In this document: positions 1 through 64,000 of the stretch, in pieces
Numbering within the stretch: position 1 is the stretch's first letter
Layout: every line of letters starts with the position of its first letter
Source: Paenibacillus sp. FJAT-26967
GTDB lineage: Bacteria; Bacillota; Bacilli; Paenibacillales; NBRC-103111
Direction: 5' to 3'
Length of the DNA stretch: 64,000 bases
NCBI RefSeq assembly: GCF_001541095.1
Contig: NZ_LMXH01000004.1
Span: 124,001-188,000, forward strand
Notes under the pieces: model-generated
Told to the model about the DNA's origin: nothing
What the model saw: the letters and a program-made list of their open reading frames with translations, nothing else
Database searches by the model: none
Made by a program: the position numbers and the translations under genes

Positions 1-1935
1 GGTACTACCCAATCCTCTTTCCGCTTGAAGGTGACACTTCCGAATCAGAGTCCGGTCGTTCAACAGCCGATGGCTCCTTCAGTTCTAACGGTAGGTCAGC
101 CTGACAGCATCTTGAATCTGGATGCGATTTTCTCTGACCCCGATCTGGACAGCACGTTGACGTACGAGGTCAGCTCAAGTGATCCGTCGGTCGCCACGGC
201 AGTTGTTGCAGGCAACCAAATGACTGTACAGGCAGTTGCTTCAGGCAATGCGGATATCACGCTTAAAGCCAGTGACGGAGAAGGAGGGGAGGTCACTTCG
301 ATATGGAAGGTGACGGTTAACGAGCCTCCGGTTATCAGTCCGATTGCCAGTCCCGTTATCTGGATGCATGAAGGAGATCAAGAACTTGATCTGACTGCCT
401 TTATATCCGATCCGGATGCGGGGGATATTCCGAATCTGTCCATTTCTGCAATCTCATCTGCTGCCGACAAGGCTTCGGTTGTGGTATCCGGCAAGAAGCT
501 GACCATCAAGCCGGAGGCGCCGGGAACCGCGCAGATCGAGCTTACGGTGAAAGACGGACGCGGCGGCAAAACGACCGCCAGCCTGACGGTCACAATCAAG
601 CAGAATAAGCCTCCGCAGATTACGGCAATCCCGGAGCAGGTTGTGAAAGTGGGCGACATCCAGAACGTCGACTTGTCGCCTTATCTGTCAGATCCGGATC
701 CGGAGGATACACAAAGCTTGACGGTTTCTATCTCCGCACAGCCGGATCAAAGCGTAGCCAGTGTGAGTATAACCGGCAAGACGTTGACCATCGTCCCTGT
801 ATCGACAGGCAAGACGTCTGTGCAGCTTACTGTAAGCGATGGCCGTGGCGGCACGGCGGCAGCCAACGTGGCGATTACAGTCAACCCGGCTAAGGTCAAC
901 GCTGCACCGTCGGCTGTAAGCATGATTTATGAGCAGGTGCTCACACCGGGAGTCACCAACGCCCGTACGTTTGACTTGAGCCAGTTGTTCAGCGACCCGG
1001 ACGGTGATCCGCTCACGTTCACGGCGGTCTCTGCCTCCGGGGCGGCAGCGGCTGCATCCGTAGCCGGCGACATGCTGACGCTGACACCAGGCACAGGAAG
1101 CGGCAGTACGAAGGTCACGATAACTGCTGACGATGGCAATGGAGGCACGGGAACTTACGAGTTAACGGTCAGGACTGCACAGCTAGTGGCGAATGGGCAG
1201 ATCAACGTGACAACCAAGCAGGGTGTCAAGGAAGCTGTAACCTACGATCTGTCTGCGCTGTTCCCGAATCAAACCAGCTTCAAAATCTACGAAGGGACAC
1301 CGGACTCCACATTTACGGGTCCGACTGAACTTAACGGCAAAACTTTGACGCTGCTAAACCCGAATCTCGGTTTGTATACCTGGGTTGTAGGTGCCGATGG
1401 CCGCGCGGCTGTTTTTCAGTTCTCTTCCAAAACGCAGGGGACACCTGAGCGGTTTTTCTCCGAATACATGGACGGCGGGGATGGAAGAATTGCTCTGGAG
1501 GTCAGCTATTCCGGCACAGGCGACCCTACCGCAGCGATGAAAGGCTATACAATCGAGGTCCATCAGTACATGAAGAAGACTCAACAGAAGAAAGTGTACT
1601 CGAAGGCTCTTTTTGAGCAATACGTGGATCCGTATATTTTTATTGATACTATCTTCTATGATGCAATGGATCTTACGAATATTACGTATTTTAATGATGA
1701 GCTCTCCATATATAATCCGAGCGAGTTTAATACCGTAGCCTTGGTGCTGAAAAGAAACGGTCAGGTCGTGGATGTACTGGGCGACCCGAATTCTACGGCT
1801 CAGTTTATGCCAAGCGGCGGAACGCTGGTACGCAAATCAGGCATTTACACCGGATCTGCCGCATTTTCCCAGTATGGGGAATGGAACACCCATCCGAAGG
1901 GATCTTATCAATATTTAGGAAGCCATACGAAGTAA
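1..1935 (+). CDS. Surface protein with four Ig/cadherin-like repeats and a C-terminal lamin-tail domain (5' partial)
   Basis: The reading frame is open to the first base, so the N-terminus, including any signal peptide, lies outside the window. The visible 644 residues hold four repeats of about 90 residues. Each carries an FSDPD or YLSDPD element and ends in a DGxGG motif followed by a beta strand, as in Ca-binding cadherin/Ig-like modules of secreted proteins. After a linker the last 170 residues match the lamin-tail domain pattern: FFSEYMDG near the start, VVDVLGD, GGTLVRKSG and a final YLGSHT. This domain is common at the C-terminus of extracellular Paenibacillus proteins, often with nucleases or hydrolases. 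No LPXTG or SLH anchor is seen. The catalytic part, if any, is upstream and unknown. An intrinsic terminator follows the stop. Confidence 0.8.
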   Translation, partial: GTTQSSFRLKVTLPNQSPVVQQPMAPSVLTVGQPDSILNLDAIFSDPDLDSTLTYEVSSSDPSVATAVVAGNQMTVQAVASGNADITLKASDGEGGEVTSIWKVTVNEPPVISPIASPVIWMHEGDQELDLTAFISDPDAGDIPNLSISAISSAADKASVVVSGKKLTIKPEAPGTAQIELTVKDGRGGKTTASLTVTIKQNKPPQITAIPEQVVKVGDIQNVDLSPYLSDPDPEDTQSLTVSISAQPDQSVASVSITGKTLTIVPVSTGKTSVQLTVSDGRGGTAAANVAITVNPAKVNAAPSAVSMIYEQVLTPGVTNARTFDLSQLFSDPDGDPLTFTAVSASGAAAAASVAGDMLTLTPGTGSGSTKVTITADDGNGGTGTYELTVRTAQLVANGQINVTTKQGVKEAVTYDLSALFPNQTSFKIYEGTPDSTFTGPTELNGKTLTLLNPNLGLYTWVVGADGRAAVFQFSSKTQGTPERFFSEYMDGGDGRIALEVSYSGTGDPTAAMKGYTIEVHQYMKKTQQKKVYSKALFEQYVDPYIFIDTIFYDAMDLTNITYFNDELSIYNPSEFNTVALVLKRNGQVVDVLGDPNSTAQFMPSGGTLVRKSGIYTGSAAFSQYGEWNTHPKGSYQYLGSHTK

Positions 1936-1951
1936 GAATGAGCAGAGCTTC

Positions 1952-2005
1952 AGCTCCTGAAAGGCACTGGGTCCAACGGCCCGGCTCCTTTTAGGAGCTT
2001 TTTTA
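1952..2005 (+). terminator. Intrinsic terminator of the surface protein gene
   Basis: AGCTCCTGAAAGG at 1952 pairs with CCTTTTAGGAGCT at 1987, followed by a run of T. Confidence 0.85.
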
Positions 2006-2145
2006 TTGAGTGCAGAGAGAACTTGTTATAAAAAGAATGAAATGTGTATCGAAGTGCACTAAGCTTTTAGCCGGCTTTGTGAATGACAAACCTATTCATG
2101 GGGATAATTACAATATAAAAATAGCACTTGAATACCCGAAAAGTG

Positions 2146-2174
2146 TTATGATCATAAGTGACACCAAAAGGTGT
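2146..2174 (+). promoter_or_regulatory. Palindromes upstream of the SRPBCC-ArsR pair
   Basis: TTATGATCATAA (2146-2157) is a perfect palindrome. It abuts a second inverted repeat, ACACC-AAAA-GGTGT (2161-2174). Both lie just before the ribosome binding site at 2186. ArsR-family repressors bind AT-rich dyads of this kind, so this is a likely autoregulatory operator. I could not place a good -35/-10 pair. Confidence 0.45.
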
Positions 2175-2199
2175 TATAAAAGCTCTGGAGGTATGAAAT

Positions 2200-2622
2200 A
2201 TGCAAACACAGGGAGCAATGCCGGAAATCCGTAAGACCATTGTCATCCAGGCTCCGATTGAAAAAGTGTGGCAAGCTGTATCCACATCCGAAGGAATTGC
2301 CGGTTGGTGGATGCCAAGTACGTTTAAGCCTATTGTAGGCCATGAGTTTATCCTCCATGCAGGACCATACGGCGATTCGCCTTGCAAAGTAACGGAAATC
2401 GATCCTCCGAACCGCGTCGGTTTTGACTGGGGAAAGGATTGGCACCTTGCTTTTGAACTGAGAAGTTTAGATGGTAAAACGGAATTCACTCTGATTCATT
2501 CGGGCTGGGATGCTGGCCAAGTTACAGAATTTGGTCAGCCGCATTCGGTCGTTCGCGGATTTATGGACGGCGGATGGGATCGAATCGTCCAAGAGAAGCT
2601 GCCTTCTTACCTTGAGGCTTAA
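2200..2622 (+). CDS. SRPBCC (AHSA1-like, START-fold) domain protein
   Basis: 140 residues, a single helix-grip START-fold domain of the activator-of-Hsp90-ATPase-homologue type. It opens with the family pattern of a beta strand (IRKTIVIQAPIEKVWQAVS) then GWW, and ends with the long C-terminal helix containing GFMDGGWDRIVQEKL. Such proteins bind a hydrophobic ligand in a cavity; the ligand cannot be read from sequence. The start is fixed by TGGAGG at 2186-2191. Five bases separate it from an ArsR gene. This SRPBCC-ArsR pairing is widespread in Firmicutes, where the regulator usually controls the SRPBCC gene. Cytoplasmic; no signal peptide. Confidence 0.85.
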   Translation: MQTQGAMPEIRKTIVIQAPIEKVWQAVSTSEGIAGWWMPSTFKPIVGHEFILHAGPYGDSPCKVTEIDPPNRVGFDWGKDWHLAFELRSLDGKTEFTLIHSGWDAGQVTEFGQPHSVVRGFMDGGWDRIVQEKLPSYLEA

Positions 2623-2627
2623 CATTC

Positions 2628-2960
2628 ATGCCTGATCAAGAGATCCAGCACGATGTATTTCAGGCAATTTCCGATTCCAGCCGCCGCAGGCTTTTGCGGT
2701 TACTCGCAGATGCTGACAAGGAAATGGCGATTGCCGAGATTACAGAGTACTTTACTATAAGCCGGACGGCTGTAAACAAGCATCTGCATATTCTTTCGGA
2801 GGCTGGCCTTGTCAGCAGCCGCCGGGTCGGGCGGGAAACCCGATACAAACTTCAGCCCGAACCCTTGGCCGAGCTGAAGCAATGGTTTTCTTTCTTCGAA
2901 CAGTATTGGGAAAACAAGCTGCTTACTCTTAAAGAATTTGTAGAGGCGGATAACGAGTAG
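2628..2960 (+). CDS. ArsR-family winged-helix transcriptional regulator
   Basis: 110 residues. The winged-helix core runs from FQAISDSSRRRLLRLL through the recognition helix ISRTAVNKHLHIL to the wing RRVGRETRYKL, the standard ArsR/SmtB order. No metal-binding CxC or DxHx10HxxE motif is visible, so it is probably not a metal sensor but of the SRPBCC-linked subgroup. The C-terminal tail (WFSFFEQYWENKLLTLKEFV) is typical of that subgroup. It is translated from a GAGG inside the end of the preceding gene and presumably co-transcribed with it, acting at the palindromes near 2146-2174. Confidence 0.88.
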   Translation: MPDQEIQHDVFQAISDSSRRRLLRLLADADKEMAIAEITEYFTISRTAVNKHLHILSEAGLVSSRRVGRETRYKLQPEPLAELKQWFSFFEQYWENKLLTLKEFVEADNE

Positions 2961-2996
2961 TTCGAAACCGGCCGGTAGAACTGCTCGATTTTTTTT
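2954..2996 (+). terminator. Intrinsic terminator after the ArsR gene
   Basis: CGAGTAGTTC at 2954 pairs with GAACTGCTCG at 2978 (one wobble) and is followed by eight T. The stem begins inside the ArsR stop region. Confidence 0.85.
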
Positions 2997-3027
2997 ATAA
3001 AAATTAAAGACTGGAGGACATGAAAAC

Positions 3028-3369
3028 ATGTCTACTTTACCAAATTGCCCGGAATGTCATTCTACTTATACTTACGAGGATGGAAGTTTGCTAGTGTGTC
3101 CGGAATGTGCGCATGAATGGAGTCTGGCATCGGAAGCCGAACACAATGATAGCGACAAGGTCATCAAGGATGCAAATGGAAATATCTTAAACGATGGCGA
3201 CTCTGTAAGCATCATCAAAGATCTTAAAGTAAAAGGAAGCTCATCTGTCCTGAAGATTGGTACAAAGGTGAAGAACATCCGGTTAGTTGAGGGAGACCAT
3301 GACATTGATTGTAAAATTGATGGTTTTGGAGCTATGAAGTTAAAATCGGAGTTTGTTAAGAAGGTTTAA
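3028..3369 (+). CDS. yjdM: YjdM/PhnA-family zinc-ribbon protein
   Basis: 113 residues, the usual length of the family once called PhnA (alkylphosphonate utilisation operon protein). An N-terminal zinc ribbon has Cys7-x2-Cys10 and Cys24-x2-Cys27. The C-terminal domain contains the family signatures [13 protein letters not shown] and [19 protein letters not shown]. Despite the old name, the family is not the phosphonoacetate hydrolase and its biochemical role is not settled. A strong CTGGAGGA lies upstream of the ATG. It is monocistronic between two terminators. Confidence 0.92.
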
Positions 3370-3450
3370 ACTGGTTGCAAAGAGATTTGAGTGGGACTAC
3401 ATGTTATCGAGTAGATACACGTCGCGATGGTTGAATAAAAGGGTAAAATG

Positions 3451-3485
3451 AAAGCCACTCCTTCGTTAAGGAATGGCTTCTTTTA
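3451..3485 (+). terminator. Terminator between yjdM and the convergent coiled-coil gene
   Basis: AAAGCCACTCCTT pairs across CGTT with AAGGAATGGCTTC, followed by TTTTAT. The hairpin could serve both converging genes. Confidence 0.75.
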
Positions 3486-3509
3486 TATTGCGTATGTAAG
3501 TGTGGAAAC

Positions 3510-4151
3510 TTAAGCCTCAACCTTCTTATCCTCTGACTCATCATTTAATTCACTCATGGATTCCCCGATAGATTGATTTAAATTACGGATTCTATTTTTT
3601 AGCTCTGCAAGTTCCGTGCGTTTGAATTTGGAAGCCCCGCCACGGTTCTCATCTATTTTTATTTCAGATTCCAGCACTTCTGTTTGTCTCTCCATGCGAG
3701 CTTTAATTGAAGAAGAAGTCTTTATTTGGGTTAAATTATTGCTTGAAGAGACAACCGAATGAAGCCGTTCAGTCTGTACTTCCTCTTCGGATTTTGGAGA
3801 GGAGTCATCCTTTTTAGCCTTGGGGTCATTTAATTTACTCCGTTCCAGCAGGGTTTTAGAGATCTGCTCATCAATACTTTGAAGCTGTACTTCATATGAT
3901 TCGAGCTGTGATTGGATGCTCTCCAAGGTTCCGCCTTTTTCAAGAGTGCTTCCTATAAGCTTGGTCCTAATATCGATAATCTTTTGTTTCTGTTTCATCA
4001 AAGAATCAACAGCTCTGCCAAATGGACTTATGGAGACGGAGTCTTTTTTTTCTTTCTGATTTCCAGCCGGCGATATACCGTTATTGTAGTTAAGACTCTG
4101 ATTAACATGTTGCAGGTTAAATCGCTCGTTTGTGTGTGCACCTATACGCAT
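3510..4151 (-). CDS. Hypothetical coiled-coil protein
   Basis: 213 residues, not recognised. The N-terminal 35 residues are polar and Asn-rich with no signal peptide. They are followed by a motif (SVSISPFGRAVDSLMKQKQKI) resembling the N-termini of Bacillus proteins with flagellin- or hook-like leaders. The rest is long amphipathic helix with heptad character at about 45-110 and 150-213, separated by a Lys/Ser/Glu-rich linker (KAKKDDSSPKSEEE). The composition suits a soluble or structural coiled coil. The start is supported by AAGGAG seven bases upstream of the ATG. It stands alone, convergent with yjdM. No function is proposed. Confidence 0.7.
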   Translation of the reverse strand: MRIGAHTNERFNLQHVNQSLNYNNGISPAGNQKEKKDSVSISPFGRAVDSLMKQKQKIIDIRTKLIGSTLEKGGTLESIQSQLESYEVQLQSIDEQISKTLLERSKLNDPKAKKDDSSPKSEEEVQTERLHSVVSSSNNLTQIKTSSSIKARMERQTEVLESEIKIDENRGGASKFKRTELAELKNRIRNLNQSIGESMSELNDESEDKKVEA

Positions 4152-4495
4152 TTATATGTCTCCTTATTCTGATTAAATTGTTCTGTGCGTTTTTGTTTCC
4201 TATAAATGATATCGGCATGAATATAAAATTAGAATAGTGGAAGCTGCAGTGTTAGTCGCCCAATGAATTGAAGCAAAGAAGCCTAAAGGGGTAACGGCAC
4301 TACCGTACTGGATACGGGGAGGATCGTTTTTGTGGCAGGCCCTCACGTATTCCCGCAAGAGTATGATTTGTGCCTTTATGAGTACATTTTTGGCAGGATG
4401 AAAGAGCAGCAGCGGCGAATCCAGTAGAGTCTTAATAGGTTCTTAATTGGTTCGCCGTATGAGACTTACGACCACAATCACCAGGGAGATTAATC
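4152..4495. other. Intergenic leader region before the c-di-GMP enzyme
   Basis: 344 bases without a gene. It must hold the divergent promoters of the coiled-coil gene and the MHYT gene. A GC-rich stretch around 4262-4330 has fragments reminiscent of a c-di-GMP-I riboswitch, but the conserved core is absent. No terminator or convincing -35/-10 pair was found. Confidence 0.4.
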
Positions 4496-6904
4496 ATGGA
4501 ACATTTGCACGGAACCTATAACAGTTGGCTTGTAGGATTGTCGTTTCTGATTGCGGTGACTGCCGCCTACTCGGCTCTTGATTTGGCAGAGAGAGTCAGT
4601 ACAGCAAAAGGCCGCGCCCGCCCGGTCTGGTTACTGTGCGGCGCAATATCGATGGGTCTGGGTATATGGTCGATGCACTTTGTTGGCATGCTTGCGTATT
4701 CTCTGCCGCTGGAAGTTTCCTATGAAATCGATTATGTGCTGCTCTCGATTCTGCTGGCGGTCTCCGTCTCCGCAATCGCCTTGTATGTAGTTGGGCAAAG
4801 CGAGATGGGGATGAAGCACCTGCTCATTGGTGGAACCTTGATGGCCGCCGGGATCAGCGGGATGCATTATATCGGTATGGCCGCTATGGTCGTGAACATT
4901 GAATATAATCCGAAGGTGGTCCTGCTATCTGTTCTTATTGCGGCAGCGGCCTCCTTCGCGGCACTCTGGCTGTTGTTCTATTTCCGCAAGAAACATACGG
5001 GACATATCGGGCTATATAAATTGTGCAGCGGCCTCATTATGGGCGCGGCTATTGCAGGCATGCACTATACAGGTATGGCAGCGGCGCGCTTCTATCCCAA
5101 AGATATTACACGGGTCTCACAGGACCTGCTGTTCGATTCAAAAGTGCTCGCTTACGCGATTGCAGCGGGGACGCTGGTTCTGCTTGGTATGACGCTGCTC
5201 GGGATTTTGGTGAACAAGCGGTTGTCGCAAAAGGACCTGGCTTTGCAGGAGCACGAACGATGGTACCGGTCCTTGTATGAAAATAATTCCGATGGGATTA
5301 TTTCGGTCGATACCGGGGGCCGGATTATCGGCTTTAATCCGGCCGTTACGCAAATGACGGGGCTTAACGAATCGGATTACATGCAAGGGCATATCTCCGC
5401 ACTCGGGTTAAGCTTGCCGGAGGAAGAGAAGGGGAACACCAGACATGAGACCGCGCTGGTACGGTCTTCCGGTGAGAAGATCGAGCTGGCGATCCTTAAT
5501 GTCCCTGTAGAAATTGAGGGAAAACGGGTTGGCAATCATATTATAGCTAAAGATATTACGGAGGAGAAACGTTCCAAAGAACGGATCCGCCATCTGGCTT
5601 ATCACGATGAATTGACGGACTTGCCCAACCGGCGCCACTTTAACGACAAGCTTGTACAAAGAATCTCCCTGCCGGATTCGGAGGCGGAGCCGTTTGCCGT
5701 CCTGATGGTGGACATCGACAGGTTCAAATTCATTAATGACAGCCTGGGACACACCTATGGGGATTTGTTCCTGCAGATGGTAAGTGAGCGGATGCGGCAG
5801 AGCATCGAAGGCAGCGGAGTGTTCCTGGCCCGGATGGGCGGGGATGAGTTTACTTTTATAAGTCCTATCCGCACCCCCGGGGAAGAACCTGCCGAGCTGA
5901 TCGGGCAGATTATCCAGTCCCTTCAAGCACCTTACCGGTTAAAAGATAATGATTTCTACGTTACGGCAAGTATAGGAATCGCTCTATATCCCGAGCATGG
6001 CAAGGACCCGGTGCAGCTTCTTAAAAATGCGGACACCGCTATGTACGAAGTTAAGAAGAGGGAGAAGAACGGCCATCTTCTTTTTTCCAATGAACTGGAT
6101 AAACGGATATTGGAGAGGTTAGAGCTGGAAAATGATCTGCGTAAAGCGGTACAGAGACAAGAGCTGGTTCTCCATTACCAGCCTCAGATAAGTACCAAGA
6201 ACAGCCGGATGATTGGAGTCGAGGCGCTGGTACGCTGGGATCACCCGCAGAGAGGGATGATCTCCCCCGTGGTCTTTGTACCGATTGCCGAAGAGTCCGG
6301 TATGATTCTGGAGATCGGCACATGGGTTCTGCGCGAAGCTTGCCTGCAAATGAGGCGGTGGCATCAAGCGGGGGGGCCGCTAATTCCGGTCTCTGTCAAT
6401 TTATCCGCGCAGCAGTTTCATCATTCCAACCTCGTGGATGCCGTTAAAAGCATTTTGCTGGAGACAGGTCTTCAGCCGCAATATCTGGAGCTGGAGATTA
6501 CCGAAGGCATGATGATGGATCATGCGGTTTCCAGCGCTATTTTACAGGAAATATCGGAACTGGGGGTCCGCATCAGTCTGGATGACTTCGGTACCGGGTA
6601 CAGCTCGCTCAGTTATCTCAAGCAATTTCCTATCCATAAGCTCAAAATCGACCGTTCTTTCATTACAGATATCACAAACAATTCGAGTGATCAGGCGATT
6701 GTAGCCACCATTATCTCCATGGCGAACCATCTCAAGCTGGATGTCATTGCCGAAGGCATCGAGACGAAGGATCAACTGGATATTCTAACGGAGAAGGAAT
6801 GCCGGGAAATTCAAGGGTATTACTTTAGCAAGCCCCTTCCGGCAGACGAGGTCGAAGAGAGCTTCTTTGTCCCCCAAAGAATTCCTGGTATAACGAGTAT
6901 CTGA
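4496..6904 (+). CDS. MHYT-PAS-GGDEF-EAL cyclic di-GMP turnover protein
   Basis: 802 residues with the domain order of B. subtilis YkoW (DgcW). The integral-membrane MHYT sensor covers residues 1-240, about seven helices. It has the three repeated motifs MHFVGM, MHYIGM and MHYTGM, thought to bind a metal and sense a diatomic gas or redox state. A PAS domain follows (about 255-360). The GGDEF domain has an intact GGDEF at 448-452. The EAL domain has E576-A-L and DDFGTGYSSL near 695. Both active-site motifs look intact, so it could make and break c-di-GMP. An RxxD inhibitory site is not evident just before GGDEF. The exopolysaccharide operon at 39-47.7 kb encodes a c-di-GMP receptor and is a plausible target. 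Confidence 0.93.
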   Translation: MEHLHGTYNSWLVGLSFLIAVTAAYSALDLAERVSTAKGRARPVWLLCGAISMGLGIWSMHFVGMLAYSLPLEVSYEIDYVLLSILLAVSVSAIALYVVGQSEMGMKHLLIGGTLMAAGISGMHYIGMAAMVVNIEYNPKVVLLSVLIAAAASFAALWLLFYFRKKHTGHIGLYKLCSGLIMGAAIAGMHYTGMAAARFYPKDITRVSQDLLFDSKVLAYAIAAGTLVLLGMTLLGILVNKRLSQKDLALQEHERWYRSLYENNSDGIISVDTGGRIIGFNPAVTQMTGLNESDYMQGHISALGLSLPEEEKGNTRHETALVRSSGEKIELAILNVPVEIEGKRVGNHIIAKDITEEKRSKERIRHLAYHDELTDLPNRRHFNDKLVQRISLPDSEAEPFAVLMVDIDRFKFINDSLGHTYGDLFLQMVSERMRQSIEGSGVFLARMGGDEFTFISPIRTPGEEPAELIGQIIQSLQAPYRLKDNDFYVTASIGIALYPEHGKDPVQLLKNADTAMYEVKKREKNGHLLFSNELDKRILERLELENDLRKAVQRQELVLHYQPQISTKNSRMIGVEALVRWDHPQRGMISPVVFVPIAEESGMILEIGTWVLREACLQMRRWHQAGGPLIPVSVNLSAQQFHHSNLVDAVKSILLETGLQPQYLELEITEGMMMDHAVSSAILQEISELGVRISLDDFGTGYSSLSYLKQFPIHKLKIDRSFITDITNNSSDQAIVATIISMANHLKLDVIAEGIETKDQLDILTEKECREIQGYYFSKPLPADEVEESFFVPQRIPGITSI

Positions 6905-6977
6905 TGCGTGAGGGCAGGAGCGTTAGACACAGCTGTAGTGATCTGCCGCAGAGGATCTATATTTAAATGATTAGATG

Positions 6978-7009
6978 AACAGCATCTGGACTAAAGGATG
7001 CTGTTTTTT
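6978..7009 (+). terminator. Terminator of the MHYT-GGDEF-EAL gene
   Basis: AACAGCATC pairs with GATGCTGTT, followed by TTTT. Confidence 0.85.
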
Positions 7010-7193
7010 GTCCTGCCTCCTAAATATTCCATTGTAAACCGAAATTTCTTTTTATGAAAAATTACTTTTACAAATATTTAAAGGTACTTGAAAAAAATAA
7101 GCGAAGGGGTCAAAATAAAGACATCCGTTTGGATAGGATTTGTGTACTAAACGGCTGTCAGGAACAGACTATTAGAAGTAGAGGTGAAGATAA

Positions 7194-8255
7194 ATGGAGA
7201 TAGGAATAAGCACGTTTGTAGAAACTTCGCCGGATGTTCAAACCGGAGAGGTAATGAGTCATGCACAGCGGCTCCGCGAGGTGGTCGAGGAAATTGTACT
7301 TGCCGATCAGGTAGGTTTGGATGTATATGGCGTAGGTGAACATCACCGCAAAGATTATGCGGCGTCCTCACCGGCAGTCGTACTGGCCGCGGCCGCATCC
7401 CAGACGCAGCGAATCCGGCTGACGAGTGCGGTTACGGTGCTTTCTTCTGCCGATCCGGTGCGGGTATTCCAGGATTTCGCTACACTCGACGGAATTTCGA
7501 ATGGGCGGGCTGAGATTATGGCGGGCCGTGGTTCTTTTATCGAATCATTCCCCCTCTTTGGTTATGATTTGAATGACTACGATGAGCTGTTCGATGAGAA
7601 GCTGGAATTGCTGCTGAAAATCCGGGAGTCGGAGAAAGTGACATGGAAGGGCGGTCATCGGCCTGCGATTCAACAATTGGGGGTGTATCCGCGTCCGGTT
7701 CAGAATCCTTTACCCGTGTGGATTGGCAGCGGGGGAAATCAGGAATCGGTCATCCGCGCAGGCCTGCTCGGACTGCCGCTTGTGCTGGCGATTATCGGAG
7801 GAAGCCCGCTGCAGTTTGCCCCGCTGGTACAGCTGTATAAGAGAGCGGCTGCTCACGCAGGCCATGACGCCTCCAAGCTGCCCGTAGCGTCCCACTCGCA
7901 CGGTTTCATTGCCGAGGATGCCCAGATTGCGGCGGATAAGTTCTTCCTCCCCACCCAGGCAAGTATGAATGCGATCGGGCGGGAGCGGGGCTGGGGGCAT
8001 TATGACCGCTCCAGTTACGATGCCGCGCGGAGCTTTGAAGGAGCGCTGTACGTTGGTGATCCGCAGACCGTGGCGCAGAAGATCATTCACCTCCGCAAAC
8101 ACGTAGGCATCACCCGCTTTATGCTGCATGTACCGCTGGGCACGATGCCTCATGAAGATGTTATGAGAGCCATTGAGCTGCTGGGTACAGAGGTGGCGCC
8201 GAAGGTTCGGGATGAGATAGCCAGATGGGAAGCCGAGAACGAAGCGAAGTCATAA
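7194..8255 (+). CDS. LLM-class (bacterial luciferase-like) flavin-dependent oxidoreductase
   Basis: 353 residues, a complete TIM-barrel luciferase-like monooxygenase. Family marks are GEHHRKDYAASSPAVVLAAAA near residue 45, then SAVTVLSSADPVRVFQDFATLD and GRAEIMAGRGSFIESFPLFGYD, which form the FMN-binding face. The ending VAQKIIHLRKHVGITRFMLHV is typical. Members oxidise small substrates using reduced FMN or F420; the substrate cannot be predicted. AGAGGTGA lies seven bases upstream of the ATG. It is a single gene, convergent with an EamA transporter and sharing a bidirectional hairpin with it. Confidence 0.9.
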   Translation: MEIGISTFVETSPDVQTGEVMSHAQRLREVVEEIVLADQVGLDVYGVGEHHRKDYAASSPAVVLAAAASQTQRIRLTSAVTVLSSADPVRVFQDFATLDGISNGRAEIMAGRGSFIESFPLFGYDLNDYDELFDEKLELLLKIRESEKVTWKGGHRPAIQQLGVYPRPVQNPLPVWIGSGGNQESVIRAGLLGLPLVLAIIGGSPLQFAPLVQLYKRAAAHAGHDASKLPVASHSHGFIAEDAQIAADKFFLPTQASMNAIGRERGWGHYDRSSYDAARSFEGALYVGDPQTVAQKIIHLRKHVGITRFMLHVPLGTMPHEDVMRAIELLGTEVAPKVRDEIARWEAENEAKS

Positions 8256-8322
8256 AACGGGCGTGTCCCTGAGCAATTGTGCTCCACCGCATATGAATAT
8301 ATATTTCAATGTTCACAGCCCA

Positions 8323-8353
8323 AAGACTGCCCTCTAACTTACGGGGCAGTCTT
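8323..8353. terminator. Shared bidirectional terminator
   Basis: AAGACTGCCC at 8323 pairs with GGGCAGTCTT at 8344. The stop codon of the convergent EamA gene lies in the loop. T-rich flanks occur on both sides. Confidence 0.7.
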
Positions 8354-9328
8354 AATCATTTCAACTTTTGGATCAGGAGATGATATATAAGGTCTGGGTG
8401 TTATTGCGCGCTCGGTTTTTCTCTGCTGCACGTTGTGCATGAGCAGGGCAAAGATAATGAGCAGGGTGCCGTAGATCTCATACATACTGATCCGGTAGCC
8501 TTGGAAAGCCATAATAACGAATGTGGTAATCGGAACAAAATTGATAAATAAGATTCCGTTAAGCGGGGATAGCAATTTGATTCCTGAATTCCAGCATAGT
8601 AAGGCAGCTAGTCCCGGCAGTAAGATCATAAAGGACATTTCAAATTTGATCGAAAGCAGAGTGTCCCAGGCAGGCACCGGAAGTAAGCCGAAGACGGAGG
8701 CGAGTGTAACGATTACAAAGGATACGGCGCTCCCCAGCAAGCAGGTTAGAGTAGAATAACGCAGGATCGACCAATCCCTGAACTGGCTTCCCCCCATCGA
8801 ATACACGACCCATCCCACAACGCCGATAAAAATCAGCAGCAGCGGAAGAAGATTTTGCCCGGCTGTCATGAAAAAAGCCAGTTCACCTTTGGTGATCACA
8901 AGTAAGGCGCCGATAAGGGCGACAACTACACTCGTGAGCATGTAGGATTTGGGTGCTTTTCGGGTCGTAATCCATAAGACCATAATGGAGATCATCGGCA
9001 TAAGTACTTCCATTATCGAAGCGGCTACAGTACCCGGCTCCCCCATGAGAGATTGTCCGAAGAAGACGAACATGTTATAGACGGTAAATGCCATCGTTCC
9101 GAAGAACAGCAAGGCCTTGCCTCTTCCCTCCAAACGAAAAGAAGATCGGCCTTCTTTCATCCAGAGAAGCAAGGTGAGAATAACGCCCACGATTAAATAG
9201 CGGATAAACGAGAAATAGAACGGATCAATTTGCTGCAAGGCTACATGTGCAACGGGAAACATAGCTCCCCAGGACATACTCGCGATCAGGCACAGAATGG
9301 AACCGATGATGACTTGTTTGCTTAGCAT
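8339..9328 (-). CDS. EamA/DMT-family transporter
   Basis: 329 residues with ten predicted transmembrane helices in two homologous halves of five (about 8-150 and 160-295), the classic drug/metabolite exporter architecture. It starts with GSILCLIASMSWGAMFPVAHVAL, matching the first EamA repeat. The hydrophilic tail of about 25 residues is cytoplasmic. A GGGAGAG lies eight bases before the ATG. It is transcribed divergently from a LysR regulator, and the 160-base gap carries a LysR-type palindrome. The substrate is unknown; such pairs often export an amino acid or a toxic metabolite sensed by the LysR protein. Confidence 0.9.
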   Translation of the reverse strand: MLSKQVIIGSILCLIASMSWGAMFPVAHVALQQIDPFYFSFIRYLIVGVILTLLLWMKEGRSSFRLEGRGKALLFFGTMAFTVYNMFVFFGQSLMGEPGTVAASIMEVLMPMISIMVLWITTRKAPKSYMLTSVVVALIGALLVITKGELAFFMTAGQNLLPLLLIFIGVVGWVVYSMGGSQFRDWSILRYSTLTCLLGSAVSFVIVTLASVFGLLPVPAWDTLLSIKFEMSFMILLPGLAALLCWNSGIKLLSPLNGILFINFVPITTFVIMAFQGYRISMYEIYGTLLIIFALLMHNVQQRKTERAITPRPYISSPDPKVEMIKTAP

Positions 9329-9405
9329 GTGTGTCTCTCCCTAGTATGTAAATGCCGGCTTATTGTACAACAACCATCATAGGGGAGATGCAAGTCTTTA
9401 GTAAA

Positions 9406-9442
9406 ATGATTATAAATAAAGGTTATCATCATTTATAATGAT
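9406..9442. promoter_or_regulatory. LysR-type operator palindrome
   Basis: ATGATTATAAAT (9406) and ATTTATAATGAT (9431) form a 12-base inverted repeat with one mismatch around a 13-base spacer. It lies between the divergent EamA and LysR genes. LysR regulators bind AT-rich dyads in such shared regions. Confidence 0.6.
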
Positions 9443-9488
9443 ATCAGAACGAAGAAATAGACATATCGGAAGCAGAGGAGGAGGCACC

Positions 9489-10367
9489 TTGGAGTTAAAT
9501 GATTTGAGAATCTTTCAGGCCGTAGCGGCACATGGCAGTGTCAGTAAAGCCGCTCTAGAGCTCAGCTATGTTCAGTCGAATGTAACGGCCCGGATCAAGC
9601 TGCTGGAGAAAGAGCTTCAGACCCCCTTATTCTACCGGCACAAAAGAGGGATGATTCTAAACACGGAAGGAAAGCGGCTGCTGGAGTATTCAAGAGAAAT
9701 CCTATCGAAAGTAGATGAAATGAAGCAAACCTTTCAAGACAAATCGAACCCTTACGGTGTCCTTGAGATTGGCATAGTAGAGACTGTAGCAGCTCTTCCC
9801 TATATCCTGTCGTCCTATTATCGTAAGTACCCGAATGTGGAAATATCTTTGAAGGCTGGGGTAACCGATCTGCTACTGCAGGATGTCATTGATATGAAGC
9901 TGGACGGAGCCTTCGTCACAGGACCGATCCGGCATCCGTTAATCGAGCAGGTCGAGGTGATCCAGGAAAGGCTGGTTCTGGTTACCAAGGCGGATACCTT
10001 CGCTGTGGAGGATATCACAACCAAGCCCTTGCTGCTCTACAATAAAGGCTGCGGGTACCGCGGAAGGCTCGAAAGCTGGCTGAAGGTCGAAGGAATCGTC
10101 CCGAAGCAGATTATGGAGTTCGGGACGTTCGGGACGATCATCGGCAGTGTGGCTGCCGGAGTCGGAATGACGATTATTCCGGAATCGGCTATCAAGGATC
10201 TGGTCGCCAGCGGTACCGTGTATGCTCATAGCGTGCCGGAGCCTTACCGCGAGATTACAACCATCTTTATCCGGCGTAAGGATTCTTATTTAACGAGCAC
10301 CCTGCAGTGCTTCATTGATGAAATTGTGGCCCGGACTAGTGCTGCAGATCTGCCTTTGCCAGAGTAA
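9489..10367 (+). CDS. LysR-family transcriptional regulator
   Basis: I place the start at the TTG at 9489, giving 292 residues, the normal LysR length. AGGAGGAGG ends six bases upstream. A longer frame from an ATG at 9438 begins inside the operator palindrome and adds 17 unusual residues. The N-terminal winged helix reads ELNDLRIFQAVAAHGSVSKAALELSYVQSNVTARIKLLEKEL. The C-terminal effector domain (about 90-290) has the periplasmic-binding-protein fold. It probably controls the divergent EamA exporter. Its 3' end overlaps the convergent phosphoesterase gene by 32 bases. Confidence 0.9.
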   Translation: MELNDLRIFQAVAAHGSVSKAALELSYVQSNVTARIKLLEKELQTPLFYRHKRGMILNTEGKRLLEYSREILSKVDEMKQTFQDKSNPYGVLEIGIVETVAALPYILSSYYRKYPNVEISLKAGVTDLLLQDVIDMKLDGAFVTGPIRHPLIEQVEVIQERLVLVTKADTFAVEDITTKPLLLYNKGCGYRGRLESWLKVEGIVPKQIMEFGTFGTIIGSVAAGVGMTIIPESAIKDLVASGTVYAHSVPEPYREITTIFIRRKDSYLTSTLQCFIDEIVARTSAADLPLPE

Positions 10368-11211
10368 TCAATGTGAGCTCAGGACGGCAGTTAAAGCGTA
10401 CAGGAAGACGTGTTGTCCCAATGCCGCGCGTAGTGTATACCTGCAACCGGCTGTTTGGGATTTGATATAAGCCCGCTGAATATTTACCTCCATGAGGAGG
10501 GGTGTAGAGTGTCCCAATAAAAGGGAGCCGCACCTGTCCTCCATGGCTGTGGCCGGACAACTGTAAATCTACCGCTAACTGGCCGTATTCATCAGCAAAA
10601 TCGGGTTCGTGGGCAAGGAGAGTCGTACAAGCCTCCTCCGGTATATCAAGTAGAGCCTGCCGGATATTTGGTTTGCCGACCCAGGGATCATCAATACCGG
10701 CTACATAGATTGCATCCTTGCCTTTTCGTAATGCCGCGTGTTCATTATGAAGCACATGGAAACCTGCTTCTGACAACCCCCGTGTCACTGACCGACGGTT
10801 ACCAAAAGCATCATGGTTGCCCAGAATAGCCAATTGCCCAAAGGGTGCCCGCAGCTGGGAAAGCAAGGCAACTGCTTCTGGAATGTAGGCTGTTGAGTGA
10901 TCCAGGAGATCTCCGGTGAAGCAAAGGAGATCGGGCTGGATTTGCCAGACTTGTTCTACCAGCTCGGATAAATGCTCAGGTTTGGAGTCGACCCCTAGGT
11001 GTAAGTCGCTAAAATGAACGATGCGAAAGCCGTTAAAGGACGGCGGAAGCTTCGCAAGCGTAATAGTTATAGGGTTAACTTCCATCCAGTACGGTTCAAT
11101 CCAGCGTGAATAGATACCGGATAAACCGGCTGTACCCAGCAGACCTATTGTCCATTGAGCGCTCTTTCTCAGAAATTGCCGGCGGCTAATTGGTGTTGAT
11201 GTGGATAGCAT
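10336..11211 (-). CDS. Tat-exported calcineurin-like metallophosphoesterase (YkuE-like)
   Basis: I choose the ATG at 11211 (291 residues), preceded by GAACGGAGAT. The longer frame from 11286 would start inside the predicted -10 element. The N-terminus has a twin-arginine signal, SRRQFLRKSAQW, followed by a hydrophobic stretch. All metallophosphoesterase motifs are present: FSDLHLG, GDLLDH, GNHDAFG, then GHSHGGQVRLP. B. subtilis YkuE, a Tat-dependent wall-associated phosphoesterase, has the same layout. It lies downstream of a histidine kinase on the same strand but has its own promoter-like region, which resembles the one ahead of the two-component operon. It may therefore be a target of that system. 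Confidence 0.88.
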   Translation of the reverse strand: MLSTSTPISRRQFLRKSAQWTIGLLGTAGLSGIYSRWIEPYWMEVNPITITLAKLPPSFNGFRIVHFSDLHLGVDSKPEHLSELVEQVWQIQPDLLCFTGDLLDHSTAYIPEAVALLSQLRAPFGQLAILGNHDAFGNRRSVTRGLSEAGFHVLHNEHAALRKGKDAIYVAGIDDPWVGKPNIRQALLDIPEEACTTLLAHEPDFADEYGQLAVDLQLSGHSHGGQVRLPFIGTLYTPPHGGKYSAGLYQIPNSRLQVYTTRGIGTTRLPVRFNCRPELTLITLAKADLQH

Positions 11212-11266
11212 AATATCTCCGTTCTCATCAGGTGTTTGGTTTATGAAGTACAGCAGTAAATCTGTT

Positions 11267-11338
11267 CGGGCTATGAGAACAATCATAAGTTCCGTATGTT
11301 ACGTCTATATGACAGCACGAGAAAAAGACACCGCAACG
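11267..11338 (-). repeat. Copy A of a terminator-promoter repeat
   Basis: About 72 bases resemble 13562-13638 (copy B) at roughly three quarters identity by eye. An identical CGTATGTTAC core and a shared AAAAAGACACC-CAACG block stand out. Read on the minus strand the copy holds half of the kinase terminator and then promoter-like sequence leading into the phosphoesterase gene. Confidence 0.65.
11282..11302 (-). promoter_or_regulatory. Predicted promoter/operator of the Tat phosphoesterase gene
   Basis: On the minus strand GTAAC-N4-GGAAC (11302 to 11289) is followed after one base by TATGAT (11287 to 11282), a good -10. The same arrangement, GTAAC-N4-GTAAC then TAAGAT, stands before the two-component operon. 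Tandem repeats about nine to ten bases apart are typical OmpR-family operators. Confidence 0.5.
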
Positions 11339-11357
11339 AATAAGTCGCGATGCCTTT
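11322..11357 (-). terminator. Terminator of the two-component operon
   Basis: On the minus strand AAAGGCATCGC pairs with GCGGTGTCTTT (wobble pairs allowed) and runs into TTTT. The stem begins at the kinase stop codon. Confidence 0.75.
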
Positions 11358-12748
11358 TAATTATCTGGCGGAGCTGCAGGTAAGGAGAAATAAAATTCAA
11401 CTTCTCTTGTATGAACATGAAAGCCAAATTTGGAATCGTGCTTTTGCAATATCGTTCTAACAATCGATAATCCCAAGCCTGTTCCGCTAAGCAGTTTACT
11501 GCGGGAGCTCTCCAATACGTAGAATGGCTCCCAGATATTCTCCCATTGTAGGGAGTCTCCGATCTCAACCCCATTGGTAATCGTAAATAGGACTTGATTA
11601 TTCTTGTTTTCCATTGAAATCTGGATAAGCCTGTCGTTTGTGTATTTGATGGCATTGGAAATAAAATTGTTAAGGACCATGTCTATCTTCTGTTTATCTG
11701 CCTGCACCCATGGATCTGTAAGTAAACGGTCATGCACAGAAATTGTGATATCTTGCTGCTGGGTAGAGATTCGGTACTTCTGCAGAGTGTCCTGAAGCAA
11801 GAGTCTGAAATCAAAAGTGCTGATCGTATAGGAATCGGTTTGCAGTTTGGATAGCTCCAGAAGTTTATTGACCCATCTTGAAATGTCATCTGTCTGCTGC
11901 TGGATCACATCCAGATAAGTACCATCGTCCATGCCGTCCTTGATTCCCGACGAGTAAGCCTTAATCAAGGCAAGCGGGGTTTTCAGCTCGTGTGAAATAT
12001 TTGCGATAAACTCCCGCAGATTATGGTTTTTGTCCTCCAGAGCTTGATGTGCATGTTCTAATTTATCACTCATTTGATTAATGCTCCGGGCTAAAGACTC
12101 GATTTCATCATCTGTCTGAATATGGACCCTGGTGAAAGATAGATTTGAGATTTTCTCAGCAGCTTCCTGTATTTTAGCAAGCGGTTGAACAATATGCTTC
12201 GTGAACAGCCCTGATAACACGATCAGCAGCAGGAGCTGTCCCGCATAAATATAGACATTAAATTGATTGACGATTTTGAGCGTGTCTATAGAATGCGAGA
12301 TCGATTCTCCTACTACAATAAGCAGATCGTCCTTTTTCATAAAAGTAGCCAGGAAGCTTGATTTCAATTTTTCTTGATAATAAATTTTTCTGACTATGAT
12401 CTGCTCATTCAGCTTGCTAATACTTTCATCGGTTATCCAGAACTTACTCAGTGTAATCCCTTTTTTATTCAACTTATCTAGAATCATCGTGTTTAGACTG
12501 TTATTGTTTTCAGTCATTGACGTATAAACGATTGTCACACCATGCTTATTTTCAAGGTCCTCCACATGCTGAAGCAGCTGATCGGTATCCATCGTTTCAA
12601 ACTGCTCAGTTAAGACAGCAAGTGCATTCTTTTTCTGGTATAGATGGTATTTGGGTAAGAAGTAAGTATTCATTATCCATGTAAAAATAAACGTTATAAA
12701 GAACACCAGAGTAATTCGCAAAATGAATTTCTTATTTAACCTATTCAT
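11357..12748 (-). CDS. Membrane sensor histidine kinase
   Basis: 463 residues. TM1 is at about 8-28, an extracellular sensor of about 140 residues follows, and TM2 lies at about 165-185. HAMP spans about 186-240. HisKA has the phosphoacceptor H253 in ISHELKTPL. HATPase_c has the N-box NNFISNAIKYT and G2-box GTGLGLSIV. The G1 region is divergent: the usual DxGxGI is replaced by a form near NGVEIGD. It overlaps its response regulator by eight bases, so the two are translationally coupled. The stretch looks more AT-rich than its neighbours. The layout resembles VanS-like kinases with small extracellular sensors. The signal is unknown. Confidence 0.92.
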   Translation of the reverse strand: MNRLNKKFILRITLVFFITFIFTWIMNTYFLPKYHLYQKKNALAVLTEQFETMDTDQLLQHVEDLENKHGVTIVYTSMTENNNSLNTMILDKLNKKGITLSKFWITDESISKLNEQIIVRKIYYQEKLKSSFLATFMKKDDLLIVVGESISHSIDTLKIVNQFNVYIYAGQLLLLIVLSGLFTKHIVQPLAKIQEAAEKISNLSFTRVHIQTDDEIESLARSINQMSDKLEHAHQALEDKNHNLREFIANISHELKTPLALIKAYSSGIKDGMDDGTYLDVIQQQTDDISRWVNKLLELSKLQTDSYTISTFDFRLLLQDTLQKYRISTQQQDITISVHDRLLTDPWVQADKQKIDMVLNNFISNAIKYTNDRLIQISMENKNNQVLFTITNGVEIGDSLQWENIWEPFYVLESSRSKLLSGTGLGLSIVRTILQKHDSKFGFHVHTREVEFYFSLPAAPPDN

Positions 12749-13388
12749 TCGTTTCTTCCAGGCTATATCCCATACCCCTGTGTGTTTTGATTAAACGATT
12801 CCCGACTTTTACCCTTAATCTCCGGACATGTGTATCGACCGTTCTTTCTTCGCCAAAATAATCGAATCCCCAGACATGGTCCAGCAAAGCTTTTCTCGAA
12901 ATGATCCTTCCTCTATTTTCAATAAAATGTTTCATTAGATGAAATTCCTTATGGGTCGCCTGCAAATCTTCGCCATTTCTGAAAATCTTTTGCCCATCCA
13001 TATCTATCTTGAGGTTTCCTATATAGATCTGGTTATCCATCTGGAGTAAATTCTTAACCCTCAGGATCAGAATACGCGGGTCGAATGGCTTGCTCATATA
13101 TTCATCGGCACCGGTTTGCAGAGCAATCAGCTCATCTTCGACATCTCCTTTTGCCGTTAAGAGCAGCACCTTCGTGTTGCTTTGTTTTTTAATCTCCTTG
13201 CAGACCTGGATACCATTCACTTTAGGCATCATCCAATCCAGAACCGCCAAATGAATGGGATGGTTATAAAATAGATGGAGTGCTTCTTCACCATCTTGTG
13301 CGGGATATGTCGTAAAGGCTTCATTCTCAAAATAAGCCTTCAAAATCTTGAGCATAAAGGGTTCGTCATCGGCGATTAATATATTCAT
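12741..13388 (-). CDS. OmpR-family response regulator
   Basis: 215 residues. The receiver domain has the acidic pair DDE at the N-terminus, phosphoacceptor D51 in AVLDWMMP, the T in LLLTAKG and K in MSKPF. The C-terminal winged helix ends with FGEERTVDTHVRRLRVKVG and HRGMGY, typical of OmpR/PhoB. It is the first clear gene of a minus-strand operon with the histidine kinase, preceded by GAAGGAG. Its own promoter region carries a GTAAC tandem repeat suited to autoregulation. Confidence 0.95.
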   Translation of the reverse strand: MNILIADDEPFMLKILKAYFENEAFTTYPAQDGEEALHLFYNHPIHLAVLDWMMPKVNGIQVCKEIKKQSNTKVLLLTAKGDVEDELIALQTGADEYMSKPFDPRILILRVKNLLQMDNQIYIGNLKIDMDGQKIFRNGEDLQATHKEFHLMKHFIENRGRIISRKALLDHVWGFDYFGEERTVDTHVRRLRVKVGNRLIKTHRGMGYSLEETNE

Positions 13389-13416
13389 AAATCGGCTCCT
13401 TCAAAATCCTTCTTTT

Positions 13417-13512
13417 TTATTTCATACGAACATTGTTTGCAGATAATCCGTAGATAAATAGGGTGCCCACAAGAACGAAAAAACAGACGGTTAACCAAAT
13501 TGATATTCTCAT
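13417..13512 (-). CDS. Candidate small single-pass membrane peptide ahead of the response regulator
   Basis: 31 residues from the ATG at 13512 (41 from 13542, 44 from 13551). It has a basic start, one strong transmembrane helix (ISIWLTVCFFVLVGTLFIYG) and the tail LSANNVRMK. It ends 28 bases before the regulator and lies in its predicted transcript. The best ribosome site is AGGAAAGG at an over-long 11-base spacing, so translation is uncertain. Small membrane peptides next to two-component systems sometimes modulate the kinase; that role here is only a possibility. Confidence 0.3.
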   Translation of the reverse strand: MRISIWLTVCFFVLVGTLFIYGLSANNVRMK

Positions 13513-13561
13513 TGTAAGCTGAACCTTTCCTATCCTTTTCATTGAAGCCATGTACCGGATC

Positions 13562-13638
13562 CGGCCTATATGCAAGAACCATCTTAGGTTACGTATGTTA
13601 CACCAGTATGGCGGCGGGATAAAAAAGACACCACAACG
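13562..13638 (-). repeat. Copy B of the terminator-promoter repeat
   Basis: About 77 bases matching copy A at 11267-11338. Together the copies bracket the two-component operon as imperfect direct repeats about 2.3 kb apart. Confidence 0.65.
13581..13601 (-). promoter_or_regulatory. Predicted autoregulated promoter of the two-component operon
   Basis: On the minus strand GTAAC-N4-GTAAC (13601 to 13588) is followed after one base by TAAGAT (13586 to 13581) as a possible -10. Spacing is identical to the copy upstream of the Tat phosphoesterase. Confidence 0.5.
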
Positions 13639-13653
13639 TATCGTTGCAGTGTC
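13620..13653 (-). terminator. Second terminator downstream of the chemoreceptor gene
   Basis: On the minus strand GACACTGCAACG pairs with CGTTGTGGTGTC around a three-base loop (two mismatches), followed by six T. It insulates the chemoreceptor from the two-component operon. Confidence 0.75.
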
Positions 13654-13710
13654 CAGATGATGAAGAGATGCGCCTGAAGCACAAGACGGAAGGTGTCCCG
13701 AAATCTGCAT

Positions 13711-13760
13711 AAAATAAGCTTCTGAAAGATAGGAATGAAGTCACCATCTTGTCAGAAGCT
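13711..13760 (-). terminator. First terminator downstream of the chemoreceptor gene
   Basis: On the minus strand AGCTTCTGA pairs with TCAGAAGCT over a 26-base loop and runs into TATTTTAT. Confidence 0.6.
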
Positions 13761-13765
13761 CTGAT

Positions 13766-15529
13766 CTAAACTCGAATTTGTTTAACGGACTCACGCAGAC
13801 GATGCGTCATCTCGTTCAATTCTTTGGCAGAATCGGCGAAATATTGCGCGATATGAAGCTGCTGATCGGTCAGTTCACCGATCTGAAGCGTTTGGTCAGA
13901 GGTGGCTTTGGCGATGTCGGCGATTTCGATCACGGTAGCGGACACCTCTTCAGAGCTGGCGGTCATTTGCTCAGTAGAAGCAGAGATCTCGCGAATTTGC
14001 TCGCTGACAAGCCGGAACAGCTCCACTACGTTCGCGAAGGAAGTCTCGGCTTCCTCGGACAACTCAGACCCTGCACGCACTTCTTCAGAACCGCTTTTCA
14101 TCGCTTCACTGATCCGGAGCGATTCGTTCTGAATGTTATGCAGCAGGGAAGCAATCTGGCTTGTGGAATGGAAGGAATCCTCCGCCAGTTCCCTGACTTC
14201 ACTTGCAACAACGGCAAATCCGGCTCCATGCTCGCCGGCCCGCGCCGCTTCGATGGATGCGTTTAATGCAAGCAGCTTGGTCTGATTGGCAATTTCCGAT
14301 ATCGCGGCCAGAGCACCCGCAATTTCCTGAGAGTAGCCGTGCAGGCTGGTAACACGCTGGACTGTTTCTTCCGTAGCGGATGAAATGGTCCGAATTTGAT
14401 GATTCATCCGGCTTATGGTATTTCTGCCCGATTGAGCGCTATGAAGCGCATTGACGGAAGCATCGGATACCGTCAAGGAGGCTTCGGAGATTCGCTGAAG
14501 GGTACTGGCGATCTCCTCCATCGCGCGTGCGCCTTCTTCGGAATTGGTACGCTGAGTTTGCGAGCCGCCGGCAACTTGCTTGGAGGCTTCATTTACCCGT
14601 GTGTTCATCTCCAGCAAGTCCCGCGCTTCCGCAGAGAAGCGGTCGGAAGCGGTCACGAGCTGGTCGGACATTCGGGCAACGCTCGATACGATGCCGCCAA
14701 CGATCGTATTCAGGCTGCCCGACATGGTGACAATGGCCTGGTAGAGGGCCCCGACTTCATCCTGAGAGCGTACAGGGTATTCAAGAAGCTGCCGGTTCGC
14801 CTCCATGAAATTGCCTGCCGCAACGTTCTCCGCGCTGGATACGATCCGTTTCAGCGGATGGATGGCGCGAATGAGCAGCCAGACGATCAGTCCAATGCCT
14901 AGCAGTGCGAGCGATACCATGAGAATGTAGAAAGGGATACTTTCACGGATGACGCTGCTGGCAATGCTGTCGGTCACTGCGGCTTCCGTATCGATTCCGA
15001 TGACACCAAGCAAGGTTCCGTCCGGAAGTTTGACCGGTGCATAGGATGAAATATATTTGCCGTATTGCGGATTATCGATTAACGCCGAATGTGCGGTAGT
15101 CCCCTTCAGCAGATCCTGGATGGCTGCTGGAGGAATGTCCGTTACTTCATTTATGGGGGATGCGGAATCCGAATCCTTCGGCTGTCCGTCTATCATAATA
15201 AGCGGACGCCGGCTTTCGTCAATTCGTACAAAATAGACATAGAGAGCCCCGATTTGCCTGCGGAATTGATCCAGATCCTGCCGGATAGACCAATACAATT
15301 CATCCTCTTGCGGATTCGCCATGAATTGTTCCAAACGCTTGGTGTCGAGCTGGCGGGTATAGCTTTCGGCCATACGCGTCCCATAACTTGTCGTCACTTG
15401 ATTCGCTGTGGCCTTCATATTACTGATCTGTAGCCAAGTGTACCCCGCCGATAATAGGAGGATAACGATCATAACTACAAATGCAATCCGTGATGCCAAC
15501 CTCTTCCTAACCTCTGCATACCACTTCAT
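13766..15529 (-). CDS. Methyl-accepting chemotaxis protein
   Basis: 587 residues. TM1 at about 15-35; an extracellular Cache-like sensor of about 165 residues containing [35 protein letters not shown]2 at about 198-220; HAMP at about 221-275; then the signalling domain. The conserved hairpin tip is [42 protein letters not shown], and heptads continue to the C-terminus. No CheR-binding pentapeptide ends the protein. The single Cache-type sensor suggests a small-molecule ligand, not identified. AAAGGGGA lies about 13 bases before the ATG. Two tandem terminators follow, so it is its own unit. No other chemotaxis gene is in the window. Confidence 0.93.
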
Positions 15530-15738
15530 TGTTAAGTCGGTCCCCTTTATCTAGTCATAGCTGCTTCCAGAACTACATGCAATCCAATATATTATAATGA
15601 AATAACTGGATTAAGTTCTATAATAATTATCATTATTAATATTGGGTAATTAGACCTATTTTAGTTTATTTCAACGATTTAAAACAACTAAAACTTTTTG
15701 ATAAAGAGGAGCGGCGCTGATTCTATACAGTCAGGCAA

Positions 15739-16113
15739 TTAGGGGCATGGTTTCGCCCATATAAGATGTACCATATTTATCCAGTAAGTTTCTGCATTTA
15801 GGATTTTGATACCTGATTTGTGAATGAGCTCCTGGATGTTTCTCGTATGATGGCATCCGAAAGCGCGATGTAAGAGAGGATTAAGCGCTTTTTGCACAGC
15901 GGCTGCGGCCGGGTTCGTGCTCCATTGCCGTAATCTTGACTCCGGGGGGATAAAAGGGGAAGTTGGCGCCTGCACCCACAGCGAGTTCAAGCACATGGCC
16001 TTTTGCTTCACGTAAGAGATGCTGGCGCCAGCGTTTTTGTTTCGGATCTTCTCTTTGTTTTCGTACTGGGCCGCTTGTTTATCAAAGATCCGGATGAGTT
16101 TTTGTTTGTCCAT
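15739..16113 (-). pseudogene. Decayed class I SAM-dependent methyltransferase
   Basis: The N-terminus MDKQKLIRIFDKQAAQYENK has a good ribosome site (AAAGGTGG). The frame then shifts near 16045: the homologous sequence continues in another frame with LLREAKGHVLELAVGAGANF, the SAM-binding motif I, to about 15905. It returns to the first frame at NPLLHRAFGCHHTRN and the typical ending YWINMVHLIWAKP. Normal family members (UbiE/phospholipid-methyltransferase-like) are about 200 residues. Here the region between motif I and the C-terminus is missing about 80-100 residues. Two frame changes plus an internal deletion make this a pseudogene. The continuous 124-residue frame is not a functional enzyme. 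Confidence 0.75.
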
Positions 16114-16217
16114 TTGAGTTCCACCTTTCGGAATAAAAGGCTATATACAAGAGAATACAAGGATTGCCGATCAGGAAGAGATTTAGCGAGACTATTGGCC
16201 AATACCCAGAGAGAATG

Positions 16218-16261
16218 TCCCGGTAAGCCATGGTGATGGCCGGCTTGCCGGGATATTTTTT
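16218..16261 (+). terminator. Plus-strand terminator without an obvious gene
   Basis: TCCCGGTAAGCC pairs with GGCTTGCCGGGA (one wobble), followed by TATTTTTTATT. No plus-strand gene precedes it. It lies antisense to the leader of the methyltransferase pseudogene and could end an antisense transcript. Confidence 0.6.
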
Positions 16262-16328
16262 ATTAGGATTGATACGCGGATGGAAGAAGTCGGATAAGTA
16301 TGAGGGCAGTTGGCCCGGCTCCCTCTGC

Positions 16329-16658
16329 TCAACCTTCTCTCCAAGCTTCCTCATACTGGGTGAGCACATACTCCAGCTCGTCCAAGCGCACAAAGCGGGC
16401 GGCGCGGTAGACTTCTTTTCCTTCGTAGAAAAGAAGGACGGTGGGCGCCGCAAACGCCAGGTATTCGGAAGCGGCATCCGGCGCATCTTCCATGTAGACA
16501 TAAATGCCTGTAATGTCCTTGTGGGATTCCAGCATGATGGCTGCTTTCGCCTGGACGGATTCGCATACTCCACATTGGCCGGTTTTGATGACCATAAGAA
16601 CCAGCGGCTTTTCCCCGATGGTCTTCTTCACATCGTTTAGATTCATTAATTGATGCAT
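16329..16658 (-). CDS. Thioredoxin-like protein
   Basis: 109 residues, a single thioredoxin fold. The active-site loop is C29-G-V-C32 in KTGQCGVCES and the cis-proline is in FAAPTVLLF. CGVC is unlike the CGPC of housekeeping thioredoxins; it occurs in Bacillus YtpP/YdbP-type accessory thioredoxins. Cytoplasmic, no signal peptide. The role is probably thiol-disulfide exchange with unknown partners. It is upstream of the methyltransferase pseudogene on the same strand. Confidence 0.87.
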   Translation of the reverse strand: MHQLMNLNDVKKTIGEKPLVLMVIKTGQCGVCESVQAKAAIMLESHKDITGIYVYMEDAPDAASEYLAFAAPTVLLFYEGKEVYRAARFVRLDELEYVLTQYEEAWREG

Positions 16659-16877
16659 CCTTTAGATACCTCCATCCATCATTCATAATAAGCTTGTATT
16701 GCGTGACAACCCCGAATATCAAGTGCATCTGCTCTTTAGTATACCTTACATGAGAAGAGCGAGATTCGATCCTCGAACAATTGTGAATGATCCGGCAGGT
16801 GATAAACTAGATTCGTCAGTCTCCGTGTCCAAGATATGGAACAACCTCTGTTACTACTCCTTTTGAGAAAAGTTCCT

Positions 16878-17000
16878 TATAATAAAAGGATTCTCACCAG
16901 AGAGGCCCATGCTTATTTGTACCCTCTGTCTTGAGTCTTTATTTGTTGCCTGCACGATCATCATCACGTTGGCTGCCGGAACGTCCGGCGGCTGTTTTTT
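16878..17000 (+). ncRNA. Candidate short orphan transcript
   Basis: A TATAAT at 16878 is followed by a possible hairpin (CAGAGAGG with CCCTCTG, 16898-16926). A strong intrinsic terminator comes next: GCTGCCGGA at 16972, loop ACG, TCCGGCGGC, then TGTTTTTT. No annotated gene lies between, so the terminator implies an RNA of about 110 bases. An ATG at 16909 opens a 31-residue hydrophobic frame, but its stop codon falls beyond the T run, which argues against coding. No good -35 was found. Confidence 0.35.
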
Positions 17001-17071
17001 ATGAACAGAAGAGTTATCAAGCTAGTTTAGCTGGAACACAATAAGTATGCACCTATAGAGGAGTGAGCATT

Positions 17072-17908
17072 TTGTCCGTTAATAATCTGCTGCAGGCATT
17101 CCGGTTAAATTTCGTGTATGCGGAGAAATATTCTTTTCCGAACACTTGGAATTATTACGAGACTTCGATCCCCTATTCCATGATCCGTTTTATCCAGAAA
17201 GGGAGGGGACGATTCCGAATTGATGAGACGCTGTACGAGCTGGAGGAAGATGATATTGTGTACATTCCCCAGGGTAGTGCGTTGTCTTGCGAAGCGTTAA
17301 CGGATGATTTCACCTTTATCAGTATCCGTTTTACAGCGGCTTTTCCGCTCACGGATCGCGAAATTTGGTCGGAAATCCTCGGTTTTGATGCGAAAGTGAA
17401 GTGCAATGACATGCAGGTCAAATATTACTTCAATTGCATTATTCGAGAGAAGGAATCCATGAGCAGAGGCAAATATTTTATGCTAAGAGGCTATCTGGAG
17501 CTGATCGTCGGCTACTTGCTTAATTCCTCGGAGGCTTTCTCGGAGAGACCGAATACGACAAGGACGATTAAGGCAGACAATAATCCGGATAACCGGGTCG
17601 AAATTGTGATGGATTATATCATGAATCATTTTGATAAGAATATCCGCATCGAAGATTTGGGCAAGAGGGTACAGATCAGCTCTTCTTCTCTACGCCGCTT
17701 ATTTAAGCAGCATACCGGAAAATCGCCCAGTGAATTTATTATTGAGCTCAAAATGGTCGTTGCGGCCAAAAAAATCCTTGAATCGGACGAAAGAATCTCA
17801 GATATTGCCTATCAGGTCGGAATTGAAGATCCGAATTATTTCTCTAGAGTTTTCAAAAAGCACTATGGAGTGACCCCCTATTCGTACCGACAGCTGGCAA
17901 GAAAATAG
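17072..17908 (+). CDS. AraC-family regulator of the sialic acid operon
   Basis: A GTG at 17063 opens the same frame, but it lies in the ribosome site (GAGGAG). The TTG at 17072 has proper spacing and gives 278 residues. The N-terminal cupin-like sensor (about 1-160) contains IRFIQKGRGRFRIDETLYELEEDDIVYIPQG. The C-terminal pair of helix-turn-helix motifs ends with ISDIAYQVGIEDPNYFSRVFKKHYGVTPYSYRQ, the AraC signature. It stands directly upstream of and co-oriented with the nan operon and is probably its ligand-responsive activator. The ligand may be sialic acid or a derivative; this is inferred from position. Confidence 0.88.
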   Translation: MSVNNLLQAFRLNFVYAEKYSFPNTWNYYETSIPYSMIRFIQKGRGRFRIDETLYELEEDDIVYIPQGSALSCEALTDDFTFISIRFTAAFPLTDREIWSEILGFDAKVKCNDMQVKYYFNCIIREKESMSRGKYFMLRGYLELIVGYLLNSSEAFSERPNTTRTIKADNNPDNRVEIVMDYIMNHFDKNIRIEDLGKRVQISSSSLRRLFKQHTGKSPSEFIIELKMVVAAKKILESDERISDIAYQVGIEDPNYFSRVFKKHYGVTPYSYRQLARK

Positions 17909-18043
17909 TGGAAATCCGAGCGGGTATTAAGCGATTTGTGCTATTTTTGATTGGTTTGATATATTCAAGTACGGTTTGTTTTTGGATATCCTTAAGGCAT
18001 AGAAGATTTCAGCTGAATTCAATAAAGTATATGAAATAACAAT

Positions 18044-18057
18044 TGTAAACGCATACT
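18044..18057 (+). promoter_or_regulatory. Putative CcpA cre site upstream of the nan operon
   Basis: TGTAAACGCATACT matches the cre consensus TGWAANCGNTNWCA at 12 of 14 positions. It is 143 bases before the binding-protein start. It fits carbon catabolite control of a sugar uptake operon. The rest of the 290-base gap must hold the promoter, but I could not assign a clear -35/-10. Confidence 0.5.
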
Positions 18058-18199
18058 AAATTGGAGGTGGAGAGGCCGGCTAGACTTGGCTGTTGGACTT
18101 GCAGAGAAGCAGGCCCTCCGGTAATAGCATTTTCTGGCTAGAGTACAAATTCGGATTAACATTCACTCATTCAATTCATCCAGGAAGGGGTCGAGGTGT

Positions 18200-19531
18200 A
18201 TGAAGAACAAGTGGCTGCCCTGTATAGCCGCTTCCGTGATGTTGTTTACATCCGCCTGCAGTAAAGAGGAAGCATTGCCGCCGACAGTTGATCAGGACGG
18301 GAACTTACACGGCGAGATTGTTCTGTGGCATTCCTTCACCCAAGGGGCGAGGAACGAATTTATGAAAGATGCGGCCAGCTCATTTATGAAAGAGCATCCC
18401 GGAGTGAAGATCAGGATCGAGACATTCGCCTGGCCTGAATTTTATACCAAGTGGACAACAGGCGTACAAGCCGGACAAGTACCTGATGTCAGCACGGCAT
18501 TACCCAACCATGTGGTCGAAATGATCGATGCCGATGCGATTATACCGATTAATGATGTCATTGATAATATCGGGCGCGAACGGTTCTACGAGGCTCCGAT
18601 CAAAGAAGGGACCGTGGACGGCAGCAACTATGCCATTCCTTTGTATTCTCATGCTCAAGTCATGTGGTACCGGAAGGATCTGCTGCAGAAGGCTCAGCTG
18701 AAAGTCCCCCAAACGTGGGATGAATTATTCGAAGCCGCTAAGAAAATCAATAATCCGCCTGAGGTCAACGGCTTATCCGTTCCGATGGGATCGGGCGATA
18801 TGATGGCTACGAGATTCCTGAACCTGTATGTCCGTTCGGCAGGCGAAGCCCTGATTACACCCGAAGGTAAGGCCAATCTAACCAGCAAGGCGGCTATAGA
18901 CGGAATTAATTACTGGGTGAAGATGTACAAGAACACGTCTCCGTCCGGCTCCGTTAACTTTAAAGTGCTGGATCAGGCTACGCTGTTCTATCAGGGGAAG
19001 ACGGCCTTTGATTTCAACAGCGGCTTTCAGATCGGCGGCGTAGCCTCCAACTCACCTGCTTTAATCGATCAGATCGACGCTGCTCCAATTCCTAAGATCA
19101 ATGCCACAGATCCGTCGAACGGTATTGAGACCTCCAACATTCCGATGGTGGTCTGGAAGAACAGCAAGCACCCGGAGATTGCAAAAGCTTTCATAGAAAG
19201 CTTGTACGAGAAGGAAAGGTACATTAATTTCCTGCACTCTGTTCCTGTCGGCATGCTGCCTGCGATGAAAGATATCACAACCGATCCGGACTTCCTTAAT
19301 GAACCTACCATTCAAAAGTTCAGCGGTGCGGTCCAGGTGATCAGCGATGCGGTCAACAAGGGGACGGCGATAGGAATGGAATATGAACCTACCCTGGAAT
19401 CCGGACTTCTCACAGGCCAAGGTGTCATTGAGAGAATGTTCGCTGACATTCTGCTGAAGAATGAACCGGTGGATAAAGCGGCTAAGAAAGCCGAAAAAGA
19501 GCTGAATAATTTATTTAGAATGGCCAAGTAA
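18200..19531 (+). CDS. ABC transporter sugar-binding lipoprotein of the sialic acid operon
   Basis: 443 residues. Signal peptide with lipobox (FTSACSK, Cys about 20), so a membrane-anchored lipoprotein. The rest is a family 1 extracellular solute-binding protein (COG1653) starting at GEIVLWHSFTQGARNEFMKDAASSF, with YAIPLYSHAQVMWYRKDLL and a C-terminal helical lobe. It precedes two MalF/MalG-type permeases, and no ATPase gene is present; such importers usually share MsmK/MsmX. The downstream genes suggest the ligand is sialic acid or 2,7-anhydro-sialic acid, as for the Ruminococcus gnavus nan binding protein. Confidence 0.9.
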   Translation: MKNKWLPCIAASVMLFTSACSKEEALPPTVDQDGNLHGEIVLWHSFTQGARNEFMKDAASSFMKEHPGVKIRIETFAWPEFYTKWTTGVQAGQVPDVSTALPNHVVEMIDADAIIPINDVIDNIGRERFYEAPIKEGTVDGSNYAIPLYSHAQVMWYRKDLLQKAQLKVPQTWDELFEAAKKINNPPEVNGLSVPMGSGDMMATRFLNLYVRSAGEALITPEGKANLTSKAAIDGINYWVKMYKNTSPSGSVNFKVLDQATLFYQGKTAFDFNSGFQIGGVASNSPALIDQIDAAPIPKINATDPSNGIETSNIPMVVWKNSKHPEIAKAFIESLYEKERYINFLHSVPVGMLPAMKDITTDPDFLNEPTIQKFSGAVQVISDAVNKGTAIGMEYEPTLESGLLTGQGVIERMFADILLKNEPVDKAAKKAEKELNNLFRMAK

Positions 19532-19627
19532 AGAAAAATGGGGGCATTGGAACCCCTAACCGGAGATAGGCGATGCTCGAGAGAGGAGAGATTGTTTGTA
19601 CTAACTTTCAGAAGTGGAGTGAAGCGG

Positions 19628-20527
19628 GTGAGATCCATTAGCAGCAAGATCAAGAGCATGAATACAACAGGTTTATTATTTATCCTGCCTGCTGTATTAA
19701 TCGTCATTCTTTTGTTGATTTACCCCATATTCTCAAGCATTTATTTCAGTTTTACTTCCAGGCATCTGGTTAGAGCTACCTATTCTTGGGTCGGACTGGA
19801 TAATTTCATCTTTGTCCTCACCAATCACGATTTCTATGTCGCTTTCTACAATTCGATCAAGTGGACGGTCTTCTCCATAGCGGGGCAGCTGCTCATAGGA
19901 TTTGCGGCTGCGCTGGCGCTGAATAAGATTCCAAGATTCTCGGGCTTCTTCCGTACGATGCTTATTATTCCCTGGACGTTCCCGGCCATTGTCATTGCGT
20001 TCTCATGGAAATGGATATTCAACGATGTATATGGTTTTTTTCCAAATCTATTAACGACACTGGGAATTACGGAGCAGAACATTAACTTTTTTGCCGATTC
20101 AAGCTTCGTTTTCGGATCGGTAGTCTTCATCAATATCTGGTTCGGTGCTCCACTTTTTATGGTCAACATTTTGTCGGCGCTCAAGACCATACCGGGAGAC
20201 CAGTATGAAGCGGCCGTAATGGATGGAGCTACTCCGTGGCAGTCGTTCTGGGCGATTACAGTCCGTCATATCCGTTCGGTCATCGGACTGCTGCTGGTGC
20301 TGAGAACGATCTGGATTTTCAACAATTTCGATCTCCTCTACCTGATGACAGGCGGCGGACCATCCGATTTAACCACGACCTTGCCTATTTTTGCTTTTAA
20401 GGCAGGCTGGGGTCTCAAACAGCTGGGAATTGCATCGGCCATTACGGTCATTCTCCTGCTCTTCCTGTTAAGCATTTGCTTGCTGTACTTCAGGCTCTTA
20501 AACAAATGGGAAAGGGAGGATCGATAA
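19628..20527 (+). CDS. ABC transporter permease, MalF type
   Basis: I choose the GTG at 19628 (299 residues), eight bases after a GGAG. The longer frame from 19538 has no ribosome site and adds a charged, atypical N-terminus. Six transmembrane helices are predicted. The cytoplasmic EAA loop reads EAAVMDGATPWQSFWAITVRHIRS, contacting the ATPase. The N-terminal MSMN..LLFILPAVLIVILLLIYPI segment is the first helix. Its stop overlaps the next start by one base (TAATG), indicating translational coupling. It forms the import channel with the following permease. Confidence 0.9.
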   Translation: MRSISSKIKSMNTTGLLFILPAVLIVILLLIYPIFSSIYFSFTSRHLVRATYSWVGLDNFIFVLTNHDFYVAFYNSIKWTVFSIAGQLLIGFAAALALNKIPRFSGFFRTMLIIPWTFPAIVIAFSWKWIFNDVYGFFPNLLTTLGITEQNINFFADSSFVFGSVVFINIWFGAPLFMVNILSALKTIPGDQYEAAVMDGATPWQSFWAITVRHIRSVIGLLLVLRTIWIFNNFDLLYLMTGGGPSDLTTTLPIFAFKAGWGLKQLGIASAITVILLLFLLSICLLYFRLLNKWEREDR

Positions 20528-21363
20528 TGAAGCAAGTTGGCGGAAGTAAGATGACGATTGTCTTCTTGTATCTATTTCTCAGTATCTTGGCTGTTGTCGC
20601 GGCCTTCCCTTTGGTCTGGATCATCTTATCTTCCTTCAAGACATCCGGTGAGATGGCCAACCATCCCTTAGCCTTTTTCCCTAAAACCTTTACGACGGAG
20701 TATTACTCGAGGGTTTTGAACGATCTGAACTTTACGACGAATATAAAAAACAGTCTGCTTGTCTCTTTATCGGCTACCTTGATTACAATCGTCGTGTCAG
20801 CCTTGGCAGCCTACGGCATCGTACGGTTCTTCCCTAAAGCCGGGAAGAAAATGACCAAGCTGCTCATTACCACGTATATGTTCCCGCCTATTCTCCTGGC
20901 CGTCCCATACTCCATCATTATTATTAAAATGGGCCTGGTCAACACCTGGACGGGGCTGGTCATTACGTACTTATCCTTCTCGATCCCTTATGCGATCTGG
21001 ATGCTGATCGGTTTCTTCCAGACCGTTCCCGTTGAAATTGAGGAGGCGGCCCGAGTGGACGGGGCAGGCAAATTGAGAGTCTTTATTCAAGTGGTACTGC
21101 CGGTAGTCTCACCGGGGGTCGTGGCTACGGCCATCTATACGTTCATTAACACCTGGAACGAATTCTTGTTTGCTCTCTTGTTGATCAACAGCTCGGGCAA
21201 AATGCCGATTTCCGTCGCTCTCTATTCCTTAACGGGATCCGAGATTCTCGATTGGGGAGAAATGATGGCAGCCTCCGTTATTATCATTCTGCCTTCAGTG
21301 CTCTTCTTCATGCTGATTCAAAATAAAATTGCCGGCGGTTTATCCGATGGGTCCGTCAAATAA
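20527..21363 (+). CDS. ABC transporter permease, MalG type
   Basis: 278 residues from the ATG that overlaps the previous stop; GGGAGG lies just upstream. Six helices. The first begins MTIVFLYLFLSILAVVAAFPLVWIILSSFK. The EAA loop is EIEEAARVDGAGKLRVFIQVVLP. This is the second transmembrane subunit of the operon's importer. No dedicated ATP-binding subunit follows. Confidence 0.9.
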   Translation: MKQVGGSKMTIVFLYLFLSILAVVAAFPLVWIILSSFKTSGEMANHPLAFFPKTFTTEYYSRVLNDLNFTTNIKNSLLVSLSATLITIVVSALAAYGIVRFFPKAGKKMTKLLITTYMFPPILLAVPYSIIIIKMGLVNTWTGLVITYLSFSIPYAIWMLIGFFQTVPVEIEEAARVDGAGKLRVFIQVVLPVVSPGVVATAIYTFINTWNEFLFALLLINSSGKMPISVALYSLTGSEILDWGEMMAASVIIILPSVLFFMLIQNKIAGGLSDGSVK

Positions 21364-21391
21364 TGGTACAAATAAGAAAGGGGTTAATAAG

Positions 21392-22516
21392 ATGAAGACA
21401 GTCAATTATGCAGTAGTAGGTGCGGGGTACTTCGGGGCGGGATTAGCCAGATTAATCGACGCACTGGACGGGGCCAAGGTCGTCGCGGTCTATGACCCCG
21501 TCAATGCGGAGTCCGTCGCGAAGGAATTAAATTGTGACGTGGAGCCGAGCATTGAATCGCTCTGCAAGAGACCCGATGTTACAGCCGTTCTGGTCGCTTC
21601 TCCGAACGGGTATCACAAAGAGCCGGTGCTGCGCGCGGCAGCTCACGGAAAACATGTATTCTGCGAGAAACCCATTGCATTATCGTATGAAGACTGCAAC
21701 GAGATGATTAAGACAACGAAGGATAAGGGCCTTATCTTCATGGCCGGTCATGTGATGAACTTCATGAATGGGGTGCGGAAGGCTAAGCAGCTCATTAACG
21801 AGGGCAAGATCGGCGATCTGCTCTTCTGTCATGCTGAGCGCAACGGCTGGGAGGAGCCTCAGCAAGAGGTGAGCTGGAAGAAGAAGCGGGAGATTTCGGG
21901 CGGACATCTCTATCACCATATTCACGAGCTTGATTTCATCCAGTTCTTGATGGGACCGGCCGAAAGAGTGTGCATGGTAGGCGGCAACGTAGCCCATCAA
22001 GGCGAACAATTCGGCGATGAGGACGACATGCTGTTTATTACGCTGGAATTCGCGGGCAACCGTTTCGCGACCCTTCAATACGGTTCTGCTTTTAGATGGA
22101 GTGAGCATTATGTCAAAATTCAAGGCACGAAGGGCGCTATTCTCATTGATATGCAGGACGTCCGAGTAGTCTTGAAAACGCCGGACGGTGAGGAACAGTT
22201 CCTGCTTCACGAAAGCCAGGAAGAAGACGACGACCGTACCCGCATCTATAAAGGTCTGGAGATCGACGGGGCCATTATGTACGGCAAGCCGAATATGACG
22301 CCTCCTATGTGGCTTCACAGTATCATGAGCAAGGAAATGAACTACTTCCACAGCATTATGCAGGGAGCACCGGTAGAGGAAGAATTCAAGCCCCTGCTGG
22401 ATGGAACAGCGGCCCGGGCTTCGATTGCAACAGCGGATGCCCTTACTTTATCCATCGAAGAAGACAGAAAAGTCAGCGTCCAGGAAATTACCGGGAGAGA
22501 GGCCGTTAAGTTATGA
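21392..22516 (+). CDS. Gfo/Idh/MocA oxidoreductase, NanOx-like
   Basis: 374 residues from the ATG at 21392, after GAAAGGGG. The N-terminal Rossmann fold has the dinucleotide motif VGAGYFGAG (about 8-16). The family motif CEKPIAL carries the usual catalytic lysine. The C-terminal sheet domain includes GGHLYHHIHELDFIQFLMG, with His residues at the typical active site. In Ruminococcus gnavus and E. coli (YjhC) a Gfo/Idh/MocA enzyme in a nan cluster converts 2,7-anhydro-Neu5Ac to Neu5Ac using NAD in a redox-neutral reaction. The position between the importer and a YhcH gene suggests the same role here. It overlaps the next gene by four bases (ATGA). Confidence 0.8.
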   Translation: MKTVNYAVVGAGYFGAGLARLIDALDGAKVVAVYDPVNAESVAKELNCDVEPSIESLCKRPDVTAVLVASPNGYHKEPVLRAAAHGKHVFCEKPIALSYEDCNEMIKTTKDKGLIFMAGHVMNFMNGVRKAKQLINEGKIGDLLFCHAERNGWEEPQQEVSWKKKREISGGHLYHHIHELDFIQFLMGPAERVCMVGGNVAHQGEQFGDEDDMLFITLEFAGNRFATLQYGSAFRWSEHYVKIQGTKGAILIDMQDVRVVLKTPDGEEQFLLHESQEEDDDRTRIYKGLEIDGAIMYGKPNMTPPMWLHSIMSKEMNYFHSIMQGAPVEEEFKPLLDGTAARASIATADALTLSIEEDRKVSVQEITGREAVKL

Positions 22517-22953
22517 TTTACGATAAAATCACTAATCTGGGACAGTATGCCTTTGAGAATCCGAGAATGATGAGCTGCATTCAAGATATCCGGACCAATC
22601 TGCTCGGAGAAACTCATGGAACGGCTGATTTCCGTAAAAACAGTATTTCGTTTACTACGACTCCGATAAGCGAGAAAAGATACGAAGCGCACAACAGGTT
22701 TATCGACATCCATATTGTCCTCGAAGGAAGAGAGTATGTGGAAGTCAGCAATGTGGAGTGCCTGACAAGCCGGAGTGAATACGACCGGGAGCGGGATATT
22801 TATTTCGGTGATGTAGGAACCGGACCACGGTTAAGCGGGTATTTAGAACCGGGCTACTTTCTGATTTGTTTTCCGGAGGATACTCATCTGGTAGGGGCGC
22901 ATGAAGAGCGGGAACAAGAAGTAACCAAAATCATCTATAAAATCGGGGTTTAA
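22513..22953 (+). CDS. YhcH/YjgK/YiaL family protein (NanQ-like sialic acid anomerase)
   Basis: 146 residues, a single cupin-like domain (DUF386). Hallmarks are RYEAHNRFIDIHIVLEGRE, with metal-binding His and Glu, and FPEDTHLVGA near the C-terminus. E. coli YhcH (NanQ) speeds anomer conversion of N-acetylneuraminate. Its position in a nan operon, ATGA-coupled to the NanOx-like gene, makes that function likely. The metal is probably zinc, bound by the two conserved His clusters. Confidence 0.85.
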   Translation: MIYDKITNLGQYAFENPRMMSCIQDIRTNLLGETHGTADFRKNSISFTTTPISEKRYEAHNRFIDIHIVLEGREYVEVSNVECLTSRSEYDRERDIYFGDVGTGPRLSGYLEPGYFLICFPEDTHLVGAHEEREQEVTKIIYKIGV

Positions 22954-23097
22954 GAGCGCAGGCAGCTGTACCGCCAGAATCGCTAATAAGCGGCGCACTA
23001 GCGGCGTTAAGCGGGTGTGTATACCTCATAAACCAAGTATTTTCATCTATATACTAAGATATAATTCGGCAGCCGTTGGAGAATGAAGGGATGAAAA

Positions 23098-24003
23098 ATG
23101 AAACTTTATGCAGCTATAGATGTCGGCGGTACGGAAATCAAGTACGCGGTCATTAATGATGCCGGTGAGATCTTGTATCATGACTCTTCACCCACCCCCC
23201 GGGCCGACTATAAGCAGCGGATACCCGAAGAACTGCTGAAGATCATGCGGGTTCTTCTGGAGAAGTATGGAGCCGTGCAAGGGATTGGAATCAGTACGGC
23301 CGGAGTCGTCGATTCGCAGACGGGCGAGATTATTTTCGCCGGCGGCACGATGCCCGGATATGTGGGTACGAATCTGAAGATCTGCATGGAGCAGGCGTAT
23401 GGTCTGCCGACCCACGTAGCCAACGATGTGAATGCAGCAGCCATAGGGGAGAAGTGGAAGGGCGCGGCCCGCCGCTGCGATCACTTCTTCTGCCTCACAA
23501 TCGGAACCGGAATCGGCGGAGCTCTCTACTGCGGGGGCAGGCTTGTTACCGGGCAGCATCACAGGGCGGGCGAAATCGGCCATTCTTTATTCGATAAAGT
23601 CACCCGGACCACGTATGAACAAAGGGCTTCTATGACCGCTCTCCTAAAAATGGCGCGGGAGTCCGGATTCCCGGGGACACCGCGAGAGCTGTTCGATGAA
23701 GCGAGAGCGGGGAGCGGCTTGTGCAATGAAATCATTGAGGGGTGGGCCGAAGAGATTGCGCGGGGGTTGGCTGAGATCATTCTGATCACCGACCCTGGCC
23801 TCATCATCATTGGCGGCGGAGTCTCCGAACAGAAGGAATTTCTGACCGGCAGAATCAGACCGCATCTTAACGCTTATTTACCCGACAATTTTTGTAAGAC
23901 AGAGATTCGGACCGCCCTTCTGGGCAATAAGGCAGCCTTACTGGGCGCGGTTTACCCGTTTTTTGAATCTGACAGGGAGTGTGAAGAAAGTGGCAGAGAA
24001 TAA
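23098..24003 (+). CDS. nanK: ROK-family kinase, probable N-acetylmannosamine kinase
   Basis: 301 residues. The ATP-binding motif DVGGTEIKYAV opens the protein. NDVNAAAIGEKWKGAA and the phosphate-2 region TIGTGIGGALYCGG follow, then the ROK substrate motif HRAGEIGHS. The CxCGxxGC zinc cluster of many ROK proteins is absent; the region reads TRTTYEQRASMTAL instead. Zinc-free ROK kinases occur among Gram-positive NanK/glucokinase types. It lies between NanQ- and NanA-like genes, so ManNAc to ManNAc-6-phosphate is the likely reaction. The 144-base gap before it has a TATAAT at 23060 and may hold an internal promoter. Confidence 0.85.
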   Translation: MKLYAAIDVGGTEIKYAVINDAGEILYHDSSPTPRADYKQRIPEELLKIMRVLLEKYGAVQGIGISTAGVVDSQTGEIIFAGGTMPGYVGTNLKICMEQAYGLPTHVANDVNAAAIGEKWKGAARRCDHFFCLTIGTGIGGALYCGGRLVTGQHHRAGEIGHSLFDKVTRTTYEQRASMTALLKMARESGFPGTPRELFDEARAGSGLCNEIIEGWAEEIARGLAEIILITDPGLIIIGGGVSEQKEFLTGRIRPHLNAYLPDNFCKTEIRTALLGNKAALLGAVYPFFESDRECEESGRE

Positions 24004-24925
24004 CCTTTCTAAATTCGCAGGAGTCTATGTGGCGATGTATTCAGCCTATGACGAAGGGGGCAAAGTGGATCAGGCCAGAGTGAGAAAACTGGCAAGATCT
24101 TACGTAAATACTGGCGTAAAAGGCCTCTATGTAGGCGGCAGCTCCGGCGAAGGGATTCTGCAGAATGCGGAAGAACGCAAGCGGGTCGTGGAAGCCGTTC
24201 TGGAAGAAGTGAAGGGCGAATTAACCGTCATCGTTCATATCGGAGCCAATTCCACGCCGGAGAGCGTAGAGCTTGCCCGGCATGCGGAGCAGCATGGGGC
24301 GGATGCGATCTCGGCTGTGCCGTCTATTTATTACCGGCTGCCGGAGAGCGCCGTAGAGAATCACTGGCAGCATATGATTGACAGCACCTCGCTGCCGTTC
24401 ATCATTTATCACATCCCGCAAACAACGGGATTTCAATTATCCGCTGCTCTGCTGGGCAGAATGGCCGAGCAGGACAAGGTGATCGGTGTCAAGATGTCGG
24501 GAGAAAGCACATTCGAGCTGCAGCAGTTCAAAGAGATCGGCGGCCCGGACTTCCTCGTATTCAACGGTCCGGACGAGCAGTTTCTAGCGGGGCGGATCAT
24601 GGGCGCCGACGGCGGTATCGGAGGGACTTACGGTGTCATGCCGGAGCTGTTCTGCGTTCTTAACCGGCTTTATGAGCAGGGCCGGAGGGAAGAGGCCCAG
24701 GTGCTTCAGGTTAAAATCAACGGGATCATTAAAAGCCTGCTGGGCTATCCCTCCTTGTACGGGGCATGCAAGTATCTGCTTAGTCTCAGGGGGATCGAGA
24801 CCGGGCAGCCGCGTCTGCCGCTGCTTCCGGTTCGGCCCTCCCATCACGATTCGCTGGTTAAGCTAAACAGCGAGATAGAGGAACTGACCGCGCATTATGC
24901 GGGATCATACGGAGAGAAGAGCTAA
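23990..24925 (+). CDS. nanA: N-acetylneuraminate lyase
   Basis: 311 residues from the GTG at 23990, ten bases after GGGAG and overlapping the end of nanK. An in-frame GTG at 23981 is too close to that site. TIM-barrel DHDPS/NAL superfamily: [11 protein letters not shown] binds the pyruvyl carboxylate, Tyr140 lies in [11 protein letters not shown] and the Schiff-base Lys168 in GVKMSGES. The 28-residue Tyr-Lys spacing matches sialic acid aldolases. It splits Neu5Ac into pyruvate and N-acetylmannosamine. Its stop overlaps the nanE start (TAATG). Confidence 0.93.
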
Positions 24926-25602
24926 TGATCAATCAGGTGAGAGGCGGATTAATCGTGTCCTGCCAGGCACTGGAGAACGAACCGCTGCACAGTCCTTTTA
25001 TCATGTCCAAGCTGGCCTTGGCGGCTCAAGAGGGCGGAGCAGCTGGAATAAGAGCCAACACGAAGGCGGACATTCTGGCCATTAAGAGTGAGGTAGATTT
25101 GCCTGTCATCGGTATCGTGAAGAGGGATTACGAAGATAGTGAAGTGTTTATTACCGCGACAACCGAGGAAATAGAGGAGCTGCTCGAAAGCGGCTGTGAA
25201 ATGATCGCAATGGACAGCACGGTGAGGCAGCGTCCGCATGGAGAGGAGCTGGCGGAACTAGTGAGCTATTGCAGAAGACGAGATCCGTCTATCTTACTAA
25301 TGGCCGACATTTCCACGGCGGAAGAAGCTGTCCTGGCGGAGAGCTTGGGATTCGACTGCATCTCTACGACTTTATACGGGTATACTCCGGATACGTCGGA
25401 CTCTAAGTTATACGACGATGATTTTGCTTTTCTTCAAGAGGTCGTCAGCCGGGTAGCTGTTCCTGTCATTGCAGAGGGGAATGTGCTTACGCCGGAGATG
25501 TTCAGGCGCTGTCTGGAGCTGGGCGCGGTCTCCGTCGTAGTGGGCGGGGCCATAACAAGGCCCAGAGACATCACGGCCCGGTTCGTTCGCGCGCTTGCCT
25601 AA
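24925..25602 (+). CDS. nanE: N-acetylmannosamine-6-phosphate 2-epimerase
   Basis: 225 residues, standard length. A TIM barrel starting with [19 protein letters not shown], with GAAGIRAN, the catalytic K66 in GIVKRDY, and [11 protein letters not shown] near the C-terminus where the family's second catalytic Glu sits. It converts ManNAc-6-phosphate to GlcNAc-6-phosphate, which enters glycolysis through NagA and NagB (not in the window). It is the last recognisable gene of the nan operon; no strong terminator was seen in the short gap after it. Confidence 0.95.
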
Positions 25603-25696
25603 CCCCGCCTGGCCGCTGCGGCATATGGTCGAACATGGTCTTCTTTCGAAATTTGTGGTAGTATTTACACCTAGATCGAAAGAGGAAGTGAGCCAT

Positions 25697-26053
25697 ATGA
25701 TTAACATTACCATCCCTACACCGGATATTACGATAACGAAGCAGGATGCTCCCGAGCTGAGCAATATTTACGGGTTTACGGATTTTCACCTGATCTCAAG
25801 AGATCAGGGCGGGATTTTCATGTTCTACAATGATCAGGATGAACTTCTGTTCGTAGGCAAAGCGCGCAAGCTCAGACCCCGGATCAAGAAGCATTTTGAA
25901 GACTCGGTATCCCCGATCAAAATGCACCGCGATGAAGTAACGACCATTGAGGTTTGCCTGGTTGAAGATGCGGTTGATAGAGAGATCTACGAAACCTACA
26001 TCCTTAACAAGCTGCGGGCGAAATACAATGTTGAGAAAGTCTTATACAAGTAA
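25697..26053 (+). CDS. GIY-YIG nuclease-fold protein
   Basis: 118 residues from the ATG at 25697, after AGAGGAAGTG. The central part, GGIFMFYNDQDELLFVGKARKLRPRIKKHF, follows the GIY-YIG pattern of the UvrC N-terminus (G-hydrophobic-F/Y, then FVGKA-x-L-x-x-R). ETYILNKLRAKYNVE ends the fold with a Glu. It is a stand-alone domain, shorter than UvrC. The first Tyr of GIY is replaced by Phe, so catalysis is uncertain. The role may be DNA repair or processing. It appears to be transcribed alone and ends at a long hairpin. Confidence 0.75.
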   Translation: MINITIPTPDITITKQDAPELSNIYGFTDFHLISRDQGGIFMFYNDQDELLFVGKARKLRPRIKKHFEDSVSPIKMHRDEVTTIEVCLVEDAVDREIYETYILNKLRAKYNVEKVLYK

Positions 26054-26062
26054 AAGTAAGAG

Positions 26063-26123
26063 CAGCAAATAAGGAGCGATACGTACAGCCCGCGGGACTG
26101 TTCTTATCGCTCCTTATTTGCTG
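26063..26123. terminator. Long perfect hairpin between convergent genes
   Basis: A 19-base perfect inverted repeat (26063-26081 with 26105-26123, arm beginning CAGCAAATAAGG) encloses a GC-rich loop holding CCCGCGGG. It is followed on the plus strand by GATTTTCC. It is probably a bidirectional terminator. Confidence 0.65.
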
Positions 26124-26213
26124 GATTTTCCGACATGAATACGCGGGCGGCCGCGCATCCATGAGACAGGGGATATCCGATGGCATTTCGCAAATATAGG
26201 CCTTCTCTCCGCC

Positions 26214-26654
26214 TTATCTCTTCATTAAGCTTTGATTAAACTTCAACAGCAGATCGCCGAATTTCTGGCGGTCCTCTTCGGCCCAATCACTCACTAACCG
26301 GGTTATATGGTCTAATCTGATTTGTTTGTAAGCCGTTAATTCTTGCGTGCCTGAATCTGTGATCTGATAAAAATAAGACCGTCCGTCTTGCGGGTCCGGC
26401 ACTTTCCTTACATATCCCTTGAGCTCTAAAGCTCCGGCTTGTCTGCTTGCCGTAGAGATATCGAGCTGAAATTCTTCGGCCAATGCTTTTACTCCGGCCA
26501 ATCCCTGTGACGAAATTTGATGCAGCAGAAGATATGCGGATCTGTCCAGACTGCCGCCTTTTCGATTCGATGCCACGGATGTCACCCGGCGAACTAGAAG
26601 CGCCATTTGGAGTTCTATGGTTTCCACGGAGTCTTCTTTCATATCCTTCATCAC
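26214..26654 (-). CDS. MarR-family transcriptional regulator
   Basis: About 146 residues (start may be the GTG at 26654, the ATG at 26651 or the ATG at 26642). The winged helix contains LHQISSQGLAGVKALAEEFQLDISTASRQAGALELKGYVRKVPDPQDGRSYFYQITDSG, with the conserved D-x-R of the wing. Divergent from a CBS-domain/MFS operon. The gap holds two identical-type MarR boxes, so it probably represses both directions and responds to a compound that the MFS protein exports. Confidence 0.9.
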   Translation of the reverse strand: MMKDMKEDSVETIELQMALLVRRVTSVASNRKGGSLDRSAYLLLHQISSQGLAGVKALAEEFQLDISTASRQAGALELKGYVRKVPDPQDGRSYFYQITDSGTQELTAYKQIRLDHITRLVSDWAEEDRQKFGDLLLKFNQSLMKR

Positions 26655-26734
26655 CCCATAAGTCTTTCTCTATGTAACATGATAACCTACCCCGACCTTT
26701 TGTCAATTTACGAACGCGGGAGGCGGAAATCATA

Positions 26735-26762
26735 TTGACACGTCCTTTAGTTGCATTATACA
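26735..26762 (+). promoter_or_regulatory. Promoter of the CBS-MFS operon
   Basis: Consensus TTGACA at 26735-26740, a 16-base spacer, and TATACA at 26757-26762. The -10 lies inside the first MarR box. Confidence 0.6.
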
Positions 26763-26784
26763 ATTAAATAGTTGCATGATACAA
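26751..26784. promoter_or_regulatory. Tandem MarR operators
   Basis: TTGCATTATACAA (26751-26763) and TTGCATGATACAA (26772-26784) both fit the dyad TTGNATNATNCAA. Their starts are 21 bases apart, two helical turns, so two dimers could sit on the same face. The first covers the predicted -10. Confidence 0.65.
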
Positions 26785-26818
26785 ACTTATTTAAAATTAA
26801 CCAATTAGGAGAATCCAT

Positions 26819-27274
26819 ATGCAGGCACATGAGATTATGAAAGCAGATGTCATCAAAGTCACTGAACAAGAAAGTATACGTTCGGTCATTGGAAAATTCA
26901 TTGAGCATCAGATTAGCGGACTTCCTGTGGTAAATGAAAGGAACCAACTGGTCGCTTATATAAGTGACGGAGATATTATGCGTTTTATCGGCAAGCATAA
27001 GGACATCATCATCGACACGTTCTATTATGTGAATGTGATCAAAGGGGACGATGATGAATTTGAACAGAGAACCCAGAAAGCGTTGGATTTGAACGTCATG
27101 TCTATCGCCAGGAAAAAAGTAATCAAAGTGGCATGGGATGAAGAGGCGGAGAATATCGCAGCGGTTCTGGGAAATAAACGTATTAAAAAACTGCCTGTCG
27201 AAAAGGATGGGGTCTTGGTTGGAATTATCAGTCGCGGTGATGTCATCCGGCATTCCTTCAAATCCCTGCTGTAA
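26819..27274 (+). CDS. CBS-pair domain protein
   Basis: 151 residues made of two CBS motifs (about 1-60 and 88-150) with a 28-residue insert. The first opens AHEIMKADVIKVTEQESIRSVIGKFIEHQISGLPVVNE and ends YISDGDIMRFI. The second ends KLPVEKDGVLVGIISRGDVIR. Stand-alone CBS pairs bind adenine nucleotides and tune partner proteins. It has a good AGGAG and is followed 29 bases later by an MFS transporter under the same MarR-boxed promoter. A link to transporter regulation is possible but not shown. Confidence 0.88.
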   Translation: MQAHEIMKADVIKVTEQESIRSVIGKFIEHQISGLPVVNERNQLVAYISDGDIMRFIGKHKDIIIDTFYYVNVIKGDDDEFEQRTQKALDLNVMSIARKKVIKVAWDEEAENIAAVLGNKRIKKLPVEKDGVLVGIISRGDVIRHSFKSLL

Positions 27275-27303
27275 AGTGATAGGTCTATAAGGGAGAAGTC
27301 AGT

Positions 27304-28542
27304 ATGTCATCACGAACATCATCATCAGCAACTGTCCGTATAGATCCGCATGAAGCCGGAGGCTTGTTCCGGCAGCCGCTGGCTGTATGGGCAGTCTTTT
27401 TTGCCAGCATCATCGCTTTTATGGGAATGGGGCTGGTTAATCCGATTCTGCCTACCCTTGCTAAGCAGCTGCAGGCTTCACCTAGTGAAGTTACTTTACT
27501 ATTCACAAGCTATAATGCAGTTATGGCCGTAGCGATGCTCATTACAGGCTCGGTGTCATCCAGACTCGGCAGCAAAGGGACACTGCTTCTGGGCATTGGA
27601 ATTATTGCCGTGGTTGCGGCATTCGGGGGTTTCGCGGGCAACATATGGACGCTCGTCGGGCTGCGCGGCGGATGGGGCCTGGGCAATGCGCTCTTTGTCG
27701 CTACAGCGCTGGCTGCGATCGTATCCTTGTCGAGCAGCGGAACTGCCAAAGCGATCATTCTGTACGAAGCCGCCGTCGGTCTCGGCATATCGGTGGGCCC
27801 TTTGCTCGGCGGTACGCTGGGCTCCATCTCCTGGAGAGCCCCTTTCATTGGCGTGGCCGTATTAATGATCGTCGGTTTCATCGTTCTATCATTATTAATG
27901 CCTAAATCTTCTGCGAAGTCACAGTCTGCAGGGAAATCGACGACCTCTTTACTGGCTCCATTCCGGGCCATGAAGCACCGTTCCCTGCTGGTGCTGGGCA
28001 TCGTAGCCGCCTTATATAACGTCGGCTTCTTTACCATTATGGCGTATGCGCCATTCGTAATGGGACTTCCCCCTAAGGGATTAGGTTATGTATTCTTAGG
28101 CTGGGGGTTCTTACTGGCCGTTACCTCCGTCTTCATGGCACCTAAACTCCAGCAATGGTTCGGAACCGTCAAGTCAATGTGTATGATGTTGATCTTGTTT
28201 GTTCTGGACCTGGTGGTCATGGGGATCTTCACGTCGAGACAGTGGGTAGTGATCGCGGCGGTTATCTTCGCCGGTGCGATTCTGGGCAATAACAATACAT
28301 TGATTACAACGGCGGTAATGGATGCCTCCCCGGTTGAAAGATCCACAGCTTCTGCCGCCTACAGCTTTCTGCGTTTTTTTGGGGCAGCTATAGCGCCGTT
28401 CATGGCGGGCAAGCTGTCGGAGATTTTCAACCCCCACGTTCCTTTCTTTGTAGGCGCTGGTTTTGTTCTGCTTTCGGTTTGGTTTATCTGGTTCAACTAT
28501 GAACATATCCGGCATATTGACAAAGCTGAAGCCGCACATTGA
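27304..28542 (+). CDS. MFS multidrug-type efflux transporter
   Basis: 412 residues with twelve predicted helices. Helix 1 contains FMGMGLVNPILPTLAKQL. The A-loop motif is GSVSSRLGSKG between helices 2 and 3. Motif C in helix 5 is GLGISVGPLLGG, typical of antiporters. It belongs with the 12-TM drug:H+ antiporter subfamily that includes Bacillus Ymf/Yvm exporters. The second gene of a MarR-controlled operon, with GGGAG upstream and a strong terminator downstream. Probably exports the compound the MarR protein senses. Confidence 0.9.
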   Translation: MSSRTSSSATVRIDPHEAGGLFRQPLAVWAVFFASIIAFMGMGLVNPILPTLAKQLQASPSEVTLLFTSYNAVMAVAMLITGSVSSRLGSKGTLLLGIGIIAVVAAFGGFAGNIWTLVGLRGGWGLGNALFVATALAAIVSLSSSGTAKAIILYEAAVGLGISVGPLLGGTLGSISWRAPFIGVAVLMIVGFIVLSLLMPKSSAKSQSAGKSTTSLLAPFRAMKHRSLLVLGIVAALYNVGFFTIMAYAPFVMGLPPKGLGYVFLGWGFLLAVTSVFMAPKLQQWFGTVKSMCMMLILFVLDLVVMGIFTSRQWVVIAAVIFAGAILGNNNTLITTAVMDASPVERSTASAAYSFLRFFGAAIAPFMAGKLSEIFNPHVPFFVGAGFVLLSVWFIWFNYEHIRHIDKAEAAH

Positions 28543-28562
28543 TGCGGTCTGATTGTACAGAC

Positions 28563-28592
28563 AAGGATCTGCCCTGGTGCAGATCCTTTTTT
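28563..28592 (+). terminator. Terminator of the CBS-MFS operon
   Basis: AAGGATCTGC pairs perfectly with GCAGATCCTT over a six-base loop, followed by TTTT. Confidence 0.9.
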
Positions 28593-28623
28593 AGTGCATC
28601 GTTCTCAAACCGCATGGAACATA

Positions 28624-28652
28624 TTGACAAATATAGTATGTGTACATATAAT
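28624..28652 (+). promoter_or_regulatory. Consensus sigma-A promoter with embedded dyad
   Basis: TTGACA (28624-28629), 17-base spacer, TATAAT (28647-28652): a perfect consensus. The spacer and -10 carry TATGT-GT-ACATA, a dyad that the downstream MarR protein could bind to block polymerase. Confidence 0.8.
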
Positions 28653-28684
28653 ATCCCTAAATAACCATAAGAGGTGATTCGATT

Positions 28685-29125
28685 ATGTGGCACTTCGAAC
28701 ACACGGTAATTGCAGAAGCAAGCGTGCAAACGATCTGGAAGCTGTACAGTGATATTTCTTCCTGGGTGGAGTGGGATAAGGAAATTGACTCTGCCTCATT
28801 GGAAGGGCCGTTTATAGCCGGCATTCAAGGAGTCCTGCAGCCTAAAGGCCAGGGGCCGATGGCTTTTGAGCTGACGGAGGTCGATCCCCCTCGCAGATTT
28901 GCCAAAATTGCCGATATCCCCGGCGCCGGCATCCACATCGAATTCATACATCGCCTTCAGCAGACGCATAAAGGGACTGCGATTACGCATGAAGTCAATA
29001 TTACCGGTCCGAATGCAGAGCAGTTGGGCCCGCAGTGGGGAGCCCGGATCGCACAGGGGCTTCCGTCTACCATGCAGGGACTTGCCGCGGCGGCGGTGAA
29101 GAGAGAGCGTCAGCAGGGAGCATGA
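28685..29125 (+). CDS. SRPBCC-family polyketide cyclase/dehydrase-like protein
   Basis: 146 residues, one START-fold domain. The N-terminal strand WHFEHTVIAEASVQTIWKLYSDISSWVEWDKEI carries the W-x-x-W-D element of polyketide-cyclase-2-type SRPBCC proteins. The C-terminal helix is LGPQWGARIAQGLPSTMQGLAAAAVKRE. The ligand is unknown. It follows a perfect sigma-A promoter and AGAGGTGA, and precedes a MarR gene. The pair mirrors the SRPBCC-ArsR pair at 2.2 kb. Confidence 0.85.
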   Translation: MWHFEHTVIAEASVQTIWKLYSDISSWVEWDKEIDSASLEGPFIAGIQGVLQPKGQGPMAFELTEVDPPRRFAKIADIPGAGIHIEFIHRLQQTHKGTAITHEVNITGPNAEQLGPQWGARIAQGLPSTMQGLAAAAVKRERQQGA

Positions 29126-29253
29126 GACCGGAAATATACTGTCTGCAGCCGGGTAGTTGCGGTATCCGCTCCTTGTAGGGCGGGTGCAAAAGCGGTTTGG
29201 AGACGGACCCGAAGAATTTCGAACGATTGCAGGCGTCATGCTGGAGGAATGAA

Positions 29254-29697
29254 ATGAGTTCAGAATTCAATGATATGCAAGAGAGCCCCGGTTTTTTGCT
29301 GTGGCAGGTAACGAACATGTGGCAAAAGGAGATTCGTCTTGCGCTGGAGCCACTTGCATTGACTCAACCGCAATTCGTGCTGCTTTTCTCCTGCCAATGG
29401 TTGAATGGCCGGGAATATCCACAAGGAGTGACGCAAATTCAGCTGGCCCAGCACGCCCGGGTAGATGTGAACGTAACCTCCCAGGTACTGAGGGCGCTCG
29501 AGATGAGAGGGCTTCTGAACCGCAGCCCTCATTTAACCGACACCAGGGCCAAAGTCATTACTCTGACCCCGCAAGGAAATGAGCTTGCCTCCAGAGCTGT
29601 TCAAGCTGTCGAAGCAGCAGACCGTGAATTTTTCGCCGGTCTCGGCGCGGATACCGATCAACTCAAGCAGCTGCTGATCCAACTGGCGAAGCGGTAG
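29254..29697 (+). CDS. MarR-family transcriptional regulator
   Basis: 147 residues from the ATG at 29254, with CTGGAGGA just upstream; an earlier in-frame ATG at 29197 lacks one. The winged helix includes TQIQLAQHARVDVNVTSQVLRALEMRGLLNRSPHLTDTRAKVITLTPQG. Dimerisation helices occupy both ends. It is in an operon with the SRPBCC gene and probably represses it at the dyad in the 28624-28652 promoter. Confidence 0.9.
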   Translation: MSSEFNDMQESPGFLLWQVTNMWQKEIRLALEPLALTQPQFVLLFSCQWLNGREYPQGVTQIQLAQHARVDVNVTSQVLRALEMRGLLNRSPHLTDTRAKVITLTPQGNELASRAVQAVEAADREFFAGLGADTDQLKQLLIQLAKR

Positions 29698-29715
29698 CCG
29701 GGCAGGATCAATCAC

Positions 29716-29756
29716 AAAGAACCTCCCAAGTCCTTCAAGGATTGGGAGGTTCTTAT
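29716..29756 (+). terminator. Terminator of the SRPBCC-MarR operon
   Basis: AAGAACCTCCCAA pairs perfectly with TTGGGAGGTTCTT over a 12-base loop. The T tail is weak. Confidence 0.75.
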
Positions 29757-29867
29757 GTTCAGCCGGTATGTTCAGAAGGAACAAGAACCGGTGCTTGCCA
29801 TATACTGACCCTTGTTGAATACTTTCATATATGGGATTGACCTGACGTGGCCTTCGATTGACCCCGC

Positions 29868-30713
29868 TTACGGATTACCTGCGCTAAAGGTATCTCCGCC
29901 CTGAAGAGTGCCGGACTGGAAGCCTTTAAACAGCCACTTCTTCCGCTGCTCGGAAGTCCCGTGGGTGAAGCTTTCCGGTACAACATAGCCTTGTGCCTTC
30001 TTTTGAATGCTGTCGTCTCCCACTGCGCTGGCGGCAGTCAGCGCCTCCTCAAGATCGCCCTGCTCCAGCAGGTCCATTCCCTGGGCATGGTGCGCCCAGA
30101 CCCCGGCCAAATAATCGGCCTGGAGTTCGAATCGGACCAAATATTGATTGAACTCGGCTTCGCTGAGCTTGGAACGCAGAGGCATAATCTTATCTGTCGT
30201 ACCGACAAGTGTCTGAACATGATGACCTACTTCATGGGCGATTACGTAGGCCATCGCGAAATCGCCGGGCGCTTTGAACTTGTCCTGAAGCTCTTGGTAA
30301 AAGCTCAGGTCAATATAGAGCTTCTTATCGCCCGGGCAATAGAAAGGCCCCACAGACGATCCGGCGGTTCCGCAGGCTGAGTTCACACTGCCTGAGTACA
30401 AGACAAGCTTGGGCTCCTGGTAGGTCAGACCTTCTTGGCGGAACACCTCGGTCCAGACTTTCTCCGTATCCGCCAGAACAACTGATACAAACTGTGAAAG
30501 CTCCTTCTCCTGCGCTGTTTCTTCGTAAGGCGCGCTGCTATCTGAGCCTGTATTCTGCAGGTTGCCCAGAAGATCGCCCGGGTTGCCCCCCAGCAGGGTC
30601 ACGATCAGGACGATAACCAGGCCGATCCCGCCTCCAATGATGCCTTTGCCGCCACCGCTCATTCCTCTGCGGTCTTCGACGTTCCGACTTCCCTGTCTGC
30701 CTTTCCACTTCAT
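29868..30713 (-). CDS. YpfJ-family neutral zinc metallopeptidase
   Basis: 281 residues from the ATG at 30713, preceded by AGGAGGAG. The longer frame to 30902 has no ribosome site. A short basic N-terminus and one transmembrane helix (GIIGGGIGLVIVLIVTLLGG) place the catalytic part outside. Family marks are SACGTAGSSVGPFYCPGDKKLYIDLSFY, then the zinc motif HEVGHH in AYVIAHEVGHHVQ, and FELQADYLAGVWAHH, which supplies the third ligand. The end GTSEQRKKWLFKGFQSG is also conserved. The substrate is unknown. It has a single-gene context and converges on the SRPBCC-MarR operon. Confidence 0.92.
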   Translation of the reverse strand: MKWKGRQGSRNVEDRRGMSGGGKGIIGGGIGLVIVLIVTLLGGNPGDLLGNLQNTGSDSSAPYEETAQEKELSQFVSVVLADTEKVWTEVFRQEGLTYQEPKLVLYSGSVNSACGTAGSSVGPFYCPGDKKLYIDLSFYQELQDKFKAPGDFAMAYVIAHEVGHHVQTLVGTTDKIMPLRSKLSEAEFNQYLVRFELQADYLAGVWAHHAQGMDLLEQGDLEEALTAASAVGDDSIQKKAQGYVVPESFTHGTSEQRKKWLFKGFQSGTLQGGDTFSAGNP

Positions 30714-31083
30714 TGCTGCTCCTCCTCGGGTCACATTCGTGCGAGACTGCGCCATGTGCTGTTCTTTATTAGTCATATACCCGAAGTTAGAAGATTTTAG
30801 TCGAGGGAATAAACGGTACTGGTAAGAATAGACGGGCGGAGATGTACGCCGCACCAAATCCAGGATAGTTCCGGTATGGGTCGTTGTCTGGTTCCTATCC
30901 AAAAATAAATAGCTTTTGCCAAGAAGAGCAGTTTTGTCGTTAGGGATGCTACGGCCTCGGCTGCTTTTTTTTGTATTCTGTTTTAAGCGATTAATAATTT
31001 CGCTTTACAGATATTAACATTTATATTATCATCATATATATTATCGACAATCATATAAACATCAATAATAAGGAGTTTTTTTC

Positions 31084-31638
31084 ATGAATATTCAAACTGT
31101 AATCCTCGGGTTTCTGACTAAAGAGTCTATGACCGGATATGACATGAAGGCCCGGGTGGACCAATCGGTTTCTCATTTGTTCGAAGCCTCATTTGGAGGG
31201 ATTTATCCCGCTCTTAAACGGATGGAGAAGGAGGGGTTAGTCGATAAGGAAATCCAGTTTCAGGAGGGGAAACCGAATAGAAATGTGTTTGCCATAACAG
31301 ACAAAGGACGGCAATCATTCATGGATTATTTGTTGTCGCCTCTTGCACAGAACGGACAGCGTTCGGATTTTCTGCTGCGTTTCTTTTTCGCGTCCCATGT
31401 TCCGGATTGTCTGATCTTGAGCTGGCTAGAGCAGGAATGCTTCAGGCAGCAGAAAGCACTCCAGGGATTGTTATCGATGAAGGCCGCACAGGAAAAAAAT
31501 CCAGAGGCCGATCCTTACCGGATGAAGACCTTGGATTTCGGAATTACCCAGGTCCGCCTGGGATTGGAGTGGGCGGAGAAGGAACTGACGGAACGGCGAA
31601 AAGCCGAAGCTCAGCAGACAATTCAATTCTTAGATTAG
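31084..31638 (+). CDS. PadR-family transcriptional regulator
   Basis: 184 residues. The N-terminal winged helix has the PadR signature LGFLTKESMTGYDMKARVDQSVSHLFEASFGGIYPALKRMEKEGLVDKE. The C-terminal alpha-helical Vir_act_alpha_C domain (about 95-180) mediates dimerisation. AAGGAG precedes the ATG. The upstream region is rich in ATAT/ATATAT sequence of the sort PadR proteins bind. It lies 14 bases from an amidase gene on the same strand, which it probably controls. Confidence 0.92.
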   Translation: MNIQTVILGFLTKESMTGYDMKARVDQSVSHLFEASFGGIYPALKRMEKEGLVDKEIQFQEGKPNRNVFAITDKGRQSFMDYLLSPLAQNGQRSDFLLRFFFASHVPDCLILSWLEQECFRQQKALQGLLSMKAAQEKNPEADPYRMKTLDFGITQVRLGLEWAEKELTERRKAEAQQTIQFLD

Positions 31639-31652
31639 AGAGGCGGATCGGT

Positions 31653-33224
31653 ATGGCAGCTGAACTAGGACTGCTGAGTTTGAGTGCGGCAAAGATGGCA
31701 CGGGGGATAAGGGAAGGAAGATGGACGTCGCGGGAACTGGTCGAGCTTCACATTCAGCGGATTGAGGGGGTTAACCCTGAGCTTTGTGCGGTAGTAGTCC
31801 CTATGTTTGATGAAGCCAGGCGGCAGTCGGATGCTGCGGATCTCATGAGAGCAAGCGGGCAACCTTTGCCGCCACTGCACGGGGTTCCCGTCACTATCAA
31901 GGAATCGATTGATGCCGCCGGAACCCCGAGTACATGGGGGCTGCCGAGCCGCTCCGGAATGCTGGCGCAGCAGGATGATCCGAGCGTAGCCGCTTTACGG
32001 CAAGCGGGAGCTATCTTGCTGGGCAAAACCAACGTGATGCAGCTGCTTATGGGCTGCGAGTCTGTAAACCCGGTGTACGGACGCAGCCGTAACCCTTGGC
32101 GCCCGGAGGAACGTACGCCGGGCGGCAGCAGCGGAGGCGAAGCCGCTATTATTGCGGCCGGAGGATCGCCGCTGGGGCTTGGTACGGATGTAGGCGGAAG
32201 CATCCGTACCCCTGCGCTTTTCTGCGGCATCCACGGATTGAAGCCGACTCCGGGCCGTGTTCCTGCCGCCAAACCGGCAGGGCTGTATCATTTGCGCCCT
32301 GCAGCAGCAGCCATGGCGAGCACTGGACCGATGGCGCGCCATGTGGAGGACCTGACCCTGGCTCTGGAGATCGTCTCGGCGCAGGAGTCCCTGCTGCGGG
32401 CGCCGATCCGGAGCTCGGATTCCCGGGATATACGCCGATTGCGGATTGGCTATTACACGACGGATGGCATCCTCGCCCCATCTGCTTCGCTTCAGCGTGC
32501 AGTGAATGAGGCTGTCGCTCTACTAGAAGGTCTGGGGATAGAGGTCAAAGAGTTCAAACTGCCTGATCTGTCAGAGGCCGTCCACCATTTTTACGGCTTA
32601 ATATCTGCTGCCGGTGCGGAGGGTATAGCCGGCACTGCAGGAACCGATACCTTGACCGGGCAGCTCGTTAACATCCGGCGTTCCTTTGGACTAACCAAGG
32701 GCGCCAGAAGATTCGTTGTACCATTGCTGCGCTTGTTAGGACAGCAAACCGTAGGGGCTCATATTCTTCCTTACTTAGGGCTAAAGTCAGAAGAGGAACT
32801 GCAGACTTTGGTGCATGCACAGCAGCGCTTCCGTCAAAATTTCATGAAGGAAATGGACCGTCAGGGCGTTGATGTTCTGCTAAGTCCGGCTGCACTCACA
32901 CCTGCTATAGCGCACGATCACTCTTTAACAATGTCTTATGAGGGGTCCTATGGGCTGCTCTATAATTACCTAGGCATGCCGGCCGGAGTGTTATCGACGA
33001 GCTGTGTGAGGAGCGAGGAGACGGATGCGCGTCAGACCAGCCGAGACAGGATGATTCAGAGTGTCCGGGAAGCAGAGCGGGGCAGTCTGGGTCTGCCTGT
33101 AGGGGTGCAGGTAGCAGCTTCTCCGTGGCGGGAAGATCAAGTGCTGGCTGTGATGTCTTGCTTGGAGGAACAGGTTAAGAATCAGACAGACTATCCGGTG
33201 GGCAAGATTATTCGATCGCAATAA
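31653..33224 (+). CDS. Amidase-signature-family hydrolase
   Basis: 523 residues from the ATG at 31653, which follows the PadR stop. The Ser-cisSer-Lys triad is clear: Lys in PVTIKESIDAAG, cis-Ser in TPGGSSGGEAAIIAAG and the nucleophile in GTDVGGSIRTPALFCG. Length and motifs are those of GatA-like amidases and fatty-acid-amide hydrolases. It lacks GatB/GatC neighbours, so it is not the tRNA amidotransferase subunit. The substrate amide is unknown. Confidence 0.92.
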   Translation: MAAELGLLSLSAAKMARGIREGRWTSRELVELHIQRIEGVNPELCAVVVPMFDEARRQSDAADLMRASGQPLPPLHGVPVTIKESIDAAGTPSTWGLPSRSGMLAQQDDPSVAALRQAGAILLGKTNVMQLLMGCESVNPVYGRSRNPWRPEERTPGGSSGGEAAIIAAGGSPLGLGTDVGGSIRTPALFCGIHGLKPTPGRVPAAKPAGLYHLRPAAAAMASTGPMARHVEDLTLALEIVSAQESLLRAPIRSSDSRDIRRLRIGYYTTDGILAPSASLQRAVNEAVALLEGLGIEVKEFKLPDLSEAVHHFYGLISAAGAEGIAGTAGTDTLTGQLVNIRRSFGLTKGARRFVVPLLRLLGQQTVGAHILPYLGLKSEEELQTLVHAQQRFRQNFMKEMDRQGVDVLLSPAALTPAIAHDHSLTMSYEGSYGLLYNYLGMPAGVLSTSCVRSEETDARQTSRDRMIQSVREAERGSLGLPVGVQVAASPWREDQVLAVMSCLEEQVKNQTDYPVGKIIRSQ

Positions 33225-33554
33225 GTAAGAGTCCCGGCAGCGGATCTTCGTGGTCAGCCGGATAAAAGTGAGAATGTGCGTCCTATTTTTGCAAAGGCAT
33301 GAATAGAGAGAAAGGCTTGCAGTAAACGGCGCTGAAAAACCTTGACGGGGAATTCCAACCTCGGTAGACTGAATACTACTTTATCCAAGTGCGGGTAAAT
33401 CAAAGGCAGCGTGTAGGCCTGTTTAACTTCATAGACAGCTGCCGGTATTAGGATGACAGTGCATCCGTGCATCAGTGCATGATCCGGCGGAGTTTTGTTC
33501 ATAGAGAGCAGGGAATTTCGTGCGATATGCCAGTAAAAGGAGGGGAGGCGGCGC
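33225..33554. other. Intergenic region with no recognised feature
   Basis: 330 bases between the amidase and the GNAT gene. Only short frames without ribosome sites, and no clear terminator or promoter. Confidence 0.4.
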
Positions 33555-34364
33555 ATGGTAGAGAAGTCCGGTACAATCGACGGGATAATAGATCAGGAGC
33601 TGTTTAAATGGGATGAAATCCCCTACAATCTGATCTATCTTATCCGGGAGGCAGAGAGGGCGAGGTGCCTGACAACCCCCGACAGGAAAGCTCTATTGGC
33701 CCAGACCCCCGGTCATAATGCCTGGCTGTGGGTATCAAGAGAGCTGAACTGCGATCAAAGAAATGCTATCATCCTGGAATTCGTTGATTCGATGAAAGGC
33801 GTGCCCTTGCCGGGTATCACGGGAGACGGCGGAGTCGTGCAGTCTTTTGCCGAAATGTATTCCAGGTCCTATAACGTTCCCCACCATATTCATATCGGCA
33901 TGGAGTCGTATGTATGTACTAAGGTTAACAAGCCCCTTGATGTTAAGGGGGCAATACGCCAGGCGGCTTTGTCTGATGTGAGGACGATTGCAGAGTATAT
34001 GGCGGGCTTTCTGGAAGGCGCTTACGGCATCACAGTCGAAGCAGCAGGTCAAATTTCCGGGGCAGCAAAATTGGTCGGCACGGGCAATTTATATTTGTGG
34101 ATCGTAGACGGCAAACCCGTATCTATGGCGAATATAGCCCATCGTTCCCCGAGACATGGACGAATCAATCAAGTTTATACCCCCAAGCGTATGCGTAAAA
34201 AAGGGTACGCCAGCGCTCTGGTAGCCGAGCTGTGCGAGATCCTGGAGAAAGAGCGCTTACAGGCTATGTTATATGCGGATCTGAAGAATCCGGACTCCAA
34301 TAAAGTGTATCGGACAATCGGTTTTGAAGAACGCGGTAAAATCGTAGAGATCAAATTTGCCTGA
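33555..34364 (+). CDS. GNAT-family N-acetyltransferase
   Basis: 269 residues. The C-terminal half is the GNAT domain: IRQAALSDVRTIAEYMAGF starts it, VYTPKRMRKKGYASALVAELCEIL is the acetyl-CoA pyrophosphate loop (R-x-x-G-Y-A), and DLKNPDSNKVYRTIGFEERG is motif B. The N-terminal 125 residues form a separate domain seen in Bacillus GNAT proteins. A strong AAAGGAGG precedes the ATG. The acceptor is unknown. It has no obvious partner. Confidence 0.88.
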   Translation: MVEKSGTIDGIIDQELFKWDEIPYNLIYLIREAERARCLTTPDRKALLAQTPGHNAWLWVSRELNCDQRNAIILEFVDSMKGVPLPGITGDGGVVQSFAEMYSRSYNVPHHIHIGMESYVCTKVNKPLDVKGAIRQAALSDVRTIAEYMAGFLEGAYGITVEAAGQISGAAKLVGTGNLYLWIVDGKPVSMANIAHRSPRHGRINQVYTPKRMRKKGYASALVAELCEILEKERLQAMLYADLKNPDSNKVYRTIGFEERGKIVEIKFA

Positions 34365-34483
34365 ACCTGACGGCCAGGCTCGGATCTGCTGGCAGGCGCC
34401 AGAGATAAATTCCGATCCATGCTAAAGTGAACGCAATTTCAGTTTACTCTCCCCAAGCGTGAAGATATCAAATATAATAAGAA

Positions 34484-34506
34484 AAGTGTAAAAATTTGTG
34501 ACACTT
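34484..34506. promoter_or_regulatory. Operator-like inverted repeat upstream of the GH20 gene
   Basis: AAGTGT (34484) and ACACTT (34501) flank an 11-base spacer. The repeat lies a few bases after a TATAAT at 34473-34478, the likely -10, in a position suited to a repressor. No good -35 is present. Confidence 0.4.
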
Positions 34507-34577
34507 ACATAGAGATAGAGAAGCTGGTCCCCCAAGGTTATTAAATGAAACCATACTTGTTTAGGAGGCACTACACA

Positions 34578-36497
34578 ATGAAACTGCGTTTTCATGGAGA
34601 TTTGGCAGATTTGCAGCCTGGAATTGGGATCCTGCTTCAGGAGATCGGGGCCCAGGAAGCGGAGGACGGATTAACTGTTCAGGTTGAGCGGTCATCCGAA
34701 GGCGATTTGGAAGTGGGCCTGGATCAGGCGAACACGAAAGCATACATACGTTATACGCGTAAACATCAGTTTTTCCGGGCACTGGGTCTGCTTGTGCAGC
34801 ATGGCCGCAGCGGTGAGGCGTTCGAGATCCGGGAGCAGCAGCACCTGGATACCGTAGGACCGATGTTTGATTTATCCCGCAACGCCGTTCTGACGGTGGA
34901 TAGCTTCAAGCTCTTGCTCCGTAAAATGGCTTTGATGGGCATGAATACGGTGATGCTGTATCTGGAAGACACCTACGAAATTAGCGATGAGCCGTATTTC
35001 GGCTATATGCGCGGTCGCTATACACAAGCGGAGCTCAAAGAAATTGACGATTACGCCGATCAATTCGGCATTGAAGCATTCCCCAGCATTCAAACTCTGG
35101 CTCACCTGGAAGAATTCCTGAAGTGGGAGCCTGTCAAAGAATATAAAGATACCAAAGGCGCTTTGTTAGTCGGCTATGATAAAACCGATGAACTGGTGGA
35201 GAAGATGATCAACGCCGCAAGCGCTCCTTTCCGCAGCCGTAAAATACATATCGGGATGGATGAAGCGGAGGAATTGGGCCGTGGTAAATATCTGGATAAG
35301 AACGGCTACACGAGCCGGTTCGACATCATGGTCTCGCACCTGGATAAAGTGCTGGAAATTACACGCCGCAAGGGCTTGAAGGCCATGATGTGGAGCGACA
35401 TGTTCCTGAAGCTTGCTTCCGGAACAGGCAGCGATCACTACGATAAGAGTACACAAATTCCGGAGGAAATGGCGAGCCGCATTCCAAAGGACGTGGACAT
35501 GGTGTATTGGGATTACAACCATACCGAGGAAGAAGACTACTTGAGCCAAATCGCCCAGCACCAGCCGCTTGGCTGCAATCTGGTATACGCCGGGGGCGTA
35601 TGGGTGTTTAATACGTTCGGCGTAAACTACGGCTTGTCCCTGAAAGCTTCAGACGTGGCCTTGAACGTGTGCAAGAAGAAGGGCATCCGTGAAGCCTATG
35701 CAACCATGTGGGGCGACGACGGAATGGAGAGCAACCCGTATATCGCGCTGCTCGGCCTGCAGTTCTATGCGGAGCATGCGTATACAGAGGGTTCTCCGGA
35801 TTGGGAGAAGCTGGCGGAGCGGGTGAAGTTCTGCACCGGTATCGAAGCGGACGCATTCCTGCAGATGAAATACCTCGATGAGACTCCGGGCTCCGAGCCG
35901 GACAACTGCAAGCAGAGCAATCCTTCGAAGTTCCTTCTCTATCAGGATGTGCTGCTCGGACTATTCGATAAGCAGATCGAGGGCCTGGAAATGTCCGCCC
36001 ATTACGCGAAGGTGGAGCAGGATATCCGCAGCAGACGCGATGCGGATGCCAAGCTGGATTATGTCTTCGACGTGCCGGAGAAGCTGGCCGGCGTGCTGAG
36101 ACGCAAGAGCGAGATCGGCATTGAGCTGAAGCGGGCCTACGATGCCGGCGATCAAGACACATTGAAGCGCATCGCCTCCGAAGTGCTTCCTGAGATCTCC
36201 GATGCGGTGAAGGCGCTCCGGGCTGCTCACCGCAGCCAGTGGCTGAGCATGTTCAAGCCTTTCGGCTGGGAAGTCATCGACATCCGTTACGGCGGTGTTA
36301 TCAATCGTCTGGACACGGCTTCGCAGCGGATATTCGATTATGTCGATGGCAAGATTCAGCGGATTGAAGAGCTGGAGCAGGAACGACTGCTCTTCAGCAC
36401 GACCAACCGCTTCACGAACAAGGGTGTAGGCTGGAGCAGCTTCTACTACCGGATGGCTTCGCCGAACGTCTTCTTCCACGTGATGAATCCGTTCTGA
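34578..36497 (+). CDS. Family GH20 beta-N-acetylhexosaminidase (GcnA-like)
   Basis: 639 residues from the ATG at 34578, after TTAGGAGG; an ATG at 34545 is unsupported. The N-terminal 100 residues form the alpha/beta lead domain. The TIM barrel starts near GPMFDLSRNAVLTVDSF. KIHIGMDEAEELG holds the paired catalytic Asp-Glu, where the substrate acetamido group assists. The long helical C-terminus is like streptococcal exo-beta-N-acetylglucosaminidase GcnA. There is no signal peptide, so it acts in the cytoplasm on imported amino-sugar oligosaccharides. A monocistronic unit with a strong bidirectional terminator. GlcNAc released would join the same pathway as the nan operon products. Confidence 0.88.
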   Translation: MKLRFHGDLADLQPGIGILLQEIGAQEAEDGLTVQVERSSEGDLEVGLDQANTKAYIRYTRKHQFFRALGLLVQHGRSGEAFEIREQQHLDTVGPMFDLSRNAVLTVDSFKLLLRKMALMGMNTVMLYLEDTYEISDEPYFGYMRGRYTQAELKEIDDYADQFGIEAFPSIQTLAHLEEFLKWEPVKEYKDTKGALLVGYDKTDELVEKMINAASAPFRSRKIHIGMDEAEELGRGKYLDKNGYTSRFDIMVSHLDKVLEITRRKGLKAMMWSDMFLKLASGTGSDHYDKSTQIPEEMASRIPKDVDMVYWDYNHTEEEDYLSQIAQHQPLGCNLVYAGGVWVFNTFGVNYGLSLKASDVALNVCKKKGIREAYATMWGDDGMESNPYIALLGLQFYAEHAYTEGSPDWEKLAERVKFCTGIEADAFLQMKYLDETPGSEPDNCKQSNPSKFLLYQDVLLGLFDKQIEGLEMSAHYAKVEQDIRSRRDADAKLDYVFDVPEKLAGVLRRKSEIGIELKRAYDAGDQDTLKRIASEVLPEISDAVKALRAAHRSQWLSMFKPFGWEVIDIRYGGVINRLDTASQRIFDYVDGKIQRIEELEQERLLFSTTNRFTNKGVGWSSFYYRMASPNVFFHVMNPF

Positions 36498-36507
36498 TAA
36501 CGATACG

Positions 36508-36546
36508 AACGAAGAAGATCTGTCCGCAGGGACAGATCTTCTTCGT
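36508..36546. terminator. Bidirectional terminator after the GH20 gene
   Basis: An 18-base perfect stem (AACGAAGAAGATCTGTCC and its complement) around a three-base loop lies between converging genes. Confidence 0.85.
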
Positions 36547-36579
36547 TTATATGAGATTGTCTTCGGGGGCTTTCACTTG

Positions 36580-38808
36580 TCAATCCCGGGCTAATTTCTC
36601 GATCCGTGCATCGCCGTTGGCATTAACCCGGATGTAAGCATACCGGGCATTGCGCTCGACTTCCAAGCCGGTTCCTTCGGGCACAAAATAAGTTTCGATA
36701 CCGTAGTAAATGAAGCGTCCTCCGCTCATTTCCCCGTTAATGACGACTTCTCCGCCGGCCAGTGTGTCTCCTTCCGCCAAGAAGCGCCCGAACGTATAGA
36801 TGCCGTCCTTACCCGGCACCAGCACCACCTTCACCTTACTTTGGCTGCTTTCCTGATCCAGGCGTCCGGTCGTGGACTGCGTTGGCGATGAGATGGTATA
36901 CCTCAGATTCACGTAATCGCCCTGGAGCAAGGATCTGGGGTCGAGCGGCTCGATTTCCAGTTTGATGGAAGTTCCGTTCTTAAGCAGGGATTCATAGGCA
37001 GTCGCCTGATAGCCGATAAATCCAAGCTGGAGCACAATCGTGGCGATAATCAGCAGGGAACTTGCGCGCACGAAGCTGACGCTCGTACTTGTGTCGTTTG
37101 CTCCCGTACGGCGGGCCACGATATAAGTGACTGCAAAAGTGAGTAAGCCAAGCAGGGCTAATGTCACCGATTTGTGAAGCAGGGTCCACAGCAAATCATA
37201 ATACTTGTAGACGAGGAAGCTGAACCAGAAGAACAGACTCATGTACGCATACGCCGTTTTGTTCTGACGGATGAACAGGAATACCAGGAAAGTTACCAGT
37301 AAGAAATTAAGAACGGTAAAGAGGACCCGGGAATAAGGAAAGAGATCATCCAGAAAGGTCAGCCAGAATAGAAACAGAAGAGCGAAGAATAAGCTGCTTT
37401 CCCGGACAGGCTGCCACAGGGTGTCTTTCTTTAGCGAATAGCTGAAAAGGTGCATGACAGCATTCAGCACGAACAGGATAAGCACGATGGCCGCAAACTC
37501 ATCATACTTAGGGCTTAGCAGCTGATAAATAAGAACGGCGAGATTGATATTGATAAGCGCGTACGTAAACAGCCGCTGGATTCTTCCCTCCATACGCAGC
37601 CAGCCTGCGATAGAAAGAATCAGAAACAGGATAGATAACACGGGTTTTTCGATCAGTACAAGGGAGAGCATGCCGGCTATGTATCCGATTGTGAGCAGAG
37701 TGTAGCGTACGGCTGCATTCATCCGGGGGATCAAGACCATCGGAATAATAAAGAGTAAGGACAGAATGAATATCGTATTCTCCGGATCACGGGCATCGGT
37801 TGCGAGCAGCACGACTCCGAGCAAGGAGATGCTTCCGATAATAACGCCGATTACGGTGACGATAGAGGAAACTACTTTCCCTACAAGCGCGCTGTTCCGT
37901 TCAGGTGAGGCATCCGGCCGGGTTTGCTCAGCATCAGATTCTGATACTTGGCCGTCAAGTTTATTCAGGTACCGGAAAAACCACGCGTTTGCCGTCAGCA
38001 GCAGTGCGACAAAAACCAATCCGTACACGAAAAAGGCAGAGGATGAGTAGGCAGCCGCAAGCTCGAAAAATTTAAACACAGCGAAGGCGGAAGCCGCCAA
38101 GGCATTCAGAGTGAGATAGACTTTGTTTAACCGGATCTTCGTAAAGTAATAGAACCCGGCACAGATAGCGGCTATATACGGAATATTCATCCACAATCCG
38201 GAGTTATCAAACGTGGTAGAATCCGTTAGAAATAGCAAGGATAGATGAAAGATGATGAAACTTATAAATTTTAAAGGTGCTGACTGCAGTCTTTCTCTTT
38301 CTGTCCATACCAATACAACCAGGTTGATTGCGGCGAACATGACACCGATCAGCATCAATTTCTCATCGTGGTGTTCGTAGAATATGGCAGAGGGATAGAA
38401 GTAGAACCACAAGGTAAGATGGATCAGAACATAGGATAAGATATAGAACGGGTTATACCGGGTAATCCAGGCGAATAACAGAGCCGGAATTGACCAGATG
38501 AGGAATAATCCATAGCTGTCCGCATGAGAGTTATAGATTTGTCCGATCAGGGCGACAGATGTCCCGAAAGCGATGCAGCCGCCGGCCAGAAACAGATTAG
38601 AGAGGAACGTATGATGGCCAAGCATTCCCCGAAATCGTGACCAGACGAAGCATAGGCCGTAGAACAGGAGAACCAGCCCGGCAGATAGCAGGACCTTCTC
38701 TATTCGATCCAGTCCGCCCCAGTTGGCTGCGAAGAAATAAATAATGGCTGAGAGCACCAAAGAAATGCCCAGTAAGAAGCCAGTGCGAATCACGTTTAAC
38801 TGAAGCAT
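36580..38808 (-). CDS. Large polytopic membrane protein with DUF2157 and GDYXXLXY domains
   Basis: 742 residues with about 18 predicted transmembrane helices to residue 590. The first part resembles DUF2157 (SAIIYFFAANWGGLDRIEKVL, then FLAGGCIAFGTSVALIGQIYN). A second helical block matches DUF4401-like sequence. The extracytoplasmic C-terminus contains LLQGDYVNLRYTIS, the motif naming the GDYXXLXY family. In many bacteria these are two adjacent genes; here they are fused. The function is unknown. A possible envelope role is only a guess. The gene is alone on the minus strand and has no clear regulator. Confidence 0.85.
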   Translation of the reverse strand: MLQLNVIRTGFLLGISLVLSAIIYFFAANWGGLDRIEKVLLSAGLVLLFYGLCFVWSRFRGMLGHHTFLSNLFLAGGCIAFGTSVALIGQIYNSHADSYGLFLIWSIPALLFAWITRYNPFYILSYVLIHLTLWFYFYPSAIFYEHHDEKLMLIGVMFAAINLVVLVWTERERLQSAPLKFISFIIFHLSLLFLTDSTTFDNSGLWMNIPYIAAICAGFYYFTKIRLNKVYLTLNALAASAFAVFKFFELAAAYSSSAFFVYGLVFVALLLTANAWFFRYLNKLDGQVSESDAEQTRPDASPERNSALVGKVVSSIVTVIGVIIGSISLLGVVLLATDARDPENTIFILSLLFIIPMVLIPRMNAAVRYTLLTIGYIAGMLSLVLIEKPVLSILFLILSIAGWLRMEGRIQRLFTYALININLAVLIYQLLSPKYDEFAAIVLILFVLNAVMHLFSYSLKKDTLWQPVRESSLFFALLFLFWLTFLDDLFPYSRVLFTVLNFLLVTFLVFLFIRQNKTAYAYMSLFFWFSFLVYKYYDLLWTLLHKSVTLALLGLLTFAVTYIVARRTGANDTSTSVSFVRASSLLIIATIVLQLGFIGYQATAYESLLKNGTSIKLEIEPLDPRSLLQGDYVNLRYTISSPTQSTTGRLDQESSQSKVKVVLVPGKDGIYTFGRFLAEGDTLAGGEVVINGEMSGGRFIYYGIETYFVPEGTGLEVERNARYAYIRVNANGDARIEKLARD

Positions 38809-39217
38809 AGCCGCTCACACCTTTCTGGTTTGCGGGATTTCTGCAGAGCTGCCGATTGCGCCCGAAATGATGAATCTCTACGTCAAAGGCGGGTAACCGT
38901 TTCTTATAAGTATTACCCAGATTAACCCCGTATGTCCCTTCCCTCCTATCTGCTTCCTTCTCATTGAAACAAATCTATCGTGGGGTTCATTATGTAAGTT
39001 TATATTCGCGCGAGGCTGTACAACACCTGTCGATTAGAGTCGAACAAGGAGGAAGTTTATCATAATTTAATCTGGAAATTTGCCTATAAAGCCACAAATG
39101 TTTTGCTTTAATTTGTGACTTTATGGCAATATTAAGAAGTAGAATTATTTGTAAAGGTACATGAATCTAGTATGCAGAAAAGGAATGGAGTTCCATTCCG
39201 TTCAGGGAAGTGATAGG
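38809..39217. other. Leader region of the exopolysaccharide operon
   Basis: About 400 bases between divergent genes. The only structure seen is the inverted repeat at 39086-39124. No riboswitch was recognised. Confidence 0.4.
39086..39124. promoter_or_regulatory. Inverted repeat upstream of the exopolysaccharide operon
   Basis: ATAAAGCCACAAAT pairs with ATTTGTGACTTTAT (one mismatch) around an 11-base spacer, about 95 bases before the first gene. It could be an operator or an RNA hairpin. Confidence 0.4.
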
Positions 39218-40360
39218 TTGAATAAACGCACGTTCTTAGCGATTGGCGTCGTTTTGTGTCTGATCGGAATTGTCATCTATAAACAGGCGGGAGGGCCCAT
39301 AGCTACCCCGGAAGTGAGGACTAGTCCTGTGAAGCCGGATGGAAAAATCAAGGGCATGCAACCGGAGCAGCAAGAGGTGTATGATTTCATCAAGGCCCGG
39401 ATGAAGGGCCCTTTCGGCGTATACACCAACTATCAGGACACGGAACAGTCCCGTGAAGTGGCGACGGGGCACGAAGTGCTGAGCGAATCGGCTTCACTGC
39501 TGATGCGGGTATATGCACATTCCCAAGATCAGCCTTCCTTCGATCAGGAATGGACAACCGCGAAGCAGACCTTTGACCTTAAGCACGGCTTCAGCTACCG
39601 CTACAGCCCCAAGCTGGACAAGCGATATCCGCTCAACGCGGCTGTGGACGATTTACGGATCATCCGGGCGCTGTATGAGGCGGGCGAAGCTTTTGGAGAC
39701 GTGTCCTACACTAAGGAAGCAGATCAATATGGACAGCGTTTCTATGCAACGAATGTGAAGGACAATCTTCTCTACGATTTCTATGATGAAACGTATAACA
39801 TCACGAATCCTTTCATTACGCTGTGCTACATCGATCTCCGGACACTGGGGCAGCTGCCGATTGAGTCGCGGCAGAAACAGAAGCTTCTGAACGGGATGAA
39901 GGCCGTGATTCACAACGGATATTTGTCCGACAGCTTTCCTTTCTATGAAACCAGGTTTCAGTACAATACCAATTCGTATACTTCCGAGAAAATCCAAACG
40001 GTAGAGTCCCTTTTGACCATTCTCCATTTGGCGGAGGCGGGCGAGACTAAACCGGCCAGTATCGCTTATATCAAGGAGCATGTGCAGGCAGGAACTTTGT
40101 ACGGGCAATATTCAAAGGAGGGCAAGCCGGCAACGGATGTCCAGTCTACGGCGATATACGCGATCACGGCCATGATCGGTGCCGAGATCGGCGATGCGTC
40201 CCTTTATCAAGACAGTATACGGAGAATGAACGCGTACCAGGTCAAGAATCCGGGCAGTCCGCTGTATGGAGGGTTCGGGGATACTTCTGCGAATCAGGCG
40301 TATTCTTTCGACAACCTGATGGCGTTACTTGCTTACACGTATGATTCAGAACGAAGGTGA
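39218..40360 (+). CDS. YdaJ-like glycoside hydrolase (GH8-type) of the exopolysaccharide operon
   Basis: 380 residues from a TTG at 39218, seven bases after GGGAAG; a frame from 39161 lacks a ribosome site. An N-terminal transmembrane anchor (TFLAIGVVLCLIGIVIY) precedes an alpha/alpha-barrel enzyme. GHEVLSESASLLMRVYA has the Glu position of GH8 enzymes, and NAAVDDLRIIRALYEAG carries the Asp. B. subtilis YdaJ and BcsZ of cellulose operons play the matching role, trimming polymer during secretion. First gene of a six-gene operon; the next start overlaps or abuts its stop. Confidence 0.82.
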   Translation: MNKRTFLAIGVVLCLIGIVIYKQAGGPIATPEVRTSPVKPDGKIKGMQPEQQEVYDFIKARMKGPFGVYTNYQDTEQSREVATGHEVLSESASLLMRVYAHSQDQPSFDQEWTTAKQTFDLKHGFSYRYSPKLDKRYPLNAAVDDLRIIRALYEAGEAFGDVSYTKEADQYGQRFYATNVKDNLLYDFYDETYNITNPFITLCYIDLRTLGQLPIESRQKQKLLNGMKAVIHNGYLSDSFPFYETRFQYNTNSYTSEKIQTVESLLTILHLAEAGETKPASIAYIKEHVQAGTLYGQYSKEGKPATDVQSTAIYAITAMIGAEIGDASLYQDSIRRMNAYQVKNPGSPLYGGFGDTSANQAYSFDNLMALLAYTYDSERR

Positions 40361-40365
40361 ACGGG

Positions 40366-41922
40366 ATGACAGATAACCGGTCGGTACGACAGCTTCTGGT
40401 GAAGGGATGGCTGCTGTTGTACCGGTATGTTTCACCGGCGCTGCTGGCGGTAATCGGCGTTCTGCTGATCACCGGTTATGCCTTATTCACGCCTCCGTAT
40501 ATCGGCATGGCGGATAATGGAGACTACTTCCGCAGTATATACAGCGCCGGGCTTTATTTTAATCTGCCGGACTATGACAGCCATCACTTTGGGCATTTTG
40601 TGAGGCAGTACGGCATCTTCCAATATTTTAATGAAAACGGCTCGATGGTTATCTCATCTCAGACTTTGTTTATCAAAGCGGCTATGCTGCTGAATCAGCT
40701 GTTGTTTGACTCGGCTGTGTTCGATATTCGCTTTCAGGGCATCATCTTCACTTTGCTATTCGCTGCTGCGGTCTATCTGGTCGTGGAGAGCTTAACTTGG
40801 AAGATTCCCCGGAAGCAGGGATATATCATCGCGCTGCTGGCTGTGTTCATGTTCGGCGATACCGGCTACACCGCTTACTTTAATTCTTTTTATGGCGAGA
40901 GCATTGTGTTCATTATGATGCTGTTTGTTTTTGCCTCCTGGCTCCTGATTTACCGCAAACGGTACAACGATTATGCGCTGCTGGCTGTGTTTGTAATCAG
41001 TTCCCTGCTTCTGACCACGTCCAAACAGCAGAACGCTCCTGTCGGGCTGATTGTAGCGGTAATGGCGCTGTCGCTGCTCTGGATCCGGAGGGACCGCATC
41101 TTCCGGGTTCTGACTGTAGGGTCGCTGGCTGTGTTATTCCTGTCAGGCGTAGCTACCTATGCTCTGATTTCCAAGGAATTTGTGAATATCAACCAGTATC
41201 ATGCAATGACGAGGGGGGTACTTATGCAGTCCCCTAACCCCGAAGAAACATTGAAGACTTTCGGAATTAATGAGCAGTTCGCTATTCTCAAAGGCAATAT
41301 TTATTACGAACGCTATACGACCGTCGATGTGGACTCGCCTCTACTGGAGAAGCATTTTTACAGCCAGTATGGATTTGTCCCGATCTTAAAGTACTATGTA
41401 ACACACCCGGATAAGCTCAGTTCTATGCTGAATGTGGCCGCTAAGGACGCTTTTACGATCCGGCCGCCTGCTATGGGCAATTATGAAGCTTCAGCGGGTA
41501 AAGCTTTTGGTGAGCATACCGGCTTCTTCTCGGCTTACAGCCTGATTAAGAAAGCTCTGTCTCCCAAAACTTACGGGTTCATCATCATCTGGATTGCTCT
41601 AGTAGTCGGACTGTACATGCCTTCGTTTATTGAAGCCGTTAAATTAAGGAATTTCAGGCTTGCACAAAGGATGATACTCATTCTAACGATGATTTTGTGC
41701 GGGCTGTCGGGTATCCTCGTCTCGATTATAGGCGCGGGGGATGCTGACCTGGCTAAACACGAATTCTTGTTTACGGTAGCTTTCGATATCGTGACGTTCT
41801 TGACTCTATCGGATATCATCAGCCGCCGTTTAATGCGCCATCATGATACCGGTGAGCAAGACGATAACGGACCAGAAGTCAAAGAGGGTGTGAGACCGCT
41901 TGTTGAAACTAAAAGCGTTTAG
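40366..41922 (+). CDS. Multi-pass membrane protein, probable GT-C hexosyltransferase (WsfD-like)
   Basis: 518 residues from the ATG at 40366, after GAAGGTGA; a GTG at 40357 is an alternative. About eleven helices. The first extracytoplasmic loop has MADNGDYFRSIYSAGL, an acidic motif placed as in GT-C glycosyltransferases, which use lipid-linked sugars. Paenibacillus proteins of this type are often named WsfD after an S-layer glycan gene of Geobacillus; I recall this from family naming and cannot confirm it here. B. subtilis ydaJKLMN has no counterpart, so this gene may add a side-chain sugar to the polymer. It overlaps the next gene by 23 bases. Confidence 0.7.
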   Translation: MTDNRSVRQLLVKGWLLLYRYVSPALLAVIGVLLITGYALFTPPYIGMADNGDYFRSIYSAGLYFNLPDYDSHHFGHFVRQYGIFQYFNENGSMVISSQTLFIKAAMLLNQLLFDSAVFDIRFQGIIFTLLFAAAVYLVVESLTWKIPRKQGYIIALLAVFMFGDTGYTAYFNSFYGESIVFIMMLFVFASWLLIYRKRYNDYALLAVFVISSLLLTTSKQQNAPVGLIVAVMALSLLWIRRDRIFRVLTVGSLAVLFLSGVATYALISKEFVNINQYHAMTRGVLMQSPNPEETLKTFGINEQFAILKGNIYYERYTTVDVDSPLLEKHFYSQYGFVPILKYYVTHPDKLSSMLNVAAKDAFTIRPPAMGNYEASAGKAFGEHTGFFSAYSLIKKALSPKTYGFIIIWIALVVGLYMPSFIEAVKLRNFRLAQRMILILTMILCGLSGILVSIIGAGDADLAKHEFLFTVAFDIVTFLTLSDIISRRLMRHHDTGEQDDNGPEVKEGVRPLVETKSV

Positions 41923-43441
41923 AATCGGGCTGCTGGTCACCTTGGTGTGCACGCTGCTGCTTCCCGTTTCCCCGGTTCTAGCTGCGGGAGAGCAGAAGAC
42001 GGCTCAGGTTCTTCTTCTATACGACAGTTTGGCCAAAGGGACACCCAGAGAAGGAAATGTAACCATCCTCCAGCGTTTGCTGGCTTCTTACCGGGTTCAG
42101 GTCCGGACCTTGAGTATAGATCAGTATAAACCCGGCACCATGAGTACCCACACCAAAGTCATTACAGTCATGAATGCCTTCGACCTGAAGCCGGTCAATG
42201 AAGACTATCTGCAAGACTTGGCGGCCTACGAGGCGGATTATCTTCATGTCGGAGCTAATCCGCCGCAGCGGATTCAGGAGAAGCTGAACCTTGTTACGGA
42301 GAGCAGGAGGCAAGAAACGATTCAACTGAATATGCCGCCATACTCCCAGACGGGCATTCAGGTGCAGGACTTCATTGCGCTGAAGGAGACAGCACGGGAA
42401 AATGCCGCCGGTACGATTACATCCATGAGCAGCAAGCGCCAGACGCCCTTCAGCACGCAGGAGGGGCCGTATGCGTATGTGCCTTATTTTGAACAGGGGA
42501 ATCTGAGCGAACTGGCCATGGCTTCTGTTTTGAAAAAATGGCTTGGAATCGAGACGCCCGCTCAAACGTTCCTGGTCTTCAAAGAAGTGTATCCGTTCTC
42601 TGACCTGGAGCTTCTGGAAGAGACGGCCGACCGCTTCTATGAGGCGGGAATCCCCTTTGCGGTCAGTATCCGCCCTGTTTTCTCCAATACGGATTTCCCG
42701 GCGATGAAGAGGTATTTGGAAGCGCTGAAATATGTCCAGTCCAAGAACGGGACCATTCTCGTGAACGCACCAGTCGTGTACGGGCAGGGTCCGATGCTGG
42801 ACGTCAAGATGGCAGGATTTATTTCCGTATTGGCGCAGAACGGTCTGGCGCCGCTTGGGATCGGTGCGGAGCTGTACTGGTCCTATGACAATGAGTACAC
42901 TATTGCGGGATTGGGCTACTTCGATTCGGCCGTGCTGTTTCCGGATGAGAAACCTCTGTATACCGAGAGGACGGACACATCCAAGTCGTTCTCTTCTTCT
43001 TTGTACAGTATCAAGATGGAGCAGCTGCAGCATTTGGACAGGCCCGAGAATGCCCTTCCCGTATTCCCGATGGATACTGCCGTCACCTACAATTTTTTTG
43101 AGAATAAGGAAGAACTCCAGGAGGCCGTTCTGCTCCTTAAGGATTCACGGATTCCTTTTGCCGATTACAAGAGCGGGGAGCACCGGGTCACGACAGATGA
43201 ATTTAAGATTGCCTCGAGGGACGGGGTCATTACCATTAACGGCAACCGGCTGAATTTGAACTACACGCCTCAAAGTGTAAGCGACAAGTACGAATATGAG
43301 AAGCGGGTGGAGCAGAGTCTGACGGGTGCTTTTAATATTCAGAACAAAATTTTTATTGCCCTTATTATCGTGTCTCTGATTATTTTCGGCGGCTTCTTGA
43401 TTGCCGGGTATCGCTTATACAAGAGAAAATATTTGAAGTAA
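41900..43441 (+). CDS. YdaL-like DUF2334 protein
   Basis: 513 residues from a TTG at 41900 with GAGGGTG upstream. Signal peptide FRIGLLVTLVCTLLLPVSPVLA, then an extracytoplasmic region with a DUF2334 polysaccharide-deacetylase-like domain: VFKEVYPFSDLELLEETADRFYEAGIPFAVSIRPVF and YVQSKNGTILVNAPV. The classical deacetylase metal triad D-H-H is not complete, since the usual H is absent in this stretch. A C-terminal transmembrane helix (IFIALIIVSLIIFGGFLIAGY) anchors it. The position between hydrolase and synthase genes matches B. subtilis ydaL. It probably modifies or guides the polymer outside the membrane. Confidence 0.82.
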   Translation: MLKLKAFRIGLLVTLVCTLLLPVSPVLAAGEQKTAQVLLLYDSLAKGTPREGNVTILQRLLASYRVQVRTLSIDQYKPGTMSTHTKVITVMNAFDLKPVNEDYLQDLAAYEADYLHVGANPPQRIQEKLNLVTESRRQETIQLNMPPYSQTGIQVQDFIALKETARENAAGTITSMSSKRQTPFSTQEGPYAYVPYFEQGNLSELAMASVLKKWLGIETPAQTFLVFKEVYPFSDLELLEETADRFYEAGIPFAVSIRPVFSNTDFPAMKRYLEALKYVQSKNGTILVNAPVVYGQGPMLDVKMAGFISVLAQNGLAPLGIGAELYWSYDNEYTIAGLGYFDSAVLFPDEKPLYTERTDTSKSFSSSLYSIKMEQLQHLDRPENALPVFPMDTAVTYNFFENKEELQEAVLLLKDSRIPFADYKSGEHRVTTDEFKIASRDGVITINGNRLNLNYTPQSVSDKYEYEKRVEQSLTGAFNIQNKIFIALIIVSLIIFGGFLIAGYRLYKRKYLK

Positions 43442-43451
43442 GGAGAATCAC

Positions 43452-44702
43452 ATGACACTTGCAGATTATTTCATGGTCATAGCGGTTTTGTGCATCTGGT
43501 CCCTTCTGCTAGTGAATGTAGTCCTGATTATTGCCGGATACTTCTATTACATCCAGTGTGAGAAAGAAGCGATCCCGGAGATCAAGGGAGAAGAGCCCTT
43601 CGTCACCATCATGGTACCTGCCCACAACGAAGGGAAGGTGATCAGCCAGACGGTGGAGGCTCTCCTCGACTTTGATTATCCGCATGACCGGTATGAGATT
43701 ATTGTCATCAATGATAATTCTTCGGACAATAGCGCGGAGCTGCTCGGAAATCTTCAGAGGAAGAATCCCGGCCGCAACCTGATGATCATTAACACGGACT
43801 CTGTAACGGGCGGCAAAGGGAAGTCCAATGCTTTGAATCTGGGGTTTGCGCAGAGCAAAGGCGAACTCATTGCAATCTATGACGCGGATAATACCCCGGA
43901 AAGAAAAGCGCTGCGGTATCTCGTCGGCGAGATTACCAACGACGACTCGCTTGGAGCGGTCATAGGCAAATTCCGCACCCGCAACCGGGATGTGAATCTG
44001 CTGACGCGTTTTATCAATATCGAGACGTTATCGTTTCAATGGATGGCTCAAGCCGGGCGCTGGAAGCTATTCAAGCTGTGTACCATCCCGGGTACGAACT
44101 TTATTATGCGGCGGCATATTGTCGAGAGCATCGGGGGATGGGATGTGAAGGCGATTGCCGAGGATACGGAAATCAGCTTCCGCATTTACATGATGGGTTA
44201 CCGGATTAAATTTCAGCCGCAGGCGGTGACATGGGAGCAGGAGCCGCAGACGGTTAAGGTCTGGTTCAAACAGAGGACCCGCTGGGCCAAGGGGAACATC
44301 TACGTGATCGTAAAGAACGCCCGCTTGCTGTTCCACCCGTCGGCCAAGAGAATCCGGTTTGATATTCTTTATTTTCTATCGATTTATTTCCTGCTTCTGA
44401 CCTCGCTGATCACATCAGACATCCTGCTTATCCTTAATGCGCTGGGCTACGTACATACTACGATTGCCGGGTTCAGTACGTTCTTGTGGCTGCTTGCCAT
44501 TACGCTCTTCGTAGTGGGCACCTACGTCACATTAACGACGGAAAAAGGGGAAATGAATCTGTCCAATCTGTGGATCATCCTCCTCATGTATGTATCCTAC
44601 TGCCAGATGTGGATGGTCGTTGCCGCTTACGGGCTGTACAACTATTTCAAGGATCTGATTTTCTCCAGGGAAGTCAAATGGTATAAAACAGAGCGTTACT
44701 AA
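43452..44702 (+). CDS. YdaM-like processive family 2 glycosyltransferase (polysaccharide synthase)
   Basis: 416 residues. One N-terminal helix, the GT2 catalytic domain (about 45-290) and three or more C-terminal helices. PAHNEGKVI opens the nucleotide-sugar site. D144-A-D146 binds the metal, E237-D238 in AEDTE is the catalytic base region, and Q274-R-T-R-W278 is the QxxRW motif of processive synthases such as BcsA and hyaluronan synthase. No PilZ domain is present, so c-di-GMP must act through another protein, presumably the receptor at the end of the operon. It overlaps the following gene or abuts it (TAATG). Confidence 0.92.
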   Translation: MTLADYFMVIAVLCIWSLLLVNVVLIIAGYFYYIQCEKEAIPEIKGEEPFVTIMVPAHNEGKVISQTVEALLDFDYPHDRYEIIVINDNSSDNSAELLGNLQRKNPGRNLMIINTDSVTGGKGKSNALNLGFAQSKGELIAIYDADNTPERKALRYLVGEITNDDSLGAVIGKFRTRNRDVNLLTRFINIETLSFQWMAQAGRWKLFKLCTIPGTNFIMRRHIVESIGGWDVKAIAEDTEISFRIYMMGYRIKFQPQAVTWEQEPQTVKVWFKQRTRWAKGNIYVIVKNARLLFHPSAKRIRFDILYFLSIYFLLLTSLITSDILLILNALGYVHTTIAGFSTFLWLLAITLFVVGTYVTLTTEKGEMNLSNLWIILLMYVSYCQMWMVVAAYGLYNYFKDLIFSREVKWYKTERY

Positions 44703-44719
44703 TGGGGGATATAAACGAA

Positions 44720-46825
44720 ATGAAACAGAGAAGAAATCAGGTGATGACAGTGAGAAAAGGAACTATATTCTTACTCCTATTCCTTTGCATCATGAGCAGC
44801 GGCCAAGGTGCGGCCGCTGCTCCGGCAGACGAAGCGCGCTTGTATCAGACTCCGTTTGCCCAGAACGGGACGGCCTTATCCGGTGTTATGGGTTCGAAGC
44901 AAATGTATTTTCAAATTCTCGATTACTGGGACCTAACCGAAGTGAAGCTGAGTCTCGATTATCAGATGTCACCTCTGGCGAAGGATCTGAATTCGAGCAT
45001 TACACTCTCGGTCAACGGGAGTCCTTTTCACTCCTTCCGGCCCGCAGCGGCGAATGCTCAGAAGCAGAACCTTGCGGTTACGGTGCCCAAGGAGCTTCTC
45101 ACCAAAGGGCTGAACACGCTGAAGGTGGAAGGTTACATCCGGACGGAGGATAATCTGGTCTGTCCGTCCGATCAGACGCCGGATCAATGGCTGCAGCTGT
45201 ACAAGACGTCCGGAATCGATGTGCGCTATACACAGAAGGCCATGCAGGGAGCCATCCAGGATTTTAACCAGCGGTTCACAGGCCTGGATACGGTGAGTGC
45301 AGGCCGCAGTCTCATTGCGGTTCCGGACAAAAGCGAGCCGGCTGAGCTTGAAGCCGCCGTATACGCTCTCTCCGGCTTCGCTAAATCCAACTCCGTGAAC
45401 GACAAAGATATACCGATTCTGCCTTACCGGGCAGACAATCTGAAGGATCGTGAAGCGGTCGTGCTCATCGCTCTGCATGACCGGCTGCCGGCCGAAGTCA
45501 AGGGCCTGCTGAGCAAGCAGGACTTTAATACGAAGGCGCTGATTCAGCTCGTGAGCAAGGAGACGCAGCCGACTCTGGTCATCACCTCGCAGAATCCCGA
45601 GCTGCTTGCCAAGGCGGGGCGCCTGGTGGCGAACCAGCCTCTGATGGGGCAATTGAGCAGCGACATCAAGGTAGTGGATGACAGCACGGATGTAACGACG
45701 CCGGTTGTGCCTGTCAGCACGCGCATTAACTTCACGGAGAAGGGGGACGAGCTCAAAGGGCCGGGCCATCAGGAACAGACTTATTTTGTGACATTGCCTG
45801 CCAACAGGTCCATTGCGGATGCGGGTCAAATCAGCCTGGATTTCCGCTATGCCCAGAACCTGGATTTTAACCGCTCTCTGGTTACGGTCTCCATCAACAA
45901 CACGCCTATCGGCAGCAAGAAGCTGACGAAAGAGCTGGCCAATGGGGACACGGCGCACTTCGCCATTCCGGCGGATCTGGCTGTGAACGGGAACTTCTCC
46001 GTTGCCATCGAATTCGATCTGGAGCTGGAGGATGCCGCTTGTACCCGCAATGGCGACGAAATGCCGTGGGCGTTCATCACGAAGGACACCCTGATTGATT
46101 TTAAGACCAAAGACCGCAACGATCTGCTGTTCAATAATTATCCGCATCCATTCTTGAGGGATGGTGTGTTTAATCAAGTGGCGGTGGTTATTCCGGAGGA
46201 ACGCGATAATTATACGTACCGGACCGTCTCCAACCTGTTCAATCTGTTAGGCAAGTATACGAGTGGCAACACCGGTGATGTAAAGTTCTACAAGGAATCA
46301 GCAGGGGCCGATGAACTTAAAGAGCGCAATATTATTGCAGTCGGCACCTATCTGGACAATAAGCTCATCCGCGATAATAACAAGAACCTGTATTTCAAGT
46401 ATGACTCCGCAGGTTCGACCTTCCTGTCCAATGAGAAAATGAGCATTGACTCCGAGTACGGCAAATGGATCGGAACCTTGCAGCTGCTGCCGTCGCCTTT
46501 CCAGTCCGGCAACGGATTCCTGGCTGTGACGGGTACTCAGGCGGAGAATTATTACCTCGTTTCCAAACTGATTGCAACCGAGAATTCAATCTGGAAAGTA
46601 TACGGGGACGGGGTCGTAACGGATAAGGACGGGAACGTGAATGCCCACCGGTTCAAAAAGGAAACCGCGGCCGAAGATTCGTCTCTGCTCGAAGATATCG
46701 TAAAACGCGGGGACGTTGTAGGCTTTCTCACCGCCCTCGTTCTAGTTGCGGGGCTTGCTTTGGTATCGCTCGTCCTGTTGGTTCGCAAACACAGGAAGAA
46801 AAGAGGTGGAGAGGGTGAAGCATAA
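44720..46825 (+). CDS. YdaN/BcsB-like exopolysaccharide co-synthase protein
   Basis: About 701 residues. I prefer the ATG at 44720, nine bases after GGGGGAT; the ATG at 44702, overlapping the previous stop, is the alternative. A signal peptide ends near GAAAAPADE. The long extracytoplasmic part has two BcsB-like carbohydrate-binding jelly rolls (KLSLDYQMSPLAKDLNSSITLSVNG, then ISLDFRYAQNLDFNRSLVTVSINN) alternating with flavodoxin-like domains. One C-terminal helix (FLTALVLVAGLALVSLVLLV) and a basic tail anchor it. It would couple to the YdaM synthase as BcsB does to BcsA. It overlaps the receptor gene by 11 bases. Confidence 0.88.
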   Translation: MKQRRNQVMTVRKGTIFLLLFLCIMSSGQGAAAAPADEARLYQTPFAQNGTALSGVMGSKQMYFQILDYWDLTEVKLSLDYQMSPLAKDLNSSITLSVNGSPFHSFRPAAANAQKQNLAVTVPKELLTKGLNTLKVEGYIRTEDNLVCPSDQTPDQWLQLYKTSGIDVRYTQKAMQGAIQDFNQRFTGLDTVSAGRSLIAVPDKSEPAELEAAVYALSGFAKSNSVNDKDIPILPYRADNLKDREAVVLIALHDRLPAEVKGLLSKQDFNTKALIQLVSKETQPTLVITSQNPELLAKAGRLVANQPLMGQLSSDIKVVDDSTDVTTPVVPVSTRINFTEKGDELKGPGHQEQTYFVTLPANRSIADAGQISLDFRYAQNLDFNRSLVTVSINNTPIGSKKLTKELANGDTAHFAIPADLAVNGNFSVAIEFDLELEDAACTRNGDEMPWAFITKDTLIDFKTKDRNDLLFNNYPHPFLRDGVFNQVAVVIPEERDNYTYRTVSNLFNLLGKYTSGNTGDVKFYKESAGADELKERNIIAVGTYLDNKLIRDNNKNLYFKYDSAGSTFLSNEKMSIDSEYGKWIGTLQLLPSPFQSGNGFLAVTGTQAENYYLVSKLIATENSIWKVYGDGVVTDKDGNVNAHRFKKETAAEDSSLLEDIVKRGDVVGFLTALVLVAGLALVSLVLLVRKHRKKRGGEGEA

Positions 46826-47669
46826 CCGCAGCAGCTTGACTTCAGATCTCGCCTTCTTAGGGCTTCTTATTCTGTGTAACCTGTGTGTGGCCTTTACGGC
46901 AGGCGATCCGAATAAATTGATGCAGAACCTTGTCTTTCTGAATCTGGCCTTTTTCTTCGCGGTAGTGACTTATTTTACAACCGTAACGACGGGTCTGCTT
47001 TTGAATGTTGTGTTCATTTTCGGCTACGGCCTTTTCATTATGTACCAGACGATTTCACAGGGTGAAACGATTGGGCTGCAAACGTATTTCTGGCTGATCA
47101 TGACTCCGCTGCTTACCGTGATGATCTGGCTGTTCTCGCTGGCGGCACGTCAGCTTCAGGATGAGAACGAGGAGCTGCGTAAGCAGAAGGCAAGACTGGC
47201 TACCCTGGATGAAAGAACGGACCTGAAGAACAGCCTTGCTTTCCGCAAGGACGCGGCCGTATTCTCCGGTATTTCAACGCGCTATGACATTCCTCTGACG
47301 CTCTTGGTCATTAAGGTGAAGTACTGGAATGAAATCCGCCGTCTGATCGGGGATGAGCAGCTGGCGGAAGCGATCTATGACGTGTCCCAGATCAGCCAAG
47401 CGAGTATCCGTACGAATGACGCTCTCTATTTGCTCGACAAAGAAGAGGCTACATGGGGACTGCTGCTGTTTACGGACAAGGATGGAGCCAAGATTGTGAT
47501 GGAAAGAATCAAACTCAGCCTTGTGGAATTTAACCGGCAGGAATTCGCCAGTAAATATAAGGTCGATTTGAGTCTGAAAATGGGAGCCGTCCAGTACCGG
47601 GAGGATATTATCGAGTCTCCGCTCGACTTCATCGTACAGGCCCAAAAACAGCTGGAATTCGATGTGTAG
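46815..47669 (+). CDS. YdaK-like degenerate-GGDEF c-di-GMP receptor
   Basis: 284 residues from the GTG at 46815, after GAGGTGG; B. subtilis YdaK is almost the same length. Four transmembrane helices fill about 12-115. A coiled linker (ARQLQDENEELRKQKARLATLDERTDL) leads to a GGDEF-fold domain. The signature is lost: the GGDEF position reads DKEEA (208-212). The inhibitory-site motif survives five residues earlier as R199-T-N-D202, the RxxD that binds c-di-GMP. So it should bind but not make the messenger, activating the synthase as YdaK and Listeria PssE do. Last gene of the operon, before a terminator. Confidence 0.88.
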   Translation: MKHNRSSLTSDLAFLGLLILCNLCVAFTAGDPNKLMQNLVFLNLAFFFAVVTYFTTVTTGLLLNVVFIFGYGLFIMYQTISQGETIGLQTYFWLIMTPLLTVMIWLFSLAARQLQDENEELRKQKARLATLDERTDLKNSLAFRKDAAVFSGISTRYDIPLTLLVIKVKYWNEIRRLIGDEQLAEAIYDVSQISQASIRTNDALYLLDKEEATWGLLLFTDKDGAKIVMERIKLSLVEFNRQEFASKYKVDLSLKMGAVQYREDIIESPLDFIVQAQKQLEFDV

Positions 47670-47714
47670 GCTGAAGTTAACTGCCTTGAACGAGTATTAT
47701 GAATGATCCATCAG

Positions 47715-47747
47715 GCACTGGGGCCATCGGGCTCCGGTGCTTTTTTT
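47715..47747 (+). terminator. Terminator of the exopolysaccharide operon
   Basis: GCACTGG pairs with CCGGTGC (one wobble) over a GC-rich loop, followed by seven T. Confidence 0.85.
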
Positions 47748-47910
47748 GATAGGAAGATAGAGAGGGAGCTGCACAAACTGTATAGCGTACGCCTCAATTC
47801 GAGTATAATGGGGGATGTACGCCAGTTATAGGCAGCTTCAACGCGAGCGCATGTATCGAGGCAAAAGCCTGGTTCTTAATCAGAGTATATAGAGCAGAAG
47901 AGGTTATAGA

Positions 47911-49356
47911 ATGAGTGAAGCACGTTTGGATGAGTATGGGTTAAGCGAGGAAATCGTAAGGGCATTGGCCGGTTTGGGTTATGAGACGCTGACGGCCGTT
48001 CAAAGCGAAGTGATTCCGATTGCGCTGGAAAAGATGGATCTCGTCGTCAAATCACAGACGGGAAGCGGCAAGACGGCTGCTTTCGGGATTCCCGTGTGCG
48101 AGTTAGCCGACTGGAACGAGAACAAACCTCAAGCCCTGATCTTAACGCCGACGAGAGAACTGGCGGTTCAAGTGAAAGAAGATATCACCAATATCGGACG
48201 GTTTAAGCGGATCAAAGCGGCCGCTTTGTACGGCAAGCAGCCTTTTGCCCAGCAGACGGCGGAATTGAAGCAGAAGACGCACGTCATCGTAGGGACTCCC
48301 GGACGTGTGCTCGATCATATCCAAAGAGGGACACTCGCCTTGAACCGCGTGAACTGCCTGGTGATTGATGAGGCCGATGAAATGCTGAATATGGGGTTCA
48401 TCGAGCAGGTAGAAGCGATTATACAAGAGCTGCCGGAAGATCGAGTGACCATGCTGTTCTCGGCGACCCTGCCGCGGGACGTGGAGAGCTTATGTGTGAA
48501 ATATATGAACAATCCGGTGCCGATTGAGATTGAAGCAGCGGGGATTACAACGGACCGGATTGAGCACGCCCTTATTGAAGTGAAAGAAGCGGACAAATTT
48601 GCGCTGCTGCAGGACGTTCTCGTTGTGGAGAACCCGGATAGCTGTATCCTATTCTGCCGGACCAAAGAAGGGGTGGACCAGGTTCACCGCAAATTAGTCC
48701 AGGCCGGTTATTCTTGCGATAAGATTCATGGGGGAATGGAGCAGGAGGAGCGGTTTGAAGTCATGAAAGCTTTCCGCAGGGGGCAGTTCCGGTACTTGGC
48801 GGCTACAGACGTAGCAGCCAGAGGCATTGATATTGAGAATATCACGCACGTCGTTAACTATGACCTTCCTATGGAAAAAGAAAGCTATGTGCACCGCACA
48901 GGGCGGACAGGCCGGGCGGGACGCGAGGGGAAGGCTATTACGTTTGTTACTCCGCATGAAGGGAAATTCCTGGCGGAAATAGAAGCGTACATCGGATTCC
49001 CTATTCCTGTAATCCCTGCTCCTTCCCAGGAGGAAGTCATAGCTAAGGAAGAGGCTTTTCAGCAGAAAATGAGCAGGGGAGCCAGTCTCAAAAAAGAGAA
49101 GAATGAAGATTTAAATAAAGAAATTATGAAGCTGTATTTCAATGGGGGCAAGAAAAAGAAGATCCGGGCGGTCGATTTTGTCGGTACCATTGCGAAGATT
49201 GAGGGAGTAAGTGCGGAGGATATCGGCATTATCACCATTCAAGATAATGTTTCGTACGTAGATATTCTGAACGGGAAAGGCCCGCTTGTTCTGGAAGTTA
49301 TGAAGAACACGAACGTTAAAGGCAAGCTGTTGAAAGTGAGCCAGGCGAGGAAGTGA
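47911..49356 (+). CDS. dbpA: DEAD-box RNA helicase DbpA (YxiN)
   Basis: 481 residues, matching B. subtilis YxiN. Q motif [12 protein letters not shown]; Walker [17 protein letters not shown]; the Walker B box is DEAD; SAT follows at LFSATLPRD; then [13 protein letters not shown] and [13 protein letters not shown]. The C-terminal 75 residues form the DbpA RNA-binding domain ([33 protein letters not shown]), which recognises hairpin 92 of 23S rRNA. So it acts in large ribosomal subunit assembly. It has its own promoter region, with TATAAT at 47804, and a long leader of about 100 bases, as in cold-induced helicase genes. Confidence 0.95.
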
Positions 49357-49420
49357 GCAGGTCCGGAGGTCAAGAGGCTGCGTGCCGGATCCGGCAGCTT
49401 GGACTTTCGGCACACACCGA

Positions 49421-49455
49421 AAACCCCCAGACGGACGAACCGTTTGGGGGTTTTT
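49421..49455 (+). terminator. Terminator of dbpA
   Basis: CCCCCAGACGG pairs with CCGTTTGGGGG, with A-rich and T-rich flanks. Confidence 0.88.
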
Positions 49456-49471
49456 GCTCTATCAAGGGCAC

Positions 49472-49648
49472 TTATTTATTATCTTTTAGCTTGCCGATTC
49501 CTTCTTGTACTTCGCCTTTGGCTTTATCCATCTTGCCTTCAGCTTGAAGGGATTTATTATTAGTCGCGTTACCGACTTGGTCTTTTACTTCACCCTTAGT
49601 TTTAGAAATGCCGCCTTTGATTTTATCGCTAAGTCCGTTGTCGCTCAT
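49472..49648 (-). CDS. CsbD-family stress protein
   Basis: 58 residues from the ATG at 49648; the ATG nine bases earlier lies within the AAGGAG ribosome site. It is Lys/Gly/Glu/Asp-rich with two imperfect repeats, DKIKGGISKTKGEVKDQVG and DKAKGEVQEGIGKLKDN, the CsbD pattern. CsbD proteins are small, helical and disordered in isolation, induced in the general stress response (SigB-dependent in B. subtilis). No sigma-B promoter could be assigned. It is convergent with dbpA. Confidence 0.93.
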   Translation of the reverse strand: MSDNGLSDKIKGGISKTKGEVKDQVGNATNNKSLQAEGKMDKAKGEVQEGIGKLKDNK

Positions 49649-49799
49649 ATTTAACATCTCCTTCAGTTCAGGTTATGAGTTTATTACCCTTGGAGAGGCC
49701 GGGCTAAACAAATGCTTATTGGATGGAGTACAATCCCTTATGGATTTGCTGCCTGATATAAGAGATGATATAGAAAAGCGAGGGAGCAGGAGGAGCAGA

Positions 49800-50114
49800 A
49801 TGAAACCGTATACGCAGCAGGTCGTTCAAATTATACAGGGAATCCCGGAAGGCCGTGTGATGACTTACGGGCAGGTCGCCGAGATGGCCGGAAACAGGCG
49901 GGGAGCAAGGCAGGTCGTGCGGATTCTGCATACGTTAAGCGGGAAATATAATCTCCCCTGGCACCGGGTCGTCAACGCTAAGGGAGAGATAGCGTTTCAG
50001 GATGAAGAAGCCAGGCACACCCAGACGCTCTGCCTGAAGAGAGAAGGAATCGTTCTGAACGACCGGGGCCGGATTGATTTGGGAACCTATAGATTCAATC
50101 CGTGGGAGGAATAA
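49800..50114 (+). CDS. Alkyltransferase-like protein (ATL), MGMT fold without the active cysteine
   Basis: 104 residues from the ATG at 49800, with AGGAGGAG upstream; earlier frame starts are unsupported. It matches the DNA-binding domain of O6-methylguanine-DNA methyltransferase: YTQQVVQIIQGIPEGRVMTYGQVAEMAGNRRGARQVVRIL, with the arginine finger in RRGARQV. The active-site PCHRV is PWHRV here, the Trp-for-Cys change that defines ATL proteins such as E. coli Atl1/YbaZ and yeast Atl1. These bind O6-alkylguanine and hand it to nucleotide excision repair. Confidence 0.9.
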   Translation: MKPYTQQVVQIIQGIPEGRVMTYGQVAEMAGNRRGARQVVRILHTLSGKYNLPWHRVVNAKGEIAFQDEEARHTQTLCLKREGIVLNDRGRIDLGTYRFNPWEE

Positions 50115-50220
50115 GAGAGGGGCATTTTCCGGCGGAAGAGTTCCGATACGGAGAATATCCTTCTGCGATCTATCACATGAAAGGCAGTCTCGAAATACGG
50201 CATACGGCGATGCGCAAATA

Positions 50221-50249
50221 CCCCCAGACACTAAGCCTTTGTCTGGGGG
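50221..50249. terminator. Hairpin between convergent genes
   Basis: CCCCCAGACA pairs perfectly with TGTCTGGGGG over nine bases. The T tails are poor, so termination is only likely. Confidence 0.5.
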
Positions 50250-50293
50250 AAGCGCCGCTGCTACGCAGAATCGGGATTGATGCGCCTCTATCC

Positions 50294-51925
50294 TTACGAA
50301 GCCCAGGCTTTCGTGCATACCTCGGTCTGCACGATTAAATGCCTGAGATATACAGCCGCCGGTCCGTGGGCAGCCGCTGGAGGTGCTTGTTCCAAAGCGG
50401 CTGTCAATTGCTCGCGGATGGTGCCGAGTAATGATATCACTTCGGAACGATGTTCCGCTTTGTCCGGAATTTTGTCCGCATCGACGATCCGGTAAGGGAA
50501 CAAGCCGGTATTGAAGGCGGTTACGGCGGTTACGGCTTGCTCGACCGTTTCCATCCACCTGCGGACCGCTTCACGCTCCTCTTCCGGATAATAGCTGTAG
50601 TAGTCGCGCAGGATGCTCTCCAGGCAGTCGCCCCACGCAGCCCGGCTGAACGCATAGCTGTTCAAACCGGTTGCCCACTTCCACGGATAATCGGGATATC
50701 CGGGGCACGGGACGATGAGATTCGTTAGTCCATCTACACCTATTGCGCGGTAGTACCCCGCATCTTCTACGATTCTCGCGGGCATGCTCGGGAACAAAGC
50801 GGAGAACATGAAGTGATCGCTGTAGTATTCGAACACGCTCAGTTTACGCTGCTTCTCATGCACTGCAGAGGTCCAGTCCGTCAGCGAACGGCTAGCCCGG
50901 ATATCCGGGGCGTTCGGGGAGTGATTCAGGGAGTTGCGATAGTCTCTTCCCCAGAATGCGTACAGCGTATCCACTTGCCCGGATACCGGCTCGCATTTGA
51001 ACTCCAGCATATCCCAAGCCAGTCCGGCATTGTAGGCGATGTGTTCCACGGTGAGGTCCGGCAGAGTCAGCAGCAGGCGTTCTTTTAACAATGTTGTAAA
51101 ACGGATATATTTGGGCAGGAAATCTTCCTGCTGTTCCGCCGGTAAATCCTCGGGCCACAATGAGACCCGGCTCAGATTGGGGACGTCGGCACAGTACGCG
51201 GCGATAAGATCGCAGACAGGCCCCTGCCAGGATAAATCCGCATAATCGAGCTGCTGTTTGGCCGTATAAGGATGATCGGCCGACTGAAGACTATCGGCTT
51301 CTTTTTTATCGAGAAAGAATTTCATGCTGTGCCCGCCGAGCGTCAGGCCGATTCCTCTCTTGGCGATCTCGGGAGCGGCCTCTTCTTTGATGCGGTCCCA
51401 TAAAGTGAACGTGAAGAAAATCTCGTTCACGCGGTTTTTGGCGAGCCAGTCAATCATATCAAGGATATAGGGAGGATCGTATAAGTTCTCGATGACGAAT
51501 CCTCTGCGTTCAAACCAGGGCTCAAAAAGCGGGCCGGCCTCTTGCGCATCTGTAACCGAATGGGGAATATCGCTCAGCGAAGCCGGTTCCCCCGGGTAGA
51601 TCCAGTTCACGCCGGCGTAGCGCTTGAAGGCATCGTACACCGCATAAAGAGTCGAATGCGCACTCTCGCCGCTGATAATGATGGTGTCGGGCGAAATTTC
51701 GATCCAGTAGCTGTCTTTCTTCGGAGTCTGCAAGCGGATGGATTCCTCCAGGAGCGGGCTGAGGCCCGCAGCCGCTATTTCCTCCCATACCCCGATGTAG
51801 ACGTTAGCAGCCCGGGTCAGAGAGTCCCAGAGATGCCCGTATGTGCGGCTCAATTGCTCCCATTCCTGACGGGCAAAAGCAAGCACAGGGTCCCTGGACT
51901 GCGGCAGACTCTGTAAAGTGGTCAT
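50294..51925 (-). CDS. DUF4838-type glycoside-hydrolase-like protein
   Basis: 543 residues from the ATG at 51925, after GGAGG. The 595-residue frame reaches back into the promoter region. The N-terminus resembles alpha-glucuronidase/GH20 lead domains: SAHSTLYAVYDAFKRYAGVNWIYPGE. The following barrel region has IDWLAKNRVNEIFFTFTLWD and FWGRDYRNSLNHSPN, characteristic of DUF4838 proteins. There is no signal peptide, so it is cytoplasmic. It is divergent from a GntR-type regulator fused to a sugar-binding domain, so an imported oligosaccharide or uronate is its probable substrate. Activity is not established. Confidence 0.72.
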   Translation of the reverse strand: MTTLQSLPQSRDPVLAFARQEWEQLSRTYGHLWDSLTRAANVYIGVWEEIAAAGLSPLLEESIRLQTPKKDSYWIEISPDTIIISGESAHSTLYAVYDAFKRYAGVNWIYPGEPASLSDIPHSVTDAQEAGPLFEPWFERRGFVIENLYDPPYILDMIDWLAKNRVNEIFFTFTLWDRIKEEAAPEIAKRGIGLTLGGHSMKFFLDKKEADSLQSADHPYTAKQQLDYADLSWQGPVCDLIAAYCADVPNLSRVSLWPEDLPAEQQEDFLPKYIRFTTLLKERLLLTLPDLTVEHIAYNAGLAWDMLEFKCEPVSGQVDTLYAFWGRDYRNSLNHSPNAPDIRASRSLTDWTSAVHEKQRKLSVFEYYSDHFMFSALFPSMPARIVEDAGYYRAIGVDGLTNLIVPCPGYPDYPWKWATGLNSYAFSRAAWGDCLESILRDYYSYYPEEEREAVRRWMETVEQAVTAVTAFNTGLFPYRIVDADKIPDKAEHRSEVISLLGTIREQLTAALEQAPPAAAHGPAAVYLRHLIVQTEVCTKAWAS

Positions 51926-52116
51926 GGTATCATCCTCCGTAGCATTTGTATGGCATCGCGAGTCCTGAATTACGATCTCTTCATAGACTGATCTTGAAAA
52001 AACTAGGCTACATGTACACGATTCAACTATAGAGTAACCACTAACAGTTAAGCTGTCAATAAAAGAAGGAACGGTTGGCATTGAATATATAGTCCAAAAA
52101 TCGCCTTGAACAAACT

Positions 52117-52138
52117 GGATATAACTGTGTTATAATCC
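52117..52138. promoter_or_regulatory. GntR-type operator over the regulator promoter
   Basis: GGATATAAC (52117) and GTTATAATCC (52129) form a near-perfect dyad covering the -10 TATAAT at 52131. TTGAAC at 52106 is a possible -35 with a 19-base spacer. It lies in the shared region with the divergent DUF4838 gene. Confidence 0.5.
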
Positions 52139-52171
52139 AATAATCAATAGGTTGTAGAAACGAGGGAGAAC

Positions 52172-53674
52172 ATGGCACGGCCCAGCCGAAGTGAATTTAA
52201 TGCACGCACCCAAAAGATGGTTGGGAGCTTGCGGGATGCTATTGTACAAGGTTCTTTACAGACAGGAGACTACCTTCCTTCTGAAGTGGAGCTAGGACGG
52301 ACGTTCGGATTAAGTAAGGAGTCTGTACGGCGGGCTCTGGATATCTTGGTAGAGGAGGGGCTGATTGCGAAGATCCGGCGTGTCGGAAACCGTGTGAAGG
52401 GGCCCTTCCCTCCCCATGAAGTGTATGAAGGGCCTGTCAGCCGGACAGGAGAGGGGACGAATAAGGGAGGCGCTCTGAATCCGGCAGCTTCACTTTACCG
52501 GGATGAAGGACAGCGGGAAGACCGCAACACCCCTGAGCTTTCCATACAGACGGGGGAAACGGTTCTATGCCTGGCTTATCATCCTTCTCTTCAGGAAGAA
52601 GTGAAGCTTCAGGAGGCAGTTCAAGCATACGAGGGACTGCATCCGGACGTGCGTGTCCGCATGATCCCGACGCCCTTTCCGCTGGACTTGGCTGAACACG
52701 GCATGGCGGATGTGGTAACGGTAACGGCTTGGGATGCGCTCAAGCTGAAGGAGAAGAATTCTTCTATGAGCTTGTTCGCGGACGCTCCCCTGACCGACTA
52801 TGCGCATCCTATCCTTTCCCGGCCCTTTCAGGCTGAGGATGGCAGGCTGACAACGGCACCGTTCGTTTATTCCCCGCTCGTCCTGTGCTACAACCGCAGT
52901 CACTTTGCGGAATGCGGGATCGCGGAGCCCGGGGAAGACTGGACCTGGTATACGCTGCTTAAGACGGCAAGGACGTTCAACAAGCAGCTTGATGCCCGGG
53001 GGTTCGTCGTGCATATCCAGTCGATCAACCGGTGGCCGGTGTTCTTGCTGCAGAACGGATTCCGGTTCAATACGGGTAAAGGCAAGCGCGCGGCGGAAGA
53101 TCCGGCCCTCTGGGAGAGTCTCCGCATCTCCAGGGACCTTATCTACCAGCAGGGGGATTCCGTGCTCTGGACAGACAGCGACGGCGATGTGGAGCGCTGG
53201 TTCCATGACGGGCGTGCGTCGATGATCCTGACGACCTTCTTCGGACTGAACCGCCTGAGGAACAATAACCGGCTGGACTACGGCGTGGCCCCGCTGCCCT
53301 CACTCAGCTCCAAGGATACCCTGCTGCTGACGACCGGGCTGGCGGTGAACCGCCGTTCCGCCAGTCAGGAGGCTGCCGGCTCGCTTATCCGGTATTTGTG
53401 CGGGCAGGAAGTACAGAGCGGCATCCGCCGCGGGACGCTGACGCTCCCTGTTCATCCCGGGGCGTTGACGCTGCCGGTTGAACAGTTGGAGGGAAATCGT
53501 CCTCACGGTGAAGCAAGGGTCACCGGCCAGTGGGACCGTTACCGGCTGTATTCCGATCTTCACCTCAGCACACATGTGCTTGAAGCGGTCAGCGAGGAAT
53601 TGAAAGTGTACTGGTCCCGGCTGGAAGATGAAGCAGAAGCAAGCGAGAGGATCGAGGTCCTGCTGGGCGTTTGA
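52172..53674 (+). CDS. GntR-type DNA-binding domain fused to an ABC sugar-binding-protein domain
   Basis: 500 residues. Residues 1-75 are a GntR winged helix: LRDAIVQGSLQTGDYLPSEVELGRTFGLSKESVRRALDILVEEGLIAKIRRVGNRV. After a polar linker (to about 125), residues 130-500 resemble a family 1 extracellular solute-binding protein (COG1653): LQEAVQAYEGLHPDVRVRMIPTPFPLD, then TTAPFVYSPLVLCYNRSHFAECGI, WTWYTLLKTARTF and a C-terminal helical lobe with FHDGRASMILTTFFG. It has no signal peptide or lipobox, so the sugar-binding module senses its ligand in the cytoplasm. The GntR effector domain is replaced. It probably controls the divergent DUF4838 gene. Confidence 0.85.
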   Translation: MARPSRSEFNARTQKMVGSLRDAIVQGSLQTGDYLPSEVELGRTFGLSKESVRRALDILVEEGLIAKIRRVGNRVKGPFPPHEVYEGPVSRTGEGTNKGGALNPAASLYRDEGQREDRNTPELSIQTGETVLCLAYHPSLQEEVKLQEAVQAYEGLHPDVRVRMIPTPFPLDLAEHGMADVVTVTAWDALKLKEKNSSMSLFADAPLTDYAHPILSRPFQAEDGRLTTAPFVYSPLVLCYNRSHFAECGIAEPGEDWTWYTLLKTARTFNKQLDARGFVVHIQSINRWPVFLLQNGFRFNTGKGKRAAEDPALWESLRISRDLIYQQGDSVLWTDSDGDVERWFHDGRASMILTTFFGLNRLRNNNRLDYGVAPLPSLSSKDTLLLTTGLAVNRRSASQEAAGSLIRYLCGQEVQSGIRRGTLTLPVHPGALTLPVEQLEGNRPHGEARVTGQWDRYRLYSDLHLSTHVLEAVSEELKVYWSRLEDEAEASERIEVLLGV

Positions 53675-53746
53675 GGAAGGGAAGCACCACATTCCCCGAG
53701 GGATAACGGATTACCGGACATAATTTTATTTAGTTGCTTTCATTTT

Positions 53747-53797
53747 AAAAATGACCCTTTCCGACGGCTGGCGTGCCTTGGAAAAGGTCATTTTTTA
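53747..53797. terminator. Bidirectional terminator
   Basis: AAAATGACCCTTTCC pairs with GGAAAAGGTCATTTT (one mismatch), with A and T runs on both sides, between converging genes. Confidence 0.85.
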
Positions 53798-53824
53798 TAA
53801 ATACTGCAATAAATAGATTATAGT

Positions 53825-55036
53825 TCACGGCAGGCTTGCCATGAAGCGGGAAGGAATGCCGGCCTGGACGGTAAATACGAAGACCGCTCCCTCCTTGACG
53901 TTGCTTTTGGCATAGATGGTGCCGCCCATCAGATTCACCAGCGTTTTGCAGATAGAGAGTCCGAGTCCCGTGCCGCCGAATTTGCGGTTAATGGTCGCGT
54001 CAATCTGTGTGAAGGGCTGGAACAAATGATTCATTTTGTCGTGAGGGATACCGATACCGGTATCTTCAACAATAAATTCAAGGTGGATGATATTGCCGCT
54101 TATTTCCCGTTTGTTCACGTAGACAGTTACACTGCCGGCCTCTGTGAACTTAACCGCATTGCCGATCAGATTGTTGAGCACCTGTCTTAGCCGGTTCGAA
54201 TCTCCGATGAGTATTTCCGGAATCTCAGGATCGATATGCGTCTCCAGAGTCAGGTTGCGCTCACGGGCAAGGGCCCTGAATAAATCGGTCGTCTCTTTCA
54301 TGCAGGATTTCAAATCGAACGGCTCATAATCGAGCTCCATTTTGCCGGATTCGATTTTGGTGAAATCAAGGATATGATTCATGACAGAGAGGAGAGCGTG
54401 CCCGCTCGTATGAATAATCTCGGCCATTTCCGCGTCATCCTGCTTTAGATCGGAAGCCTTCAGAATATCGGACATCGCGATAATTCCATTCAGCGGAGTC
54501 CGGATCTCGTGACTCATCATGGCCAGGAAGCCCGATTTAATCCTAGAGGCGACCTCGGCCGTTTCCTTGAGCTGGGTCAGCACGCGGTTGGCCTCCGCCA
54601 GCTCCAGAGCTTGCTCCTGGAGCTCGTTTGTTTTGATCTGCAGCTCTTTGTGCGCCTTATACAGCCGGACAAAACCTTCGATTTTGCTCCTCAACACGCC
54701 GGAATGAAAAGGCTTCGTCAAATAATCGATCGCTCCTGCCGTATAAGCTTTCATATAATCTTCAACCTCAGGGGTAAGAGCCGTCAGGAAAATAATCGGA
54801 ATATCCTTTGATTTTTTACGCATTTTGATCCGTTCCGCGGTTTCAAACCCGTTCATATCCGGCATCATGACATCCATGATAATAAGAGCATACTCGTTTT
54901 CCAGCAAAAATTTCAAAGCTTCCATTCCGGAAGATGCCCGGATCAGTTGATAGGACGTCTCAACCAGCAGAGCTTGTATCGTAAGAAAGTCCTCGGGTCG
55001 GTCGTCGACTAATAAAATGCGAATTGGATATTCCAT
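53825..55036 (-). CDS. Response regulator-histidine kinase hybrid (REC-HisKA-HATPase)
   Basis: 403 residues from the ATG at 55036, after GGGGGA; a TTG at 55054 is less likely. The receiver comes first, with D55 in IIMDVMMPD and K in YLTKPF. A coiled linker ([23 protein letters not shown]) leads to HisKA with H176 in [10 protein letters not shown]. The HATPase has [18 protein letters not shown] and [14 protein letters not shown]. There is no transmembrane segment, so it is cytoplasmic. The order receiver-then-kinase suggests it receives phosphate from the large hybrid kinase encoded 43 bases upstream and passes it on. The final target is not in the window. Confidence 0.92.
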
Positions 55037-55079
55037 TATAATCCCCCGTAACAAGCTGGCATGTATGATTGCATCGGAT

Positions 55080-58000
55080 TTATTTGATCAACCAGGTTTT
55101 GAGCATACTGACTAATTGCGTCGTGTTAATCGGTTTCGAGATATAATCGGAGGCGCCTGCCTGCAGGCACTTGATCCGGTCCTCTTCCATTGCTCTGGCA
55201 GTCAGAGCGATAATGACGATTTTCTCGAAGTCCGGTATTTTGCGGATCTCCCTCATGGTTTCGTAGCCATCCATCTCCGGCATCATGATATCCATGAAAA
55301 TCAGGTCAACCTCAGGATGGTTCTGCAAATTAGTAAGAGCCTCTTTGCCGTTCTGGGCAAATGTTATATTCATGTTATACCCTTCAAGCACGCTGGATAA
55401 AGCAAAAATATTCCGCATATCGTCATCCACCAGAAGAATGTTCTTCCCCTGGAAGGCAGCTTCGGGATTATGAAGCTTCTCGATCAGCTGCTGTTTGTCG
55501 GCCGGCAGATCCGCATGTTTGCGGTGCAGGTAAAGAGCGGTCTCATCATAGAGCCGTTCCATGGACTTTACATTCTTGATGACGATGCTTTCGGCATAGT
55601 GATGCAGGTTCTGTTCATCCTGCTTGCTTAATTCTTTGCCTGTAAATATTATAACCGGCAGCGTCTGGAGCTTGCGGTTGGTCTTGACCTGCTCCAGCAG
55701 ATCGAAGCCGGAAATATCGGACAGCCCCAGATCAAGCACCATGCAGTCAAAATGGTTGGAAGCCAGCTGCTCCAGCGCTTCCCGTCCGGTTGCCACGGCG
55801 ACGACGTTCACATCGGGGTGGGCAATGAAGGCCACGACGCTATTGCGCAGATCCGGGTTGTCTTCGACAATCAGCAAGCTTTTGGCAGGCCGGCGGATAT
55901 AGGATTCGATCTGGAGGAAGGCCGCTTCGAGCTCGTGGACATCGTTCGGCTTCTTCCAGAAGGCCAAGGCTCCCATGGCAAGTCCCTGCTGATTCTCCTC
56001 TGCGGTCGAGATAATATGAATCGGGATATGCCGCAGCTCGGGCCGGCCTTTCAAACGGCTGATGATGGACCAGCCGTCAAGTACGGGAAGCTGGGTGTCG
56101 AGCAGAATGGCATCCGGTTTGTAGGCATGAGCCAGGGCCAAGCCCTGATCGCCTTGGGAGGCGACAATGGCTTTGAACCCTCTTTGCCGGGCTAGCTTCA
56201 GCAGGATGGCCGCGAATTCGGCTTCCTCTTCGATGATCAGCAGCAAAGTGTCCTCGGGCTGCAGATTAGCCCGGTCATCTTCCATTTCCGATAGCTGGAG
56301 CAGCTTCGGATTGGATATTGAAATATCCGGTATGAAAGATTCCTGGAACCGGTTCTTATCTTTGTTGGCCTGTTCCGATGCGGAAGTAGCGCTTGCCGCT
56401 GCCGCTTCCGAGCTGCCTGAGGCCGTTTGTGCGGCTTGCAGGTACACGGAGAAAGTACTGCCCTTGCCCTCCGCCGACTCTACTTCGATGCGTCCGCCAA
56501 GAAGGGCGGCCAGCTCCCGGCAGATGGTCAGGCCCAGGCCTGTGCCGCCATATTTGCGGCTGGTGGTGCCGTCCGCCTGCTGGAACGCCTCGAAGATGCT
56601 CTCCAGCTTGGATGCCGGGATGCCGATGCCCGTATCGCTGACGGAGAAGACAATCTCGTTCGCCACGGACTTCCCGTCCTTGCCGTATGGCGAGGATGGG
56701 GAGGGGGTTCCGTGTATGGAAAGCTTAACCGCACCCGTCTCTGTAAACTTCAGTGCATTGGATAGAAGATTGTTCAATATTTGCTGCAGTCTGTGCCCGT
56801 CCGTCAGGAAACTCTCGGGCAGGCTATTGTCGCAGTAAATATCGAACTCGATATTCTTCTCCCGGGCCTGCTGCTCGAAATGACGGTAGAAATGACTGCT
56901 GATGTCTTTCAGATATACCGGCTCGATGACTGCGGTCATTTTACCGACCTCCAGTTTAGCGAGATCCAGGATTTCGTCAATCAGAGTGAGCAGGTCCTTC
57001 CCGGCTGAGAATATCGTATGAATGTACTCAAGCTGTCTGGCCCCCAGGTTCCCCTCTTTATTCTCTGCGAGAATTTGGGAAAGGATTAGCAGACTGTTGA
57101 GGGGCGTCCGAAGCTCATGGGAAACGTTCGCCAGAAATTCGGATTTATACTGGGCTGCCATGAAGATTTCATCGGCCTGCTCTTTAATTTCAACTTTTTG
57201 CTGCTCGGTCAGTTCGACCTGCTTCTTTAAATACTCGTTAGAGGCGGACAGCTCCTCCGCTTGTTTCTTGAGCTCCTCGGCCTGTTCGGCAATCTCTGTC
57301 TTCTGGACTTCGGTCAGCTCCATCTGCTCCTGCAGATGTTTGTTGGAAGCGAACAATTCATCGGCTTGTTCTTTAAGTTCGTCCGCCTGCTGTTTAATTT
57401 CTTCTTTCTGAAGCTCGGTGATCTTCATTTGGTCCTGAAGCTGTTCGTTGGATTCGTACAGGCTGTCGGCCTGCATCTGGAGCTCTTCGGTTTGCGCCTG
57501 CAGCTCCTCGGTCTGGCTTTCGAGCTCTTCCGCCTGCATCTGGAGCTCCTCCGTTTGGGCTTGAAGCTCCTCGGTTTGGGTCTCAAGCTCTTCCTTCTGG
57601 AGCTGGGTTTCCTGCAGCAGAACCCCGATCCTTGCGATATCCGACAAGGTGTTCAGCAGAATGCCCATATTGGCGCTGGTCTGATGGATTAATTGTCGCT
57701 CCTTATCGGTGAATTCCCGCAAGGAGGCCAGTTCGATGACCGCGACTACTTCATCCTCATAGAGGACGGGGACGATGATGAGCGTCTTGGGTTTCGTTTC
57801 GCCGAGAGCGGAATGGATTGTAATATATCCGTCCGGCAGGTCATGCAGCAGGATAGGGTTCTTATCCCGCGCGCACTGCCCGACCAGCCCAATGCCCGGA
57901 GCAATGGGTTCCTGGGGGGCCGTTATATCCTTGTAGGCATAGCCTGCGGCGAAGTGCAGCAAGTCATCCCGCTCTACATACAGAGCGCCGTAGGTCGCCT

Positions 58001-58472
58001 GTACCGACGATGCCAGCTTGCTGATGAATATCTCCGATGCGCGCTCGATCTGAACAGAACCTTGAAGGAGAATAGCCATTTCGGAGACATGGACATTAAT
58101 CCAAGTCTGTTCCTCCGCCTTCAGCCGCAGAATGCGTTCTTCTTCGGTCTTGTGATAGAGGTCCACAGCAAGAGATCGGAACGACTGCGCCAACTGCCCG
58201 AACTCGTCGCCGGCCTCAGCGGAACGATCGGCGGGATTGACGGAGCCGTGCGCCATATCATGAGCGATCTGGGAGACTCTACGCATTCCGTTATTAATGC
58301 CGCGGTGAACACCTATGATCAGATATGCGCCAACGAGAAGTCCGACTAAACCTATCACTAATGACAGAGCCAGCGGGACTCCATCTAAGAACAAACATGC
58401 AATTGTGGTTAAGCCGCCTATAGCCAGAATTGAAATGGCGGTGCCCAACCAGACCTTCCATTTTATATTCAT
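55080..58472 (-). CDS. Large hybrid histidine kinase (TM-HAMP-GAF-coiled coil-HisKA-HATPase-three receivers)
   Basis: 1130 residues. Two N-terminal helices (about 8-55) with almost no extracellular loop, then HAMP (to about 108) and GAF (about 137-285). The long coiled coil at 290-450 is built from EELQ-type repeats. HisKA has H452 in VSHELRTPL; HATPase runs about 555-690 with DTGIGIP and GGTGLGLTI. Three receivers follow: the first (about 745-860) has LLDTQLP, the second (about 870-985) has MVLDLGLSD with a Lys in IVIKN, the third has D1061 in FMDIMMP. Sensing must be intracellular or within the membrane. It forms an operon with the receiver-kinase downstream. Such proteins are close to stress or developmental phosphorelays. 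Confidence 0.93.
57420..57620 (-). repeat. In-gene tandem repeats encoding EELQ-type coiled coil
   Basis: Repeats of 21 and 42 bases encode [21 protein letters not shown] units within the large hybrid kinase. Their near identity makes length change by recombination likely. Confidence 0.8.
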
Positions 58473-58564
58473 GCCTTTCCACCTTGCCTTTCTTCAATAA
58501 TGCAATTATAACTTTCCCGGGCGGACATGGGTAGTGCGGGCTTTGATCAGGAACGGATGCATAT

Positions 58565-58602
58565 AAAAAAAGCCTGCCATCGGATTCATGAGGATGACAG
58601 GC
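58565..58602 (-). terminator. Terminator of the yedE-yedF operon
   Basis: On the minus strand GCCTGTCATC pairs with GATGGCAGGC (one mismatch) over an 11-base loop, followed by seven T. Confidence 0.88.
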
Positions 58603-58646
58603 GGCGTTCGATAATAGCCGGTATAGAATAAGGGATGAAGAACGAA

Positions 58647-58874
58647 CTATGCCGTGATATAGAACATAAATTCCTGTCCGTTCTTAACAGGTTCTTGCGC
58701 AAGCGTATATCCGTGCTTAATGACTTCCTCCGGAACGTTGCGGAAGGCAGCCGGACAGTCTGCGATAACTTGAAGCAGCTGGCCTTTTTTCATATCGCGC
58801 AGAGTTTCCAGTGTGTAAATAACAGGATAAGGACAAGATTCTCCTCTGAGATCAAGCGTATAATCTATGGACAT
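58647..58874 (-). CDS. yedF: TusA-family protein YedF/TsuB-like
   Basis: 75 residues from the ATG at 58874, with GGGGA upstream inside the end of the previous gene. The TusA fold has its conserved cysteine in DLRGESCPYPVIYTLETL, then KKGQLLQVIADCPAAFRNVPEEVIKHGY. The cysteine carries persulfide in TusA proteins. It is two bases from a YedE/YeeE membrane gene; E. coli YeeD (TsuB) next to YeeE (TsuA) supports thiosulfate uptake. Selenium-related YedF proteins are an alternative. Confidence 0.9.
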   Translation of the reverse strand: MSIDYTLDLRGESCPYPVIYTLETLRDMKKGQLLQVIADCPAAFRNVPEEVIKHGYTLAQEPVKNGQEFMFYITA

Positions 58875-58876
58875 GG

Positions 58877-60082
58877 TTATAGTCCCCTTTCTTTTTTGAA
58901 CCCCGTGCCGAAACGGTAGTTTTTCTGCCAATAAACAGCGACCGCGAAACCGATGCCAAGCAGCAGCAGCGTCACAAGTAGGGCGCCTGCCGGCCCCATG
59001 ACGGGGATGAGATTAATCGGCGAGCCGCTCTTGACGAGCAGGTTGTATATGCCCATATGGTCCCAGGCATAGGCAAGCGCAGTGGCTCCCAGAATGTTGC
59101 CGGCGAATACCGGCAGGAAGACAACTTGGCCTTCCATCAGCCTGTACATCATACCGGTTTCGCAGCCGGCAGCCATGACGATTCCCACGCCGAACAGTAC
59201 GCCGCCGACAAACGTGCTCGGAGCCGCTATCTTGGTGATTGGCTCAAGCCCGTAATAAAGGATAATGAACAAGGTAGCGACCGAGCTGACGGCCATGCCA
59301 AGCGCAATAGCTTTGGTCATGGTGGCGCGCCCGCTGATCCACAGATCACGGAACGCAGAAGTGAAGCAGATCTGCCCTCTTTCAATCAGGATGCCGAAGG
59401 CGGCGCCGAAGATAGCAGCTATGCCCAGCATGGTTCTGCCGGTCAAGAAGAAGTAAAGGATCAGTCCCGCATACGCAAGGGCGACCAGAGCGCCGATGAG
59501 CGGCTGGATCCGTGCAGACTTGCGGGAGGGGGACGCAGGCTTGCCGCTTCCTTTCCGCAGGATGGGTTTGCCTTTCCACCAGGTAGTGCTCACCACTTTG
59601 GCACCCAGATAGGTCCCTAGGGCAGTCGCCACAATAAAAATCCAGGAATGAAGCGAGAATTGGGGCACGCCTGTAAAAAACGCAGCCAGATTGCATCCCA
59701 AGGCTAGACGGGCTCCGAATCCGGCGATAACCCCTCCAATAAAGCCTTGAACATAACGCCGCTTTTGTTTAGGTATTCTTATCTTGAACGAATTGCTGAG
59801 AAGAATCGTGATCAGCGCCCCGATAAACATTCCCCAGACAATCCAGCCGTCGGTTCGGGTGAACGTAGTCCCATTCATTTTGATAAGATTAAAATAAGCC
59901 CACCCTGAGATGTCCACGCCAAAAAACTCCAATATGTGCCCGCCGAGCCGGGTGAATTCGCCTGTCACGGCCCATACGGTGCTGGTAAGTCCGAAATACA
60001 AAGCACTCAGCACCCCGGCAAGCCCCATGGCAACATACGGGCTCCAGTAATTGTTGAATACTTTATTCCATACAAGTTTCAT
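58877..60082 (-). CDS. yedE: YeeE/YedE-family membrane transporter (thiosulfate uptake, TsuA-like)
   Basis: 402 residues from the ATG at 60082, after GAGGGGA. About ten helices in two inverted halves. The cysteine-bearing motifs of the family are present: LALGCNLAAFFTG, RGQICFTSAFRD and AAGCETGMMYRLMEGQV. In structurally studied TsuA such cysteines line a relay for thiosulfate entry. The length is above the short SoxT-like forms and fits YedE. It is coupled to the TusA-like yedF. Whether the cargo is thiosulfate or another sulfur or selenium species is inferred. Confidence 0.88.
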   Translation of the reverse strand: MKLVWNKVFNNYWSPYVAMGLAGVLSALYFGLTSTVWAVTGEFTRLGGHILEFFGVDISGWAYFNLIKMNGTTFTRTDGWIVWGMFIGALITILLSNSFKIRIPKQKRRYVQGFIGGVIAGFGARLALGCNLAAFFTGVPQFSLHSWIFIVATALGTYLGAKVVSTTWWKGKPILRKGSGKPASPSRKSARIQPLIGALVALAYAGLILYFFLTGRTMLGIAAIFGAAFGILIERGQICFTSAFRDLWISGRATMTKAIALGMAVSSVATLFIILYYGLEPITKIAAPSTFVGGVLFGVGIVMAAGCETGMMYRLMEGQVVFLPVFAGNILGATALAYAWDHMGIYNLLVKSGSPINLIPVMGPAGALLVTLLLLGIGFAVAVYWQKNYRFGTGFKKERGL

Positions 60083-60233
60083 CGTGCTTAAATCCCCTCT
60101 ATCATTAATACAACTATTTAATTCTACTACAAATGCTCCCCGGATTTGCGTATTATTTTCTAGAAGGATTGTCAGATTAGTTAAAGCGGAGCCGATATAT
60201 GGAAGCCGGCGGTATATAGGAGGGAGCGGGGCC

Positions 60234-60981
60234 ATGATTCTATCCAGTGAATTTGAAACCTACACAGCAGCCTTAAGAGCCCTGCCGGTGTATACAAGCC
60301 TCACCAAAGAACAATTGCTGACGGAAGAGTTCCTGATCGAACGATGCGGGCCTGCAGACATGTACTATGCCCCGCATAATGAATATATGAATCGGTCGGC
60401 CCAGGTAGTCATCATTGGTTTGACGCCGGGGTGGACTCAGATGAAAGCAGCTTTTGAAGAAGCCAGACGCGGGCTGGAGCTGGGCCTCACTCATGAGGCA
60501 ATAAGCAGAGCGGCCAAGGAAAAGGCGTCGTTCGCAGGGACGATGAGACACAATCTGACCGGGATGCTGAACAGGCTGGAACTGCACCACTACTTGGGCA
60601 TTCCGTCCTGCGGGGGACTGTTTCTGGAGCATCGGAACCTGCTGCACACCACTTCTTTGCTCCGTTATCCTGTCTTCATTGGAGAGAAGAACTACACCGG
60701 ATCGAACCCGGATTTGCTGAAAACCGCTTTCTTAAGAGAGCGTTCCCTTGCTTTCCTTGCAGAAGAACTCTGTCTGCTGGATCAGCCTCTTATTATTCCT
60801 CTGGGAAAAACGGTCGAAGGTTGTTCTGCACCTCGCCAGGCAGGAAGGCATATTGGACCCCGTCCGTTGTTTATGGGGGTTTCCGCATCCTTCCGGTGCC
60901 AAAGGGCACAGACTGAAGCAGTTTAACGCCAATTTGGAAGAGATGAGAAGGCGGTTAAGGGAGATCGGCGGGCAGAGATGA
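60234..60981 (+). pseudogene. Uracil-DNA-glycosylase-superfamily protein, frameshifted near the C-terminus
   Basis: The first frame starts at the ATG at 60234, after AGGAGGG, and has VVIIGLTPGWTQM, placed like the water-activating motif of UDG enzymes. After PLGKTVE near 60817 the frame runs into unrelated sequence to 60926. Another frame continues the expected protein to 60981: VVLHLARQEG, then WGFPHPSGAKGHR, the second UDG-type motif, and a helical end. A net loss of two bases (or gain of one) at about 60817 explains this. It is either a pseudogene or a base-call error in this assembly. The intact protein would be about 249 residues. Confidence 0.7.
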
Positions 60982-61022
60982 CGACAGAGCGACAGATTAC
61001 CCCGTGAATCGTAATGGGATCG

Positions 61023-61056
61023 AAAAAGAACTAACTTCCGTAACGGAAGTTAGTTC
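61023..61056 (-). terminator. Perfect terminator of the small membrane-protein gene
   Basis: A 14-base perfect dyad (GAACTAACTTCCGT and complement, one central base) is followed on the minus strand by TTTTT. The stop codon of the small frame lies within the stem. Confidence 0.8.
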
Positions 61057-61163
61057 AGACGAATAATATTGTTAGTCATGCCTACATACAGCAAGAGGAA
61101 TAATATAAGGAATATGGCAGAAGCAGTGAGCAAAAATATTGCTAATATTCTACTCTTATTTAT
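61050..61163 (-). CDS. 37-residue membrane protein with an apparent AUA start
   Basis: The frame reads (M)NKSRILAIFLLTASAIF then LILFLLLYVGMTNNIIRLN: a basic start, one long transmembrane helix and a polar tail. No ATG, GTG or TTG exists at its beginning; the codon at the right place is ATA, nine bases after AAAGGTGG. The unit is otherwise complete: extended -10 at 61217-61225, ribosome site, frame and terminator. Either AUA (known for a few bacterial genes such as infC-type starts) is used, or an ATG has mutated. Divergent from the HxlR gene. Function unknown. Confidence 0.5.
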   Translation of the reverse strand: MNKSRILAIFLLTASAIFLILFLLLYVGMTNNIIRLN

Positions 61164-61216
61164 GCAAATCCACCACCTTTCCTAATTAGTATATATCTGG
61201 AAACAGGGACCGTGAT

Positions 61217-61225
61217 ATTATAGCA
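61217..61225 (-). promoter_or_regulatory. Extended -10 promoter of the small membrane-protein gene
   Basis: On the minus strand TGCTATAAT matches the extended -10 exactly, about 55 bases before the presumed start. The -35 is weak. Confidence 0.55.
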
Positions 61226-61281
61226 GAGTGAAACGGAGTTGTGTTTATTTTTTTAATTAATCCGATGCTGGGGGCAAGTAG

Positions 61282-61596
61282 ATGATGGCTATTCAATATG
61301 AGAAATGTCCGGTTGAGATTGCTGTTGATGCACTAAGCGGGAAGTGGAAGGTACTTGCACTATGGTATTTGCAGCACGAGACACTCCGGTTCAATGAGCT
61401 GCAGCGGCGTCTGCCAGGAGTTTCCCAGAAGGTGCTGTCTCAACAGTTGAAGGAATTGGAGAAGGATGGAATTATCGGACGGCAAGTTTTCGCAGAGATG
61501 CCTCCGCGTGTCGTTTACTTCATGACGGAGAAAGGGAAAGCAATGAAGCCGATTCTCAGCAGTCTTTTTACATGGGGTACAACGTTCAAACCGTAG
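61282..61596 (+). CDS. HxlR-family transcriptional regulator
   Basis: 104 residues (103 if the second ATG is used). Winged-helix HxlR signature: CPVEIAVDALSGKWKVLALWYLQHETLRFNELQRRLPGVSQKVLSQQLKELEKDGIIGR, with the Cys at position 9 found in many redox- or quinone-sensing members (YodB, HypR). The wing is MPPRVVYFMTEKG. The likely operator is the palindrome just downstream, ahead of the lipoprotein gene. Its own ribosome site is poor (GGGGGCA). Confidence 0.9.
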   Translation: MMAIQYEKCPVEIAVDALSGKWKVLALWYLQHETLRFNELQRRLPGVSQKVLSQQLKELEKDGIIGRQVFAEMPPRVVYFMTEKGKAMKPILSSLFTWGTTFKP

Positions 61597-61616
61597 GTGA
61601 ACCCTTAATTCTTACC

Positions 61617-61639
61617 TTTTGGTAACCCCGTTACCAAAA
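61617..61639. promoter_or_regulatory. Palindrome, probable HxlR operator
   Basis: TTTTGGTAAC and GTTACCAAAA flank CCC: a perfect 10-base dyad with no T tail after it, between the HxlR gene and the lipoprotein gene. Confidence 0.5.
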
Positions 61640-61721
61640 AGTGCCTTCTTGTGCAAGATATCCCTCTCTGGTCTAATGGACGTAGAGTCTAGAAAATATG
61701 GATCTAAGAGGGGGATTCAAT

Positions 61722-62552
61722 ATGTTTAAAAAAGCAATTCCGGTTATCGTGCTTACAACCGTTATGATTTTATCCGGCTGCAGCACGAATGCGGGTAGTC
61801 CGGCTGTGGACAAACTAGCCGAATTAAGTGATGAATTCAACGACAGCACCTCGCTGGCCCAATGGAAAAAAGCCGGAGATACTTTCCAGAATGGTTTCTA
61901 TTTAAGCAGAGCGGATAGCAACCAGACGAGCGAAGGGCACCTGTTCCTGGAGCCTACATCCGGTACTTGGTATGGAGTGAACACCGGACACCTTTCCTAC
62001 AAAACCATTACCGGTGACTTTGTTGCCACCATGAGGGTTAAAGTGACGGGTAAGAGCGCATCCGTTCCTTCCGGTGAGTTCGATATGGCCGGCTTGATGA
62101 TGCGGGCTCCCGGCGAGCCGGAGGGAACGGTTGTGCCCGATAACAAAGAGAACTGGGAGTACCTGACCACCGGAGGCAAGAACGGAACCAGACTCATTGA
62201 TTTTAAGCAAAATGTAAATAGTCAATTTATCTACAAAACAGAGAATGTACAAACGGAGTGGATCGAACTCAAGCTTGCAAGGATCGGCAGCAACGTCGTC
62301 AAACTGTACAAAGAAGAAGGGGGCCAGTGGAAGTTTGCGGACGCACACGAGCGGACGGATCTTCCGACTAAGCTGCAGGTAGGTTACTGCCTGCTTACGA
62401 ATCTGTCCGGTTATGCGGACAACCTGACGTACGTGGATTACATACGATTCAACGAACCGAAGCCATCCAAGGATCTCGCAAAGAAGCTGGAGTCCAAGAC
62501 GGTAGAGGAACAAGACTGGCTGGAGCTCCTCGGTACTGAAAAGGTGAAGTAA
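61722..62552 (+). CDS. Lipoprotein with a DUF1349-like concanavalin-A-type fold
   Basis: 276 residues from the ATG at 61722, after AGAGGGGG. The signal peptide KKAIPVIVLTTVMILSGCS ends in a lipobox (LSGC). The mature protein looks like DUF1349/GH-associated jelly-roll domains: DEFNDSTSLAQWKKAGD, then DFVATMRVKV, FDMAGLMMRAPGEP and the C-terminal VDYIRF. It is probably a carbohydrate-binding or hydrolase-like domain on the cell surface; no catalytic residues can be named. The HxlR gene and a palindrome stand immediately upstream. Confidence 0.8.
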   Translation: MFKKAIPVIVLTTVMILSGCSTNAGSPAVDKLAELSDEFNDSTSLAQWKKAGDTFQNGFYLSRADSNQTSEGHLFLEPTSGTWYGVNTGHLSYKTITGDFVATMRVKVTGKSASVPSGEFDMAGLMMRAPGEPEGTVVPDNKENWEYLTTGGKNGTRLIDFKQNVNSQFIYKTENVQTEWIELKLARIGSNVVKLYKEEGGQWKFADAHERTDLPTKLQVGYCLLTNLSGYADNLTYVDYIRFNEPKPSKDLAKKLESKTVEEQDWLELLGTEKVK

Positions 62553-62660
62553 GAAGAGTCCGCCAAGCCGGAATGTGTGAGATTCGTCCATGCAGAAACA
62601 GTCTGCGGATGAGCCTCGGATTCTCCGAAGCTGATGAGATAGAGCTGTATCCGTAGATTA

Positions 62661-62706
62661 AAGAGGCCTGCCGGCAGATTGATCCGAACCGGCAGGCTCT
62701 TATAAT
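62661..62706 (+). terminator. Terminator of the lipoprotein gene
   Basis: AGAGGCCTGCCGG pairs with CCGGCAGGCTCT (one bulge) over a 14-base loop, then TATAATTT. Confidence 0.75.
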
Positions 62707-62771
62707 TTCTGTCCCCTTCCATTATTCCCGACTAGGGACGGCAGTATTGCTATACATGAATAGAGCCTTCC

Positions 62772-63266
62772 CTATAACTTTCTTGCCCGGTTAATAAAAA
62801 ATGCAAGGATTAGCGCAAGCAGTAATAAAAAAACCGGCATCCCCCAGGCAAGCAGATTAAAATCATAATTCCTGGCTGTCACGTAGATCTGGGCACTGAT
62901 GCAGACAAAGAAGAGTACAATTTCTGATTTCATGATGTTGATCATCATGCGGGCATTCAAGTATTGATTCTTGCGATTTGACTCAGTCAGGTTGAAATAA
63001 TTATAGACATGAGGGTATCTCTCCAGCAGGGTCAGCACGATCCATACAACGCAGGCTAGTGCCATGGGCATCCAAATGTAAGCCTTGCCGCCGTACCGGT
63101 CGGGCTCCCCTCTTCCGTTGAAATGAATCGGGATTTCCGTAGGAATGTCTCTCCAGTACAGCGCTAGGAGGACAGCAGCGCCTGCTAGCAGCAGAACCGA
63201 CAGGAAGTCGGATATACGTTCGGGCACCGTTCGATCAATGATTAATTTAGGTTGGCTTACTTGCAT
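62772..63266 (-). CDS. DUF1648-domain membrane protein
   Basis: 164 residues, four transmembrane helices. The DUF1648 signature follows the first helix: LYWRDIPTEIPIHFNGRGEPDRYGGK, with IP-x-H-x-N-x-x-G-x-x-D. Proteins with this domain include the SdpI-type immunity proteins, though here the second SdpI half is missing. The role is unknown; immunity or envelope homeostasis would be guesses. It lies 35 bases downstream of a phosphoesterase gene on the same strand. Confidence 0.85.
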   Translation of the reverse strand: MQVSQPKLIIDRTVPERISDFLSVLLLAGAAVLLALYWRDIPTEIPIHFNGRGEPDRYGGKAYIWMPMALACVVWIVLTLLERYPHVYNYFNLTESNRKNQYLNARMMINIMKSEIVLFFVCISAQIYVTARNYDFNLLAWGMPVFLLLLALILAFFINRARKL

Positions 63267-63301
63267 AGAATCACCTCGCCTAATAGATATGCGGCTGCTG
63301 C

Positions 63302-64000
63302 CTAGTCTTTGATCCCGCGATACTTCGCGGTGCGCAGTTCTCTGATGTATGCTTCCAGGTGAGGCATGTCTGCATCAATGGCCTGCTGGACAGCACGCTC
63401 GATGTCATAAGGCACTCTGACGAACCTGATATCGAGGGGCGCGGCTGACCGGGATTTATAGCTGCCTTCCAGAATGACGTAGGATGCCTGCGTTACATCG
63501 AGCGGATTGCCTACACTGCCGACGTTAAACAGCACTTTTCCTTGCAAATGCTGAAGATAGGCATTGTGAATATCCCCGTAGCCTACGATATCGGCTGGAA
63601 CATTGGCCGTGCAGTGCTCGGAGGATTCGAATAGCGATAGTCGTTTCTCCAAGTCATCCCAAGGCTGTACACGTTCGTATAGACTGCGAGGCGAGGCGTG
63701 AAAAAGCCGCACATATTGGCCGCTCATATAGAACTCAATCGTGAAAGGAAGAGCGGCTAAATAATGGAGCCGTGCTTCTCCCAGCACATTTTGATGCCAG
63801 CACAGATCCGGGTACTCCGCTTCACGTGTTATAAAATCATCCCAGTTGCCGCTTACAACGGCTTCACAATGTTGGCGGATCAGATCTACCGCCTGATCGG
63901 AATGAGGACCTTTGCCGACCAGGTCCCCCAGGCACAATAATCTCGTAATATCTCTTCGGCGGATATCTTCCAATACAGCCTCAAGCGCCGGTATATTGCC
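63302..64000 (-). CDS. Metallophosphoesterase, YfcE/ApaH-like (5' partial)
   Basis: 233 residues are visible; the frame is open to the window edge (GNIPALEAV precedes the first possible start). The initial D-x-H motif lies outside. Present are CLGDLVGKGPHSDQAVDLI, SGNWDD in place of GNHD/E, then LFHASPR and VGYGDIHNAYLQ in place of the GHTH motif, and FNVGSVGNPLD. This is the Metallophos_2 subfamily of small cytoplasmic phosphodiesterases or diadenosine-tetraphosphate hydrolase relatives. YGDIH instead of GHTH is unusual. It probably shares a transcript with the DUF1648 gene. Confidence 0.85.
   Translation of the reverse strand, partial: GNIPALEAVLEDIRRRDITRLLCLGDLVGKGPHSDQAVDLIRQHCEAVVSGNWDDFITREAEYPDLCWHQNVLGEARLHYLAALPFTIEFYMSGQYVRLFHASPRSLYERVQPWDDLEKRLSLFESSEHCTANVPADIVGYGDIHNAYLQHLQGKVLFNVGSVGNPLDVTQASYVILEGSYKSRSAAPLDIRFVRVPYDIERAVQQAIDADMPHLEAYIRELRTAKYRGIKD

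What the first reader, a model, noticed from the sequence alone, without database searches (positions are those of the whole stretch)
39218..47669. c-di-GMP-controlled exopolysaccharide operon with an extra WsfD-like glycosyltransferase
Five genes match B. subtilis ydaJKLMN and Listeria pss, ending in a degenerate-GGDEF receptor that keeps RxxD (199-202) five residues before DKEEA. The sixth, a polytopic GT-C-like protein at 40366, is not in the model operons and suggests a polymer with a lipid-linked sugar decoration. The gene order also differs, with the receptor last.
Basis: partly seen in the sequence, partly recalled or inferred. Interest (0 to 1): 0.65.

Follow-up and report, generated by a model that had tools for sequence, protein, structure and literature searches.

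The report
Listeria-type c-di-GMP exopolysaccharide operon (pss)
A Paenibacillus-type genome carries the same signal-controlled slime-polymer operon known from Listeria, and the supposed extra sugar-transferase gene is the counterpart of Listeria pssA, which probably hangs the side sugars on the polymer.

Summary
The six genes are real, co-directional and tightly packed, and the receptor keeps its I-site while its GGDEF motif is lost. The 'extra' GT-C gene at 40357/40366 is not extra: in L. monocytogenes (genome identified by a 100% PssZ match) the operon reads WsfD-YdaL-GT2-BcsB-receptor, which is pssA-E, and its first protein is 45% identical to the window's. The receptor-last order is also the Listeria order; only B. 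subtilis yda differs. What Listeria lacks at this place is the first gene, a GH126 glycosidase related to PssZ, which Listeria keeps elsewhere. In the Bacilli loci read there are two operon types: receptor second without WsfD (33 loci, none with WsfD), and with WsfD, receptor last with few exceptions. The WsfD model resembles GT-C transferases that use polyprenyl-linked sugars, and 15 of 75 loci have a GtrB-like lipid-sugar synthase directly beside the operon. Most likely it adds the alpha-1,6-hexose branch to a beta-1,4-ManNAc chain, as known chemically for Listeria Pss. That step is inferred, not shown. An ordinary member of a known kind, with a useful functional proposal for pssA.

The parts
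39161..40360 (+). GH126 glycosidase-like protein (YdaJ / PssZ relative), operon gene 1
   Evidence: phmmer 3REN 2.9e-51 and 6R2M (Listeria PssZ) 6e-13, with the LSES and DDLRI stretches aligned; only a weak Pfam GH8 hit
40357..41922 (+). WsfD-family GT-C-like polytopic protein, ortholog of Listeria pssA (GTG 40357 or ATG 40366 start)
   Evidence: NF051875 602 bits; 45% identity over 484 aa to L. monocytogenes L309:5598-7073; operon clade in tree 100/98; GT-C fold match
40510..40527 (+). ADNGDY motif (residues 52-57) in the predicted first outer loop; D56 is the candidate catalytic acid
   Evidence: D56 in 58 of 59 family rows, the other row a gap there; D53 is N in 6 of 59
41900..43441 (+). 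YdaL / PssB-like protein (weak DUF2334)
   Evidence: PF10096 5.5e-4, under cut-off; relative at the same place in Listeria-type L307, 32% over 512 aa
43452..44702 (+). GT2 polymerase (YdaM / PssC)
   Evidence: PF13641 6.3e-31; 74-77% identity to the 9 Listeria-genus proteins fetched; median 48% in 34 loci of the group without WsfD
44702..46825 (+). BcsB-like subunit (YdaN / PssD)
   Evidence: PF03170 1.5e-45; 38-40% to the Listeria-genus proteins
46815..47669 (+). Membrane receptor with degenerate GGDEF domain (YdaK / PssE)
   Evidence: PF00990 4e-8; model matches c-di-GMP-bound GGDEF 3IGN, Z 19.5
47409..47420 (+). I-site RTND (residues 199-202 of the 284-aa receptor)
   Evidence: RxxD at this place in 73 of 73 aligned receptors including the window's; in 16 of 20 of G250's order
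47436..47450 (+). Degenerate active-site motif DKEEA (residues 208-212)
   Evidence: GG(D/E)EF in 0 of 73 and 0 of 60 further receptors
47713..47742 (+). Terminator-like hairpin after the receptor gene
   Evidence: 13-pair stem with T run; consensus scan only (14 found in the region, 9.2 expected)

Best explanation
This is a complete pss-type operon, in effect pssZ-pssA-pssB-pssC-pssD-pssE. By homology, c-di-GMP binds the I-site of the membrane receptor (PssE/YdaK) and switches on the GT2/BcsB-like synthase (PssC/PssD), which makes and exports a beta-1,4-linked N-acetylhexosamine chain, most likely ManNAc. The WsfD/PssA protein takes single hexoses from a polyprenyl-phosphate carrier, loaded by a GtrB-like GT2 encoded elsewhere in this genome, and adds them as side branches (probably alpha-1,6) on the outer face. 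The GH126 protein trims or releases the polymer. Shown here: gene content, orthology, conserved I-site, lost GGDEF, GT-C-like model, GtrB next to some operons. Inferred: ligand binding, sugar identities, linkage, side of the membrane and direction of transfer.
For: Operon identity: J-W-L-M-N-K in 68 of 75 WsfD-seeded loci. In a BcsB-seeded sample of the window's order, 34 of the 45 genomes with BcsB (of 119) have WsfD on the same contig 4-5 kb away, judged by coordinates. Listeria: G581 carries a protein 100% identical over 254 aa to L. monocytogenes PssZ of 6R2M (organism from PMC7479077, passage), and its operon L309 is W-L-M-N-K with RTSD at 199 and DKDDA at 208, as published for Lmo0531 (PMC4125290, passages). 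Third gene GT2 and fourth BcsB-like match the published PssC and PssD, so the first, W, is PssA by position. It scores 564.6 bits in NF051875 and is 45% identical to the window's. Polymer: Pss is beta-1,4-ManNAc with alpha-1,6-Gal on every other ManNAc (PMC11439720, passage), and the window's GT2 is 74-77% identical to the Listeria-genus GT2s. GT-C: model pTM 0.84; VIA Z 13.7 to Pmt4 and PglB, 13.2 to ArnT, rows spanning residues 14-497. Lipid donor: GtrB-like GT2 directly beside the operon in 15 of 75 W-type loci (two of the 15, L059 and L084, are one strain) and in 0 of 33 JKLMN loci, also beside WsfD in the separate lineage L147. Among 23 stand-alone WsfD loci, 6 have GtrB and GtrA neighbours (L097, L264, L266, L269, L270, L274) and L100 has GtrB alone. 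P. alvei WsfD/WsfH are described as the putative alpha-1,6-Glc-to-ManNAc pair (PMC2943079, passages). Receptor: RxxD 73 of 73, GGDEF 0 of 73.
Against: No direct evidence of c-di-GMP binding, polymer or sugar. RxxD is missing at the I-site in 4 of 20 receptors of W-type operons in G250's order (L318, L323, L324, L326), so c-di-GMP control is not universal in the type. The P. alvei assignment is itself called putative, and that protein is only 25% identical over a 144-aa piece. 60 of 75 WsfD-seeded loci, all 20 fetched loci of G250's order and the window have no GtrB beside the operon; the window's genome has one full-length GtrB-like GT2, an orphan on another contig without GtrA. Foldseek alone gave no E of 0.001 or less, and Z near 13 is about the level that mostly helical models can reach without clear kinship (note). 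Residues 72-94 of the model are poorly predicted.
Confidence: 0.75

Rival explanations
1. The operon and its regulation are as described, but WsfD/PssA is not a branch transferase on the EPS: it is a structural or co-polymerase membrane subunit that this type of synthase needs.
For: Wherever the Listeria-type synthase (GT2 at least 62% identical to the window's in the loci compared) was read, WsfD was beside it, as an integral subunit would be.
Against: Stand-alone WsfD relatives next to GtrB/GtrA, conserved acidic outer-loop motif, GT-C match to sugar transferases, branched Pss structure in Listeria. Related J-K-L-M-N operons do without it.
Confidence: 0.15
2. WsfD uses the lipid-linked sugar on another envelope polymer (lipoteichoic acid or S-layer glycan) and shares the operon only for co-expression.
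For: Stand-alone WsfD relatives lie next to a 630-667-aa five-helix gene in four loci, a sulfatase-family LtaS-like protein in the one tested (L259), and the P. alvei S-layer cluster has a WsfD.
Against: Operon WsfD copies lie together on one side of a branch apart from those copies (36 of 36 rows; 32 of 32) and stay in the operon across several families and in a Clostridium.
Confidence: 0.08
3. One reading: the GT-C gene is an addition to the yda/pss operon, not found in the model operons, that creates a new decorated polymer.
For: B. subtilis has none (no NF051875 match in the 14 control genomes).
Against: The same gene opens the Listeria pss operon and is in 20 of 20 fetched loci of G250's order.
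Confidence: 0.02

Closest known systems
Listeria monocytogenes pssA-E (lmo0527-0531) with pssZ
   Same: Five of six genes in the same order with the receptor last; same I-site and degenerate DKxxA motif; WsfD-family first protein; GT2 74-77% identical
   Different: The window has a GH126 gene at the front of the operon; Listeria has its GH126 gene far away (G581 C1 near 1.98 Mb against 0.59 Mb for the operon). [quoted passage not shown]
Bacillus subtilis ydaJKLMN
   Same: J, receptor K, L, GT2 M and BcsB-like N are all present in loci of this type; YdaK needs its I-site (PMC5422440, PMC7064775 passages)
   Different: Receptor second, no WsfD; GT2 median 48% identical to the window's in 34 loci of the group without WsfD (B. 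subtilis itself was not aligned)
Paenibacillus alvei WsfD/WsfH of the S-layer glycan cluster
   Same: Same NCBIfam family and ADNGD motif; proposed lipid-linked hexose transfer onto ManNAc
   Different: 25% identity over 144 aa of one piece; no synthase or receptor genes of this operon beside it; the draft copy is broken
GtrA/GtrB/GT-C three-component glycosylation systems
   Same: GtrB-like GT2 beside 15 of 75 operon loci; GT-C-like transferase
   Different: GtrA was not searched for in the 75 loci; in the window the GtrB-like gene is elsewhere and has no GtrA neighbour

Membership tests
Pss/Yda c-di-GMP-controlled exopolysaccharide operon | Co-directional GT2 synthase, BcsB-like subunit and degenerate-GGDEF membrane receptor | tested here: met
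Pss/Yda c-di-GMP-controlled exopolysaccharide operon | Receptor keeps RxxD I-site and has lost GG(D/E)EF | tested here: met
   Window RTND/DKEEA; 73 of 73 and 0 of 73 in its alignment; elsewhere RxxD 7 of 7, 33 of 33 and 16 of 20
Pss/Yda c-di-GMP-controlled exopolysaccharide operon | c-di-GMP binding switches on polymer synthesis | not testable with these tools
   Published for PssE and YdaK (PMC4125290, PMC5422440 passages); not for this protein
Listeria-type pss (W-L-M-N-K order) | WsfD/PssA before PssB, receptor last | tested here: met
B. subtilis-type yda (J-K-L-M-N order) | Receptor second, no WsfD | tested here: not met
   contrast with 33 JKLMN loci
NCBIfam NF051875 glycan_WsfD | Score above curated cut-off over the full model | tested here: met
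   602 bits against 80, positions 1-451 of 452
GT-C glycosyltransferase | GT-C transmembrane fold | tested here: met
   Model Z 13.7/13.2 to PglB, Pmt4, ArnT, rows spanning residues 14-497; Foldseek E 0.016 at best, so by structure comparison of a prediction only
GT-C glycosyltransferase | Catalytic acid in first outer loop | tested here: inconclusive
   D56 in 58 of 59 rows, one gap; its place after the first membrane helix fits, role not tested
GT-C glycosyltransferase | Uses polyprenyl-phosphate sugar donor | not testable with these tools
   Only context: GtrB beside 15 of 75 operon loci
GH126 glycosidase | Sequence relation to CPF_2247 and PssZ | tested here: met
   2.9e-51 and 6e-13

The most novel reading that the evidence does not exclude
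PssA, a Listeria gene for which I found no assigned function in the papers searched, and its operon-bound WsfD relatives are the transferases that hang single hexoses from a polyprenyl carrier onto a c-di-GMP-controlled ManNAc polymer. Gram-positive operons of this kind then fall into a decorated type (WsfD present, receptor usually last) and an undecorated type (B. subtilis yda).
Probability: 0.6. Interest if true: 0.5.

Novelty: new member of a known kind. Interest (0 to 1): 0.4.

Why it matters
It turns a claimed oddity into a simple rule: operons that carry the WsfD/PssA gene should make a branched polymer, those without it an unbranched one. That gives a direct test for who adds the galactose of the Listeria biofilm polymer and predicts the chemistry of an unstudied Paenibacillus slime.

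Tried and rejected
Rejected: 'extra gene' (Listeria locus); 'GH8' label for gene 1 (GH126 relatives); a known RNA element such as a riboswitch upstream (no Rfam match in the window at gathering score). WsfD against PDB sequences: single-sequence search gave only four weak ion-channel chains (E 0.23 and up), the profile search none at E up to 1.

Led nowhere: a class-wide draw of 398 genomes held no genome with a near-identical PssZ (best 43%); the order of G085 had only 5 genomes. Paper searches that gave no functional assignment of PssA or of a Paenibacillus operon of this kind that I saw: WsfD (10 papers, one on topic), Paenibacillus + c-di-GMP + exopolysaccharide + degenerate GGDEF (122 with 3 of 4 terms, 20 listed), Paenibacillus + ydaM + exopolysaccharide (0), lmo0527 (2), pssA + Listeria monocytogenes + exopolysaccharide + galactosyltransferase (32 with 3 of 4 terms, 12 listed), Listeria + PssA-D (11 with 4 of 5 terms, 10 listed), ydaJKLMN/pssABCDE (4). 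I saw listings and, for the papers named with 'passages', passages; section 11 of PMC4125290 was read; no paper was read whole. Koseoglu et al. 2015, cited by these papers for the Pss structure, was not among those found, so a prior assignment cannot be excluded.

Weak points of counts: the 75 WsfD-seeded loci were found by the WsfD protein itself, so their operon rate is biased; L059 and L084 are one strain. 34 of 45 rests on coordinates from two searches; besides the window, 6 of those 34 were fetched as regions. The unnamed samples overlap each other and the named loci (G316 and G002 give the same WsfD coordinates; G067's contig has the length of L028's), so they are not independent. Of 42 BcsB genomes in G250's order, 20 were fetched. 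Of the 32 BcsB genomes of the class sample, the 31 other than the window's were fetched: 6 JWLMNK, 1 GtrB-W-K-L-M-N-J, 22 JKLMN (4 with L under my threshold), 1 J-K-L-M with N under threshold (L170), 1 BcsB alone (L166). The 33 JKLMN loci are those 22, L170 and 10 of the 11 order loci without WsfD (L249 is not of this kind). In the tree L269 was labelled 'other'; one search shows it has GtrB and GtrA. This does not touch the operon group.

Full report
What is there. Six same-strand genes lie at 39161-47669, closely spaced or overlapping, followed by a terminator-like hairpin at 47713-47742 (consensus scan only). In order they are a GH126-like glycosidase, a WsfD-family polytopic protein, a YdaL/PssB-like protein, a GT2 synthase, a BcsB-like subunit and a membrane receptor with a degenerate GGDEF domain. 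The nearest named relative is Paenibacillus lutrae, 97% in WsfD, with the same operon.

The receptor. With the GTG start at 46815 the I-site RTND is at 199-202 and DKEEA at 208-212. In 73 aligned receptors (window included) RxxD is kept in 73 and GG(D/E)EF in none. In further receptors RxxD is kept in 7 of 7 W-type loci of the class sample, 33 of 33 JKLMN loci and 16 of 20 loci of G250's order; L318, L323, L324 and L326 lack it; GG(D/E)EF is in none of these 60. The AlphaFold2 model is modest overall (pTM 0.51), but its GGDEF part matches solved GGDEF domains, one with c-di-GMP bound (3IGN, Z 19.5, rmsd 2.4 over 154 residues). Binding itself is published for PssE and YdaK (PMC4125290 and PMC7064775, passages seen), not for this protein.

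The 'extra' gene is pssA. It is absent from B. subtilis: the NCBIfam model NF051875 matched none of 14 control genomes, B. subtilis being one of them. For Listeria I searched BcsB in the order of G250 (42 of 395 genomes) and fetched 20 loci. Nine loci of one genus (f71 g178) read WsfD-YdaL-GT2-BcsB-receptor. The genus was identified by PssZ: one genome, G581, carries a protein 100% identical over 254 residues to the L. monocytogenes PssZ of PDB 6R2M, and the nine range from 48 to 100%. The G581 receptor has RTSD at 199 and DKDDA at 208, as published for Lmo0531. The published operon is lmo0527-0531, pssA-E, with GT2 PssC third, BcsB-like PssD fourth and the receptor last (PMC4125290). So the first gene, pssA, is the WsfD gene: 564.6 bits to NF051875, 45% identity over 484 residues to the window's protein. 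The receptor-last order is therefore the Listeria order.

Two operon types. J is GH126, W WsfD, L YdaL, M GT2, N BcsB-like, K receptor. WsfD-seeded: 68 of 75 J-W-L-M-N-K, 2 W-L-M-N-K, 3 shorter (J-W-L-M-N, J-W-L-M, J-W-L; short contigs), 1 J-W-L-M-N-K-N-K (Clostridium minihomine), 1 W-K-M (P. humicus). BcsB-seeded, class sample: 32 of 299 genomes, 31 regions read: 6 J-W-L-M-N-K, 1 GtrB-W-K-L-M-N-J, 22 J-K-L-M-N, 1 J-K-L-M with N under threshold, 1 BcsB alone. BcsB-seeded, window's order: 45 of 119; by coordinates 34 have WsfD nearby; of the 11 that do not, 10 are J-K-L-M-N and 1 is different. Order of G250: of 20 read, 9 W-L-M-N-K, 10 J-W-L-M-N-K, 1 W-L-M-N-K-J. WsfD was found in none of the 33 J-K-L-M-N loci. 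The window's GT2 is 74-77% identical to those of the nine Listeria-genus loci but 28-52% (median 48%) to those of 34 loci in the group without WsfD, so the types differ in the synthase too. L147 (54%) is in between.

What WsfD does. The 521-residue model has pTM 0.84. Foldseek gave no match at E 0.001 or less (best 0.016, a translocon entry that I take to match through its oligosaccharyltransferase chain). The structural aligner gave Z 13.7 to Pmt4 and PglB, 13.2 to ArnT and 12.5 to ALG3; the listed rows at Z 8 or more are GT-C-type entries such as OST, PMT, ArnT, Emb and ALG, one being the GPI transamidase complex, whose chain I take to be a GT-C-like subunit from memory. The tool warns that mostly helical models can reach about 13 without clear kinship. 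The outer-loop motif ADNGD is a family signature: D56 in 58 of 59 rows, D53 replaced by N in 6. A full-length GtrB-like GT2 lies directly beside the operon in 15 of 75 W-type loci: 10 upstream and 3 downstream on the same strand, 2 divergent upstream (L059 and L084 are one strain); in none of the 33 J-K-L-M-N loci; in none of the 20 loci of G250's order; and beside WsfD in the lineage L147. Among 23 stand-alone WsfD loci, 6 have GtrB and GtrA beside WsfD, 1 GtrB only, and 4 a 630-667-aa five-helix neighbour, shown to be a sulfatase-family LtaS-like protein in the one case tested. In trees the operon copies form one side of a well-supported branch (36 of 36 rows, 100/99; 32 of 32 rows, 100/98, all 200 bootstrap trees). 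In P. alvei, WsfD and WsfH are described as a putative lipid-linked route that puts alpha-1,6-Glc on ManNAc (PMC2943079, passages). Listeria Pss is beta-1,4-ManNAc with alpha-1,6-Gal on every other ManNAc (PMC11439720, passage). The parsimonious reading is that WsfD/PssA adds the alpha-1,6-hexose branch.

Limits. The window's genome has one NF051875 protein, this one, and one full-length GtrB-like GT2, an orphan in L109:7633-8640 (contig C12) without GtrA. Which sugar is added is unknown. I saw no functional assignment of PssA in the searches made, but the 2015 paper cited for the Pss structure was not among the papers found.

Noticed in passing
window 4496-6904: MHYT-PAS-GGDEF-EAL protein, a possible c-di-GMP turnover enzyme on the same contig as the operon; the genome has 16 GGDEF matches besides the receptor, this one included.
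   Followed up: no
L147 (G085), around 7600-16020: GtrB-WsfD-receptor-YdaL-GT2-BcsB-...-GH126 on one strand: a separate lineage with the lipid-sugar synthase beside WsfD and the receptor right after it.
   Followed up: partly
L097 9931-12952; L264, L266, L269, L270, L274: Stand-alone WsfD with GtrB and GtrA neighbours, which suggests WsfD as a GtrC-like component.
   Followed up: partly
L259, L260, L261, L263: WsfD relatives next to a 630-667-aa five-helix gene, LtaS-like where tested (L259): possible lipoteichoic acid glycosylation.
   Followed up: partly
L318, L323, L324, L326 (G250's order): Receptors of W-type operons that lack RxxD at the I-site as well as GGDEF; they may have lost c-di-GMP control or sense something else.
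   Followed up: no
L098 9033-10500: The wsfD of the P. alvei DSM 29 S-layer glycan cluster is broken in this draft assembly, and neighbouring genes look split too, so it may be sequence error.
   Followed up: no
L081 14362-20351: Clostridium minihomine has a second BcsB-receptor pair in tandem after the operon.
   Followed up: no
L326: An extra 275-aa ORF lies between the GT2 and BcsB genes of an otherwise standard operon.
   Followed up: no
genomes g3 of family f2: Many carry a PssZ-like GH126 protein although no BcsB was found in those listed; its role there is unclear.
   Followed up: no
literature, PMC13274460 (passage): The first yda gene of B. subtilis is called a glycosyltransferase there, whereas its counterpart in this operon is a GH126 glycosidase relative.
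   Followed up: no
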